A DNA stretch of 64,000 nt from Siphonodentalium dalli (taxonomy: Eukaryota; Mollusca; Scaphopoda; Gadilida; Siphonodentaliidae): positions 199,735,239 to 199,799,238 of the forward strand of contig CP136069.1 in assembly GCA_032622095.1 (NCBI GenBank), given 5' to 3'. Positions 1 to 64,000 of this stretch are shown here, in pieces; the stretch's first letter is position 1, and each line of letters opens with the position of its first letter. Under the pieces are notes generated by a model. The model was not told the DNA's origin. It ran no database searches and worked only from the letters and a program-made list of their open reading frames with translations. A program made the position numbers and the translations under genes.

Positions 1-988
1 CAGAGTTATGGCCATTTGTTTGAATTACCACGGGCGTATTTTGCCACGCCCTATAGTGATGCTCTTGTTGCGCATGTTACTCATATAACTGATCAACGCA
101 GAGAACAACGCACCAACCAGGCATGTGCATATATAGATGCACTAATGTCACTAATGTTGCATCTAATTACGGCCATCAAGTTATTCGTGTGGTCATTGAC
201 CGTCATTCGGGTGTGATTAAACATTATGTAAGAATGGACCTGGTAAGAGAAGAATGTGTCATCGAGTGTTGATGAATCTGTTGAGGACATGACGAGTCAG
301 ATATTTTAGCGACGAGTTGCAGTTACATCATCAGCAAGGGACATAGAGAGTGCGTGACTGTCAAACAATCGCTTCTATGTGTGAGTGCATCCATACCCAT
401 CAAAAGTTGTCATAGGGCGCCAAAAGTACATAATAATTATTTGACTTATGTTTAGGTACGGTCAGTGTTGCGACAAATTTCAAAGAAACAAGCGTCCTTT
501 CTCCGGATAAACCCTTATAGTCAGACAATCAAACCACCATATTTTTTTTGGCGAATGCGTATTTTCGTGTAAAATATAGATTTACCTTGTTCTTATACTA
601 ATCAGAAATATGGCATAAACAGTATGTTATTGTCAAATGTTTTTCCTTTGTTATGTAAACAAAAGCAAAAAACGTTACAGAACCTGGCTTTTGTTTAGAT
701 CCGGATATGGTAAACATAAAGAACGTTATTTGTAACTATTTTTTGCAGGATTACGATGATCTGAATAATCCACTGACTGACCCACCGGCAGCCTATAGCT
801 TTTGGAGAAATTCTGGTAAAACCAAGATGACGGTCAAAATGGTCATTCTGGAAACCAAAATATTATAAAAAAAACCTAGAAAACAAAAACAAATGCTGCA
901 CATACAGATTTTAAATCCAATATTAAATATAGACATCCTGTAGTGGGGAAAGGTGTTATTAAATCGTAATCTGGGTGGGCGTCCTGTG
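1..988. other. Non-coding stretch, nothing recognised
   Basis: AT-rich sequence with only short open frames. I see no domain, RNA gene or clear repeat boundary here. It ends where the first TTAA-type MITE begins. Confidence 0.5.
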
Positions 989-1383
989 CCCTTTACCCAA
1001 CAAACCGGCCAAAACCGGCCAAATAAAGCTTCAACAGCCTAAAATATCTTCTGTCTGTCTCAATAAAACCATACAAATATGGATATCATTGGAACCGCCT
1101 CCTTGACCACATTGTGATAGTTACAGTTATACCCTGTGCCAATGCATTCTCTTATATATGCGAGTCGACCATAGGTCGCCTCGCATATATAAGAGAATGC
1201 ATTGGCCTAAAAAATTTTTTTTTTAACACTTTTTACCATTTTTTCTTACATTCTTTAACAATTTTATAATTTTTAATGTGTTAAGCCAATGCATTCTCTT
1301 ATATATGCGAGGCGACCTATGGTCGACTCGCATATATAAGAGAATGCATTGGCACAGGGCCGTTCTGTTGGGTAAAGGGTTAA
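989..1383. mobile_element. piggyBac-type MITE, copy 1
   Basis: The ends read CCCTTTACCCAACA on the left and TGTTGGGTAAAGGGTTAA on the right. A second copy at 50474-50865 lies in the opposite orientation and has the same ends and interior, with intact TTAA on both sides. TTAA duplication with CCC/GGG termini is the piggyBac hallmark. In this copy the left TTAA is lost and the right one remains (1380-1383). There is no transposase, so it is non-autonomous. The interior carries a nested hairpin pair (1132-1359). Confidence 0.8.
1132..1359. repeat. Nested hairpin-of-hairpins module, copy 1
   Basis: The module starts CCCTGTGCCAATGCATTCTC, folds on a centre near GTCGACCATAGGTCG, and runs back out as GAGAATGCATTGG. 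An AT-rich linker follows, and the same hairpin then appears inverted, ending GGCACAGGG. The whole is a palindrome built from two smaller palindromes. The same hairpin recurs around 46.3, 47.9, 48.2, 48.7, 50.5, 50.65, 56.8, 57.1 and 61.5 kb. Confidence 0.85.
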
Positions 1384-2208
1384 AGTAGCCCCGGGAGTGG
1401 ACGTCCAATCGGATTAGGGTTTCATGTTGCACACAGCAGATTTTACAAAAAAAGCCACGTAATCAGAACTACAACCGAAAATCTTGCAATCGATTTAAAT
1501 GTTTCCTAAAGAAATTCTCCATTAATTTCTTATCCCGCTTAAACACATTTAATAGCTAAAGCTCAGTCCCCAATTTTCTGAATCATATATATTTATTTCT
1601 TTCCTCCATACATGGAGAGTTTCATACAAACACAGGAAACTAACACAATTACATTAAGATATACAAAATAATCTCTAATCAAACATGAAAGTGCAAGAAA
1701 AAAGAAAATATTAAATTGACATGAAAAAAAAAACCAATGAAGTAATTAAACAAATGTGGTATAAAGGTATAAAACAAAATTGACATGAAAAAAAAAAAAA
1801 AAAAATCTACATCAAGTAAAGGAAAAAAAACAAAATACAAAAAATAGTTTTAATTAGTTAAAACAAAAACAAACAAAAAAAAACAAACAAAAAGGAGAAA
1901 CAATACATGGTGAGGCAAGATACAAATCTAAAGCAACATGTTAACATGCGCAAGGTCATCATCGATTTGCGATATGAAAATAAATGGCGCCGGATTAAAG
2001 TAATGCCTGTGTATTGTGGCGCGCAGCAGTAAGCTCCTGGAACTGGAGCTTAGCTACAGTACTGTCTATAATCGTATCTATATACTGTAATTCGTATGTA
2101 TGTTATAATGTAATATGTACTAGCCACATATTAATTAACATTGTTATTATTGTCGAGTCATCAATGTTGTTTTTGAATAGTGAATATATATGTCGTGTCT
2201 ATGAACGT
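1384..2208 (-). other. Probable 3' UTR of LINE A, then untyped A-rich sequence
   Basis: This lies just downstream of the LINE A ORF2 stop on the minus strand. No coding region is visible. An AATAAATATATATG-like stretch on the minus strand near 1575-1605 could be the 3' tail of the LINE. From about 1660 to 1900 the plus strand is A-rich simple sequence. The 3' boundary of the element is not resolved. Confidence 0.3.
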
Positions 2209-2838
2209 CTATGTATGGTTTTCACCAATAGCAGGTTGGGGCGATCGACTTGTCCATAAGTCCCACAAACACCTAGTTGATTTGACGAAGAATCTTATCC
2301 AATCGCGAGCATCCACGTCTGTATGAATAAAAGTAGGAAATTTGCCAAGAAATAATTCAAGTCTTTGATTTTGTGTTAAGTTATCTACGTGAACAAAACA
2401 GTCAATGCCAAATTGATCAATAAATCTGTACCAAACGGAATTTCTGGCGCCGCATATTTCCTGACAATCTAATATAACATGCAATAACAAATCAACATAT
2501 AAAGTGTTACAAATGGTGCAAAGACCAGAAGAGCCTGGTATCAGGCAAAGGAGTTGTGCAACTAGAATGAATGCGAATTTGTCGTTAGGGAATTTTTAAC
2601 ATGTTTGCCATAATTCGGACATAGTGAACTTATTATGCACAGAAATGAATCTGGAAAACTCAGAGTTAAATGTTACCCGAGTTGTCCATTCAGAAGTATA
2701 TTGAACACTTAGTGATTCCTTACAGAGTTTTTCCACACTAATTTACTTGGAAAAATTGAAGTATATATGTACGATTCCAGGTAATCAAAAAGGTGTTGAT
2801 CTCGAAAAATTTGACATAAATCATGTGAGAAAGATTTA
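2209..2838 (-). pseudogene. LINE A ORF2: C-terminal end with CCHC knuckle
   Basis: Once the insert at 2839-5181 and one TTA copy are removed, the frame continues from LNDRVDT into KSFSHDLCQIFRDQHLFDYL and on to KLVWKNSVRNH. A frameshift near 2710 and a stop near 2600 follow. The final part contains C-x2-C-x9-H-x4-C (GLCTICNT...HVILDC), the CCHC knuckle found at the C-terminus of many LINE ORF2 proteins, and ends near 2209. Confidence 0.8.
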
Positions 2839-2857
2839 GGTCCGAATCGGCATCTCT

Positions 2858-3240
2858 GGTTTAGACTAGGTTTTATTCTAGACCAGGTTTAACTCCAGTT
2901 TAAACTAGGTTTAAGTAGGGTTTAAACTTGGTTTTACAGTAGTTAAACCAGGTTTATGGGAGTAAAACTGGGTTTTAGCGTACTTAAACCAAGTTTTGTG
3001 ATAAACTCAGTTTAAGTTGAAACTAGGTTTTATTAACGTGATAAAGTTATGGTAATATTACTAATTGTTTGTGGTGAATTGGCTATATAATCATCAGTAT
3101 AACCTTAGGTATATATGATTTATACGTACCATACGTCTCGCCTCGAACATACACCTTTAAATATACTTTGAAAAAAATTAAAAGTTAAACCACCCTACCC
3201 CAGGTTTGACTAAAACCTAGTTTTTTGGGTTTAATTTTTC
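2858..3240. repeat. Subterminal iteron array of the Harbinger-like element
   Basis: Roughly a dozen variants of a TAAACYAGGTTTA-like unit appear in both orientations just inside the left end. Several more lie just inside the right end (about 5105-5160). Such iterons commonly bind transposase; that role is inferred. Confidence 0.7.
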
Positions 3241-3589
3241 GGCCGATATTTTTCGCCCAATATTGATGTTGTTTCTTCGTGAATATGGGAGTGTTTATTT
3301 TGAATTGGGGGAGGCGTTTATGCGCGGGCGTTTGTCACTCAATGTAGATGCAGGAGAGTCTTAGTGGAATTCGGAGAGGCGATGTCGGTACTTATGAGAT
3401 AAATTCTAACAGAATATGTGCCAGTGTGATGGATGATTTCTTGCTATATATGTCTGTTTGCAATTCGCTCGTTCGGATGTCGATTTGGCGGCTGAGAGCA
3501 TGGCGGGATCGGACTGATCAGAGTGACACGTTAGACACGAACATGACTTTTGAAACTGATTCCTTATTCACAAAAAGGTCTCTTTCGGT

Positions 3590-4860
3590 CAATTTGACGC
3601 ATGGGTTGGTGGCCCGCCCAAATACCCACCAGAGACACCCCAGCCTTCACCCGGGGGAGGGTAACGGCCACCCTGAGGGGGTGGAGTATGGACTATTTTG
3701 GAGAACTGTAAGGATTTCGGCCAATTTGATAGTATGGGTGGGTGGCTCGCCCCAAATAGCCCATAGAAACACCCCACCCCTCACATCCGGTGGGGGGGGG
3801 GTACCACCGAGGGGGTGAACGTGGCCAATTGACGGCATGGATGGATGGCCCGCTCAAATGTCCCATAGAAACAGCCCACCCCTGAACGCTGGGGGAACCA
3901 CCCCAGGAGGTGAAATGGGGTATGGACCATTTTCGAGAACGGTGGGTGGCACATCCCAAATGCCCCCCATAGAAACACCCCACCCCACCCGGACCCCATT
4001 TTCACCCGCTCGGGTAGAACCACCCGCGGTAAGGGTGGGGTTGTTTCTATGACTATATTTGAGGGCGGGCCGCCCACCAATGACGTCATATTGGCCGAAA
4101 TCCTTACCGTTCTCGATAACGGTCCATTCCCCATTCTATGGGGTATTTGGGGCGGGCCACCTATACATGCCGTAATATTGACCAACAGAGGCATGTTTTG
4201 GGGAATAATGAATAAAATGCTCCATACCCCATTTCACCCCAGCAGGGTGGTACCCTCCAGGGATGAGGGTAGGGTGTCTATATGGGATATTTGGAGCGGG
4301 CCACACACCCCTGTCGTCAAATTGGCCGAAATCCTTACCGTTCTCGAACATGGTTCATATCCCATCTTCACCCATCGGGTGGTAACCCACCCCACCCCGC
4401 CAGGATGTGAGGGTGTGGTGTTTATATGCGTTATTTGAGGTACCCTTCCCCGGGGGTGAGGGTTGGGGTGTTTCTATTCGGTATTTGGGCGTACCCAATT
4501 TCCACCTCCTCTGGTGGGACCCCCCACCCCCGAGTGAGGGGTGGGTAGGGGTGGTTCTATGGTCTATTTTTATCGTGCCACCCACTCCTTCTGCCAAATT
4601 AATTAGCCTAAATCCTTACCGTCCATAACCCTGTTATCCCGGGGCGAGGGGTGATGTTTCTATCGGGTATTATGGGCGAGCCACCCATTCATGCCGTCAA
4701 ATTCGCCGAAATCCTTCCCGTTCTCAAAAATGGTCCATACCTCATTTTCACCCGTCCGGATGGTACCACCGGGGTGGTGGTGTTTCTATGGGGTATTTGT
4801 GGCGGGCCCCCACCCATGCCCTCAAGTGATATTTTTGAGTTCCAAAAGTCACGTTCGTCC
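3590..4860. repeat. GC-rich minisatellite, inverted about ~4,010
   Basis: Units of about 120-150 bp share the core GGCCGAAATCCTTACCGTTC, a GGGGTGTTTCTATGGG block and a CACCC-rich block. From about 3590 to 4010 the units read on the minus strand, and from about 4010 to 4860 on the plus strand, so the array is a head-to-head inverted minisatellite inside the Harbinger element. Open frames across it are Pro/Gly-rich and not credible genes. Confidence 0.8.
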
Positions 4861-5184
4861 ATGATATTAGATAATATCTAACCGTTATACATCAGACCGT
4901 GCATTCGTCGTGATTTCTCAAAGCGCACGGGTTATTCCCCTAATTGGGAGATTATATAGCGACACCAGGTCGCGTGACCGGACAATGAATTGACAAGAAG
5001 CGATAATAAACAGACAGACCACGCCTCCTATTCTTGCAATTGAACAAGTGTGGCCCACAGGTAACGCAATCGACCAAATCTATGTCGTCCCAGCGGTGGA
5101 GAAAAACTTGGTTTTACTACTAAAACCCAGTTTAAACTGGTAGTTTAAACTAGGTCTAAACTGGAGATGCCGATTCGGACCTTA

Positions 5185-5732
5185 GTGTCCACCCTATCGT
5201 TTAAAGTGTCCAGTATGCGCATAATGAATAAATCTTTAACTGTTTTTCCAGGTGACAGTGCACATAGACCGCATACCAGTGATAATTTCTTCTTTCTGAT
5301 GTAATATTCGATGGGTGGAACACCTACTAAGGAGAGTACCATGTCAGTCCTAGTCCTCGTGTGAAGGCCCTGCATGTTTTTCAGACACATTCTGTGCATT
5401 CGTTATAAACGCTCTGCGTTGCTAGATGAAAGATTGTGTAACAATTCTGCCCCATACAGACCTCGAGGCAAGACAATATGGTCATAAATTTTTGTTGAAC
5501 TAACTGGAGTAATTCCTCCCGCATATAAACCTGCATTAGATAAGTACGAAGATCTTATTTTATTGGTCATATTTTCAACGAGTTTGTTTTGGAGATTTTG
5601 AGAATTCAGAGGAATACCAAGATGTGTTACCTCAGTTACTTCAGAAATTGTATCGTCACCAAGTCTCCATGATCTATTAGAGGTACGTGCGTCACGTGGA
5701 GTTTCATTAAAAACTACGACGAATGTTTTTTT
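5185..5732 (-). pseudogene. LINE A ORF2: post-RT region, proximal part
   Basis: In the same frame as the reverse transcriptase, after the stop at 5733, the translation continues KKTFVVVFNETP, then VTHLGIPLNSQN and KIYDHIVLPRGLYGAELL, as in LINE thumb and connection regions. A second in-frame TAA lies at about 5402. After it the frame runs on through MHRMCLKNMQGL to LNDRVDT, where the Harbinger element interrupts it at 5184. Confidence 0.8.
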
Positions 5733-7526
5733 TTAGTTAAAGCGGTACCGCCACTTATTACTATATTGAATGCAGATATCACACAAAGCTTGAAGTCCTA
5801 CTCGAGTTAATGAGAATAATGCCATGTCATCAGCGTGAGCCAGACAAGCACAATTAATATTATTATACACACGAAGACCATAATTTGATGTTTCTAGTTG
5901 ATATATCAAATCGTCAATGAAAATATTGTATAAAAATGGCGAAACTGTGCCTCCTTGTCTGGCCCCATGGCGGACTTCGAACCATTCTGAAAATGTATCC
6001 TGAAAAGAAACAGAGCATTTGATGCCTGTTAACAGCATGTTGAAAATTCTTAGAGTTCTCCCCCTTATATGGCGATCATAGAGTTTTCGCAAGAGGCCAT
6101 TTATCCATACTGTGTCGAATGCTTTCCAAACATCCAAGAAGCACGTGCATAACTTGCTTTGCCTCTCGGATGTGTAGGAAATGCATTCAGTCACAGCGTA
6201 AGAGGACATTATGCAACTAACATTTCTTTGAAATCCATTTTGCATAGGGTGAACGCTTAGCGCCTTTGGGGAATTAGCTTGAAGTCTCCGAAGTATAACC
6301 TTTTCAAAGAGTTTGTACAAGTTTGGCAATAGTGTTATCGGCCTGTAGCTGTCAAATGAATTTCTGGGCTTACCATTTCCTTTGTACAGCGAGAAAATGA
6401 TACCACGTTTTGCGTTAATGGGCATATATTCGAGATCAATCATATTTGTGAAAAGATATGCAATGTATTCTACAAGTGAATCTCCACCGTGTATAATATG
6501 TTCATAGCTGACATTATCCCAACCGCTAGCTTTATTGTGAGGGAGTGTGGAAATAATTGAGACAATTTCGGAAGTAGTGACAGGATATGTGGTTAGCTTG
6601 TCAATATAGCTCAATTCACTATTTGCCAATTCTGATTCAATGAAGGCGTTAGTTGATTGGTAATGAATATCATCAAATGCTGCATCCGACAAAGGAGTAG
6701 AAAATATTGATTTATAGTATGTTGCCCACCCCTCTACGATCTCCAGTGGATCTCTGAGAGACCGACCTTCAAAAATGAAGGTTGAACAAGATGTTGATCC
6801 ATTTAATTTCCGTTTAGCGTTAAATAGTTTGTAAAAGGTTTCTTGATCTGATTTAACATTTTGATCAATTTCATCGTTAAAGGTTGATAAAAATTGTGAT
6901 GAGCATTTTCTATACTCACGTCTAAAATTACATTTGGCTTCTTTGTACGCTTTATATTGCTCATTCTCTGGATCTGCAGGTCGACCTACATTGATCCATT
7001 GATTTTTGTGAAATGACATAATATTGTGTAAACCACTGAGACGGGGATTCGAAAATTGTTTCAAGAAAGGTTTATTTTTTACCTTTGGGATATTGTTTTT
7101 TGCAGATTTATCAATGGATTCAACTATATTGTCATAAAACGAATCTAGATTTTCCCGATTGAGGGTAGTGTATCTTGGAAGGGAATGTGCTAAATCGTGT
7201 TGATAAGCTGAGACCTGATTTGGATCTGAAGTAAATCGCTTCCAATTGAATTTTGGTCTCTCAAAGAGATTATTTGTTCGCGATTTTAATGTAGACATGT
7301 TAAGGTTAACCTGAGCATAGATGGGACGGCGATTTGAAACATTCAAGGCATGATCATCTAAAACTGTGACAAACTGGGTATCAGGAAGATTAACTTCCGG
7401 AATGAGAATATGATCTATGACGGATCCATGCCCACCTGAAGCAGATACGAATGTGTTGTTAAGATTTTGACAAATCATGGGATCGGTCAATGCCATAAGT
7501 TCAAATGTTTTATAAAATGTTTTCAA
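5733..7526 (-). pseudogene. LINE A ORF2: end of endonuclease plus reverse transcriptase
   Basis: 597 residues, reached by frameshift from the endonuclease frame; the first codon is TTG, not a real start. Reverse transcriptase motifs in order are SYRPITLLPNLYKLFEKVIL (about 393-412), FLDVWKAFDTVW (463-474), GARQGGTVSPFLYNIFIDDL (521-540) and LAHADDMAL (562-570). The catalytic box is HADD, with the paired aspartates intact. The frame ends at TAA (5733-5735), but the same frame continues beyond as KKTFVVVFNETP, so this is a premature stop. Confidence 0.93.
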
Positions 7527-8086
7527 TGTGATAGATCTGAGACATTTTTGTACAGTGTGGCATTAAAATCTCCCATTACGATGATTTTGCCCAACCCTTT
7601 GTAGCTGTCGCATATGCTAGACAATTTGGTGAAATATTCCTTGAAGTATTCATCGGTGTAGTTAGTTGATGGCATATATATCTGAAAGATATAAATATAT
7701 TGGCAATCGGTAATTTGCAATTGGATTCCTAAGATTCTATCATCATGGATATCTAAAAGTGATATCTTGTTCCCCAGTGTCTTTTTATTGTAAAGAAATG
7801 CCACGCCCCCTTTGGGCCTACCCCTCTGAAATGGTAAACGTTGTGTAAAATCACACACCGCAAATGATCCGTAATCGCGATGTATATAGTCAAGAAAATT
7901 TACATTTACTTGTTTAAGCCAATGTTCACTTATACCGCATAGATCTACTCTCATTTTATCCAGTGTGTCTTGTAAATAACTTGCGCTCGACATAATGCCT
8001 GTTGCATTCCAAGCGAGTAATGAGAGCATGACAACAATAGAAACAACCGTTGACGGCTTAGCGGTGAATTGATTGGTGTGTGACAT
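7523..8086 (-). pseudogene. LINE A ORF2 N-terminus: AP-endonuclease domain
   Basis: ORF2 starts with ATG at 8086, overlapping the ORF1-side frame by 29 bp. The domain begins LLAWNATGI, continues with CGISEHWL (the glutamate of the endonuclease core) and reaches MGDFNATL (the GDFN catalytic motif). A one-base shift at about 7525 ends the frame. The rest of the domain, SVIDHILI and DDHALNVSN (the SDH-type motif), lies in the next frame at 7526. In LINEs this enzyme nicks target DNA for target-primed reverse transcription. Confidence 0.9.
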
Positions 8087-8561
8087 AGTTATCTGATAAT
8101 GCTTTGTGTGTACACATGAATGACCTAGTCCAGGTTCGACTGTCTGGTACGAGATGGACTTCGACTGCTGTGGTATCTGTCCCAGTGGTGATTATTCCAC
8201 CTGTCCCCCTGACGTTGTTGTTGTTGTTGTTGTTGTTTCTGTCATAGTCGAAGTCATAAACTTTGTCGGCGGAGAATTCGTTAGAAATGCCAAACGGGGT
8301 CCAATCTTTGCAAATAACACCATCCCACCAGAATTCATCGTTCATCACATATTCTGCTGAGTCCTCATCTGCATTTATTCGACAAGTTGCTTTGTTTTTA
8401 CGGGAGTTATACATCACTTTGACGACGGAGAATTTTATTCTATTTTTATCAAGTGATCTACAATGTCCGCTACACGAGTTTCGTACTCTAGATTGTCTAC
8501 AAAAAGTCGCCTGGGTACTTTGAGTTTCTATGATAGTGAATGTCATAATTAGTATTACCAC
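8058..8561 (-). pseudogene. Probable frameshifted C-terminal part of LINE A ORF1
   Basis: This open frame overlaps the end of ORF1 by 65 bp in another frame and ends 29 bp inside the start of ORF2. It encodes a compact segment with the motif NDEFWWDGVICKDW, resembling the FW-x-x-GV pattern I associate with C-terminal ORF1 domains of some invertebrate LINEs (from memory, not searched). A run of eight Asn codons (AAC)8 at about 8212-8238 follows. The simplest reading is that an indel near 8500-8560 split ORF1. A separate small ORF is the alternative. Confidence 0.5.
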
Positions 8562-10050
8562 TAGAATTGTTTTGATGGTTTGAAGACTGTTGATATCTGT
8601 TGTGTCTTGGATTTTGATAAAAACGTTGGTGATCTCGAGTATCAGTTATGTGATTAGAAGAGGCTTGTTGAATGTCACCTGAAACATCAGCCGATGCCAC
8701 GCTGATGCGATCGCTGTTTCGCGGTACACGTCCTGTATGGCGTGACACGTTTCTCGGACTTTTTTCTGGAGGATCTCTGGATGGATTATTTTGGTATTTC
8801 TGAGAATTAAAACCAGATGAAGATTTCAACGTCTCGGATATTTGGTGTCCTATTGTCTGCAATTTATCACCCATATTGTCAGATAAACTAGTAAAAGCTT
8901 TTTGCAAAATGTCAAAATATTTGGCACCCGTATCAGCACGAATCGATTCTGTTTTATCTGAATGCTTCAATTTAGTAGAAATGTCAGCGAAAGAATTTCT
9001 TAGAGCACTTATATTCATAGCATTTGTGTGAATATTATGATTGAATCCTTCAAGGTTCGAACATATCCGATGGATATCAGCACCAATTTTAGAAATTTCA
9101 TCACGTAGATGGGCCATTCCATTCATTCGTTCATCTTGAATTTTAGACATCTGATTCTCCATATTCGCTATACGAGTGTTCACGTCATTTTGGCTACTTT
9201 CAACATGGGTGACTCGTGTTTGTTCAATCGAGCGTTCTGTTTCCCACACATGGAGTTTATTTTCTATGGCATTTATTCGACTTTCCAGGCGAGCTATTGA
9301 CCCATTTAGTTCTGGCGTCAATTTTTCGAATTCAGTTGAGATGTGTTCATTCTTAGTTTGAAGAAGGAGGATGTCTTTTCTCAATTCCAACAGTGAAGAA
9401 GACACAGTCGGCAAATGCGATTCGGATGCTGAAGGTTGAGATTGATGAGTAGAAATGGCACGCGACGATTTACTCGCACTAATCATTTCAGAAATACTTT
9501 CCGGATCTTCATCGGCTAAATACATAAGTATACAGTATATATCATTACTCAACTTCTCAGCGATGCTGGGACCAGATGAAGATTTTGGTTGAACTCGTTT
9601 TTTTAGAGATGAATTGTGGTCAAATGAAAGCGAAAACGCTCGAGAGTTTCTAGCTTCACTAAATGCACTTTGTCTCAGGATTTCAAGAGTTTCCAGATTC
9701 CCAGATGATATAATAATTTGGATGAAATCCTCTTTTGGTGTTGAGTTAACAAATTTTAGAACATCTAGAATACACAGTGACATTATGGCATCATTATTAG
9801 CACTCATCTCGGCGATCAAAATCTGTAATGAGGTCGGTAAGTCAGTTGGATGAAGCATAAAACGATTCACAACTGGTTGTGTGGACGAAAATTCAGTTAT
9901 GGTACAGTTATTGACAGTTTGTTCTTCTATGGTTTGTATGGGCTGAGAAGTGGAAACCACAGAGGGGTCTGATACAAGTTCTTGTGTGTCCAGATCTGTG
10001 TAGATTTTTGGCGATTCACTCTCCATCATGTTTATTTGCAATGGGAGCAA
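8497..10050 (-). CDS. LINE A ORF1, coiled-coil nucleic-acid-binding protein
   Basis: 517 residues from ATG at 10050. The N-terminal part is Ser/Thr-rich. About residues 225-355 look like a long coiled coil with Leu/Ile/Met heptads, running from around LELRKDILLLQTKNEH through an IARLESRINAIENKLH block. A basic Asn/Arg/His-rich tail follows. By analogy with LINE ORF1 proteins it should trimerise through the coiled coil and coat the element RNA. I see no zinc knuckle in this frame. It ends at 8497, and the adjoining frame (8058-8561) continues in the same direction, so a frameshift has probably cut off the true C-terminus. Confidence 0.75.
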   Translation of the reverse strand: MLPLQINMMESESPKIYTDLDTQELVSDPSVVSTSQPIQTIEEQTVNNCTITEFSSTQPVVNRFMLHPTDLPTSLQILIAEMSANNDAIMSLCILDVLKFVNSTPKEDFIQIIISSGNLETLEILRQSAFSEARNSRAFSLSFDHNSSLKKRVQPKSSSGPSIAEKLSNDIYCILMYLADEDPESISEMISASKSSRAISTHQSQPSASESHLPTVSSSLLELRKDILLLQTKNEHISTEFEKLTPELNGSIARLESRINAIENKLHVWETERSIEQTRVTHVESSQNDVNTRIANMENQMSKIQDERMNGMAHLRDEISKIGADIHRICSNLEGFNHNIHTNAMNISALRNSFADISTKLKHSDKTESIRADTGAKYFDILQKAFTSLSDNMGDKLQTIGHQISETLKSSSGFNSQKYQNNPSRDPPEKSPRNVSRHTGRVPRNSDRISVASADVSGDIQQASSNHITDTRDHQRFYQNPRHNRYQQSSNHQNNSSGNTNYDIHYHRNSKYPGDFL

Positions 10051-10659
10051 TTGAATAAGTCAAAGCACACGAACACATATGGGCACTTCAACATGACGTA
10101 ATATGTTAGCCAGTCACAATACACTCAACACAGGCATGTTGACAAGCTTGATTGCTGACCTGGATTAGACACTGCGACAGTTCATTCCGTGTGTCCTGAG
10201 CGTGGCGACATGACACACAGCTGGGCAGGTTTCAAATGCCATTGGGCTGACTTTCGCTTTTGGACGACGTGGCGGACCTCTCAGAATGTAAACAAAGCCT
10301 TTGGGCCATACATGGATACCAATGGGAACTGTATCCAAAGTTGAATATAAATTCAACGAAAAGTCTCTCAAACTAAATAATCGATATGTAGCGAGAAGGC
10401 AAAATGAAGAGTAAATTCGGGCCATACTCATCGTCCATCCTTGCCATATTTGGAGAAGTTCAAGGCGCTACTTCATGAGAAATTACCGAAATTTTGTCAC
10501 CGTTTCTCCGACGTGTCCAATGCGTCCGCCATCTTGTACGACCTGTAGCTAGCGACAACAGTGTTCCGGCCATTTCCGGTTTCTCAATCTGTGAATGAGG
10601 AAAACGTGTCTTTTTGCAGAGCTCAAAAGTGATATAAATTCAATAAATTATTGGATAAA
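10051..10659 (-). promoter_or_regulatory. Possible LINE A 5' UTR / internal promoter region
   Basis: This is directly upstream of ORF1 on the minus strand, with no credible gene. Near 10525-10546 the LINE-sense strand reads AAGATGGCGGAC, which matches the known YY1 core; YY1 sites start transcription of mammalian L1. Whether this segment belongs to the LINE is not shown, so both the 5' boundary and the promoter role are guesses. Confidence 0.25.
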
Positions 10660-11253
10660 CTACTTACTTTTCTGTTTAAAATAGGTAAATGGACAATCGG
10701 AGTGTGCACCAGACAATTGTAATCGAGTTTCAGGTGAAATATTGTCAACTGTAAGTGAAATAAATTCCGTTTGATTTTTGTTGTGTGGCCACCATTTTGA
10801 TGTCGATAAATGACCCCATCGAACTTTGCTTTGATTTTGTAACAAGTTATACGTTAAAATTTTAGAATACAAATAAATGACAATGCACAATAAATATTGG
10901 CATTAATGTTGGACAAGGTTGAAATCCATGTTATTATTTTTTTGAAGGTAATAATCGTCTGAGAAAGTAGCCTATTTTCGTGCATAAAAAAGTTAAAGAA
11001 ATCATCAGTAACTTCCAGTAACTCACGTGCCATGTTATTGGTAATCCAATTGGCTATGGAATGCATATTTTTTTTATTTTTTTTGGCTAGAATTTTCATT
11101 GTGTTTTGACTTAGTAAATACCACTACCCAACAAGAATCAACGTTATTTACATTGTGCGGCAATGGTATGGAGGGAACAGTATGAGAAGTTCTACCAACA
11201 TGACTATGAATTAAGTTCTCTAGCCACAGTAGTATTCTTCAATGTGCATTAAC
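10660..11253. repeat. Left copy of a diverged direct repeat flanking the palindrome
   Basis: About 10700-11160 aligns in the same orientation, by eye, with about 25530-25980 on the far side of the palindrome. Shared blocks include ACCAGACAATTGTAAT, TAGCCTATTTTCRTGCA and TTGGTAATCCAATT, with many substitutions and indels between. About 90 bp of untyped sequence then leads to the palindrome, ending in ATTAAC at 11248-11253. No gene is seen. Confidence 0.65.
11248..11253. repeat. Target-site duplication of the palindrome, left copy
   Basis: ATTAAC directly abuts the first base of the palindrome. An identical hexamer in the same orientation abuts its last base at 25292-25297. Confidence 0.8.
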
Positions 11254-11390
11254 TGATGATACCCACCCCAGTTGGCCCCCAGATCAGGAACGATAACTCT
11301 ATCCGACCTATATGCAGTACATGGAGTTTGACCTATATTCTCCGCCCACGCGTCGGTCTATTTGTATACCGGTTGGGCATGTCCAAAAAA

Positions 11391-11690
11391 TTTCGAAAAC
11401 TTCAAAAATTTCAAAAACTTCAAAAACATCAAATATTTCAAAAAACGTCAAAAACGTCAAAAATGTCGAAAACTTCAAAATGTTAAAAAAATGCAAAAAG
11501 TTCAAAAAGTTCAAAAAGTTCAAAAAGTTCAAAAAGTTCAAAAATTTCAAAAATTTCAAAAACTTCAAAAATTTCAAAAAGTTCAAAAAGTTCAAAAACT
11601 TACAAAATTTCAAAAAGTTTAAAAACTTCAAAATACTCAAAAATTTCAAAAAACTTAAAAAACTTTTCAAAAAGAAACAAAAATGAAAAA
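11391..11690. repeat. 9-bp minisatellite near the left palindrome end
   Basis: About 30 units of a TTCAAAAAG-like 9-mer (also TTCAAAAAT and TTCAAAAAC), starting about 140 bp inside the terminus. Because 9 is a multiple of three, all frames stay open and give KFKKFKK-, KVQKVQ- and FLKFLK-type translations. These are artefacts of the repeat. The mirror copy is at 24855-25154. Confidence 0.9.
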
Positions 11691-12642
11691 CTTTAAAAAA
11701 AATTCATAAATTAAAAAAATATGAAAAACTTAAAAAACTTCAACTTTTTCTAAAATTCAAAAATAATTTAAAATTAACGGTCTTTTAATATATCTAACCC
11801 ACTGCCACTTCTGAGGGTTCCACACTACACCTGAGGGGATATTGAGTGGTCTACACACGTCTCCTAAACCATAGAATAAGATCCAGCCCATAAGAAACTC
11901 TGCCTCCTGCAATGTCTGTCATTCGAATCTGACGCAATCCCTACTTCTGGCGCAATGCCTGAGTCATTCGAATCTGGCGCAATCCCTACTTCCGGCGCAA
12001 CGCCTGAGTCATTGGAATCTGACGCAATCCCTCGTGAAACCTACCGGCTGACTCCACAACCATCGGCTAAGCGTTGTATCACATGCTTATTATTTGATCA
12101 TATCGTGGAAATTCAATGTTTTGTCATCACTCATGAGATATAACCCATATCCACTGAAAAAGGGTGGATATCCTCTATTTATTCATAATTTTTCTTTGTT
12201 ATCTTTTTTTTTATCCCTCTTTTTTATCTACCACTTCCTGTTTTTATTCGCTCTTCTTTTTCTTACAACTTCTAATCCCTCATAATCTTCGAATATCCAC
12301 TTTCATCTCCAAGTTTTTGAAAAAATTCCTTGTTTAGTAGCAGCACCTCCAGATGGGCTCTATAGAATTTGAACGAAGCATCCATCTTGGATATTACTCT
12401 TTCTATGACTAAATCCGTTAGCACGCTCTACAGATGTCATATAGGTAGCACGCTCTACAGATGTCATATAGGCCTCTTCACATCTTGTTTTCCGTAATTT
12501 ATTCATTAATAATCGCTCCATTGACTGTAACAAATTAAATTACCCCCTCCCCCTGTATTGAGAATACAGCCTTGATTATTAATATTTCCTCCTTTCACGG
12601 TGTGCATGTTCATTGGGACATCTTTGCTAATGTGAAGCCACA

Positions 12643-12664
12643 CCTATTATATATATATATATAT
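12643..12664. repeat. (TA)n microsatellite in left arm
   Basis: A run of alternating TA. The mirror run at 23881-23902 has the same length. A fast-mutating microsatellite with equal length in both arms argues that the arms are very young, actively homogenised, or an assembly copy. Confidence 0.85.
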
Positions 12665-14089
12665 ACAACTTTAAAAGCCCGCGAAAATATTACTCATATT
12701 ATAGACTTCCCTTTGAAGACCTTTGTATGTGACAATGATCCGTAATATTGTTTCTAAGTGACACTGGCCAGTGACACTGATATTACGGGTATGAACTAGC
12801 CAACTTCACATCGTAACAATAATAAAAGGGACACTTCATCTATATCAGTCTCAAAACGTGTTGGTACACATCTGTGTGGAAACTAAAACCAATCACTCTT
12901 CGTCCGTCATCCGTACGTCATTGTAATATAATTTTCTCAGAAACCACGGGATCCCTTTGGCTGAAATTTGGTCTCAACATGGGATCAGAAATTATCCATG
13001 GAAGACAACAGTGTCCGTGTGGGGAGAAGCTTCGTAGTGTTTCGCTGTCGCCATGGTGTTTGTTTGGATATAGGCATGGGTGGTGAGTGTGGTTCTCATA
13101 TGGTCTGAACTAGCCTTTACTGACTGAGGTCATTTAGTGCACATGTCATCACTTCACTGATAACCATTATATGGTCAAATCCCTACACTATCAAACGCAA
13201 TGTTTCAATAATGGGTTTTCTTAAAATGTTGACTAAATATTGGTTATATTATACGCATCAGCGATCCTTCTTAATAACGCTCTGTATATTTTCAAACGCA
13301 TTTCACTAGGGTTTGGAATAGCCACACAGGAAAGGAGAAACTGAGGTCCTAGGTAGGTCGACTGCATATAGCAGTATATATGGGGTACAGACATGGACAG
13401 CAATGGGTTCCTCGTGGCTTCTGGCCTACACATGACATATTAAAGTTAACCACACCCATCGGCGCGCCTTTAATGGGCTATGAAGCGCCATACAGGCTCG
13501 AATCATGGCCTTCGCCATGTGTTTCTATTTGAACCCACATTAGTAACTAAATAAAATCTTTCTCTCCAGGTTGTTTCACGCCATAACCTTGATTTGGAAA
13601 GCTTGAAGGGCTAATTAAGCTTCAATTTAAATCCCAACATTATTTGAAGAACGTATCTGGTTAAACATGTCCACCATAGTAAGCTCATTTAATTCAAAGA
13701 GCTTCACACATAGTCCCACTAGTAATGATGTGGCGTTATTTACTGCAGAAATGGTCATATATATAAAATACAATACAACACATTTTGGTCACATACCTTA
13801 AAGGTGCACGTCACTTTCGCAAGATATCTAACTGACCATGTATAGAGTGGAATTACATGTCGTGTATCAAATGTATAATCAGTTCCAGTATTTCGTCCAT
13901 AAGGCAGTTTTGGTTGTAACATCATTGTGTATGACGGTTCATTCATATGATACCTTAGCGGTTGCACACGATACTGTCTGTTGTATTTTATGTCTTATAT
14001 CATGTATATTAATTGCTCCATGGATGGTAGGAGTATGGCATTGGTGTCTGGTTCTTCGATGTATTCTAGTCATAGTTCATTCATATTAT

Positions 14090-15450
14090 TACTCTAAAAT
14101 CTCCATTAAATGGAGAAACTAAAGAGCCCATATTATGTAGACTAGTGTATAAATACTTACTTCATGCATTATTTTCATCAATTATATGTATTATAACTCC
14201 CATCAAGATAGGCTGTTATACAGAGGAAACAAAGCATGTACCAAGTGACAGTCTGTACCAAGTGACAGTCTCATGTCACGAAAGGCCTACTATGTGGACA
14301 CATGTTCTTATCAAAACGCTCTATTATGTAGGGGGTTATCAACCATTGGTCTGGAAAAGGCATACGAGCGGAACGCGTGTATACACATTTATTCGATGTA
14401 CTCTTTAATCTTCGATTTCTCTTTATTGTCGTTAATTTATAGCATTATTAGTAGGAATCTAAACTCGCCGTTATATTGAGAAAATAATGCGTCAATACCA
14501 GTCAATACTGCTTTATTGGCGGTAAATGAAATTATTGAATCATGTATCGCAGCTAAACAAGCGAGACAACTGATCACAACACAAAAATTAGTAATATTTC
14601 TGAAGCCTTGAGTGGTTTGTAATACACAGTGTAAATTTTCATTATTGCTACCATTTAAGGAAACATGCCCCCGATAGGGCTACTATGCGAACACATGTCT
14701 ATATTAATTTCACATATTCCTTACCGTTCATTCATATATACTCCAAGCTCTCTGTTAATACAGAGGCATCAAAACATTGGTCTGGAAAAGACCTACTATG
14801 TGGATGCGTGTATACATATTTACTTGATGTATTCTTTAATCGTTCATTTCTCTTTATTATCGTTCATTTATAGCATTATTAGAAGAAATTTAGTCTAAAA
14901 TCTCCATTATATGGAGACAATAAAGAGCCCATATGGTGTAGACTAATGCATAAATACTTCATGTATTCTTTTCACCAATTATATGTATTGTACATCCTAT
15001 ACATTTAGTCTGTTATACAGAGGAAACAAAGCATGTACTACGTGGCAGTTTCATATGACGATAAGACCTACTATGTGAACACATGTGCATATTAATTTCA
15101 CATATTCTTCTCAAAACGCTCTATTTTATACGGGGGTATCAAACATTGGTCTGGAAAAGGCCTGCTATGTGGACGCGTGTATACATATTGACTTCATATA
15201 TGCATTCATAGTGCATTTATCTTAATTGTCGTTCATTTAATAGCATTATTAGTAGAAATATAGTCTAAAACCGTCGGTATATGGATAATATATAGCGTCA
15301 ATACTGTTTTATTGTTGGTAACTCAAATTATTGCATCATGTATCGCAACTAAACAAGCGAGACAACTCATAAATTCTTAATAGTTCTGATGTCTATGGCA
15401 GTTCACAGAGTGTATATTTTCATTGTTGTTACCATTTTAGTGCATAAATT
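14090..15450. repeat. ~800-bp tandem duplication within left arm
   Basis: The block beginning CTAAAATCTCCATTAAATGG (14095) recurs as CTAAAATCTCCATTATATGG (14895). The block TAAACAAGCGAGACAACT near 14555 recurs near 15350. Within each copy a ~400-bp subunit with a TGGTCTGGAAAAG motif is repeated. The copies are diverged from one another although the two arms are almost identical. The mirror copy is at about 21095-22455. Confidence 0.75.
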
Positions 15451-16639
15451 ACTGATTTCTGTGTAAGAACGCTGGTCTCCATTGTTGTTATGATTGTGCC
15501 TATAACTGTCCATATTCTTAAAGCAAGTACGGTACCTCTATGTGATATGATGTATAAACATTTCCATTTTCACAGGTAAATCACGTATAAACGCTCTTTA
15601 ATGTATAGTTAAACTGAGTTTTCACATGCAGGGCTATGTCTTTGTGGACTATATACGTGGTATACTTCAGTATATACACGACGTGAATGTGTTCTAAGTA
15701 TGCGTATCTGATGTATGTATACGTCCGTGTTTCTTAAAGCAAATCCAATACATATTAGTGCGTTATATTATGATGTACATTAAGTGCCCTTTTCACTGTT
15801 AAATCAAGTAAAAAAGCCCTCTACTATAGTTAACTATTCAGTTCCACATACGCTATAAGCTCTATGGTGGTCCGGTGTGTCTTATCAATATGCCATTATA
15901 TGCACGAATGTTATGTGTTCAAATATGTGGGTTATGATGTATACTTTAATGTTAAAGTATATAAGCACTCTTTAAGATATGCATATGCAGAATGTTGCCT
16001 CTTTACACTGACAGAAAAAAAAAAGGAATATAAAATTTTGAATACTACTCTTCATAAAACGTTAGAAAACCATAATCTAACAACTAATATCGAAGAACAA
16101 TGTAATTACTTGATAAGCATTGTAAATATTTAGTCTGTTATTAAATAAAATGGAAATATTTCGTCTATTTGAAATACAGTTGGAAGCAACAATCAAGTAT
16201 TTAAATGAAATTTGGACCAAAATCTTATAATTTGAGAAAACGTATATAATTTCTATCGAAGTCTTATAATAAAGGAAGGCTTTGTGCGAATCCATTCGGT
16301 CTAATGTGTGAATGTGTTCATCATCGCAAATATAATGATGCAGAAATGAATATTTCCTAGAAAAATGTTAACATAGCTTGTATTTAACCGAAATAATATA
16401 GCATTTGAGTTAAAATGTTTCATATTAGGACCATAACGAACCAATGCATAAAAATACAATATTTTGTTTTTCATTCTCGATCAAAATAATGCAGGGTTGT
16501 CAATTATCAACAAAAAACAAATACTTTGAAACAAAAACGATGACATAAGAACGAATATACAAGAGCTAGTGTGAAAATAACCCTCACATTTATAAAAAAA
16601 AAACAATAAAAATTCAGTTTTCGAGTAAGTCCTTCATAA

Positions 16640-17880
16640 TTATTGAATGTTTTCGTCTATGTTGGATCAAATTTGACACAAAAATCAATTAGCTCACTAA
16701 CAGTTCGCGCAATATCTCATATTTTGAGAAAACGTTTGCAATTTTAGACAACAATATTGCTAGTGAAGGTGAATATTTCATCCTGGAACTCATGAAATAT
16801 GATAAAAATAGATGTAAAGACACTTCACGAGACCTCATATCTTTGAGTTATGAACATAAAGTCATCTCATAGTGCCAATGTACCCCATAATTTGGTCAGG
16901 AGAAATATGTATTTCATATTTGACCCTTCATCTATGGTAAAAAATGAATTAAGGGACATGGGAGTGGTGTCCTAGACATTAACCTAGAGCATAAATTGAC
17001 TCAATTTTGCAATTTTAGGCAACATTCTTGCCAGGGAAAGTGTATATTTCATGTTGGAACTCATCAAATGTGATAAACATGCATCAAAAGGCACTTACTG
17101 AGCTCTGATGACTTTGAGTTATGACAACAACGGCATCTCATACTAGATTGTAAGCCATAATTTGGTCAGGAAAAGTGTAAATTTCATATTTTATCCTACA
17201 TGTGTTTTAACAATCAATGTAATTACACCCCATCGGTCGCCTAGACACAGCGTAAATGTTCTCAAGTTTTCAACTGTAGGCCACAATGTCGGCGGTGAAG
17301 GTAAACATTTCATGTTGGAACCCATGAAATGTGATAAAATGGATAAAAAGACACTTCATGAGTACTTATGACTGAGTTATGAACATAAAGGGACCTCATA
17401 GTGTATTGTAGGTCATAATTTGGTCAGGAAAATTGTAAATTTCATGTCTTAAGCTCCATGTGTTTTTAAAATATATTTAATTACAGCCATTGGGTCCCTA
17501 GAGATCAATCCACAGTCCATATGTAGTCCATATGCAATTTTAGGGAACAGTATTGCTAGCGAAGGTGAACATTACATGCTGGAACTCATGAAATATGATA
17601 AAAATAGATGAAAAGACACTTTCTGAGGCCTTGGTCAGGAGAAATGTGTATTGTATTTTGACCCTTGATGCGTGGTAGCAATCAATGAAATTACACCCCA
17701 TGGTATCCTCAGATATGAAGCAACATCATAAATGCACTCAGTTTTGGCAATTTAGAAAACATTGTTGATAGGGAAGTTGTACATGTCATGTTGGAACTGG
17801 TGAAATGTGATAATAATTGATCAAAAGACACTCGATGAGCCCTGATGGGTTTCAATTATGGTCATAAAGGCATCTGATAG
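16640..17880. repeat. ~265-bp diverged tandem repeat in left arm
   Basis: A unit carrying GCAATTTTAGRCAACA, then a TTTCATGTTGGAACTCATG-like block and ATAATTTGGTCAGGA, repeats at about 16738, 17007, 17265, 17531 and 17750. Spacings run from about 220 to 270 bp. The mirror copy is at 18665-19905. No coding pattern is seen. Confidence 0.8.
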
Positions 17881-18129
17881 TGTCATTATACAACGGGGAA
17901 ATTTGTGAAGCGCTAACAAAGCGTATCTACAAGGTGTTATACGATCCAAAATGATCCTGATATAAGAAATGCAATCTAGATCATACTCAGTATCTTCGTA
18001 TCTACTGAATATATCGTTATTCGATGGTGTTCCCGACATACCTCCGTCTTTACTTTTCTTATGCCTTTGTAAATTGTAGTTCGTCGATAATATATTTCTG
18101 CACAAATGGCACCCGTGTATTGTCTCGAA
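17821..18129 (-). CDS. Uncharacterised small ORF, left member of the divergent pair
   Basis: This is the mirror image of 18416-18724, running leftwards away from the palindrome centre. The two encode the same protein; a synonymous CCT/CCG difference at 17932 is the only nucleotide change I found in the frame. See the right-hand copy for the description. Confidence 0.3.
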   Translation of the reverse strand, partial: FETIHGCHLCRNILSTNYNLQRHKKSKDGGMSGTPSNNDIFSRYEDTEYDLDCISYIRIILDRITPCRYALLALHKFPRCIMTLSDAFMTIIETHQGSSSVF

Positions 18130-18251
18130 TCATGGGAAGAACTATCGTCCTTATACCAGCGAAAAGATGAGCGAATATGGTGTGGTATTATAAACGCGCC
18201 GCCTTCGTACCTCTATTTATCGTTTAGAGTTATTGTTCTTAGATAAAAAAT

Positions 18252-18293
18252 TGGCGCGCGTGCGGCCCCCTCACCCCCACTGCCGCCGCGCCT
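18252..18293. other. 42-bp GC-rich spacer at the palindrome centre
   Basis: This is the only unpaired segment of the palindrome: GC-rich, with GGCGCGCG, GGCCCCCTCACCCCC and CCGCCGCGCC. It is flanked on both sides by an AT-rich mirrored AGATAAAAAA/TTTTTTATCT. Six bases (18253-18258) still pair inside it. It does not resemble the repeat-rich hairpin adapter used in PacBio libraries, as I remember it. Confidence 0.8.
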
Positions 18294-18415
18294 ATTTTTT
18301 ATCTAAGAACAATAACTCTAAACGATAAATAGAGGTACGAACGCGGCGCGTTTATAATACCACACCATATTCGCTCATCTTTTCGCTGGTATAAGGACGA
18401 TAGTTCTTCCCATGA

Positions 18416-18724
18416 TTCGAGACAATACACGGGTGCCATTTGTGCAGAAATATATTATCGACGAACTACAATTTACAAAGGCATAAGAAAAGTAAAGACG
18501 GAGGTATGTCGGGAACACCATCGAATAACGATATATTCAGTAGATACGAAGATACTGAGTATGATCTAGATTGCATTTCTTATATCAGGATCATTTTGGA
18601 TCGTATAACACCGTGTAGATACGCTTTGTTAGCGCTTCACAAATTTCCCCGTTGTATAATGACACTATCAGATGCCTTTATGACCATAATTGAAACCCAT
18701 CAGGGCTCATCGAGTGTCTTTTGA
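18416..18724 (+). CDS. Uncharacterised small ORF, right member of the divergent pair
   Basis: An open frame of about 102 codons from the last upstream stop, ending TGA at 18722-18724. It has no ATG before 18506 (MSGTPSNND...). The N-terminal part contains CHLCRNILSTNYNLQRHKK, which has the C-x2-C-x12-H spacing of a C2H2 zinc finger, but the second histidine is missing. A segment with RYEDTEYDLDCISYI follows. A TTTATAA box lies at 18349-18356, about 65 bp upstream of the frame. It could be the end of a spliced exon, a decayed finger gene, or chance. It is the only protein-like signal in the palindrome. Confidence 0.3.
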   Translation, partial: FETIHGCHLCRNILSTNYNLQRHKKSKDGGMSGTPSNNDIFSRYEDTEYDLDCISYIRIILDRITPCRYALLALHKFPRCIMTLSDAFMTIIETHQGSSSVF

Positions 18725-19905
18725 TCAATTATTATCACATTTCACCAGTTCCAACATGACATGTACAACTTCCCTATCAACAATGTTTTCTAAATTGCCA
18801 AAACTGAGTGCATTTATGATGTTGCTTCATATCTGAGGATACCATGGGGTGTAATTTCATTGATTGCTACCACGCATCAAGGGTCAAAATACAATACACA
18901 TTTCTCCTGACCAAGGCCTCAGAAAGTGTCTTTTCATCTATTTTTATCATATTTCATGAGTTCCAGCATGTAATGTTCACCTTCGCTAGCAATACTGTTC
19001 CCTAAAATTGCATATGGACTACATATGGACTGTGGATTGATCTCTAGGGACCCAATGGCTGTAATTAAATATATTTTAAAAACACATGGAGCTTAAGACA
19101 TGAAATTTACAATTTTCCTGACCAAATTATGACCTACAATACACTATGAGGTCCCTTTATGTTCATAACTCAGTCATAAGTACTCATGAAGTGTCTTTTT
19201 ATCCATTTTATCACATTTCATGGGTTCCAACATGAAATGTTTACCTTCACCGCCGACATTGTGGCCTACAGTTGAAAACTTGAGAACATTTACGCTGTGT
19301 CTAGGCGACCGATGGGGTGTAATTACATTGATTGTTAAAACACATGTAGGATAAAATATGAAATTTACACTTTTCCTGACCAAATTATGGCTTACAATCT
19401 AGTATGAGATGCCGTTGTTGTCATAACTCAAAGTCATCAGAGCTCAGTAAGTGCCTTTTGATGCATGTTTATCACATTTGATGAGTTCCAACATGAAATA
19501 TACACTTTCCCTGGCAAGAATGTTGCCTAAAATTGCAAAATTGAGTCAATTTATGCTCTAGGTTAATGTCTAGGACACCACTCCCATGTCCCTTAATTCA
19601 TTTTTTACCATAGATGAAGGGTCAAATATGAAATACATATTTCTCCTGACCAAATTATGGGGTACATTGGCACTATGAGATGACTTTATGTTCATAACTC
19701 AAAGATATGAGGTCTCGTGAAGTGTCTTTACATCTATTTTTATCATATTTCATGAGTTCCAGGATGAAATATTCACCTTCACTAGCAATATTGTTGTCTA
19801 AAATTGCAAACGTTTTCTCAAAATATGAGATATTGCGCGAACTGTTAGTGAGCTAATTGATTTTTGTGTCAAATTTGATCCAACATAGACGAAAACATTC
19901 AATAA
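18665..19905. repeat. ~265-bp diverged tandem repeat in right arm
   Basis: Reverse-complement copy of 16640-17880. Confidence 0.8.
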
Positions 19906-21094
19906 TTATGAAGGACTTACTCGAAAACTGAATTTTTATTGTTTTTTTTTTATAAATGTGAGGGTTATTTTCACACTAGCTCTTGTATATTCGTTCTTAT
20001 GTCATCGTTTTTGTTTCAAAGTATTTGTTTTTTGTTGATAATTGACAACCCTGCATTATTTTGATCGAGAATGAAAAACAAAATATTGTATTTTTATGCA
20101 TTGGTTCGTTATGGTCCTAATATGAAACATTTTAACTCAAATGCTATATTATTTCGGTTAAATACAAGCTATGTTAACATTTTTCTAGGAAATATTCATT
20201 TCTGCATCATTATATTTGCGATGATGAACACATTCACACATTAGACCGAATGGATTCGCACAAAGCCTTCCTTTATTATAAGACTTCGATAGAAATTATA
20301 TACGTTTTCTCAAATTATAAGATTTTGGTCCAAATTTCATTTAAATACTTGATTGTTGCTTCCAACTGTATTTCAAATAGACGAAATATTTCCATTTTAT
20401 TTAATAACAGACTAAATATTTACAATGCTTATCAAGTAATTACATTGTTCTTCGATATTAGTTGTTAGATTATGGTTTTCTAACGTTTTATGAAGAGTAG
20501 TATTCAAAATTTTATATTCCTTTTTTTTTTCTGTCAGTGTAAAGAGGCAACATTCTGCATATGCATATCTTAAAGAGTGCTTATATACTTTAACATTAAA
20601 GTATACATCATAACCCACATATTTGAACACATAACATTCGTGCATATAATGGCATATTGATAAGACACACCGGACCACCATAGAGCTTATAGCGTATGTG
20701 GAACTGAATAGTTAACTATAGTAGAGGGCTTTTTTACTTGATTTAACAGTGAAAAGGGCACTTAATGTACATCATAATATAACGCACTAATATGTATTGG
20801 ATTTGCTTTAAGAAACACGGACGTATACATACATCAGATACGCATACTTAGAACACATTCACGTCGTGTATATACTGAAGTATACCACGTATATAGTCCA
20901 CAAAGACATAGCCCTGCATGTGAAAACTCAGTTTAACTATACATTAAAGAGCGTTTATACGTGATTTACCTGTGAAAATGGAAATGTTTATACATCATAT
21001 CACATAGAGGTACCGTACTTGCTTTAAGAATATGGACAGTTATAGGCACAATCATAACAACAATGGAGACCAGCGTTCTTACACAGAAATCAGT

Positions 21095-22455
21095 AATTTA
21101 TGCACTAAAATGGTAACAACAATGAAAATATACACTCTGTGAACTGCCATAGACATCAGAACTATTAAGAATTTATGAGTTGTCTCGCTTGTTTAGTTGC
21201 GATACATGATGCAATAATTTGAGTTACCAACAATAAAACAGTATTGACGCTATATATTATCCATATACCGACGGTTTTAGACTATATTTCTACTAATAAT
21301 GCTATTAAATGAACGACAATTAAGATAAATGCACTATGAATGCATATATGAAGTCAATATGTATACACGCGTCCACATAGCAGGCCTTTTCCAGACCAAT
21401 GTTTGATACCCCCGTATAAAATAGAGCGTTTTGAGAAGAATATGTGAAATTAATATGCACATGTGTTCACATAGTAGGTCTTATCGTCATATGAAACTGC
21501 CACGTAGTACATGCCTTGTTTCCTCTGTATAACAGACTAAATGTATAGGATGTACAATACATATAATTGGTGAAAAGAATACATGAAGTATTTATGCATC
21601 AGTCTACACCATATGGGCTCTTTATTGTCTCCATATAATGGAGATTTTAGACTAAATTTCTTCTAATAATGCTATAAATGAACGATAATAAAGAGAAATG
21701 AACGATTAAAGAATACATCAAGTAAATATGTATACACGCATCCACATAGTAGGTCTTTTCCAGACCAATGTTTTGATGCCTCTGTATTAACAGAGAGCTT
21801 GGAGTATATATGAATGAACGGTAAGGAATATGTGAAATTAATATAGACATGTGTTCGCATAGTAGCCCTATCGGGGGCATGTTTCCTTAAATGGTAGCAA
21901 TAATGAAAATTTACACTGTGTATTACAAACCACTCAAGGCTTCAGAAATATTACTAATTTTTGTGTTGTGATCAGTTGTCTCGCTTGTTTAGCTGCGATA
22001 CATGATTCAATAATTTCATTTACCGCCAATAAAGCAGTATTGACTGGTATTGACGCATTATTTTCTCAATATAACGGCGAGTTTAGATTCCTACTAATAA
22101 TGCTATAAATTAACGACAATAAAGAGAAATCGAAGATTAAAGAGTACATCGAATAAATGTGTATACACGCGTTCCGCTCGTATGCCTTTTCCAGACCAAT
22201 GGTTGATAACCCCCTACATAATAGAGCGTTTTGATAAGAACATGTGTCCACATAGTAGGCCTTTCGTGACATGAGACTGTCACTTGGTACAGACTGTCAC
22301 TTGGTACATGCTTTGTTTCCTCTGTATAACAGCCTATCTTGATGGGAGTTATAATACATATAATTGATGAAAATAATGCATGAAGTAAGTATTTATACAC
22401 TAGTCTACATAATATGGGCTCTTTAGTTTCTCCATTTAATGGAGATTTTAGAGTA
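21095..22455. repeat. ~800-bp tandem duplication within right arm
   Basis: Reverse-complement copy of 14090-15450. Confidence 0.75.
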
Positions 22456-24854
22456 ATAATATGAATGAACTATGACTAGAATACATCGAAGAACCAGACA
22501 CCAATGCCATACTCCTACCATCCATGGAGCAATTAATATACATGATATAAGACATAAAATACAACAGACAGTATCGTGTGCAACCGCTAAGGTATCATAT
22601 GAATGAACCGTCATACACAATGATGTTACAACCAAAACTGCCTTATGGACGAAATACTGGAACTGATTATACATTTGATACACGACATGTAATTCCACTC
22701 TATACATGGTCAGTTAGATATCTTGCGAAAGTGACGTGCACCTTTAAGGTATGTGACCAAAATGTGTTGTATTGTATTTTATATATATGACCATTTCTGC
22801 AGTAAATAACGCCACATCATTACTAGTGGGACTATGTGTGAAGCTCTTTGAATTAAATGAGCTTACTATGGTGGACATGTTTAACCAGATACGTTCTTCA
22901 AATAATGTTGGGATTTAAATTGAAGCTTAATTAGCCCTTCAAGCTTTCCAAATCAAGGTTATGGCGTGAAACAACCTGGAGAGAAAGATTTTATTTAGTT
23001 ACTAATGTGGGTTCAAATAGAAACACATGGCGAAGGCCATGATTCGAGCCTGTATGGCGCTTCATAGCCCATTAAAGGCGCGCCGATGGGTGTGGTTAAC
23101 TTTAATATGTCATGTGTAGGCCAGAAGCCACGAGGAACCCATTGCTGTCCATGTCTGTACCCCATATATACTGCTATATGCAGTCGACCTACCTAGGACC
23201 TCAGTTTCTCCTTTCCTGTGTGGCTATTCCAAACCCTAGTGAAATGCGTTTGAAAATATACAGAGCGTTATTAAGAAGGATCGCTGATGCGTATAATATA
23301 ACCAATATTTAGTCAACATTTTAAGAAAACCCATTATTGAAACATTGCGTTTGATAGTGTAGGGATTTGACCATATAATGGTTATCAGTGAAGTGATGAC
23401 ATGTGCACTAAATGACCTCAGTCAGTAAAGGCTAGTTCAGACCATATGAGAACCACACTCACCACCCATGCCTATATCCAAACAAACACCATGGCGACAG
23501 CGAAACACTACGAAGCTTCTCCCCACACGGACACTGTTGTCTTCCATGGATAATTTCTGATCCCATGTTGAGACCAAATTTCAGCCAAAGGGATCCCGTG
23601 GTTTCTGAGAAAATTATATTACAATGACGTACGGATGACGGACGAAGAGTGATTGGTTTTAGTTTCCACACAGATGTGTACCAACACGTTTTGAGACTGA
23701 TATAGATGAAGTGTCCCTTTTATTATTGTTACGATGTGAAGTTGGCTAGTTCATACCCGTAATATCAGTGTCACTGGCCAGTGTCACTTAGAAACAATAT
23801 TACGGATCATTGTCACATACAAAGGTCTTCAAAGGGAAGTCTATAATATGAGTAATATTTTCGCGGGCTTTTAAAGTTGTATATATATATATATATAATA
23901 GGTGTGGCTTCACATTAGCAAAGATGTCCCAATGAACATGCACACCGTGAAAGGAGGAAATATTAATAATCAAGGCTGTATTCTCAATACAGGGGGAGGG
24001 GGTAATTTAATTTGTTACAGTCAATGGAGCGATTATTAATGAATAAATTACGGAAAACAAGATGTGAAGAGGCCTATATGACATCTGTAGAGCGTGCTAC
24101 CTATATGACATCTGTAGAGCGTGCTAACGGATTTAGTCATAGAAAGAGTAATATCCAAGATGGATGCTTCGTTCAAATTCTATAGAGCCCATCTGGAGGT
24201 GCTGCTACTAAACAAGGAATTTTTTCAAAAACTTGGAGATGAAAGTGGATATTCGAAGATTATGAGGGATTAGAAGTTGTAAGAAAAAGAAGAGCGAATA
24301 AAAACAGGAAGTGGTAGATAAAAAAGAGGGATAAAAAAAAAGATAACAAAGAAAAATTATGAATAAATAGAGGATATCCACCCTTTTTCAGTGGATATGG
24401 GTTATATCTCATGAGTGATGACAAAACATTGAATTTCCACGATATGATCAAATAATAAGCATGTGATACAACGCTTAGCCGATGGTTGTGGAGTCAGCCG
24501 GTAGGTTTCACGAGGGATTGCGTCAGATTCCAATGACTCAGGCGTTGCGCCGGAAGTAGGGATTGCGCCAGATTCGAATGACTCAGGCATTGCGCCAGAA
24601 GTAGGGATTGCGTCAGATTCGAATGACAGACATTGCAGGAGGCAGAGTTTCTTATGGGCTGGATCTTATTCTATGGTTTAGGAGACGTGTGTAGACCACT
24701 CAATATCCCCTCAGGTGTAGTGTGGAACCCTCAGAAGTGGCAGTGGGTTAGATATATTAAAAGACCGTTAATTTTAAATTATTTTTGAATTTTAGAAAAA
24801 GTTGAAGTTTTTTAAGTTTTTCATATTTTTTTAATTTATGAATTTTTTTTAAAG

Positions 24855-25154
24855 TTTTTCATTTTTGTTTCTTTTTGAAAAGTTTTTTAAGTTTTTTGAA
24901 ATTTTTGAGTATTTTGAAGTTTTTAAACTTTTTGAAATTTTGTAAGTTTTTGAACTTTTTGAACTTTTTGAAATTTTTGAAGTTTTTGAAATTTTTGAAA
25001 TTTTTGAACTTTTTGAACTTTTTGAACTTTTTGAACTTTTTGAACTTTTTGCATTTTTTTAACATTTTGAAGTTTTCGACATTTTTGACGTTTTTGACGT
25101 TTTTTGAAATATTTGATGTTTTTGAAGTTTTTGAAATTTTTGAAGTTTTCGAAA
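24855..25154. repeat. 9-bp minisatellite near the right palindrome end
   Basis: Reverse-complement copy of 11391-11690, identical in the stretches I compared. Confidence 0.9.
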
Positions 25155-25291
25155 TTTTTTGGACATGCCCAACCGGTATACAAATAGACCGACGCGTGGG
25201 CGGAGAATATAGGTCAAACTCCATGTACTGCATATAGGTCGGATAGAGTTATCGTTCCTGATCTGGGGGCCAACTGGGGTGGGTATCATCA

Positions 25292-25297
25292 ATTAAC
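25292..25297. repeat. Target-site duplication of the palindrome, right copy
   Basis: ATTAAC, identical to 11248-11253. It marks the exact right boundary. Confidence 0.8.
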
Positions 25298-27260
25298 TGC
25301 CTAAATTATCAATTTGATTGATTATAATGATCTGGCTTGCGCCTCGAGGGGAAGTTCTGCCCAAATGCTCGGGAAACAACAATGCTAGTACATATAGTAG
25401 GCCTACACGTGTTGGCGACAACAGAAGTCTGGTCAGACCTGTCACTGAACAAACTTGTAATTTTTGTAGCGATTTAAAGAGTATAAAAAAAGTATTAAAT
25501 AAAGCGTTGAACAAGCAACACACCGGGATGTGAACCAGACAATTGTAATTAAGTTTGAGGTGCAATTTTGTCAAAGATAATATATTGAAACAAATTTAGT
25601 TTAATTTAATAGTGTTGTGGTGGCTGTCATTTTGACGAATGACCATAACAAATAATGATTTGATTATGTATATAACCATTTAAACTTTAAATAATTAAAA
25701 TGTTGGGGGAATAATAAGTAACAGTGCACAATGAACATTGATATTAATCATAGACATGGCCAAATTCCAAGCTTACATTTTTTTGTATGTAATAATCATC
25801 TGAATAGATAGCCTATTTTCATGCAAAAAAAATGAACAAATGTTCAATAACTTTCATGCCATGTAATTGGTAATCCAATTCGCTATGGAGTACATAACTT
25901 TATTTTTGTAGGCATTTTAATCGTGTTATGACTTAGTTAATGCCGATGTCCATTAAAAATCAATGCTGTTGACATTCTGCTCATATCCTTCCCAAAGACA
26001 TTAACATTTGCCTCACACAAGAGAACATAATATATTGTGAGCAACCTTTTAGGCTAGACAACTTCCTGTTTACATTGTTTGAGCATGTTCATGTAAATCT
26101 GCGGGTAAAAGAAAGCCCAAGATTGAGGTACTCTACATGTATTCCATGATTTAGGTACAACATACACATCAACTCAAATGTTAGTCAATTTTCATTTATG
26201 AAAAGAAAGTACATGTTCTAGTATGTGGTATTTTCTTAAAACTATTCTAGCAAATACTCATTGATGAGTAGTGACCCCTAAGGGAATGCTCAGATAATAT
26301 TCAAGTTTAACAAATCAAATGATAGGTTGTAATTGTTGAACTTATTATCTGAACATTTCCCTAAAATGTACTTTTATTTGTGTTATACTTGCATCTGTCG
26401 TCTGCTTATTTTTTCCTGAAAACCCACCAAATGATTATAGACTATTCCAATGCACTTTTATAACTGAGTGGGAACTTCCATTTAGTACATGTGAAAATGG
26501 TTAATCGATAATAACTGGAGTCTATCATGTCCTTCTACACTACCGGAACTGTACAACTCAACTTCTCAAGATCACCTTATATGTATTCATCCGACGCCAG
26601 TTTTATTTATTGTAGTCTTGATGCTTGGGCACATGAAGTTGCATTACAGGATAGTTTTGTATTCTGTAATAAAAATTAACCCTAGGTCTTGCCCAATATC
26701 TGTTACTTGTATACCTGGCGATTGTCTTCGTTGTTGTCTCATGTCAATCAACCTCCGGGATAAATTTAACCAAATGTGCTGATGATTTCTCAGGCATATA
26801 CAAGTTTTCAACCAATCATTCTACATTTATTAGTGTTATTGCTGGAAACCAAATATATAAACATACAATCTTCACATATCCTACCGGTAACTGAAAATAG
26901 ACAATTGATGTTACAAGCTTTTTGTCCCTTAATACACCACCACGACCAACAGACTAATGTAGGAGAGATATTACTACACTGAATTATGAGTGGAAAGCAC
27001 ATTAGCAGTGTCCACAGACATTATTTGGCAACTTCTGGGTGACATAATGAGTTGACAGAATTTTTTTTTCGAATTCCGAATTAAAAAAAATTGGCAAAAA
27101 AAAAATATTCATAGGAATTTTTTTTTTTTGCTTTCTATATGATGGTAGATGTCTCTGGCTTTGAAAAACATTGAAAATTTGATCGCCACTTGATTTTTTT
27201 CAAAAACTTGTGTCATCGCTACTGTAGCCCGTGAATGTGTAAAAAAAAGGCAACATCGAT
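25298..27260. repeat. Right flank of palindrome: diverged repeat, small hairpin MITE, otherwise no gene
   Basis: About 25530-25980 is the right copy of the direct repeat described for 10660-11253. About 26255-26365 is a hairpin with arms containing GCTCAGATAATATTCAAG and TTGAACTTATTATCTGAAC; relatives occur near 35760-35815 and 42440-42520. Open frames here are short and show no recognisable domain. Confidence 0.55.
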
Positions 27261-28560
27261 GTGACCAAATATAAAGAATGTCTAGAAACCTAGCAAAATT
27301 GCTCGTATAATCCAGTATTCATTCAGAGACGTGGCGACATGGGGGTTGGGGGGGGGGGGGGTCGGGGGGGGGGGGGGTGTCTCAATTGGAAATTTCATAC
27401 CTGCCAAAACATTAGCTGGAAATTTCACACCAACAATAGGTTGAAAATGTTCTTGTAGTTTGATTATAAAACAATTTATTGGGGGGAATTCATTGTTTTT
27501 GGACCAATATTTGCATATGTTCCTATTTTTGGTCAAACATTTTGACAGAAATGGTCATCAGTTGGAAATTTTCCAACCTTAAGGGGGGGGGGGGGGGGGG
27601 GGGTGACAGGTTGGAAATGTCCAACATTTGGAAAGCTTGTGTCCTGGTCCCTCCCCCGTGGCCAGTCAAAAACTTCTAGTTAATTTAAGAAAACAATATT
27701 GTCATACATTTGGTCAACATTGTCATTGGAATTGTGATCAGTTGGAAATTTTCCAACCTAAGTGGGGGTGTAGGGTTTGAAATTTTCAACAGTAGGAAAG
27801 CTTGGGGTTACCAACGATACACACGTATAACCCACACGGTACGCAGGCATATCTACGTAGTATCAGAGTGCAGGGTACAACGTGTGCGGTCGACGGTCGG
27901 TCTGACACCCCGAGCTAGTCTAGATGTTAGGATTTTGCGATTTTCATGTTCAGATTTAAAAATGTTCGCACACCGGGCCGAACCATGGTCGACCCGGTGT
28001 GTCATTGCCCCATCCCCATGGCCAATACAAAACTGCTAATTAGTTTAGCAAAACAATATTTTACTACATTTGGTCAAACTTGTAGACAGAAATGGTCATC
28101 AGTTGAAGAATTTTCCAACCTGCGGGGGAGTATGAGGTTTGAAATTTCCAACACTATAGGAAAGCTTCAGTTGAGGCCAGTCTAGATGCTAGGATTTGCG
28201 ATTTTCTTGTATAGTTTTCAAAATTTTCTCACACCGGGCCGAACAACAATGGTCGGCCCGGTGTGTCCTGGTCTCTTGTCGTAGCTGTGTGCATTTGTCT
28301 GGAATTAGACCACTAGTTGTTTTTTTTTGCAATTTTCAGATTAAAATATCTGAATGTTCTCATGCCGGGAATATATAACCATGGCTTATGAATACATAGG
28401 AAATTAGGCCTGAGCACTGAGGTACAAGGGGGAAGGGTGCAAATGGAATTATGCAAAAACTTGTGTTGGTCTGATTCTGACTCAAGGGGGGGGGGGGGGG
28501 ATGCAGTTGGAATTTCCCAAGGTGGACACCCCCAACGGAGACCTTATAGCCACGTCCCTG
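27261..28560. repeat. G-tract repeat family with ACACCGGGCCG hairpins
   Basis: Several diverged units each combine ATGGTCATCAGTTGGAAATT with TTCCAACCT, a long poly-G run, a TTTGAAATTTCCAACA segment and AGGAAAGCTT. Two hairpins near 27970 and 28230 pair ACACCGGGCCGAAC with CGGCCCGGTGTGT-like arms. G runs lie at about 27345-27376, 27584-27602 and 28487-28500. Related sequence lies at 34965-35375. Confidence 0.65.
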
Positions 28561-30100
28561 TATTCATTACATTACATTACATTACATACTGTTAAACGGG
28601 CCTGAAAATTAAAAAAATCTTGAGTTGCCCCTAATACGTATACGAGGATACATGTCTCTTGTCGTTTTGATATTGAATTCCGAGCTGATTTTTGAACCCT
28701 AAGGGTATGGGACCGAGGGTCAGGTCACATACAGATAACAATTTAGTTCATATGATGCGTAAACTGTCCAATAATGACTCATTATTATAGGTCTTCATGT
28801 TATGTTATAAATTTTGTTAATTCCTGTGCTTGATTTAGAGATAATAAATATAGAATGTCCATATAGTGTGTTTTTGCGTACATGCATAGCGAATTCGACC
28901 GCAGCGTATATGGGTTAATTTTGCCACGTCCGCTATAGCTAGCAACTTGCCCGATCGCCCATGGTTGCATATGGGTATTCGTTATATGATATGATGTCCA
29001 TTTCTGTGGTCAGACAGCTATAGAAGAGGCGCGGTCTGTGTGTTTTTTTTATTTTCGTACCTGTACCGGCCGCATGTTAGGTGTTAACAGTGCCGTTTCC
29101 GCTCGAGACATCGACCTGGGGAATGGAACTTTGTGTATACATGTCTATTCTGCACGATAGTGCTTATCCAATCTCGTTTCGACTCCTTGTGGTGGTGCAT
29201 TCGGGTGCGGTCGGATCTAAAACGGTAGGAAACGACTCGGAATCCGGCGTACGGGGGGGGGGGGGGGGTGGGGGGGTGGCTCGCTCATAAATGACAGGAT
29301 TTAGTGTTCAGTCCCCGTTTAATTTAATATGGACTATCACTACGGCTTGTTAACGCCACCGGTGTATACTGTTCTACAAATTTTAGAAATCTGTGGTCCT
29401 ATGGGCATTTTATAAATAGATAATTGTTTTTTTCCGGTTATTTTGGGACGCGTTAAAGTTGTACTTCGACCCCGAGTCCGGTAAAAGCTGTAGTTGGAAT
29501 GTCCAAGTTCTATTGACTATGCCGATGATTTGAGACGCTTTATTGTTTTAGGATATTGTAGAAAGGCTAATCTGGACGTGTCAAATTGAGCTTTAGCGAT
29601 GGGATATCTCACAGGACAACATATTTCTGGTTTTCGTGGGGTGTGTATTCGCTGGATGTCTCATAGTTGCAGTATGTAACTATTATGACCGCGTTAATTG
29701 CTTTCGATGTTTAGGTATGAACAATGGCTGGGCCATGCACACTTGAAGATTATATGGCAGGAATACAATTTTTGATCCGCATTTAGAAGCTTTCTGGTTT
29801 GGTGAATGAAAAACCTGCAGTAATAAGCCGTAGTTTTTTGTAATAATTAGAAGGATTAGTTGTTTTAACGGAATTCTGAGGCGGTGCATTCATGTAACCA
29901 ATATATTTTATATTATAATTTATATTTATGGCTAATAATATTATCTTGGGGGCGTTACCATTTCTGACTATGGTTTTCTTGTTAATTATGTAACTGCTCG
30001 CTGTTGGGTGAACGGGAATAACCCACACATTGTTCTATAACCCACACATTGTTCTATAAACATAATGTTTAATCACACATGATTGACCACAAAGCCATTA
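28561..30100. other. Mostly unassigned, with short repeats
   Basis: An (ATTAC)n microsatellite lies near 28565-28587 and a G tract at 29251-29275. About 29460-30010 (minus strand) is a diverged inverted relative of about 32640-32910; both contain ATTCCGTTAAAACAACTAAT. Nothing resembling a host gene was found. Confidence 0.45.
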
Positions 30101-30139
30101 CATATCAAGAAAGTATCCATGCACAGAGCGCGTGACTAC

Positions 30140-32445
30140 CCTATCATACCTATTTATAACCATTTCCCAAACTGTTGTCAGCAAGATTTATACATAGTAA
30201 CAATGACGTCAACATCAGTATAAATACCAACCTGGCGGTCGTATCGACGGATTCAACATATTGTGCTACCCAAGTACAGTGTGTCCCCCCGCTCCGTGTT
30301 AACCAGAAATGGCTGTCATGTTGTGGGTGCCGGTTGTTAACAAAGAATAACCCCAAAGTCTGCTTACTTCGTTACCGCTCGGGATTTTTGTGTCTCGGGC
30401 ATCAAACAAACCGGTTTCCTGGGTACTACTCCATAGCATTCCTGCTGTCGCCATTTTGTGGCGCTAGGGAAGGAGTAGACACCTCGGAGACCACTCGGGA
30501 GGAGGCGAGATGGCTGTGAGTGTGGTAACACTTCCTCGTGCCACCGATTCGTTCTGAGTGGTCTCGGGGACATGCGGCGAAACCACTTGGAAATCCGGAT
30601 CATCGATGAAATCTTCGATTTGTGTTGATATTCAGTGCGCTCAAACAGGTTAGTTTCACTCTGTTTTCGTGACCGTTTTTTCTTCTTTTTTTACTTTTTT
30701 GTTTTTTCATGAACTCTCAGGCTTTTCTCACGTAGTTTTATGAATTTGGCGTATTTTATACGTTCTATAGTGGCATAATTATGTTGGTATTTAGAGGGTG
30801 AATAATTGTTTTCTCCAGTATGTTGGATTTTCTATAGTGGCTGTATTTAAAGGGTGAATAACTATTTCTCGTTTCGTACAACCGTCTGACTTTTGTTTCC
30901 GTATTTAATTCAGTCATTTAATTTAAGTCATTATTTTGTCTTTTATTTCTTCTTCGTTTTCCCTGCCGAAAGTTAAATTGTGCATTATTATGACGTGGTT
31001 TATAGCGTGTTTATTATGACTTGGTTTATACAGTGTTTCCACGTATCTTGAGAACTATCGATCTAATCAATGAACATGGTCAAATATTGACATATTGTAT
31101 TATTCAACTTTTTGGCACATTCTGTATAAATATTTGATCTGGAAAATGATATGACCATAAGGTATCGAATATATGATTAACTCATTTGCTGTAGTTCTGC
31201 TGTATTCTCCGGTTGATGGGTGTTATGGTATCGACTTCCGAATTTAATACACATGTATTGTTCTGAACTCAGTCGTCAGTGCTCGACAGATTGAGGAAAT
31301 GTTTTATTGGTTTTTCGTCAGATCAAATTCGTGCTGACGTTTTCGTCAAGATCGTGTGTGTGTTGCTTCTAAAGGTTTTATCAATAAATAATCAGTTCGT
31401 CATCAACTATAGTTTGCATTATATGCATGGTCTTCAGTTCTTCATATATTTCCTTTGATTTAAACAATATTTATTTGCCCCAATTAATATAACATTTATG
31501 ATGGAAACATGAGTAGAATAGAAAAGGGGAAGAGGATTTAGCAGCAAGCAGATATCTGCTTTTGTTGGGCTATCTCCTCAGATGAGTAGAAAGATTTCAT
31601 TTCATGCACCAGGTCTAGATTTCTTGAGTTGAGTTTGGTTTGTGTGTCCATTCGTTTTGGTTGTTCCGATAGGTAACGAAGTAACGAACGATCTTTGTGG
31701 TCGTTCCGTATTAACAGTTCGGTAACCACAACATGACAGCACATCACGTGACCAGGGAGTCGGTGGACACGTTGCACACGGTAAGCCCGGGACTCGATAA
31801 TTTAAAGGTACTCAACCCGTAAAGAGGGTCCCCATCTCAACAGATTCCAACAACAACAATCCGATCAGAGGGTCCTATATTACTATTTCTTTGGCTTTGG
31901 GGGTAAAACATATTTGATTCGAGTCGAGGAACCCATCAAACAAAGCTCAGAGTTATTAGATATTGATTTTTCAAATTTGTTATGTTCTCGAGATGAGTAC
32001 CAATAACTGCCGTAATCTGCTCTGGATGTGTACTCCAAATCTATTCAAACAGACAAGGATGAATAACTCTAAAATCAAGTGGTAATTTTAACTCAATTTT
32101 GACTGAGTTCTGGGCCAGATAGTATTCCCGATAATGAAAAATAATAGATTTCTAAAATCGATATCTAACAAATCTGAGCTTTGATGGGTGACTTCCTCGA
32201 CTCGAATCAAATATTTTTGACCCCCGAAGCCATTGAAATAGTAATTGAGAGGAGTTTTATCGGGTTGAGTACCTTTAAAGTGAATTTATACGAATAAATG
32301 AGTTCCCGTCCACATCCACCCCACCCCACCCACTTAATGGCCAACATGGTAAAAATATGCAACTTCTATTTTTATTCTGTCTATTATCGACCAGAAAGAA
32401 ACCTGAGATGGGAATGTATACCCACGTCCGATAACATATTATGTT
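30140..32445. repeat. Left arm of a large diverged inverted duplication
   Basis: This aligns as reverse complement with 37746-39430. Shared blocks include TCAGCAAGATTTATACATAG at the outer edge, GCGCTAGGGAAGGAGTAGAC, ATCACGTGACCA and, at the inner edge, GATAACATATTATG. The arm itself contains an inner inverted pair: 30290-30400 resembles the reverse complement of 31650-31775 (TGTCATGTTGTGG and CTTACTTCGTTACC). It holds one later insertion at 31806-32274 that is absent from the right arm. Confidence 0.8.
31806..32274. mobile_element. TTAA-type MITE, termini AGGTACTCAACCCG
   Basis: A 469-bp element with AGGTACTCAACCCG at the left and CGGGTTGAGTACCT at the right. It is flanked by TTAA at 31802-31805 and 32275-32278. 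The inverted paralogous arm near 37880 has the uninterrupted site (GTCGACAATTTAAAGTGAA-like on the minus strand) with one TTAA, so the duplication is confirmed by an empty site. An inner inverted repeat includes GAGTCGAGGAACCCATCAAA. Related sequence occurs near 40150-40250 and 43460-43530. Confidence 0.88.
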
Positions 32446-33050
32446 GTTAACCGTTACATGACGGGGTTTGCGCTCGTGCAGCATTACACATCATATACCA
32501 GTGCATTATCTTTTATATGCGAATTGTGACTAATCAATTTTCATCACAACGTACCACGTATTCACAGGCAACGTATAACTAATAGAGTTACGGCTCCTGT
32601 TATGTTTTTGCGATCCTGATCGGCACACACACACTTGCGTCAAATTATCTGTGTCTATAAAGTACAATAAAACCAATGTCATAAATGGTAACGCGCTCAA
32701 GATCATATATTATATACCCATGATTGTAATTATAGAATATAAAATATATTGGTTTCACGAACGACCAACTCAAAATTCCGTTAAAACAACTAATCCTTCA
32801 AATTATTACAACAACTATATACGGCTTATCACTGAAGGTTTCTCATACATCTCACCAGAATTCCCAAGTACACCTTTTACCGGACTCGGCCTCCGGGTCG
32901 CAGTTCACTTTTAATCTATCCCATTTCTATAAAATAAAACGCCTATGGCCCATGTATACCAAGAATCAGTGAAACATTATACACGCGGAGCGCGAAATAA
33001 TCCATGATGCATACATTTATTTACCACGCCATCTTGTATTTATTTATTTA
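32446..33050. other. No gene; fragment of a dispersed repeat
   Basis: About 32640-32910 is the plus-strand relative of 29460-30010. The rest is unassigned AT-rich sequence with a short (CA)n near 32625. Confidence 0.45.
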
Positions 33051-33204
33051 GTCGGTCCAGGCGATGGATATAACGCTCTACGCCACGGCAATTTCCCACT
33101 ATTTAATGGGGAAGCATATAATAAAATATTTTATTATATGCTTCCCCATTAAATAGTGGGAAATTGCCGTGGCGTAGAGCGTTATATTCATCGCCTGGGC
33201 CGAC
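33051..33204. repeat. 154-bp loopless palindrome
   Basis: The dyad is centred at 33127.5 (AAAATATTTT). The 77-bp arms differ at about two positions. The outer ends are GTCGG and CCGAC, followed by three tandem CGACTCGRTGGATAACACTG units. It is likely a hairpin MITE and could extrude a cruciform. Confidence 0.85.
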
Positions 33205-34513
33205 TCGGTGGATAACACTGACCGACTCGATGGATAACACTGACCGACTCGATGGATAACACACTAGTATTACTTTTTCGGAGATTACTTCCGGTTTATA
33301 GCGGCGAATCACATTAAGTTTCAAAGCGAATCAATAACAGCCGGACTATCGTTTTAATTATTGATTTTCTCAGTTCATAAACTGTTATTATAATGTTAAC
33401 TCATTTGTTTTAATATATTTTTATCACTAAATTATGTTTACATTAATTTTCTCGCATCATTTCAGAATAAAACAATGGGGACTATTTATTACGGCGGCTA
33501 TGCTCGATATTTGTCATTCAGTGGTGAGCAAATCAATTGATGGAATGTAAACAAAATGCAAATGTCGAAGCTTTCTAACAATTTGAAGTGAACTGTAGGA
33601 CAAAACTAGCAGTTTTGGTGCGGTTTATAGCGCATATAATAAAAAGAACACATACGGGTTTTGGTTGAATATCCGGATTATCTCATTCGTGGGTACAAGG
33701 AAATACAGAATTTCCACTCGCGGCTTGTATTTCCTTGTACCCACTCAAGAGATAATCCGGGTATTCAACCAAAACCCGTAGGTATTCTCTATATATTATA
33801 TTTGTCTAAATATTAATATAAAGATTGGTTCATTTCGATCCGTGATTGTCACCGATTGTGGCTGCTGACAAGATAGAGTTGTCCTTCTTGGTACACTTTT
33901 AGGTATTTTTGTGCTCTGAATGTTTTAGCTCAGAATTCTGTTCTAAAAATAGCCAATAAAACTGTCCCGCTAATGTGATAAGGAATTCTAAATTAACTTG
34001 ATATTAATTAATAGAAACTTTTCGAGACAGGTGTCCTCGATTCATATCTATTATTTTATACCCCGGAATTATCTATGTAACACTTTCGGGGAAGAGAAAA
34101 CCATCTGCAGCCTGTTCATGTAATATTATTATGATGCGAATAAACATAGTCCGTCTGTGTGTGTTACATTAATCCTGTTTGGTGATTGGTTAACTACCAA
34201 TTGGATCACCCTTTTCAAACCCGTCACAAATTGTAGACGTAATCTGACCCCAATCACTAAAAGCGACCAGAATACTAATTTGGCGTGCTTTTCAAAGTTC
34301 AGCCGAATTGCATCTGAAACCAGTTATTTATATCGACCACGTTGTCGTTTCTAAGTGCTTGGAAATCTTATATTGGGCTGACTTAATGTGCTGCGTGGAC
34401 CAGTCTCAAATTTCGGCAGATTTTGTGAAAATAAATAATAATACACTCAGCTTTTTATGGGAATAAATCATCAAAGAGCTATATAAATATAAGAAATGAA
34501 TGTAGATGGGTGT
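33205..34513. repeat. Hairpin repeat near 33636-33808, otherwise no gene
   Basis: About 33653-33707 (ACGGGTTTTGGTTGAATATC, then ATTATCTC and GGGTACAAGGAAATACA) pairs with about 33727-33781; weaker pairing extends outward on both sides. The remaining sequence is unassigned. Confidence 0.65.
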
Positions 34514-34627
34514 GTGTTACTGGGTGATACGGCGCTGTGGTCGTTGGGGGCACATTTAGTGAGAACCACTTCGCGGTCACAGAATGTGCCCCAATGACCA
34601 CATCGCCTCGTATTCCCCAATAAGTTA
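34514..34627. repeat. Hairpin repeat, ~43-bp arms
   Basis: The left arm contains GTGGTCGTTGGGGGCACATT and the right arm AATGTGCCCCAATGACCAC. A short loop of about 27 bases holds AGTGAGAACCACTTCGCGG. It is probably an old MITE. Confidence 0.7.
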
Positions 34628-35598
34628 CAACCTCAAAATACAGTTCTTAAATATAGCACCAGTTCACGGTTCAAACAACCAAGTAAATGTACCTTTAATC
34701 TGCTGTTTGTATGTACTGAGTTCCATGCATACACAGGGCGTGTAGTGTGTAACCACGATAACACGTACGTTTAGCAGGTTCACTGCCTATAGTATTATTA
34801 CTGCGTGCCAACAACGCATAATTTTACATGTCCGATACGTTTCTGTGTACTTTACACAGCATACGTAGGTAAATTCTTTATATAGCATCGACAGTCGATC
34901 GCAATATGCTATATATACTCAGATATCTCAATAGCTAAACAGAAATATACACAGGGGCGAGACGACGGGGGGGGGGGGGGGGGGGGGGTCGCACAAAAAC
35001 ATATGTTGAATTTCTCATAGTTTGATTTAGCAACACTTGTTTATAGCGGCAAATTTGTTGTTTTTAGAACAACAGTAGCTTATTTACCTATCGGTCAAAA
35101 TGATGGACTGGAATGGCAATCAATTAGAACATTCATAGCTTACAGAATTAATTTTAAGAAATTTTCCGTCAATTGGATTGGAAATCCTGAGGAACCAGTT
35201 AATAAATTCCAATGCAAATGGAATTTTGGAACCTGGGAGTTAGATGTGGTCCAATGCGTGGTGTGGTGGTGGTAAGGGGTGAGTGGGGGAGGGGTGAGTG
35301 GGGGGGGGGGGGGGGGTGAGTGGGGGGGTTTCAAAGTGGACACCCACACGGAGATCATGTAGCAACATTCCTGAATGGAAATGCATGGTGGACTTGTATT
35401 GTATATCCTAGGTTGGAAATGTTAACCTTTCGAATACCGAAATTAGTTTCCCCATTCAATTCAAAAAGTGTTCATTGGAATGCTCCATTCCTCATTTAGG
35501 ATGTCTAGATTATTCTAGCAGACGACAGCCCGATACACACTATGATGATTAAATTATTGGGACGTAAAGCTGATAAATAACACAAAAAAGCCTAAAGC
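34628..35598. repeat. G-tract repeat family, second locus
   Basis: About 34965-35375 resembles the family at 27261-28560. It starts near a G run (34968-34989), has GGTGAGTGGGGG simple repeats near 35275-35330 and ends with a GTGGACACCCACACGGAGATC block like the one near 28510. The remainder is unassigned. Confidence 0.55.
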
Positions 35599-35610
35599 TG
35601 TTTTTGAATA

Positions 35611-35710
35611 CAGGTCCCCAGAAAAAAATTTGACCCCACCCCCAATAGTACTTAATCCTATAGGATTAAGTACTATTGGGGGTGGGGTCAATTTTTTTTC
35701 TGGGGACCTG
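35611..35710. mobile_element. 100-bp hairpin MITE with a probable 10-bp TSD
   Basis: The arms are 50 bp, starting CAGGTCCCCAG and ending CTGGGGACCTG, with the dyad centred at CCTATAGG. Direct repeats TGTTTTTGAA lie at 35599-35608 and 35711-35720; two extra bases (TA) sit between the left copy and the hairpin. A duplication of 9-11 bp would fit the MULE superfamily. Confidence 0.65.
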
Positions 35711-35720
35711 TGTTTTTGAA

Positions 35721-36182
35721 CTTAATAGCTGAACATCTATATTAACCCTTACTGTAGTAGGTGCTCATTGACGAGTAGCTATCACTTAGGAAATGTTTAG
35801 AAAATAAGTTAAAAAACGAATGAATGGGAGAGTTCATTTATTATAGACAGGGGTAATTAATCAATGGAATCAAGATTGGGATGAGAAATCATGGAGCCCA
35901 ATATATATATCACGACACTGCATTGTAGATCACGTGACACATGTCATTACGACACTGCATATACGATCGCAATGTATGTCAGACAACAACAGTTACTAAA
36001 TTAAACCTACTAATTGTTTACCCACGTCATGTCCTGTAGATAAACAGATCTCGATAAATACATGACATACATGTACATACTACAAAGAATATACATTGAT
36101 AAATGCTTCGACTAGAGATTATTTTCTCATAGAACAGTTCTGTTTATAATTGTTTTTATAATAATAAAGCGCGTTTATTTAA
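35721..36182. other. No gene; hairpin-family fragment and the start of a tandem unit
   Basis: About 35760-35815 belongs to the family seen near 26260 and 42440. The last ~40 bp (TAATAAAGCGCGTTTATTTAA) is the first unit of the array that resumes after the MITE. Confidence 0.5.
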
Positions 36183-36828
36183 AGGGGTACTGTACACAGG
36201 GATAGACAATTTTTTTTATTTACTCCCATTGAAATAACTTTCAAGTTAGATTGTGTTCGTGTTATATGAGTTTCGTATAAACCTAATTTAGCGAAGAAAA
36301 TATTGATCTTGGAAACAAACATATTACGATTTCAAACTACGCGCCATATTTTTGACCTTCACCGGAGAAGACTCAGGTCGCAGGAAGAACCGGAAGTTCA
36401 TTAATCACAGCTTCAATTGATGCATCCAATCTCTTCCATCGAACAATCTCACTCCCTATAAAAATACTTGACGCTTTATGACTCTTGTTTCTTTCTCTTT
36501 TTTTCCGAATCGGTTATAGCGGGCCTTTCTTTTGCAGGTAACATGTTATGTGTGCAACTCAATAATGTTCGCGAACGGCCGTCGATAAAAGACACGTAAC
36601 AGATACGATTTCAAGAACAGTAACTCGTACTGGCATAATTCGCCATTTTATGACTCCAGCCATAAATGAATTTATATTAAATAATTCAATTTTACTTTTG
36701 TGATAGCCTGTTAACCGGAACGTTTTCAGTAGACATCGTCGACTCAAATTAGTTATTTTAAAATATAATATTGATATTAGATCGCTATTGTCACCGGGAA
36801 TTTATTGAAATTTGGGTACAGTACCCCT
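36183..36828. mobile_element. TTAA-type MITE, termini AGGGGTACTGTAC, long form
   Basis: A 646-bp element with AGGGGTACTGTACAC at the left and GTACAGTACCCCT at the right. TTAA lies at 36179-36182 and 36829-36832. It interrupts a tandem array whose intact units (GTTTATTTAAATTCATCC) show the pre-insertion site. It shares termini with 57377-57724. No transposase is present. Confidence 0.85.
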
Positions 36829-37070
36829 TTAAATTCATTCTAGTAGGATAACGTTTGTATCATAAAGAGCGTTTATTTAATCCATACTGGTAGGATAACG
36901 TTATAATAATAAAGAGCGTTTGTTTTAAAATTCATACTGGTAGGATAACTTTATTATAATGAAGAACGTTTATTTAAATTCATCCTGGTACGATAATAGG
37001 ATTATAATAAAGAGCGTTTAAATTAATACTGATATGATAACGTGATTATATCAAAGAGCGAAATACGATA
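36829..37070. repeat. Short tandem array with AATAAAGAGCGTTTAT units
   Basis: Five diverged units of about 50-60 bp, each with a CATACTGGTAGGATAACG-like half and an ATAATAAAGAGCGTTTATTT-like half. The AATAAAGAGCGTTTAT core also occurs singly near 43885, 47490 and 60950, and as a variant inside the giant palindrome near 15590. Confidence 0.75.
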
Positions 37071-37745
37071 GGTCCGCACACAGAGTTAGTGTGTTCATTA
37101 ACCTATACCACATGGGTGGTGAAAACACTGAAGGGTAAGGGGCGCTCAACATTCATAGAGGTTCTTTTCCCAATGTAAATCATGCATTTGAACAGGAGTG
37201 AGACAAGGGCGACTGAAGCCCCTGCATATATACCGCCTGCCCCGATTCCATTAAATATATATTATGTAATTATTCGGGTACGTGAAACTAGTAAGTTAGT
37301 ATTCAGGCATTATGGCAACTGGAGGAATATAGCATTCTAGTAACATCGCCGAAAATTTCAACCAAATCGACCTTACCAATCCATAGAAACCATCGTCTGA
37401 ACTACGCGCAATTGTAAATATTTACTTCTCGATTCGGGACGCAACTATCTGCGATAAGCTAACGAAAACGATTTCGCCATCGAGAGTCACAGTATTTAAT
37501 TAACATATAAGAATGGCGATGTTTGTTGTCAATTTCGATATAATATTTGTAAAAATTACTACTTTGAGCAAGATTATTCTCCACTTCTATTCTATCACCG
37601 TACCGGAGTGTTTCACATCACTTTAATACCCTAATGATGCTTCTGGAAATTTCCACAGAAAAACCTGTCGTTCCAACTTTTATTACGAATGGCTTAATTG
37701 AGACGTGAATAACTATCCCAGGAAGTAGGCAATTAATATACATAA
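37071..37745. other. No gene recognised
   Basis: Unassigned sequence. About 37400-37700 shares words with 55545-55680 (for example ATTCGGGACGCAACTATCTGCGATAA-like, seen reversed), so it is another dispersed repeat. Confidence 0.4.
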
Positions 37746-39430
37746 TATGTTATCAGACCGTGGGGATAAACTTTGTCTTAAGTAGAGAAATGGAAGTTGT
37801 ATATACTGACCGCGGTGGCCATTGTGTGGGCGGGATGGATGTGGACGGGAGCTCATTTATTCGTATAATTCACTTTAAATTGTCGAGTCCCATGGCTTAC
37901 CGTGTGCAATGTGTCCACCGACTCCTTGGTCACGTGATGTGCTGTCATGTTGTGGTTACCGATATGTTAATACGGAATAAACACAAAGATCGTTGCTTAC
38001 TTCGTTACCTATCGGAACAACCAAAACTATAATGGAGACGCAAACAAAACTCAACTCAAGAAGTCTAAACCTGGTATATGGAACGAAAATATGAAGAACT
38101 GAAGACCGTATATATATGCATGGAGACATATGAAAACTGTAGATGATCATGGACCGATTTTTTTATAAAATGTATGGAAGCAACACAAACACGAAAAGGT
38201 CAGAACGAATTTGATCTGACGAAAAACGAAGCAAACAAACGGGACATTAGACATTACCAACGACCATATAATATGTACTGAATTCGAAAGTCGATACCAT
38301 AACACACATGGACCAATTGGGCATACACTAGAACTACAGCAAATGAGTTATTCATACATTCGATATCTTAAGAACAAATCAATTGCCAGATATGCATACA
38401 AAATGGGTTAACTTGAAGAAGATGACAAGAAGACATATTTCAATTTATGCACTTACTTCACATGTACTTTAATTAAATCGATAATTCTCATACATGTATT
38501 ATGGATAAACCCAACCAATGAGCAGCACTCTATAAACCGAGTCATAATAGTGCACGCAACGTTTAGCAGGAAATGTCAAGAAGTAAACGCTCGAGACGTC
38601 GTAGTTAACTCTGGAAATAAAGTCAAAAGGTTGCTCGAAACGAGAACATAATTGTTCACCCTGTAAATACTAACATGCGCCACTATAGAGCATTTCAAAT
38701 GAGCCAGAGTCACAAAACTTCATGATAAATTTGGACAGTTTGTAAAAAAAATACAGAAATACAATATACCAGAGAAAAAAGTTGTTTACCCTCCAAATAC
38801 CAACAAATGCCACTATAGAAAATATCAAATATGCCAAAATTTCATGATAGAATTAAGAGTTTGTGCGAGAAAAAAGCAGAATAAATAGCGATCACGAAAA
38901 CAAAGAACAGAGTGAAACTAACCTTTTTAGAACGAACCAATTATCAACATAAAGCGAAGATTTCATCCATGATCCGAATTTCCAGGTGGTTTCGTCGCAT
39001 GTCCCGAGACCACTCAGAACGAAGCGGTGGCAGGAGGAAGGTTTGTCACACTCACAGCCATCTCGCCTCCTCCCGAGTGGTCTCCGAGGTGTCTACTCCT
39101 TCCCTAGCGCCACAAAATGGCGACAGCAGGAATGCTTGGAATAGTACCCTGGAAACCGGTTTGTTTGATGCTCGAGACACAAAAATCACGAGCGGTAACG
39201 AAGTAAGCAGATTTTTGGGGTTATTTTGTGTTAACAACCGGTACCCACAACATGACAGCCATTTCTGGTTAACACGGAGCGGGGGGACACACTGTACTTG
39301 GTAGCACAATATGTTGAATCCGTCGATACGACCGCCGGGTTGGTATTTATACTGATGTTGACGTCATTGTTACTATGTATAAATCTTGCTGACCAATGTT
39401 TGTGCAATGGCTATAGATAGGTATGATCGC
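37746..39430. repeat. Right arm of the large diverged inverted duplication
   Basis: Reverse-complement relative of 30140-32445. It lacks the TTAA MITE present in the left arm and keeps the pre-insertion site near 37880. Blocks such as CACCTCGGAGACC (seen reversed), ACGTGATGTGCTGTCATG and TTCGTCGCATGTCCC match the left arm. Confidence 0.8.
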
Positions 39431-40298
39431 ACAGTCACGTGGGCTGTGTATGTTCTTTTTTGATCGGCAATGGCTATTATTAGGTATGACCGTTTAGTCA
39501 CGTAGGCGAATCGATCGAAGTTCATCGGTGTCGACAGAAACTGTTGATAGGAATCGATTAACCAGCCCCCGTCGCCATTTGCCTATTCAATGTACTTCTT
39601 AAGAGCGATTAAAAATGTTGAGTACATGCATGTACTCATTGTAATGTTGCTACGTGCGATTCGTGTACAGAATAACCACACGTTTCATATACGTGTGTAC
39701 TATAGTCTATATTGGTTGGATAGAAGTCCGCGTGGCTGAGGCAGTCGATATTAATTGTTCGTTTACTATCCGACAATAATTTGCTCAAAGATAAATATTG
39801 GGTACAGTTACTTCATTCCGATTAATTAATTTGTAGTTCAGTTCGGCTGTTTATTATTTTATAAGTTAACTGTACTCAATTCGATTCGATGGTCCCCATA
39901 ACATCAGATTTCAACCAAAACAACATTTTTTTAAATGCCACTTCAGTTATCAGAATCGATTAATTGCACAAAAATAACGTTGACACTATAGTATAACATT
40001 ACACAAAACGTGTTTTCACCATTTTGTTCAACGAAAGTTGGCCGGGTAGTCAAATATCTAACACACAAAGCCACTTGATTTTATCCATCTTCATCAGTAA
40101 TTTGGTCCGAGACCGTCGGCTTGTCGAATATTTGCCAGGCGCCAAAAATTACATATCAAATTTCAAAAATCGATATCTGATAACTCCTAGCTTTGATGGG
40201 TGGGTTCCTCGACTCGAAATAAATATTGTTTTACCCCCCCCCCCCCGAAGACATATAAACAGTAATTTGGAAGCGTTAATTCGGATTATGCATCTCTA
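39431..40298. other. No gene; two repeat fragments
   Basis: About 39705-39850 is a diverged direct relative of about 41745-41855 (both hold TGTTCGTTTACTATCC and CAATAAT). About 40140-40290 is a partial copy of the GAGTCGAGGAACCCA repeat. Confidence 0.5.
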
Positions 40299-40452
40299 AC
40301 CATTATAGGTATAAGTGGGTGTCTGGTCATGTCTGCATCTATGTAACCATTATAGGTATAAGTGGGTGTCTGGTCATGTCTGCATCTATGTAACCATTAT
40401 AGGTATAAGTGGGTGTCTGGTCATGTCTGCATCTATGTAACCATTATAGGTA
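40299..40452. repeat. 47-bp tandem repeat, ~3.3 copies
   Basis: Identical units (ACCATTATAGGTATAAGTGG...) start at 40299, 40346, 40393 and 40440. The near identity indicates recent expansion. Confidence 0.92.
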
Positions 40453-40588
40453 AGTGTGTAACTATTTTGCAAACTACGATGTAGTTCTACTATTGTTATA
40501 AACGTTTAACACACGAAATCACGTTTGAAAATTTACACCCACAGTAGAAATTGATACCAACAGTAGAAAGCTGTATACCCACAGTAGG

Positions 40589-40972
40589 GCTGAATATGTC
40601 ACTCTCACCGGTTTTCTGTGATAAAGTTACCCAGGTTCCTGAAATTGTGATAAAGTTACCCAGGTTGGAGAAAATTGTGATAAAGTTACCCAGGTTAAGC
40701 AAATCGCACAATAAGAACTTGATTTAAAAGTGACTGAGGGAAATACTGTTCAGTTTTGGCAAGTAAAAGCCCCTATTAAGCACACATTAAGACATATTAG
40801 TACTGTAGCTCGTCATTTTTATCGCAAAAAAATAATAATTTGTTGCCAAACATGAAATATTCTTAACCTGGGTAACTTTATCACAATCCTCTCCAACCTG
40901 GGTAACTTAATCACAATTTCAGGAACCTGGGTAACTTTATCACAGAAAACCGGTGAGAGTGACCTAATCAGC
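40589..40972. mobile_element. MITE with 9-bp TSD and GTGATAAAGTTACCCAGG iterons
   Basis: The ends are GCTGAATATGTCACTCTCACC and its near reverse complement, ending TCAGC. The 9-bp direct repeat CACAGTAGG lies at 40580-40588 and 40973-40981. Just inside each end sit three tandem iterons GTGATAAAGTTACCCAGGTT, inverted between the ends. No ORF of note. The 9-bp TSD suggests the MULE group. It shares its terminal block with 53196-53523. Confidence 0.85.
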
Positions 40973-41087
40973 CACAGTAGGGTGTAAAGATGAAGTTTAT
41001 AAAATGGGTGTTATACACACACTATAGAACAGACAATTATGGTATAAAAAATGTTTTGATAGGATCATCATCATCATCAGTTGGAGA

Positions 41088-41714
41088 TTGTTGACTCTGT
41101 GTCATTCTAAGCGTATGTCATGTTACGTTTCGGCTCGTTACAGATTGTTGACTCTGTGTCATTCTAAGCGTATGTCATGTTACGTTTCGGCTCGTTACAG
41201 ATTGTTGACTCTGTGTCATTCTAAGCGTATGTCATGTTACGTTTCGGCTCGTTACAGATTGTTGACTCTGTGTCATTCTAAGCGTATGTCATGTTACGTT
41301 TCGACTCGTTACATATGGTTGACTCTGTGTCATTCTAAGCGTATGTCATGTTACGTTTCGACTCGTTACATATTGTTGACTCTGTGTCATTCTAAGCGTA
41401 TGTCATGTTACGTTTCAGCTCGTTACAGATTGTTGACTCTGTGTCATTCTAAGCGTATGTCATGTTACGTTTCGACTCGTTACAGATTGTTGACTCTGTG
41501 TCATTCTAAGCGTATGTCATGTTACGTTTCGACTCGTTACATATGGTTGACTCTGTGTCATTCTAAGCGTATGTCATGTTACGTTTCGACTCGTTACATA
41601 TGGTTGACTCTGTGTCATTCTAAGCGTATGTCATGTTACGTTTCAGCTCGTTACAGATTGTTGACTCTGTGTCATTCTAAGCGTATGTCATGTTACGTTT
41701 CAGCTCGTTACCTG
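41088..41714. repeat. 57-bp minisatellite, 11 copies
   Basis: Units start every 57 bp with TTGACTCTGTGTCATTCTAA and vary at a few sites (CGGCTCG/CGACTCG/CAGCTCG; CAGATTG/CATATGG). As 57 is 19 codons, the plus strand stays open for 221 codons with a repeating LTLCHSKRMSCYVSARYR. I treat that as a by-product. Confidence 0.95.
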
Positions 41715-44040
41715 CACAGATACATGTACGTGTATGTTATAACGGTTGGATAGAACTTAGACTTCCACCTGGCAGCAGCAGCCGATGTTAGTTGTTCGTT
41801 TACTATCCAACAATAATTGGCTCTAACAAATCCGAATACTGAGTAATTCATTTGTAGTGTATTAGGAAATTTCGTTTTTTTATGGCACAATTTAACATCC
41901 AGAACTTATGGTATAAAAAATGTTTGTGGATTTTTTATGCGCATAGATATCAAACTGATTGATATCTACGAATATTTACAGGAATACCGTTTTCTTTCTG
42001 TGTGCATTTCTATATCAACCAGTTTACACTAGTATGCGTGTAGAACTGTATACAGATCTACAGCAATGTAAATATACCCTTAAATGAGTGGTACTCCTAG
42101 CTTACAGTCCGCCATAGAAGAGTAAGGAGACATAAACCAGTATTATCATATATACCTATTATCATACCTATTTCAAAAACTGGTTTGGGTCGAAGGAAAC
42201 GCGGACTACGGCATACGATCGGTTTATAAATGCAAGAAATATACACACTTCATGGTTCATATATTATATATATATTCTGAACAGAAACTTGCCAAAGCCA
42301 TAGGTATTTTAAATATTACACACATGTATTTAACCTGTTATTTACTAAATGGATTCTCCCATTCAGGGGGCTTTTAAGGAAAATAAGCCGATGACAGATT
42401 ACATAAGTACAAAAGGAGTCCTATATCTATATTGAGGCTGATGTTCAGATAATAAGTTCAACAATCGAGACATGATCGTATGAACTTATTTGCCTGAACA
42501 TTTCCCAACTTCTCAAGGGATAATTATTATTTAGTATAGAAAGGGTTAATGTAATTATCGACCTATTTTGATCCAATAAACCTGTGATGTAACAAGGCAA
42601 GCATAGTTTCAGCATTCGAACCACCACGGGGTTTGATCACTTTAACAGTGAATTGGACATTGACACGAGCAACACATTAGTCAGGCCTAAGCCATTTAAA
42701 AGCTTTTATCGTCTAAGCCAATACTAGCAGGTAAATTTAAATGCTATGTCATTATTCGAACATGCCAGGTATCGCGTAATTATAATCACGATAGTATATA
42801 ATGTATGTACATGTATATACCGACACACGCGAACGATAAAACATTAACGGTATCGCCCCACACCATGTCAATATATTTATACTTCGGTAATGCGAAAATG
42901 CATAATTATACAATATATGTGTGAATATGAAATTAGTGGGGGTGGCATGTTCATGTGGGGGGGGGGGGGGGGGGGGGGGGGGGGCATGTTCATGTCACTA
43001 AATCATATATTCTGCAGAATGTTTGTGAATACATTTTGACTTGAATTTGAATTCACTCTTAAAGTGTATACATGCAGCATGCATCGTTTAAGAAAATATT
43101 AGAACAGATTGCAAGGTTTGCATGGTTATTTAACACTAATATGATAATTTGCACACATTGTTGCAGTATATAATGTCCATAACTTCGACTCTTAGAGTTA
43201 TATCAGAGGCGTAGGAATCCCGAGTACCAGTTATATCAGAGGCGTAGGAATCCTGCGTACAATTTCGAAATCATTCGAATCCCAGGTACCAGAAAGAGGG
43301 GGGGGGGGGGAGACACCCTCATCATTGGTACGTTTTCTATATACCAGAGAATAACTAGAACTTGTCAATGAGCGCATTAACAGGTTTTGTTGGTCAGATA
43401 TCGACTTTAAAAAAAAAGGGGGAATATACATAAATTCTAAATTACTATTTATTTGCCTCGCATGGGGGGTGGGGTCGAGGAACCCAACTATCAAAGCTCA
43501 GAGTTATCAGATATCGACTGTTGAAATTTATTTTTCACAACCTGGAATATTTGGCAGCCTAGCAAATATTCGACGAGCCGACTGACATACTCTCGATACA
43601 AAATTGCGTTGAACAAAAAATGATATATAACAAGTTTTGGAAAATTTTGTACCAGAGTTGACAGTGGTTAGCATTATTTTCGATAATTAATCGATTCTGA
43701 GATCTAAAGCGTCTTTTTAAATCTTTTTAAGAAATGTTGTTGTTGTTGGAATTTGACGATACGCGGACCATCGAATCGGATTGTGTACCTTTAATATGTT
43801 ATGATTTTATTGTCAGGATAGCAAACATTCCAGATGACGTCTCTGATAAAGAGCCTCCGTACTTTCGTGTCTATAAGCGGTAGATAATAAAGAGCGTTTA
43901 TAATTATAAGCCTTTCTAATCGTTTCAACGTAAAACTGATCGATGAATTTGTGGTTTCTGAGATGCCCGTGTCATACAAATGACGGACTACGCGATCTGT
44001 TTAAATATATATATATTTTTTTTATTTTGCCTGGTATACA
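41715..44040. other. No gene; simple sequence and repeat fragments
   Basis: This holds a G tract at 42957-42984 and another at 43298-43311. About 42440-42520 is a copy of the TTCAGATAATAAGTTCAAC hairpin family. A short duplication of TATATCAGAGGCGTAGGAATCC lies near 43200-43250. About 43460-43600 is a partial copy of the GTCGAGGAACCCA repeat. AATAAAGAGCGTTTAT occurs at about 43886. Confidence 0.5.
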
Positions 44041-44043
44041 GGT

Positions 44044-44194
44044 TGAAAATTGTGTTAGCCGGCCTGCTGAACCACCCACCCACCCCCGCCTAGTGTTCGG
44101 GAAAAATTTGCAGACCCCCTCCCAGTCTGCAATTTTTTTCCGAACATTAGGCGGGGTGGGTGTGTGCTTCAGCACCCCGACTAACACAATTTTT
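44044..44194. repeat. Hairpin repeat, ~70-bp imperfect arms
   Basis: The left arm starts AAAATTGTGTTAG and the right arm ends CTAACACAATTTT. The inner pairing includes TTTGCAGACCCCC against a TCTGCAATTTTTT side and GGCGGGGTGGGTG against CACCCACCCCCGCC. It is probably an old MITE and could form a cruciform. Confidence 0.75.
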
Positions 44195-46060
44195 CCTGGC
44201 TCCGGAAAGTTTTTCCTGTAGTCATTTCTCTTCAAAATAATGCGACAAAAGGTTTTAAGAATGTTTCTATTATGTATTAAGTATGAATTTAACTCTCTTG
44301 GTAGGGGGTTTGAGTTCACATCAGTTAATAATTAGGGATGACATCAATAAGTAATAAAAAAGATCAGCTTGCTAAATGTTTTCATCAAGGATCCATCAAT
44401 GCACATTGACATGGAAAGGCTCAGGTTTAAATATTTCTATTAAAAATCATTTATTCAACCTGATATAAATGAAAACATAACACAATAATAGATTCTTCAA
44501 ATAAATGTAAACTCTACAAATAAAAATAGATATTCAAAAACCATAATAAAATAAAACATAAAGGTGTTAAAACAAACTTTAACCGATTTCAACAGTATTC
44601 GGTACATTGGTCTACGGTCACCTCTAGATGGGAGCTGTCAAATTTTAACGATTTTCCATGAAAAACATGGCCACCGGCAGCCAACTTGGATTTTACTCTT
44701 TGCATCACTAAATCCTTTAGCACATCTTACAGGTCACATTTCTCATCCAATCGTCGGCAAACTTCATATGGATCTTCCGGGTGACCTCAAGATTGGAGCC
44801 TCCCTTCCCCCCCGAAATGTGTTCAAAATAAACATGGCCACCAGTAGCCATCTTGGATTTCAATTGTGAATCCATCAGCACAATCTACAGCCCACATTTG
44901 TTGGAGAATTGTTTTTAATCTTTACAGCCTTATTGGTAAATCAAAAATAGGAATGCTTCTATAATCATGATACAGAACATAGATCGAATAAGATCAGGAC
45001 AACTAAGTAAAAGTATCATTTGAAGCAGTTAGAATGGGGTGGGTCCCTATCCCAGAATTGGAAAAAATAAAAATTAGGGGGCGGTGGGCGGACAAAATAA
45101 AAAATAGCGCCTAATGTCGGGATATTTTTTCCTGACCCCCCGGCCGGTGGTATATTGAAAAAAATGGCTTAGAATAATTTGATTAGTTTTGCGTCAAATT
45201 GAACAGTATATCTGTAATGATTCTTCGACTAAAACCGAACACATTTTCTTGTCAAGGAATATTGATATTGCACAAGAGCGTGTAAGCGTTATGAGCATGA
45301 ATGGTCTATCCCCATAACGTGTGCCCATATACAAAATCATTAATCGAATAATACGCAAATACATAGTTGTATTGATCAAGTCATGCAGTAAACCTTGCCG
45401 AGACATGAATTAAATGGTGCTCGTGATATTTCACAAAGCTAGATCAGCGTTCCTAAAACTTGTTTGAGCATGCTATCATTCATTGGGTGAAGTCCTCTGT
45501 AATACATAGTTACATTGATCGTATTATTTCACAAAGCAAGCTCAGCGTTCCTAAAATAGAAATGACGAGCGGGTTACCATGCATTCATTGACTGGAGTCC
45601 TCTATAAAACGCTAAGTCTGGCCTCGGAATCTTTGGACCACCCGAGAACTCGTAGACGACAAGTCAGCGAGCGTGAGGCCCACCTACTTTCGGTCATGGA
45701 TTGGAAGTGGGTTCTCGGACATGACGACTTTATAACCAAAACATCTCAAAGCTTACTTCGTTACCACCCCTGGGTTTCGTCCTAGGGGTACCAATGGTTT
45801 CCGGCGCCTGATCGACAGCTCTCCCGCAATCTCCACCCGGAGCTAAGGGAGCGGTCAGGGCGCGGTCAACGACACAGTTGAACGCACCCGGAGACCCCTC
45901 CGTGGCATTTGGTTGATGGTTGAGTGTTCGATTCTCGCCGTCGCTACATTGCTGCGTTGGGTTTCCGGGATAAACGACGCCACATAATGAAGAATCAGAG
46001 ATCGACTCGATTAGAAGGATTGATAGAAACTAATGGAGGATATATAGTGGGATGAGCTTA
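44195..46060. repeat. Dispersed repeats, no host gene recognised
   Basis: About 44600-44920 carries repeated words such as AACATGGCCACC and GCCATCTTGGATTT, and resembles a stretch inside the palindrome arms (12330-12480). About 45425-45605 is a diverged tandem pair (TATTTCACAAAGC...CAGCGTTCCTAAAA, twice). About 45640-45830 resembles the TTACTTCGTTACC part of the 30-kb repeat. Confidence 0.5.
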
Positions 46061-46069
46061 TTTTACCTT

Positions 46070-46925
46070 CGTTTCATCATCACATCACGTGGTTTCGAGG
46101 TTAGTGAGTACCACGCATTCAAAATGGCCGAGGCGAGCGCAAACGTCCTAATCATAATATACGAGGAACTGACACAAAACATAGCATTTTGACTGTTACG
46201 AGCATATGCTAGTTTATTTTTAAAACAAGTTGATACCTTATTTGTATGGAAATACTCAGTAGTTTTCTTTAACCCTTTGAGTGCCAGGTCGATTTTTGTA
46301 TCAACCCATATACCCTGTGCCAATGCATTCTCTTATATATGCGAGTCGACCATAGGTCGCCTCGCATATATAAGAGAATGCATTGGCCTAACAATTTTTT
46401 TTACAATTTTTTACAATTTTAATAATTTATTCTTATATACTTTAACAGACTTATATTGTAGGTTTAGGGCCGATGAGATCGGCCCCTGGCACTCAAAGGG
46501 TTATCAAAGTTGCAAGTTGGAGGTTCGTGGAATACACAAGTCCATGCATCTAGTATATGCTAGTTCATGTTAAAAACAAGTTGATACCTCATTTGTTCCC
46601 AAATACTCAGTAGTTTCCTATAACATTCTGACTAAAGTTGCCAGTCGCAGGTTCGTGAAATACAACAGTCCATACATCTAGGAGAATCCTTCGGCTGACA
46701 ACTTTGGTCAGAATGTTAGAGCAAGCAACTTCGAGTTTGAACACAAATTAGGTATCAGCTTGTTTGAAAAATAGTTTAGCATATGTTCGTAGCTGCCAAA
46801 AATACTTTGTAATATGTAATATCCTATATATAATTGATCACCTTTCCTCGTTTCTGGTCGCGTTTGCGATCACATCGGCCATTTTTGAATGCGTGATACT
46901 CATCAACTCGAAAACGTGATTCCCC
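46070..46925. repeat. Composite inverted repeat holding a piggyBac-type MITE
   Basis: The outer blocks GGTTAGTGAGTACCACGCATTC...ATGGCCGAGG (about 46095-46130) and CGGCCATTTTTGAATGCGTG (about 46880-46900) are inverted. A CATATGCTAGTT...AACAAGTTGATACC block occurs at 46203 and 46553 directly and at about 46715-46785 inverted. The MITE at 46273-46500 sits within it. Confidence 0.65.
46273..46500. mobile_element. piggyBac-type MITE, termini CCCTTTGAGTGCCAGG
   Basis: A 228-bp element with CCCTTTGAGTGCCAGG at the left and CCTGGCACTCAAAGGG at the right. TTAA lies at 46269-46272 on the left; the right copy has mutated to TTAT (46501-46504). Its termini differ from the 989/50474 family, yet it contains the same nested hairpin (about 46311-46388). 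Confidence 0.85.
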
Positions 46926-47866
46926 ACTATCACTTGTGTCACAGTAAATAAAAAAAACACATTTCTGTTATCATTGATGAATTTCCAACATCACAATTTC
47001 AGTCCGTTATGCAATTTAACACTGAACTGTTACGCATGCGTGGATATCAAAACTAGGGTGGATAAAGAATTTTCAGTGCTGCAAGCGACGGGCTCAGACA
47101 TCGATTGGTATCGAACATATTCAATGGATAACTCATCGGACTCAGACATCGATTGGTATAAAACATATCCAATGGATTATACTCATTGGCGTATAGCGGC
47201 GTGACCTGGGATCAATACTGTAACTTATAAGTGTAATTACCAAGGTGTAACAATTCGAGTATGCGTGTACTTTGTCATAATGGTTAACGAGTTACTATAA
47301 TAGAAGCACTGGTTCCCAAAACAAAATTTACCCCACCCACTTAATCATATTTAGTATAGAAAGGCTTAATCAAAATGTCCTATAAGTAACTTTTCAGTTT
47401 ACCCGACAAAAGTAAAATGAAAAATATCAGCAATAACTATCATTCTTACCGGTTACTTTGAAAACGAATACACACAAAAGATCGCAATTATAAACGCTCT
47501 TTATTATCTACAGTTTTTGGGCGACAGAAGCATGGATAGATAGATAATTTATTGACAATTTAAACCGACTCGGGGCAGATGCCATACATAATACCTTTGC
47601 CATGTAATGGACATTCTTTACCAAAGAAGATCGGTGGAATTTTTGCTAGGCTGATAAAATTTAAAAACGCGTTAAAACTTCCTTTTTTGAAATTCGATAT
47701 ATAAAATCGAAAGCGTACATGTCGTAGTGTTGTGGTGTAAAATCAGACATGCAGGGCATCTCAAAACACACCTAATAATATTCATTTTTTATTTTTTCCA
47801 AGTGAAGAAATAGGTAGATAAATATCTGCAATGAAAAACCTTTCTACGAGCATTATAATGATTATA
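46926..47866. other. No gene recognised
   Basis: A 50-bp in-frame duplication (TCAGACATCGATTGGTAT) lies near 47092-47180. An AATAAAGAGCGTTTAT core (reversed) lies near 47490. The rest is unassigned. Confidence 0.45.
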
Positions 47867-48294
47867 TGTGACCCGCGATATCAAATCCAGTCGTAAGTCG
47901 GGATTTTTTTTTACCCTGTGCCAATGCATTCTCTTATATATGCGAGTCGACCATAGGTCGCCTACCATATATAAGAGAATGCATTGGCCTAACAATTTTT
48001 TATCATTTTTTTTAAATAACTGTTTGTGACAATTTTTAGGACATAAAATAAAAAATATCCATTACCCTGCAGGGAGCCCCACACATATATAGAAGCATAT
48101 AGAAGAGTGTCGTCTGCTCATGTTTGTCTGGGGCTCTGTATGGGTGAAATTATAAAATTGTTAAAGAATACAAGAACAAATTATTAAAATTGTAAAAAAT
48201 TGTTAGGTCAATGCATTCTCTTATATATGCGAATGCATTGGCACCGGGTAAAAAAATCCCGACTTACGACTGGATTTGATATGGCGGGTCACAT
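47867..48294. mobile_element. TA-flanked MITE, termini TGTGACCCGC, copy 1
   Basis: The ends are TGTGACCCGCGATATCAAAT and its reverse complement, ending GGGTCACA, with TA on each side. TA duplication suggests a Tc1/mariner-type element, though no transposase is present. A second copy is at 56789-57247. The interior carries the nested hairpin module near 47921-47993 and a partial one near 48210. Confidence 0.8.
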
Positions 48295-48529
48295 ATGTCA
48301 TAGAAAGACGTATTGAAATTCATACAAAACTATAACGCCGAACACAATGTACGGACCCCGTGTCAAATTCATCTGAATTCTGGAATCGGAAACGGAATGT
48401 CCGAAAATATATATTGCGTTATCTTAACATGAAACTATTAAAAAAAACCCACAAAACTTCACACTGCTTTCTCACCGTTTTAGTCATCACAATAAATAGT
48501 ACCATAAAGGTTACAGAGCGAAGACCATT

Positions 48530-48736
48530 ACCCTGCATGGAGCCCCACACATATATAGAAGCATATAGAAGAGTGTCGTCTGCTCATGTTTGTATGGGTG
48601 AAATTATAAAATTGTTAAAGAATACAAGAAAAAATTATTAAAATTGTAAAAAATTGTTAGGCCAATGCATTCTCTTATATATGCGAGGCGACCTATGGTC
48701 GACTCGCATATATAAGAGAATGCATTGGCACAGGGT
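48530..48736. mobile_element. Stand-alone hairpin module with an 11-bp flanking direct repeat
   Basis: It starts TTACCCTGCATGGAGCCCC, runs through a TATAAAATTGTTAAAGAATAC segment and the hairpin, and ends GGCACAGGGTAA. The direct repeat AGCGAAGACCA sits on both sides (about 48516-48527 and 48738-48749, within a few bases). This is the one place where the nested module appears to carry its own target-site duplication. Confidence 0.6.
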
Positions 48737-48749
48737 AAAGCGAAGACCA

Positions 48750-48955
48750 CTCTATATTTACTAGATCGTCTACATGTGTATTTTTTACGCGGCCGCTGAT
48801 TAAAAAGGTCGAACCGGAACCAACGAAACTATCTCAAATTCATCGAAAAACTAAATATAAGAAACAAAATGGGTATTTTCAGCGCTATATCGACGATTTG
48901 TTCTGAAATCTTCCGCGAATGTATGTTTTGAGATAACACATCTTACCAAATGATG
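48750..48955. other. No gene recognised
   Basis: Unassigned AT-rich sequence between the hairpin module and the LINE B fragment. Confidence 0.4.
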
Positions 48956-49224
48956 TACATACACCAATATATTATATTAGCACTCGTTTATCGTGCCAAA
49001 TATTCATAATGTAGCCACATTGTTTTAAACACAAATCTCCACAACCTCTGGAAGGCAATACAAATTATATATCTCAAAACTGATCATCATGTAAATACGT
49101 TTATACCGTCATCTTGATTACATGTATGTTATTATTGTATCGTGAGAGGGGCTTCATAAGTTGTAAAAACTTGTGCCCCAATCCCTTTTGTATATTATAC
49201 AAATAAAATATGTTTCAAGTCAAG
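48956..49224 (+). mobile_element. LINE B 3' fragment
   Basis: This matches the 3' end of the LINE B copy at 58395-60608. Shared blocks are CTCTGGAAGGCAAT, AATACGTTT, CATCTTGATT and GAGAGGGGCTTCATAA, then AACTTGTGCC, CAATCCCTTTTGTATATTAT and the tail CAAATAAAATATGTTT. It is a 5'-truncated insertion with no coding sequence. Confidence 0.8.
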
Positions 49225-49836
49225 TCAAGATGTATATATAATTTTCGACGAAACCGAGTCCGTTTAACAATAGTTAATTATAGTACTTATTCTTTAGAAT
49301 GTCATGCTTTCCCCGAACCAAAAATGTCAAAAGCGAGCAAAACTAGATTTAATTAGAGGTTTGCCTGCTCTTTAAGATGGATTTCTGGTAATAGTCGAAT
49401 AAGGGTACATTCATTCACTAGCAAATTTTCCAGGCATTCTTATGCAGTCATTGCGGTATAGAAAGCTATACAATGCGCCAGATACCGAATGCCTAAATGC
49501 TTATAAAAAAAAACAAAAACCAAAGTTAACTACATGAGAAGTAAAACCTATGTAGGTGCCCTAGTAGTAAATTATACAGGCAATGTATGGCAATGTGTTA
49601 TAGTAGGACCGTTACATGTGGATCTATCGAATTTTTACTTCTTGTAGTTAGCTTTGGTACATATGTATCCTATATGCATGTTGCCGATCATATTCTGGCA
49701 TCTTTGGGTTTTCTATTAGAAAGTACCTGCAAAAAATGCGGAGCAAACTTGCCAGTGTGTGAACGTACCCTCAACTGCATGCCTGCTTGGAACACGTGTG
49801 GTGTTCTGATTCGGTTTATATAAAACTAGAACAAAC
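49225..49836. other. No gene assigned
   Basis: A 78-codon frame at 49587-49823 is cysteine-rich in its second half (CKKC, then C at intervals) after a hydrophobic segment. I cannot match it to a family, and it may be chance. The rest is unassigned. Confidence 0.35.
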
Positions 49837-50275
49837 TAAACGAATCACTGTGTCTACATACACTGACTCTACAGATTATCCCTGACTGTTCACTAAACGA
49901 ATCACCGTGTCTACACTGACTCTACAGATTCTCCCTGGCTGTTCCATAAACGAATCACTGTGTCTACATACACTGACTCTACATATTCTCCCTGGCTGTT
50001 CACTAAACGAATCACCGTGTCTACACTGACTCTACATATTCTCCCTGGCTGTTCACTAAACGAATCACTGTGTCTACACTGACTCTACAGATTCTCCCTG
50101 ACTGTTCCATAAACGAATCACTGTGTCTACATACACTGACTCTATACATATTCTCCCTGACTGTTCACTAAACGAATCACTGTGTCTACACTGACTCTAC
50201 AGATTCTCCCTGACTGTTCACTAAACGAATCACTGTGTCTACACTGACTCTACAGGTTCTCCCTGACTGTGCCAT
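49837..50275. repeat. 53/57-bp minisatellite, 8 copies
   Basis: Units begin AAACGAATCACTGTGTCTAC and end CCCTGACTGTTC. Some carry an extra CATA, giving lengths of 53, 57 or about 59 bp. Variation among units is a few bases. Confidence 0.93.
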
Positions 50276-50473
50276 GAATGAAACAATTACCAACCAGCTG
50301 ATTGTCTCTTTAAAGCCAGTCGATAATCCAAAAGGTTACAGTGGTTCAGATTTATGGTTTGGAGCGCCCACCACCCCCCCCCCGGTGGATGCGGATGCAT
50401 ATAAATGGATTATTTCAGAGAATAAAATAGACACTGGGCTCTAATCGGTCAATAGCCATTTCTGTTTTCTTAA

Positions 50474-50865
50474 CCCTTTACCCAACAGAAGGCCCCTGTG
50501 CCAATGCATTCTCTTATATATGCGAGTCGACCATAGGTCGCCTCGCATATATAAGAGAATGCATTGGCTTAACACATTAAAAATTATAAAATTGTTAAAG
50601 AATGTAAGAAAAAATGGTAAAAAGTGTTATTTTTTTTTTTTTTTTAGGCCAATGCATTCTCTTATATATGCGAGGCGACTTATGGTCGACTCGCATATAT
50701 AAGAGAATGCATTGGCACAGGGCATAACTGTAACTATCACAATGTGGTCAAGGAGCCGGTTCCAATGATATCCATATTTGTATGGTTCTATTGAGACAGA
50801 CCGAAGATATTTTAGGCTGTTGAAGCTTTATTTGGCCGGTTTTGGCCGGTTTGTTGGGTAAAGGG
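50474..50865. mobile_element. piggyBac-type MITE, copy 2
   Basis: Termini CCCTTTACCCAACA and TGTTGGGTAAAGGG, with TTAA intact on both sides (50470-50473 and 50866-50869). It is inverted relative to 989-1383 and shares its full interior, including the hairpin pair (about 50495-50721) and the GGCCGGTTTTGGCCGG stretch. Confidence 0.9.
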
Positions 50866-50892
50866 TTAACATAAAAATACAACACACCTCTT

Positions 50893-51075
50893 CCCTATAA
50901 AGTCACATACATGTAGGTAAAATAGCGCGAAAGTCAACCCTATAACGTCACATACATGTAGGTAAAATAGCGCGAAAGTCAACCCTATAAAGTCACATAC
51001 ATGTAGGTAAAATAGCGCGAAAGTCAACCCTCTAAAGTCACATACATGTAGGTAAAATAGCGCGAAAGTCAACCC
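50893..51075. repeat. 45-bp minisatellite, 4 copies
   Basis: CCCTATAAAGTCACATACAT...GCGCGAAAGTCAA repeats with period 45. The length is a multiple of three, so the minus strand stays open with a repeating GLTFALFYLHVCD; this is not taken as a gene. Confidence 0.93.
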
Positions 51076-52860
51076 TTTGTAACGAAGTTTGTATTTTTTT
51101 GGTACGGTGTAAAATGGCATTATCTTTTTAAATTTAGTTCTGACCGTATATAGTTATGAAAACTCAACATATTTCCGTCCTTGACGTACATGTATACCTG
51201 AATTTACTCAAATGCCAATCTTTCAGATTTTCTAATAATTATTTAGGATTTGGGTAGTACACACGTTTTTCACTAAAACGTTTGCACTGCATGCGGCGCA
51301 AGAAAATATTTACACCGTCGTAATAAAACTATGACATTTCATTCGATACAGGAAGATAACTCAATTGCGACATGGAAAACAGCTTCTCCCAATAAAGGGG
51401 AGGTAATTGTACATGCTCTTTAGCCTTTTGCTGAAAATCAATGACACATTTTGTAATAGCTCTCTATTTTGCGTACTTGTGGATCTTTTAGCTGTCACAT
51501 AATGGATATATTTCGTTTTAAGAGCAACATAGCTACCCCGTTTCTATATCGTCATATCAAGTTTTTCCTGCAAATCTATGAATCACGCAAGAGAAAATTT
51601 TATTTCTGCACATGAAGTGAAGATGTCCCTATTTGTTCCATCCCAAGATTTGAATTGCCCCAGCAATCCCGCCAATTTCAATGAAGATGAAATTTGCAGG
51701 TAATTTGTACTAAAACAGGATTATGAGAATAAGCACGATAAATCACAGTATTATACGCTCAACGGGGATTTATCGGGGTGGGTGGGTTGTCGATAGGAAC
51801 AACAAACAATTTTTTCCGCAACTCAAAAATATTTTTCCTGCAAGTCTTTTTGACTGTTTTTGCAATGAGTTTGGCTTAAAACACATCTATATGTCAATAT
51901 TAACATAAATGACAAAATTCATGATGATCAGACAAACAGTATAGCATGTAGCCCATGCTAATGGATTGAATTTTGAAATCCAAGATGGCTGCTGGCAGCA
52001 ATATGTTTTTGACCGAATGACCCCAAAATGACTTGTTCCTATTTACATGTCAATGTTAACATCCATGACAAATAGTATGCACAGAAATTCATATACAGCC
52101 GTTTACAGTGAATTCCCCCCGGAAATCTCTGTTTTAGTGTTAAAAGGGTGGGTGGGTGTCCAAAATTGGTCGGAAAAAACTGCCGAAAATGGAAAAAAAT
52201 TTGGACGCGGGGGTGGGTGGGTCCGAACAAGAGTCGAAAGTCAAAAATCAGCATACGTGCCTGCAAATTTTTTCCGACTCGCCCCTGCCAGAAGGGGACA
52301 TAGAAGTTTTCGCGCATGCGACCGAGTCACATGCGTGTATCGATGCGCTACATCAATATATCGAAATCATCGCGAATCAGTTGAGCTACCAACTCATAGT
52401 TATAGTTATAATAAACAACTATTTTTATTGTTGAAATTCAACACAATTATTGTAGAAATTAACGGATGAATATACGGGAAATATACATTTCTCTATTCTG
52501 CGGCTTGTGAAGTGAACAGGCAGCGATCAGCTGTTGGATTTGGTGCATCGATTGAATGCTATTGTGAGAACATTTATCGCCGTAAATGGCGAATTTCGCT
52601 CGAAACGCGTATAATAATAAAAACATCCAGTGTTTTCGAGTGTTACCGAAGATTGTGTAATGTGTGAACGAGACAAATGTTTATTTTCGCTCGCGGCAAG
52701 CCTCTTTTTATTGATACATATTTGGAACTGGGATAAATATTAAAAAAATACATATGTTATAAGTTTTTTTGCACACATATTCATCTATTATGATAACGTA
52801 GTGTTAGTTGGCGCATAAATGATGGAAAAACTATTCCTGTTCTCCTGGACCATGCATAAC
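51076..52860. repeat. Repeat fragments, no gene recognised
   Basis: About 51770-51910 and 52050-52200 are diverged relatives (ATGTCAATRTTAACATMMATGACAAA with a GGGTGGGTGG block nearby). AATCCAAGATGGCTGCTGG near 51978 belongs to the repeat seen near 44860. The remainder is unassigned. Confidence 0.45.
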
Positions 52861-52865
52861 CTCAA

Positions 52866-53128
52866 TATGAATCTACTTAGAGGTCTAAATATGGTCAATA
52901 TGAACCTATATATTTAGAGGTCTAAATATGGTCAATATGATCGTATATTTAGAGGTCTAAATATGGTCAATATGATCGTATATTTAGAGGTCTAAATGTG
53001 GTCAATATGATCGTATATTTAGAGGTCTAAATACGGTCAATATGATCGTATATTTAGAGGTCTAAATAGGGTCAATATGAATCTATATATATATATAGAG
53101 GTCTAAATAGGGGCAATATGATCGTATT
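52866..53128. repeat. ~35-bp minisatellite, 7 copies
   Basis: The core unit TTAGAGGTCTAAATATGGTC is followed by AATATGATCGTATA. It recurs seven times with small variations. Confidence 0.92.
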
Positions 53129-53195
53129 TCGAAGCGAAATCAGTCCAATATGGTACTATTTGAGAACTAGGTTCTATACATGCAAGCCTACTTAC

Positions 53196-53523
53196 GCTGA
53201 AGGGGTCACTCTCACCAAAAAAAGTGCTGAAGGGTACACAAGATTTTCAAAATGTGCTGAAGGGTATACATGTAGGGTTTGAAATGTCATCATAAAGGAC
53301 ATTCAGACTTCGTATCTGCCATGATTTCTGTCAGAGAATAATTGTTTACGTTCCAATGAATATTAAAATGTACTGAAAACAAACTGCTAATGGGCGCCAG
53401 ACTTTCTTAAACACAATTTATGTAATGGTGTTCGTGCCGACCACAAACCATGTGTACCCTTCAGCACATTTTCAAACCCTGTGTACCCTTCAGCACTTTT
53501 TTGGTGAGAGTGACCCCTTCAGC
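53196..53523. mobile_element. MITE with 9-bp TSD and GTGCTGAAGGGTACACA iterons
   Basis: The ends are GCTGAAGGGGTCACTCTCACC and its reverse complement. The direct repeat CCTACTTAC lies at 53187-53195 and 53524-53532. Inside each end are two iterons GTGCTGAAGGGTACACA, inverted between ends. The terminal GCTGAA...GTCACTCTCACC matches the element at 40589-40972, but the iterons are unrelated in sequence. Confidence 0.88.
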
Positions 53524-53532
53524 CCTACTTAC

Positions 53533-53954
53533 CGTGGTGATATGTCCTCACTGTGGCCAGTACCATTCAAAGTAATAATATATAATTCAGCATCAAATAA
53601 GACCAACATGAACAGTGAATATTTAGGTTAAATAGTAATCGAGGGGCGTTTAATCGAATTATGTATCTTGAAATATTTGTTGTCGTATTCATAATTGTTC
53701 CTTCACATTTTCTTCGAAATGTAAAATTCATGTTTTAAAACACGATTAATTTATTTGATTTCTGTAAGTTGTCGCTAAATATGCACAGTTGTTCAGATTC
53801 GGATACATGTGATTTCCTGTTTCCATAGTGATATTGTTTATGTCTATGTTGTTATTATTGATATATCATGTTGACACTAAATCATACAGTAATCCGTTCC
53901 ATTGTAGACGTACGTATCACAACAACATGGGTAATTATTATGTTTTCTATAAAT
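53533..53954. other. 3' flank of the receptor gene, no other feature
   Basis: AT-rich sequence without recognised coding or repeat structure. Confidence 0.4.
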
Positions 53955-53960
53955 TTTATT
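53955..53960 (-). terminator. Polyadenylation signal of the receptor gene
   Basis: AATAAA on the minus strand, about 40 bp past the stop codon. A second AATAAA at 53999-54004 overlaps the stop codon itself (AAATAAAG). Which one is used cannot be told from the sequence. Confidence 0.5.
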
Positions 53961-53999
53961 CTTGTTTTATATAAAGTTGAGAAAGTTTTATCTTATTCT

Positions 54000-55343
54000 T
54001 TATTTCGGTAGGGTTGTCCCGGGTCGAGTTGTCCCTTGGTCGTGTTGTATTTGGGTCGGCTTGTCTCTGTGTCGGGTTGTCCCGTTCCGTTGTTTGCCGA
54101 TAGCTGGCGAAGTTGCTTCTGAACTGTGAAATGGAGGTGTAAGTGACACAGCCAACGGATAAGCTGTGGGCGACGACGAGACAGTTGACTTGTCTGAAAC
54201 GCCCCGTAAACCGTCACTTGCGACTATGACCTTCTTGCAACAGAACGCTCTCCTCGTTGCTTTCCGGAACTGCTCACACAGAATAGAGTAAATCAGAGGG
54301 TTCAATGTACTCCTCAAAGTCAAACCATAATGCGAAATCTCGATTATCCGAGATCCATGGACCGAGACTTTAGCCAAAGCGAGTACACATATTGTTGCCA
54401 TGGGAAGATTTAACAATATGAACGTTGCTATGATGACGATTACCATGATCAGCATTGTTTTGTCTCGCCTTTTGGATTGTGGCCATTCTGCACGGGCCTT
54501 CTTTATCCAGGCAAGTTTTAATATATGGAACAAAGTGAGTACCAGGAATGGGACAATTGAATACACTACGAGAATCTCTATCGTGTAGAAGTCGTTGTCG
54601 TCGTCAGAAGTTCTGGCAGCGGAACGGGAAGTCGTCGCACCGACAGTCCCTGCTCCTCTAGACTTGATGAACAAGACGCTCGTTATTCCGATGGCAAGGG
54701 AGATAATCCATGACGTGGCACAGTAACGGGAAGTCTTTTTGTTGGTTAAAGTGATTGCCTTGAACGGGAAACACAAAACGTAGAATCGGATACCGGCAAG
54801 TAGAACTATGTGCATAATTGAGGAAATATGCACAGCATCGCGCATGCTCATGAGAGCGAGGCGAAACGGAGGTCCGAATCGAAGCAGACGTGATCTGCGA
54901 AACTGAAGAATTATCACCGCCGCCAAGAAAAACAAATCTGCGACTGATAGGCTAACTATGCACAGGAATGTAGGTTTCCTAATGGATCTGCATCTCAAAA
55001 ATACGAAAATAATCAACAAGTTGAGAATGACTCCAGTTGTCGCCAACAGCGCGTGAATCATGTGTTGTCGGATCAACACATCAGGAATCCGGATAACTCT
55101 ATTCACATTTATGTCCGTTAAGTTTGAAATACATTCGTCTAGGCCAGTAGAATTGGCTGATTTGCATATGATTTCAGCTTGTTTTTCGAACAAACCCTTT
55201 CTCTTTGCTGGTTGGAGGGCTATATCAGTAAAATTCGCAAGACATTCACCAAAGTCAACTAGTTTCATAGATTGTTTGCAGAACATCCTGGCCTTATTTC
55301 GGAAGTTTCGAATCCCAGCAGGACCTCGAAAACGCCGTTCCAT
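54000..55343 (-). CDS. Class A (rhodopsin-like) seven-transmembrane receptor, orphan
   Basis: 447 residues in one open exon from ATG at 55343 to TAA at 54000. Hydrophobic segments fit TM1 97-118, TM2 126-147 (SLSVADL, the conserved LxxAD), TM3 161-187, TM4 207-226 (conserved Trp 212), TM5 254-277 (Pro 265), TM6 296-320 (NLP in place of CWxP) and TM7 334-354 with NPLIY (348-352). Residues after TM3 read GIRFY, not E/DRY. No cysteine lies before TM3 or in the second extracellular loop, so the usual disulphide is absent. There is no signal peptide. The ectodomain holds two similar Cys-Cys-sequon units (C22, C34, NFT 37; C60, C71, NLT 74). A Cys pair (368-369) after helix 8 could be palmitoylated. 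It should signal from the plasma membrane through G proteins, probably for a peptide or amine; the ligand is unknown. Possible splice acceptors just upstream (CTTGCAG, TTCTAG) suggest a 5' intron. Confidence 0.9.
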   Translation of the reverse strand: MERRFRGPAGIRNFRNKARMFCKQSMKLVDFGECLANFTDIALQPAKRKGLFEKQAEIICKSANSTGLDECISNLTDINVNRVIRIPDVLIRQHMIHALLATTGVILNLLIIFVFLRCRSIRKPTFLCIVSLSVADLFFLAAVIILQFRRSRLLRFGPPFRLALMSMRDAVHISSIMHIVLLAGIRFYVLCFPFKAITLTNKKTSRYCATSWIISLAIGITSVLFIKSRGAGTVGATTSRSAARTSDDDNDFYTIEILVVYSIVPFLVLTLFHILKLAWIKKARAEWPQSKRRDKTMLIMVIVIIATFILLNLPMATICVLALAKVSVHGSRIIEISHYGLTLRSTLNPLIYSILCEQFRKATRRAFCCKKVIVASDGLRGVSDKSTVSSSPTAYPLAVSLTPPFHSSEATSPAIGKQRNGTTRHRDKPTQIQHDQGTTRPGTTLPK

Positions 55344-56172
55344 AGTTCATATCCTAGAACAAATCTGCAAGATATAAATACATGTGTGGTGTTAGGATAA
55401 CGCGTTCAAGTCTCCGCACTTCTTAAGATGGAGGTAAAGTGGTAACATTTGAATGGAGATTCAATGTTAAAGTGATGTGAAATACTCCGATGGGGTGATC
55501 AAATAGAAATGGAGAATGCTCAAAGTAGTTATTTTTATAAATATTATATCCAAATTGATAACATACACCGTCATGCCTATATATTAATTAAATTCCGTGA
55601 CTCTTGTTGGCAAATTCGTTTGCATTTGTTTATCGCAGATAGTTGCGTCCCGAATCAAGATATAAATATTTGCAATTGAGCGCAGTTCACACGATGTTAT
55701 CTATGGAGTGGTACGGTCGATGCCATAGAGCCTGAGTTCTAACTTATGAGTTTCACGCACCCGAACAAGTCCATAATATGTCTTTAATTTTCGGGAAAAG
55801 ATTACTCAATACTTACAAAGCGCAGAAGACCGCATCGTGTCATGTTTAGTGACAACGCGAAGTGGACTTTTTTATTTTATTTTGTGACATTTGAATTATT
55901 TGTAAACAATCATGTACTGTTGACCTATTTCTTAATAATATCCAAACTGGTTCGAAAATAAAAATTATGCTCTTCGTTGTCACTATAATCATTCAACCTT
56001 TTCAATAAGTTATGATATGGTCACCTACGCTTTGTAACGTTTTAGTAAACTTCCCCCGAACATTAACATTGAATTTCCCATCCAATTGTTACCTCTTTAC
56101 CTCCATCTTAATATGCGGTGTTGTCGGTATCAATCGTGTTGTTCGGGACACATTACTGTTACATTCAATAAA
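55344..56172. promoter_or_regulatory. 5' flank of the receptor and upstream spacer
   Basis: On the minus strand TTTATATCTTGCAG and TTTGTTCTAG precede the receptor ATG by about 10-30 bp, which would suit a 3' splice site in the 5' UTR. About 55545-55680 is an inverted relative of sequence near 37400-37500. No TATA box can be assigned with confidence. Confidence 0.35.
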
Positions 56173-56463
56173 ATGGAGCAATTTCGAGATGGACAATACG
56201 CTGGACTCGCTGGGGTTGGTTTTTACGTCTGTATAATTATTGGCTACGTCAACAGAGCTGACCGGATGGAGGCGATTATTAATTATGACCAAGATGTGTC
56301 TCAATTAAATGAACTCAGATCGACCTATTTGAAACCCTATTTCTACAGAAGACCGAAGGCCCACAAACTCTCAGAACTCTTTAAGACTAGAAATAAAAAG
56401 ACAATTACGAATCTGTCAACTTTCATAAGGAAAGTCCAGGATATTTTCGGCAAGGCCACTTGA
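56173..56463 (+). CDS. Hypothetical small single-pass membrane protein
   Basis: 96 residues from an ATG in a good context (A at -3, G at +4) to TGA at 56461. Residues 9-27 (YAGLAGVGFYVCIIIGYV) form one hydrophobic, glycine-containing helix. The rest is charged and basic (LKPYFYRRPKAHKLSELFKT). The frame stays open 87 bp upstream, but the internal ATG is the better start. I do not recognise the family. It could be a genuine single-exon gene, a terminal exon or chance; codon use could not be tested. Confidence 0.35.
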   Translation: MEQFRDGQYAGLAGVGFYVCIIIGYVNRADRMEAIINYDQDVSQLNELRSTYLKPYFYRRPKAHKLSELFKTRNKKTITNLSTFIRKVQDIFGKAT

Positions 56464-56788
56464 GGTTATAACACTGATATTCTATGTGCCCACCCATATT
56501 TTTTAAATACCCATATACATCTCTGACTATAAATTCCCCGCCCACTGTACCTGAGATCATCATTCGAGCGGAAACTTACAAAATATCTAATCACTCATGT
56601 ATTCCTCGTGTGGATTTTTAAAAAATGGTCCGGCCGCGGGGGACCCACCCCCTAGGCCCTATATGTTGCAATTTTTTTCCGACCCCCCCCCCCCATGAAT
56701 CACTCATGTATTCCTCGTGTGGAATTTAGTGTTATTATATGTCATAATTGAATATCTTGATGTCATATATATCTGTAATATCGACATA
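56464..56788. repeat. 26-bp direct repeat around a GC-rich insert
   Basis: AATCACTCATGTATTCCTCG with six further identical bases occurs at 56589-56614 and 56698-56723. Between them lie 83 bp containing a CGGCCGCGGGGGACCCACCC block and a C tract. This could be an insertion with a long target-site duplication or a local duplication. Confidence 0.7.
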
Positions 56789-57247
56789 TGTGACCCGCCA
56801 TATCAAACCCAGTCGTAAGTCGGGATTTTATTTACCCTGTGCCAATGCATTCTCTTATATATGCGAGTCGACCATAGGTCGCCTCGCATATATAAGAGAA
56901 TACATTGGCCTAACAATTTTTTTACAATTTTAATAATTTGTCTTGTATTCTTTAACAATTTTATAATTTCACCCATACAGAGCCCCAGACAAACATGAGC
57001 AGACGACACTCTTCTATATGCTTCCATATATGTGTGGGGCTCCCTGCAGGGTAATGGATGTTTTTTATTTTATGTCCTAAAAATTGTCAGAAACATTTAT
57101 TTTAAAAAAATGATAAAAAATTGTTAGGCCAATGCATTCTCTTATACATGCGAGGCGACCTATGGTCGACTCGCACATATAAGAGAATGCATTGGCACAG
57201 GGTAAAAAAATCCCGACTTACGACTGAATTTGATATGGCGGGTCACA
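56789..57247. mobile_element. TA-flanked MITE, termini TGTGACCCGC, copy 2
   Basis: TGTGACCCGCCATATCAAAC at the left and GATATGGCGGGTCACA at the right, with TA on both sides. The interior has hairpin modules at about 56836-56910 and 57126-57200 and the same GGAGCCCCACACATATAT segment (here inverted) as copy 1 at 47867-48294. Confidence 0.85.
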
Positions 57248-57376
57248 TATCGATATAAACTGGATTGAATTGAATTGAACACCTAATTTGCACGCGTGCC
57301 ACGCGAGTTTAGGATTGATGCTAGGGTTGTTGACTAAACAAAGGAGACGTTTGAAGAAGTCCTTGTTGCGATTTAA

Positions 57377-57724
57377 AGGGGTACTGTACACTAAATCCAG
57401 CCATTTATGGGACCATTTCCTTTTATACTCAACAGAATATATGCAACAAATGAATTAATTTGAGCCTGGGATTAGTGCAAAAATACAACCGTGTGTTCTA
57501 TGAATAACGCAAACAACATAGTAATTATAATGAAAAGGAATTTATGACTGGTGTCATAAATTCATTTTCATTACAATTACCATGTTATTTTGCATTGTTC
57601 ACAGAGCACACGAGTGTTTTGTTCACTAATCCGTGGCTCAAATTCATTCAATTGTTGCATATATTCTGTTGAGTATAAACTGAGATGATCCTATAAATGG
57701 CCAGATTTAGTGTACAGTACCCCT
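57377..57724. mobile_element. TTAA-type MITE, termini AGGGGTACTGTAC, short form
   Basis: AGGGGTACTGTACACTAAATC at the left and GATTTAGTGTACAGTACCCCT at the right; TTAA at 57373-57376 and 57725-57728. The whole 348-bp body folds on a centre near ATTTATGACTGGTGTCATAAAT. It shares termini with 36183-36828 but not its interior. Confidence 0.88.
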
Positions 57725-57728
57725 TTAA

Positions 57729-57919
57729 TATCAATCGCTATTTAATCGTGAACCCAGATTAAGTATCTCTCGGTATCCAATAGTGTGCGTATTGATTGGT
57801 CTCAATGCCACACCTAATTTGAATTTTGTTCAACACCATCAGGGCTGTGAAAAGCACAAGTAAGCGCAATTTGATCATATGGGGTCTCAAAGGGAGGCTT
57901 TGCACTGAAAAACTTTTCC
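57729..57919. other. No feature recognised
   Basis: Spacer between the MITE and the GTGTC/GACAC cluster. Confidence 0.4.
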
Positions 57920-58329
57920 GTGTCATGTAGTCAATTAGGTGTGTCAAACGACACGTATAGCGACACGGCAGCTCATTATTTGATTTCAATTAGTGCAGGT
58001 GTGTCATCTGACACGCTATATGTGTCGCAAGTTTCTAAACAAAATTACCAATATCATTGCCGACACACGGAACGTGTCGTTTTTCCGTGTCATACGACAC
58101 GTTTCTGTGCAAATATAAAATAATTCCCAGACCTTCGGAATCGAAGTAGTAACGTTTCATATCATGACATATAAGCACATATATGTCTTTGAGTAGTTTA
58201 TTTGTGAAATTTGGAACTTTTCAAGCCGAGGGTTATCGCTGTGTCATTTGACACAACAGATGTGTCGCGCTGTGTCGCCTATATAATTTGTTGACACAGT
58301 AAGTGATTCAACTCCGTGTCACTTGACAC
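57920..58329. promoter_or_regulatory. Cluster of GTGTC-N4-GACAC dyads
   Basis: Five 14-bp dyads lie at 57941, 58001, 58087, 58241 and 58316, with spacers AAAC, ATCT, ATAC, ATTT and ACTT. Eight further half-sites are at 57920, 57962, 58022, 58062, 58074, 58262, 58272 and 58293. That makes 18 half-sites in 410 bp, against about one expected by chance. The half-sites are conserved while the spacers and intervening sequence are not, which points to selection on, or an origin as, binding sites for a dimeric DNA-binding protein. The protein is unknown. Confidence 0.6.
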
Positions 58330-58394
58330 GTTTAAATACAAGACATCAAATTGTCGCTTGTTGCTCAACCCATATCAGTCCGAATAAAAAAAAA

Positions 58395-58847
58395 TCAATA
58401 GCCCGCCCACTCGTCCTTCTATTCGGGAAATCTATCAATACAGAGAAATTCCCCGAGTCCTGGAAATCCGCAAACGTGATCCCGATTTTCAAAAAAGATG
58501 ATCCCGCTGATGCTAAAAATTACCGACCAATTTCACTTCTACCTTGTGTAGCCAAAATCTTTGAGAAACTGGTTCTGAAACAGATTAGTAAATTTTTCAC
58601 CGAAAATGAAGTCTTGTATTTCCATCAATCCGATTTTCTCTCAGGTCACAGTACAACATATCAGCTATTAGACTTATATCACAACCTGTGCCAATCCCTT
58701 GGTAAAGGACTATTTACATGTTCTATATTCTGTGATATATCCAAAGCTTTTGAAAGGGTTTGGCATAGGGGACTGATTCATAAATTGAATGCTTACGGAT
58801 TAGAAGGAAACATATTGCATTGGATATATAGAAGACTATCTAGATAA
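58395..58847 (+). pseudogene. LINE B reverse transcriptase, fingers and palm part
   Basis: It starts truncated near RPLVLLFGKSINTEKFPESW and continues ANVIPIFKKDDP, NYRPISLLPCVAKIFEKLVL and FCDISKAFERVWHRGL (a palm motif carrying the first catalytic Asp). An extra base near 58826 shifts the frame; the other frame gives EDYLDNRTQRVLVND, as expected for an intact element. Confidence 0.9.
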
Positions 58848-59511
58848 CCGGACACAAAGAGTCCTAGTCAATGATACATTTTCAAAATATGAGATCACCC
58901 CAGCAGGAGTGCCCCAGGGGTCTGTTCTGGGACCATTTTTGTTCCTCGTCTATATAAATGATTTAGCCGACGGTATTGAATCTGTAACGAGAATGTATGC
59001 GGATGACACCTGCCTCACGAGCAGCCAATTTGATCATAATATACTTGAACATACTATGAATAGCGACTTAGACAAAATTACAGCGTGGTCCAGAAACTGG
59101 CTGGTCAGCTTTAACCCAACTAAAACAGTTGGCATGTCCTTTTCATTAGTTGCGCCCTCAACAGAGAAACCGAACCTAAATTTTGTAGGAAACTCAATTG
59201 ACTTCGTGGACAAGCATAAACATTTAGGTCTGGAACTCCAAACAAATCTCAAATGGAACGCCCATATTGAAGGCTCAGTCAAAAGAATTGCCTTGCGCCT
59301 ATCTCAACTCCGACGGCTTAAATATCAACTTGGCAGGAAAACCATTGAAATTATTTACAAAACATATATATTACCCCTATTTGATTACTCGGATGCAGTG
59401 TGGGACAATGCTTCGGATTACTTGTTAGAGAAGCTTGACCGTCTTCATATCGACGCTGGGCGTATAGTCAGTTGTATCACCCGTTCTGCTTCGGACAATA
59501 TGGTATTATAG
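58848..59511 (+). pseudogene. LINE B reverse transcriptase, catalytic core and thumb
   Basis: After the frameshift the frame reads AGVPQGSVLGPFLFLVYIND and then MYADDTCL, an intact YADD catalytic box. HLGLELQTNLKWNAHI and KTYILPLFDYSDAVW of the thumb and connection region follow. TAG at 59509-59511 ends it early; the same frame continues EVGWPSLYKRRQIHKLQALY. Confidence 0.92.
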
Positions 59512-60113
59512 GAAGTTGGTTGGCCTTCACTATACAAAAGACGTCAAATACATAAATTGCAGGCACTCTATAAAATAGTTAATAATTTAGCGCCTTCCTA
59601 TCTATCCACCATACTCCCCCCCAGATCACATGAAGTTGCAGATTATAATTGGCGTCGTCCCAGTAAATGTTATTCATACTATAGCAACACTGAACACTTC
59701 AAACAATCATTTTCCCAGTGATAGTCTTAGAATGGAACTTGAACCTGATAGATCCCACGCTCAGTCCCCCTCAACATTTCTACGCTGGACGCAGAAAATA
59801 CAACATTGTTCATTGTCGCATACGTAATTTCTGTAGTGAACTCCGATCTGATATGTTCAACAATTTCATCGCTGATAGCCCCGCATGTCCCTGTGGAAAT
59901 CGATATGAGGACGCCTATCACTATTTCTTCATGTGCCCATTGTACCAAAGAGAGCGCTCCGAATTTCTAGTGAAACTGACCCGTGAAAATATCGCAATAA
60001 CCGATACTGCTGAACTCATGTGTGGAATACCCGATGTCTCGTCCCAAAAAAATAAGAAATTATTTCTCATCACACAGCAATATATTGCAGTGACTAAGCG
60101 TTTTGATCCCTAA
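59512..60113 (+). pseudogene. LINE B ORF2 C-terminus
   Basis: It continues in frame to about 59714, then shifts. The second frame gives the WN motif region and ACPCGNRYEDAYHYFFMCPL, a C-x-C-x8-H-x4-C knuckle, and ends TAA at 60111-60113. Confidence 0.82.
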
Positions 60114-60608
60114 ATGGTCTTATTTGTTTTACTTCCGAATCCACTTAAAATTGCTTCCGGAATTAAAATTTGTTACGTGGCAGCCACCTCACATATGGAC
60201 AAACCTCACATTCGAACATTTCGTTCTGATTAGTTATCTGTATTGCCTTCCTGAGCACAACAGTAACCATAAATCCAATACAAGTGTTTCATTGTTTCTA
60301 CCGCCATAATACAAATACTAACAATATGTAGCTAATTATATTAACACTCGCGCCAATCGTACCAAATACTTCAAATCGTCCTTAAACACAAATTTACACG
60401 GCCAGTAGCCAACCTAGATCTAGCCCGATAATCTCTGGAAGGCAATTCATATTACGTACATCAAAACTTTTGTCACCATGTGAATACGTTTGTATCGTCA
60501 TCTTGATTTCATGTGTGTTGCTATATTGTGTTGGGAGAGGGGCTTCATAATTTGTAAAAACTTGTGCCTCAATCCCTTTTGTATATTATGCAAATAAAAT
60601 ATGTTTAG

Positions 60609-61484
60609 TGTAAACATATTTTTATTTCCAAATCCAAACATAATACACATAATACACTATTTCATTTGCACCAAAAACTTTTAAAATAGACAAAAACACC
60701 AAGAATAATTTTTTTTGGAAAAGAGTCAAGACTAAACATTCATAGGGCCATATTTTAATTTTCTTCAATTTTTTTTGTAATTCTTTAACAGTTTGTTCAA
60801 TCTAGTATACTTAATGTTAATATGAGAAAAGTAGAGCATATGGATATCAATTATTTAATTTTGCTCTAGCTTTTAAAATACTTTTCCAGAAAATGTGGAA
60901 TTTGGCACATTCCCACAGTTTCTTTCTTTAAGTTGATAATAAACGCTCTTTATTTGTAATTATTAGTGCCTCTTTAAGTCATCTGAGGTCAATATCAACT
61001 ATCCCATGACACTGCCTGTGTCAATTTATCTCTGTGTGCACAAATTATCCCACATATCTTCTGAGCTGATAACAAGCGCTCTTCGTTGATCATCTACAGT
61101 ACCGGTACATGTATGTTTTTTTACTAAGTTAAAAAAACACATTTAGTCCCTTTAAATGCAAACAATAAATATCAGAAAATGTTCGACTTATAGCCTAGTT
61201 AGTTTGAAATATACCAGGTATGAAATTCAAAAAAAAAGGGGTGTCTGGTGGATAAACCCCACCCATATCACCAATTCACCACAATGTTTAGTTATAAAAG
61301 GGTTAATTCCAATGGAGTATTTAGTATTATTTACTGAAAATGAACAAGTCATTCACATTATTTACCCAAAACTCAGTCTAGTTTGGACACAAGTGAAACA
61401 GATACATGTATGTACAATACTACAATATTGCAATTTAAATTTGTTATTATATTCCCAATATTGAGCCAATATGGTAATTTATTA
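60609..61484. other. No gene recognised
   Basis: AT-rich. Two reversed variants of the AATAAAGAGCGTTTAT motif occur near 60945-60960 and 61070-61085. The longest frame (61156-61464) has no recognisable feature. Confidence 0.4.
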
Positions 61485-61488
61485 TTAA

Positions 61489-61754
61489 CCCTTCCATGAC
61501 TGGGGCTTCTTGAAATTTTGTGTAAACCCTGTGCCAATGCATTCTCTTACTTATATAAAGATCATGTGCCAGTGCATTCTCTTATATATGAGTCTCCCAT
61601 AGGGATCCTCACATATATGAGAGAATACATTGGCCTAACAATATTTACCTCGACCTTGTAAACAAGTGTATTCTCTTATATATGCAGGGCTCCCTATGGG
61701 AGACTCATATATAAGATAATGCACTGTCACAGGATCTTTAATTCTACAAACGGG
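61489..61754. mobile_element. TTAA-flanked element with degenerate hairpin modules
   Basis: TTAA at 61485-61488 and 61755-61758 with CCC...GGG ends (CCCTTCCATGACTGGGGC at the left). Inside are worn relatives of the nested hairpin (CCCTGTGCCAATGCATTCTC, and near the right end GCACTGTCACAGG). It is the third distinct TTAA-type element carrying this module. Confidence 0.65.
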
Positions 61755-61758
61755 TTAA

Positions 61759-62056
61759 TATAATTTATCTTGGCAGAATATGGACAAACTGATTATAAGT
61801 CTTCAACAAAGATGCCTCCTTCTGACATTCTCTGTACGCGGTTACATATTATACAAAGTTTGAAAGCTTTGTGCAATTAATTTGCCAGTCAATTACTAAT
61901 ATTATGGAGTCACTCATTCGTAGCTCCATTCCTTCATCAATTCAATATTAACTTAAAAATAGTATGAAACTATAATCGATGTAAACAATGTTTCATTGTG
62001 TTGACATTTGGCTCTTCAAGTTTGAAAATCTTCTGGCTTGTGGAACAGTTTGTTAC
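61759..62056. other. No feature recognised
   Basis: Short AT-rich spacer without gene or repeat signal. Confidence 0.4.
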
Positions 62057-62101
62057 GGGCGCTTAAGCGCAAATAAATAATAAATGTGAAAGGGCCTCCC
62101 A
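62057..62101. mobile_element. Solo right end of the GCGCTTAAGCGC element family
   Basis: GCGCTTAAGCGCAAATAAAT followed by AATAAATGTGAAAGGGCCTCCCA and TA. It matches the right end of the element at 62161-63042. No left partner was found upstream. Confidence 0.7.
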
Positions 62102-62160
62102 TATGAAACAACCATTGTTGAGCCATCTAACTGATATTGGAGAATAAATACCAGCAACTA

Positions 62161-63042
62161 TGGGAGGCCCTTTTCACATTTATTATTTATTTTTACGCTT
62201 AAGCTCAAATCATTTGCACTTAAGCGCAAATAGATCATATTTGCGCTTAAGTGGAAATCATTTGCGCTTAAGCAGAAATCATTTGCGCTTAAACCCAAAT
62301 TTAAATTAATATGCATTGATCCCCCTGAATTAATTTTAAATGGCACAGACCTAAACACATCACTAAAGTTTATATAGCCCCACCATATGAGGGAAACAAT
62401 CCCCAGTAACCTCAAGATATGTTGTATGACCATGGAAATGGTATAGATCTGTGCAGGAAATGTCTCTTTTATAAAATATACTATATCTCTGGGATGGAGA
62501 CACACATTCTTGGGGACAGGGATGATGCTGATATTATGAAAATAGGGGTTTTTCCCCTATTTCAAGTAAATAAGTACACCATATGAGGGAAGCAAACCCC
62601 CAGTAACCCCTAATTCCCTATTTATGGCCATGGAAATGGTATATATCTGTGCAGGAGATGTCCCTTTAATAAAATATACTTGAGCTCTGGTAGTGAGGCA
62701 CCAATTTTTGGGACACCAGGGACAGAGATGCTGATATGCATATGGATTGTTTTTTCTTCAATTTTCCAGTCTCTATGGGGCTACTACTATGGGCCCATTA
62801 TAATATAATATGAGATGGACTCAATCATTCACATCAGAGGGATGTAAGGGAGTGTTAGGTATATGCGCTTAAGCCCAAATGATTTGCGCTTAAGCCCAAA
62901 TGATTTGCACTTAAGCGCAAATAAATTGATAGCCACATATTTGCGCTTAAGCGTAAATGATTTGCGCATTTATGATTTACACTTAAGCACAAATATTTGC
63001 GCTTAAGCGCAAATAAATAATAAATGTGAAAAGGGCCTCCCA
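62161..63042. mobile_element. TA-flanked element with GCGCTTAAGCGC iterons, copy 1
   Basis: TGGGAGGCCCTTTTCACATT at the left and its reverse complement at the right, with TA on both sides. Each end carries an array of palindromic iterons of the type ATTTGCGCTTAAGCGCAAAT (about five at the left, six at the right). The interior contains two diverged direct copies of a ~300-bp segment (CACCATATGAGGGAAGCAAA, CATGGAAATGGTATA, TCTGTGCAGGA). No transposase. Confidence 0.88.
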
Positions 63043-63292
63043 TAAGCAACAAGTAAAATTAATAAACAATTATTTATTAATATGTTAAATAATAATCAAA
63101 ATTAAATAGCTCAGCAATATCCCCTTGCTAGCCAGATATCGCCAACTGATTTTGATTTGTGAACTGCTCGTCTCATTCGCTTAATTCACGTCACTAGTCC
63201 AGACTCCAGTGCATTTATGAGAAAATATTTCAAGCCCGTAACTAATTGCAACATAATTTGTTTTTGCTGAAATAAGTACCGGCACATAAATA
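63043..63292. other. No feature recognised
   Basis: Spacer between the two iteron elements. Confidence 0.4.
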
Positions 63293-63918
63293 TGGGAGGC
63301 CCTTTTCACATTTATTATTTATTTGCGCTTAAGCGCAAATATTTGTGCTTAAGCGTAGTAAATCATTTACGCTTAAGCACAAATCATTTGCGCTTAAGCG
63401 CAAATATGTGTCTATCAATTTATTTGCGCTTAAGCGCAAATACCTAGCACTCCCTTACATCCCTCTGATGTGAATGATTGAGTCCATCTCATGTTATTAT
63501 CATGGGCCCATATAGTAGTAGCCCCATACAGACTGGAAAGTTGAAGAAAAAAAAATCCATATGCATATCAGCATCTCTGTCCCTGGTGTCCCAAGAATTG
63601 GTGCCTCACTCCCAGAGCTCAAGTATGTTTTATTAAAGGGACATATCCTGCACAGATCTATACCATTTCCATGGTCATAAAACATATCTTGAGGTTACTG
63701 GGGATTGTTTCCCTCATATGGTGGGGAAATATAAACTTTAGTGATGTGTTTAGGCCTGTGCCATTTAAAATTAATTCAGGGGGGATCAATGCATATTAAT
63801 TTTTATTTGTTTTATTTTATGTTAGAGGTTATTTGCGTTTAAGCGCAAATATTTGTGCTTAAGCGCAAATATTTGAGCTTGAGCGTAAATAAATAATAAA
63901 TGTGTAAAGGGCCTCCAA
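63293..63918. mobile_element. TA-flanked element with GCGCTTAAGCGC iterons, copy 2
   Basis: TGGGAGGCCCTTTTCACATT at the left and AAAGGGCCTCCAA at the right, TA on both sides. The interior is an inverted, shorter version of copy 1, holding one of its two ~300-bp segments. The iterons are more numerous at the left end (five within 63320-63440). Copy 1 and copy 2 therefore differ by one internal segment and by orientation. Confidence 0.85.
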
Positions 63919-64000
63919 TACAGAAACCCTCCATAAACAACAAACTCAATATCAGCAAAATCGAAAAAAAAGAAAATAGGTGAATTTTGTGATAAAAATT

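Follow-up and report, generated by a model that had tools for sequence, protein, structure and literature searches.

The window, a stretch of 64,000 nucleotides of the Siphonodentalium dalli genome, contains a near-perfect palindrome at positions 11254-25291 (Table 1). Each position x of one arm pairs with 36545-x of the other, as the first-pass annotation had proposed, with four mismatches (14945, 15030, 17932, and 18203). The 42-bp spacer described there corresponds to the nonpalindromic centre, and the direct repeats of ATTAAC it placed at the exact ends were confirmed to abut the element and to be exactly 6 bp long. An inverted-repeat search of the window returned longer arms (11249-18258 and 18287-25296) with 28 nt between them, since four bases of the duplication (TTAA) pair as well, as does the GC stem. 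A TTAA-type duplication was rejected because the hexamers of the other copies were unrelated, and the TTAA within ATTAAC looks like a coincidence when these hexamers are compared.

The Pfam scan covered 21 of the 26 stop-to-stop open reading frames (ORFs) listed for the window arm and gave no match above the cut-off, with no transposase among these frames; two weak matches below it were to a C2H2 finger (E 0.058) and to Colicin_V (E 0.048). The 102-aa frame that holds the finger-like stretch is probably not a gene. Apart from the 9-bp array, no ORF exceeded 110 aa, which was deemed ordinary because one as long occurred in 78 of 200 first-order random sequences. No Rfam family matched within the window, and no tRNA was found in it. 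Only the terminal 345 bp of the window arm matched a nonpalindromic 14,430-bp copy of a Polinton/Maverick (L072; C5:32332518-32346947), referred to here as the helper; the 6.6 kb of class-A arm further in did not match it. Arm positions 1-345 were 88.9% identical to its integrase-side end over 361 columns (L072:349-708), and an array resembling the A-rich 9-bp array was found in that end and in other palindromes. The first-pass annotation had seen no recognisable enzyme; this holds for the window copy but not for its relatives, as the helper has genes for such enzymes and a packaging ATPase is encoded in other palindromes.

Table 1. Features of the palindromic element and its flanks (window positions)
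Feature	Position	Strand	Basis
Left target-site duplication, ATTAAC	11248..11253	.	Direct repeat; 6-bp duplications in 29/30 elements
Left arm (class A arm), without recognisable gene	11254..18251	+	Self-pairing, Pfam, ORF length
Terminal part also present at the helper's integrase-side end, beyond the helper's 122-bp TIR; starts TGATGAT	11254..11598	+	Alignment
A-rich array, 9-bp unit repeated about 39 times, low complexity	11386..11743	+	
141-nt repeat, three diverged copies within arm	14299..15239	+	Repeat search
99-nt repeat, five diverged copies within arm	16737..17843	+	Repeat search
102-aa open frame with weak C2H2-finger-like stretch	17821..18129	-	Mirrored at 18416-18724; Pfam zf-C2H2_4, E 0.058, below cut-off
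Central hairpin module	18252..18293	+	Common to palindromes with unrelated arms
Right arm, left arm inverted	18294..25291	-	Self-pairing
Mirrored helper-type terminal part	24947..25291	-	Palindrome pairing and alignment
Right target-site duplication, ATTAAC	25292..25297	.	Direct repeat at end

All data were taken from one assembly of the 2.23-Gb genome. The 20-bp end of the window element occurred at 123 places in this genome and the reversed control pattern at none, which, together with the length of the palindrome, excludes a chance origin. Among the 100 places listed of the 123, 78 made up 39 facing pairs. A perfect 6-bp target duplication was observed in 29 of the 30 elements with both ends read, with 28 different hexamers. 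These comprised 12 of 12 pairs, 7 further elements, the window element, 4 of 4 elements found by their centre (six were located, and for two of them the sequence retrieved included only one end or neither), and 5 of 6 integrase pairs; the remaining integrase pair lacked a target duplication. A genome search for further ends with fresh 6-bp duplications had been suggested in the first-pass annotation, and its view of the whole palindrome as a single inserted unit is supported by these many copies with common ends and differing duplications. Long-read libraries can produce near-perfect palindromes, but an assembly or library fold-back artefact does not account for these perfect duplications, for a nonadapter centre that is the same in 12 copies from separate loci, or for arm mismatches specific to each copy. 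It was rejected on these genome-wide grounds and is scarcely credible here. The 14-kb palindrome is a genuine mobile element, inserted recently.

Eleven palindromes measured 13,984-14,440 bp, compared to 14,395 and 14,430 bp for two helper-type copies. Not all members were palindromic: among nine short elements read whole, from 25 short pairs, one was off-centre (L055), and three had inverted ends of only 0.5-1.2 kb (L060-L062). The terminal stretches differed strongly from each other in 4 of 12 pairs.

The helper has TIRs of 122 bp that are 100% alike, with the target duplication ATCTTT on both sides. Pfam matches were obtained for its integrase (rve, PF00665, 5.8e-11) and TBP (2.8e-14), while family-B polymerase domains (PF03175, to 1.1e-12) and PC4 (3.5e-13) were found in the homologous ORFs of a 26.4-kb copy, which align with the helper copy at 97-98%. 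The capsid candidate (L072:3180-4457) had 17 homologues, one of which (P0001) gave a double jelly-roll model. This predicted structure (pLDDT 82.4) was near the major capsid proteins of Sputnik, PBCV-1, and mavirus (E about 1e-14, TM 0.55-0.64). The capsid-candidate alignment gave no match to the PDB by sequence. The putative packaging ATPase of the helper gave a weak Pox_A32 match below the cut-off (E 0.013), and L072:6355-6708 appeared protease-like by eye, with no Pfam match. In viral contigs, no relatives were confirmed for either the capsid candidate or the palindromes' ATPase, and 12 stretches with the 16-bp end were judged by inspection to be chance matches.

By sequence comparison, the ends of the palindromes are those of a Polinton/Maverick of the same genome, and in the 26.4-kb copy class-A arm sequence is joined to helper polymerase sequence. 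The helper's own integrase end also occurs as fold-back palindromes with differing junctions. At least eight inverted pairs of the integrase were found, and the three turns that were read were all fold-backs, with overlaps of 7, 7, and 2 bp, i.e., a 7-bp microhomology at two of the three. In these three integrase palindromes the fold-back junction lies in parent sequence, as in defective snapback genomes.

Foldback and Galileo elements of Drosophila have a P-type transposase, other duplication lengths, and no Polinton ends. A cut-and-paste DNA transposon of this type, independent of Polintons and moved by its own unseen transposase, was considered because the long arms with internal repeats resemble the very long, internally repetitive inverted repeats of those elements (PMC3573991). 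An own transposase and own ends would be expected of it, but the ends here are the Polinton's and the 21 frames scanned from the window arm gave no transposase. In addition, the ends, the terminal array, and the duplication length are all common with the Polinton, whose own end forms palindromes, and satellite and helper sequences are joined in one element. This origin was deemed very improbable.

The central module reads GGCGCG, a 3-nt bulge (CGT), GCGGC, a C-rich 15-nt loop, GCCGC, and CGCGCC. This GC-rich hairpin was common to all 12 palindromic copies of about 14 kb examined, and the same hairpin was found between the unrelated arms of other arm classes. It occurred at 241 places in the genome, and 14 of 20 sites read were palindrome centres; these 20 were hand-picked rather than random from the 100 places listed of the 241 (the first ten on C1 plus ten more, with L086 and L091 in or beside copies already known). 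The centre symmetry was only 0.82-0.94 in L080, L091, and L093. Neither the helper copy read nor the palindromes L054, L057, and L058 have the hairpin, which is therefore not required for every palindrome. A 225-aa ORF of L057 gave one match (E 0.029), which was taken as chance.

The two arms of a copy differed by 2-21 bases in about 6,990, compared to 1.7-2.8% between copies, from which it was deduced that the arms change together. This comparison comprised 10 whole arms, with columns gapped in any arm dropped, and the between-copy distances are for left arms only. A copy-specific change was present in both arms at 297 sites, compared to 31 sites of arm disagreement, and the five arm pairs were sister in the tree with support of 1.000. 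The tree of the inner 640 bp, which leaves out C1_269 (its motif differs) and two nonpalindromic copies, was less clean: the arms of C6_127 and C3_116 were not sister, and two pairs had support below 0.5. C3_116 and L077 carried differing lineage markers at their two tips. By inspection, stem-base variants had both-sided forms in either direction. Identity between the palindrome halves seems to be restored during multiplication of the element.

The arms of Y-chromosome palindromes are kept identical by gene conversion. Polinton-derived elements with very long inverted repeats might likewise move as ordinary double-stranded DNA, with conversion in the chromosome after insertion keeping their arms identical, and the 297 paired changes and both-sided stem-base variants would also be expected from this. 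We consider it unlikely, since the odd state was private to a single arm at 30 of the 31 disagreement sites and C5_253 retains 21 differences over the whole arm. The reduced centre symmetry of L080, L091, and L093 also argues against it, and the conserved central hairpin would be left unexplained.

The window element is instead likely a non-autonomous palindromic satellite of the Polinton/Maverick in the same genome, by which the palindrome family was probably copied and inserted. Helper-type integrase-side ends lie at both outer ends of the window element, and its duplication is 6 bp as in the helper. During protein-primed, strand-displacement replication, a strand would fold back where it has a short inverted match, or at a hairpin, and copy itself, which would leave the same origin and integrase site at both ends. 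The helper polymerase would replicate such molecules in trans and the helper integrase would insert them; since a half-element has only one Polinton end, only the head-to-head dimer would be inserted. At a folded single-strand stage, mismatch repair or recopying from one arm would equalise the arms, which would diverge after insertion. The first-pass annotation had offered a giant foldback element or a head-to-head dimer and mentioned Polintons; the ends did prove to be those of a Polinton, and its hairpin-dimer step is kept here as a proposal.

The shared hairpin would be a cis-element favouring folding, by which sporadic defective genomes were made stable and amplified as satellite lineages. 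More tentatively, the hairpin (about 40 bp when the adjoining A and T runs are included) might be an encoded element of replication, effectively a fold-back telomere, by which unrelated cargo becomes an obligately palindromic satellite of a protein-primed, virus-like transposon. A folding hairpin stage made from one arm in each cycle would then rewrite both arms from one template, with only the dimer integrating, and some satellites with the packaging-ATPase gene may compete for packaging as phage satellites do. This gene appears to be under purifying selection in some satellites.

Symmetric defective adenovirus genomes, and the hairpin plasmids and inverted dimers derived from pGKL1, a linear killer plasmid of yeast, are likewise palindromes from a single end of protein-primed linear DNA, but these are known as laboratory or episomal forms rather than as integrated families with a conserved centre. 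The first-pass annotation knew of no described family; the Polinton/Maverick superfamily is a known one, while no description of palindromic satellites of this kind was found in the literature searched. As in the Polintons described in PMC8097293, PMC4028283, and PMC6431247, the helper has an rve integrase, a family-B polymerase, TIRs, a 6-bp duplication, a repeated end motif, and a candidate double jelly-roll capsid protein, and the palindromes have the same ends and duplication. Unlike those Polintons, the palindromes are mirror images with neither integrase nor polymerase, and many have a common central hairpin. The end here is TGATGAT rather than the AG-type reported there for vertebrates, and the helper is 14.4 kb with TBP and PC4 genes. 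Snapback subgenomes of AAV are also defective fold-back genomes dependent on a complete relative and were proposed to act as satellites (PMC8235507). AAV, however, is a parvovirus with terminal-hairpin replication, whereas the relative here is a predicted protein-primed Polinton and the palindromes are families in a germline genome. Strand fold-back also explains the inverted duplications of the human genome in PMC3907307, but these are chromosomal rearrangements and not mobile elements.

A heritable class of palindromic satellites would thereby join the Polintons. In animals, the virus-like life cycle of these transposons is far more inferred than observed. If the arms are equalised before insertion, arm differences would give the age of each insertion, as LTR pairs do for retroviruses. 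The fold-back junctions would record how a protein-primed polymerase switches strand, and the family would offer a natural model in which to study the copying of long palindromes, the maintenance of their identity, and their insertion in an animal germline. Among the helper integrase matches, 48 of 113 were at 99-100% identity, which suggests recent activity and may make the system testable in living animals.

The first-pass annotation had reported a near-perfect palindrome with a flanking duplication, and this was confirmed: a 42-bp centre is enclosed by arms of 6,998 bp that mismatch at 4 positions, the termini read TGATGAT...ATCATCA, and ATTAAC stands on either side. Since just 4 arm differences were found in 6,986 bp, the window copy was deduced to be young. 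The arms are AT-rich with diverged internal repeats, and a Pfam search of 21 of their 26 listed ORFs gave no recognisable gene. The centre folds as a GC-rich mini-hairpin of two short stems with a one-sided 3-nt bulge and a C-rich loop. By Pfam, the flanks of the palindrome encode LINE-type reverse transcriptases as well as a receptor of rhodopsin type (table), which marks the host as an animal.

The element ends were sought in the whole assembly (2.23 Gb, 9 contigs). The first 20 bp gave 61 + 62 matches against 0 for the reversed control, and 78 of the 100 end places listed made up 39 facing pairs, spanning 0.4-7.9 kb (25 pairs), 13,984-14,440 bp (13) or 26.4 kb (1). A target duplication was present in 12 of 12 end pairs checked, in 7 further elements plus the window element, and, of 6 copies located via their centre rather than their ends, in all 4 whose two ends were found. 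The expectation that other copies would share the ends and carry different 6-bp duplications was borne out, as all 24 were duplicated and all hexamers differed; including the integrase pairs described below (5 of 6), the count is 29 of 30 elements with 28 different hexamers. The palindrome was inserted as one unit, as first proposed. Some family members are non-palindromic. Among nine short elements read whole (L numbers denote genome stretches read), inverted repeats make up most of L054 and L056-L059, L055 is off-centre, and in L060-L062 a unique middle separates inverted ends of 0.5-1.2 kb. When the terminal 1.4 kb was compared in 12 pairs (0.7 kb for one), 8 had 0-17 mismatches and 4 had 129-292.

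Of the 13 pairs near 14 kb, two are non-palindromic. The C5 copy was read as three adjoining pieces and the C2 copy at its centre only, which is 99.1% alike to the C5 copy. The C5 copy has 122-bp TIRs that are 100% alike and a target duplication of ATCTTT. Its left part gave Pfam matches to an rve integrase (5.8e-11), to a chromo domain (below cut-off) and to an A32-type ATPase (0.013, below cut-off). It holds the same polymerase and PC4 ORFs as the 26.4-kb element, in whose ORFs family-B polymerase domains were scored (best 1.1e-12); in the C5 copy the polymerase is in several pieces. A 426-aa ORF without a Pfam domain has 17 homologues at 26-39% identity. The structure model of one of these, P0001 (mean pLDDT 82.4, pTM 0.84), gave 213 structural matches at E 0.001 or better, the best solved ones including the major capsid proteins of Sputnik, PBCV-1 and mavirus (E about 1e-14; TM 0.55-0.64 by the model's length), and P0001 is accordingly modelled as a double jelly-roll capsid protein. 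For vertebrate Mavericks, passages of PMC8097293 describe TIRs, 6-bp duplications and a limited range of sizes, and the Polinton/Maverick gene set named in part of PMC4028283 comprises polymerase, integrase, ATPase and protease; from these descriptions and the features above, the element was therefore assigned to the Polintons/Mavericks. Its integrase had 113 genome matches, 48 of them shown at 99 or 100% identity and 46 of these 48 without a stop. These many near-identical, stop-free copies suggest that it was recently active.

It is likely that the palindromes are satellites of this Polinton, that is, non-autonomous elements copied and inserted by the enzymes of a helper. Their ends are of Polinton type: over its first 345 bp the window arm shares 88.9% identity with the integrase-side terminus of the helper, beyond the TIR. 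Ten other palindromic or short elements likewise matched the integrase side more closely than the PC4 side, chiefly owing to a low-complexity, A-rich array compared with the filter off. Both ends of the 26.4-kb element correspond to the PC4-side end of the helper, and inward of them lie 3.3 kb of window-type (class A) arm at 98.5% and then helper polymerase. From this mixed make-up it was deduced that satellite and helper sequences have recombined. An OTU-like ORF (by eye) and a PC4 ORF are also present in this element. The 14-kb palindromes equal the helper in total length, as size-limited packaging would give.

The same centre was found in the 12 palindromic copies of about 14 kb examined (the window, 4 in halves, 7 by centre); in one, C1_257, the loop is shortened. 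The window-type hairpin also lies between arms unrelated to those of the window: it is central in C7_98 (7.9 kb) and internal in C1_246 (5.3 kb), and in C1_27 it forms the middle of an inner palindrome. It was not found in L054, L057, L058 or the helper copy read; L054 and L058 share another spacer, of 396 bp. A 16-bp piece of the hairpin occurs at 241 genome places against 0 for the reversed control. Counted by the exact piece, variants aside, the palindromes number fewer than 241 because an interrupted hairpin gives two counts. Twenty hand-picked sites were symmetric in 14 cases (12 at 0.94 or more), one-sided in 4 and interrupted in the hairpin in 2, and by inspection each was bordered on one or both sides by one of three arm classes (A 11, B 1, D 8). 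The hairpin is therefore part of these elements, located at the point of symmetry. The palindrome centres L084 and L088 have an interrupted loop, and the L088 insert resembles by eye the short repeat family of window 1123-1380.

The arms evolve in concert. In five copies compared over their full arms, the two arms of a copy differ at 4, 2, 3, 3 and 21 positions, and left arms of different copies at 112-192 (1.7-2.8%); all five arm pairs are sisters in the tree with support 1.000. When 11 copies were compared over the inner 640 bp, arms of one copy differed by 0-3 and those of different copies by 0-21 (mean 11.7, taking the closest arms in each pair); here neither C6_127 nor C3_116 has its two arms as sisters, support is <0.5 for two pairs, and some copies are nearly identical. 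The common template of the arms is thus more recent than the common ancestry of most copies. Arm identity alone could also come from gene conversion in the chromosome, the main rival explanation. Among gap-free variable sites, 297 show agreement between the two arms of every copy and 31 show disagreement; at 30 of the 31, a single arm is private in state and its partner matches all other arms. Such private differences persisting in single arms argue against chromosomal conversion, as do copies with a centre symmetry of 0.82-0.94. The arm tips of L077 and C3_116 (L065) differ in class-A lineage markers, suggestive of two lineages joined at the hairpin. By inspection, the class-A stem base is AATT/AATT, TA/TA or mixed, with AATT on the bulge side in all five mixed cases seen (window, C1_269, C5_253, L083, L093).

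The helper itself forms fold-backs. At least 8 inverted integrase pairs a few kb apart were present among its genome matches. A turn between helper strands was seen in 2 of 8 middle stretches: at C3:293.38 Mb and at C6:118.37 Mb the overlap is 7 bp, and the joined points lie 254 or 494 bp apart. At C7:20.59 Mb the first stretch had no turn and the next had one, with a 2-bp overlap and 2,045 bp between the joined points. Partial symmetry (0.87, 0.73) was seen at C1:25.83 Mb and C6:8.21 Mb, where the sequence does not match the helper copy, and helper sequence continues through the stretches read at C3:112.4, C8:115.4 and C2:120.8 Mb. Matching duplications were found for 5 of 6 pairs with ends read, with none at C3:293.38 Mb. 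These differing junctions fit sporadic defective genomes; the hairpin palindromes, unlike the integrase fold-backs, are families with one inherited centre.

We suggest that the palindromes would be generated by fold-back priming and replicated in trans, that a hairpin stage would make the arms equal, and that the helper integrase would insert them, two integrase sites presumably being offered solely by a head-to-head dimer. Polintons are known elements, and so are hairpin plasmids of yeast and symmetric genomes of adenovirus. AAV snapback genomes are an established system (PMC8235507), and PMC8097293 states that Maverick end repeats permit jumping-back during protein-primed replication. A literature search outside most subscription journals found no description of palindromic, foldback, defective, satellite or non-autonomous Polintons or relatives; none appeared in passages of PMC8097293, PMC6431247 and PMC4028283, and a term search within PMC11071308 was empty. 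We class the elements as a new form: non-autonomous derivatives of a Polinton that are palindromic and in many cases built around a conserved central hairpin.

Some members carry genes; none was found in the window class of palindromes. C1_95, C5_242 and C7_98 carry an ORF of 574-594 codons for a zinc-finger/A32 ATPase (Pfam 5.5e-6 in L054), mirrored in the opposite arm; both copies are open in C7_98, and one of two is interrupted in the others. The pN/pS ratio was 0.16-0.23 for C7_98 against C1_95 and C5_242 (Fisher p 3e-4 and 0.003), 0.93 from 5 changes between the latter two, and 0.37-0.99 against the shortened C1_213 ORF. Among 120 of 185 homologue matches listed for this ATPase, the named ones from animals were bivalve and the other named ones came from bacterial MAGs, so that the host is likely to be a bivalve or another mollusc. 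A Bcl-2-like ORF lies in a 3.3-kb element with the same ends; L013:2336-2950 (+) holds nearly the same ORF. For the mirrored ORF of L056 and L057, Pfam gave no family above cut-off.

Coordinates of features in the window and in related elements
Feature	Location	Strand	Remarks
LINE-type retrotransposon region	window 5736-10059	-	flanks palindrome
LINE-type retrotransposon region	window 58287-60110	+	flanks palindrome
Rhodopsin-family receptor gene	window 54003-55346	-	flanks palindrome
Short dispersed repeat D5/D6	window 1123-1380, 46304-48756, 50485-50743, 56826-57223, 61551-61661
Helper, C5 copy	C5:32332518-32346947		non-palindromic
Helper, C2 copy	C2:232544501-232558895		non-palindromic
26.4-kb element	C4:3807542-3833959 (L051-L053)		duplication GTGTAC
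TATA-binding-protein domain	L072:1011-1544	+	C5 helper copy; Pfam 2.8e-14
PC4 domain	L073:3425-3943	+	C5 helper copy; identical ORF L052:1760-2278 of 26.4-kb element, Pfam 3.5e-13
Bcl-2-like ORF	L061:1260-1874	+	element C2_3; Pfam 3.4e-14; BCL-XL 2.3e-8
Mirrored ORF, 183-225 aa	L056:1278-1826, L057:2715-3389	-	class-D-like palindromes

The window also contains at least 10 copies of the short dispersed repeat D5/D6, which has an inverted-repeat core, and at 62035-63920 a cluster of short self-complementary units of the TTTGCGCTTAAGCGCAAA type, arranged as direct and inverted repeats.
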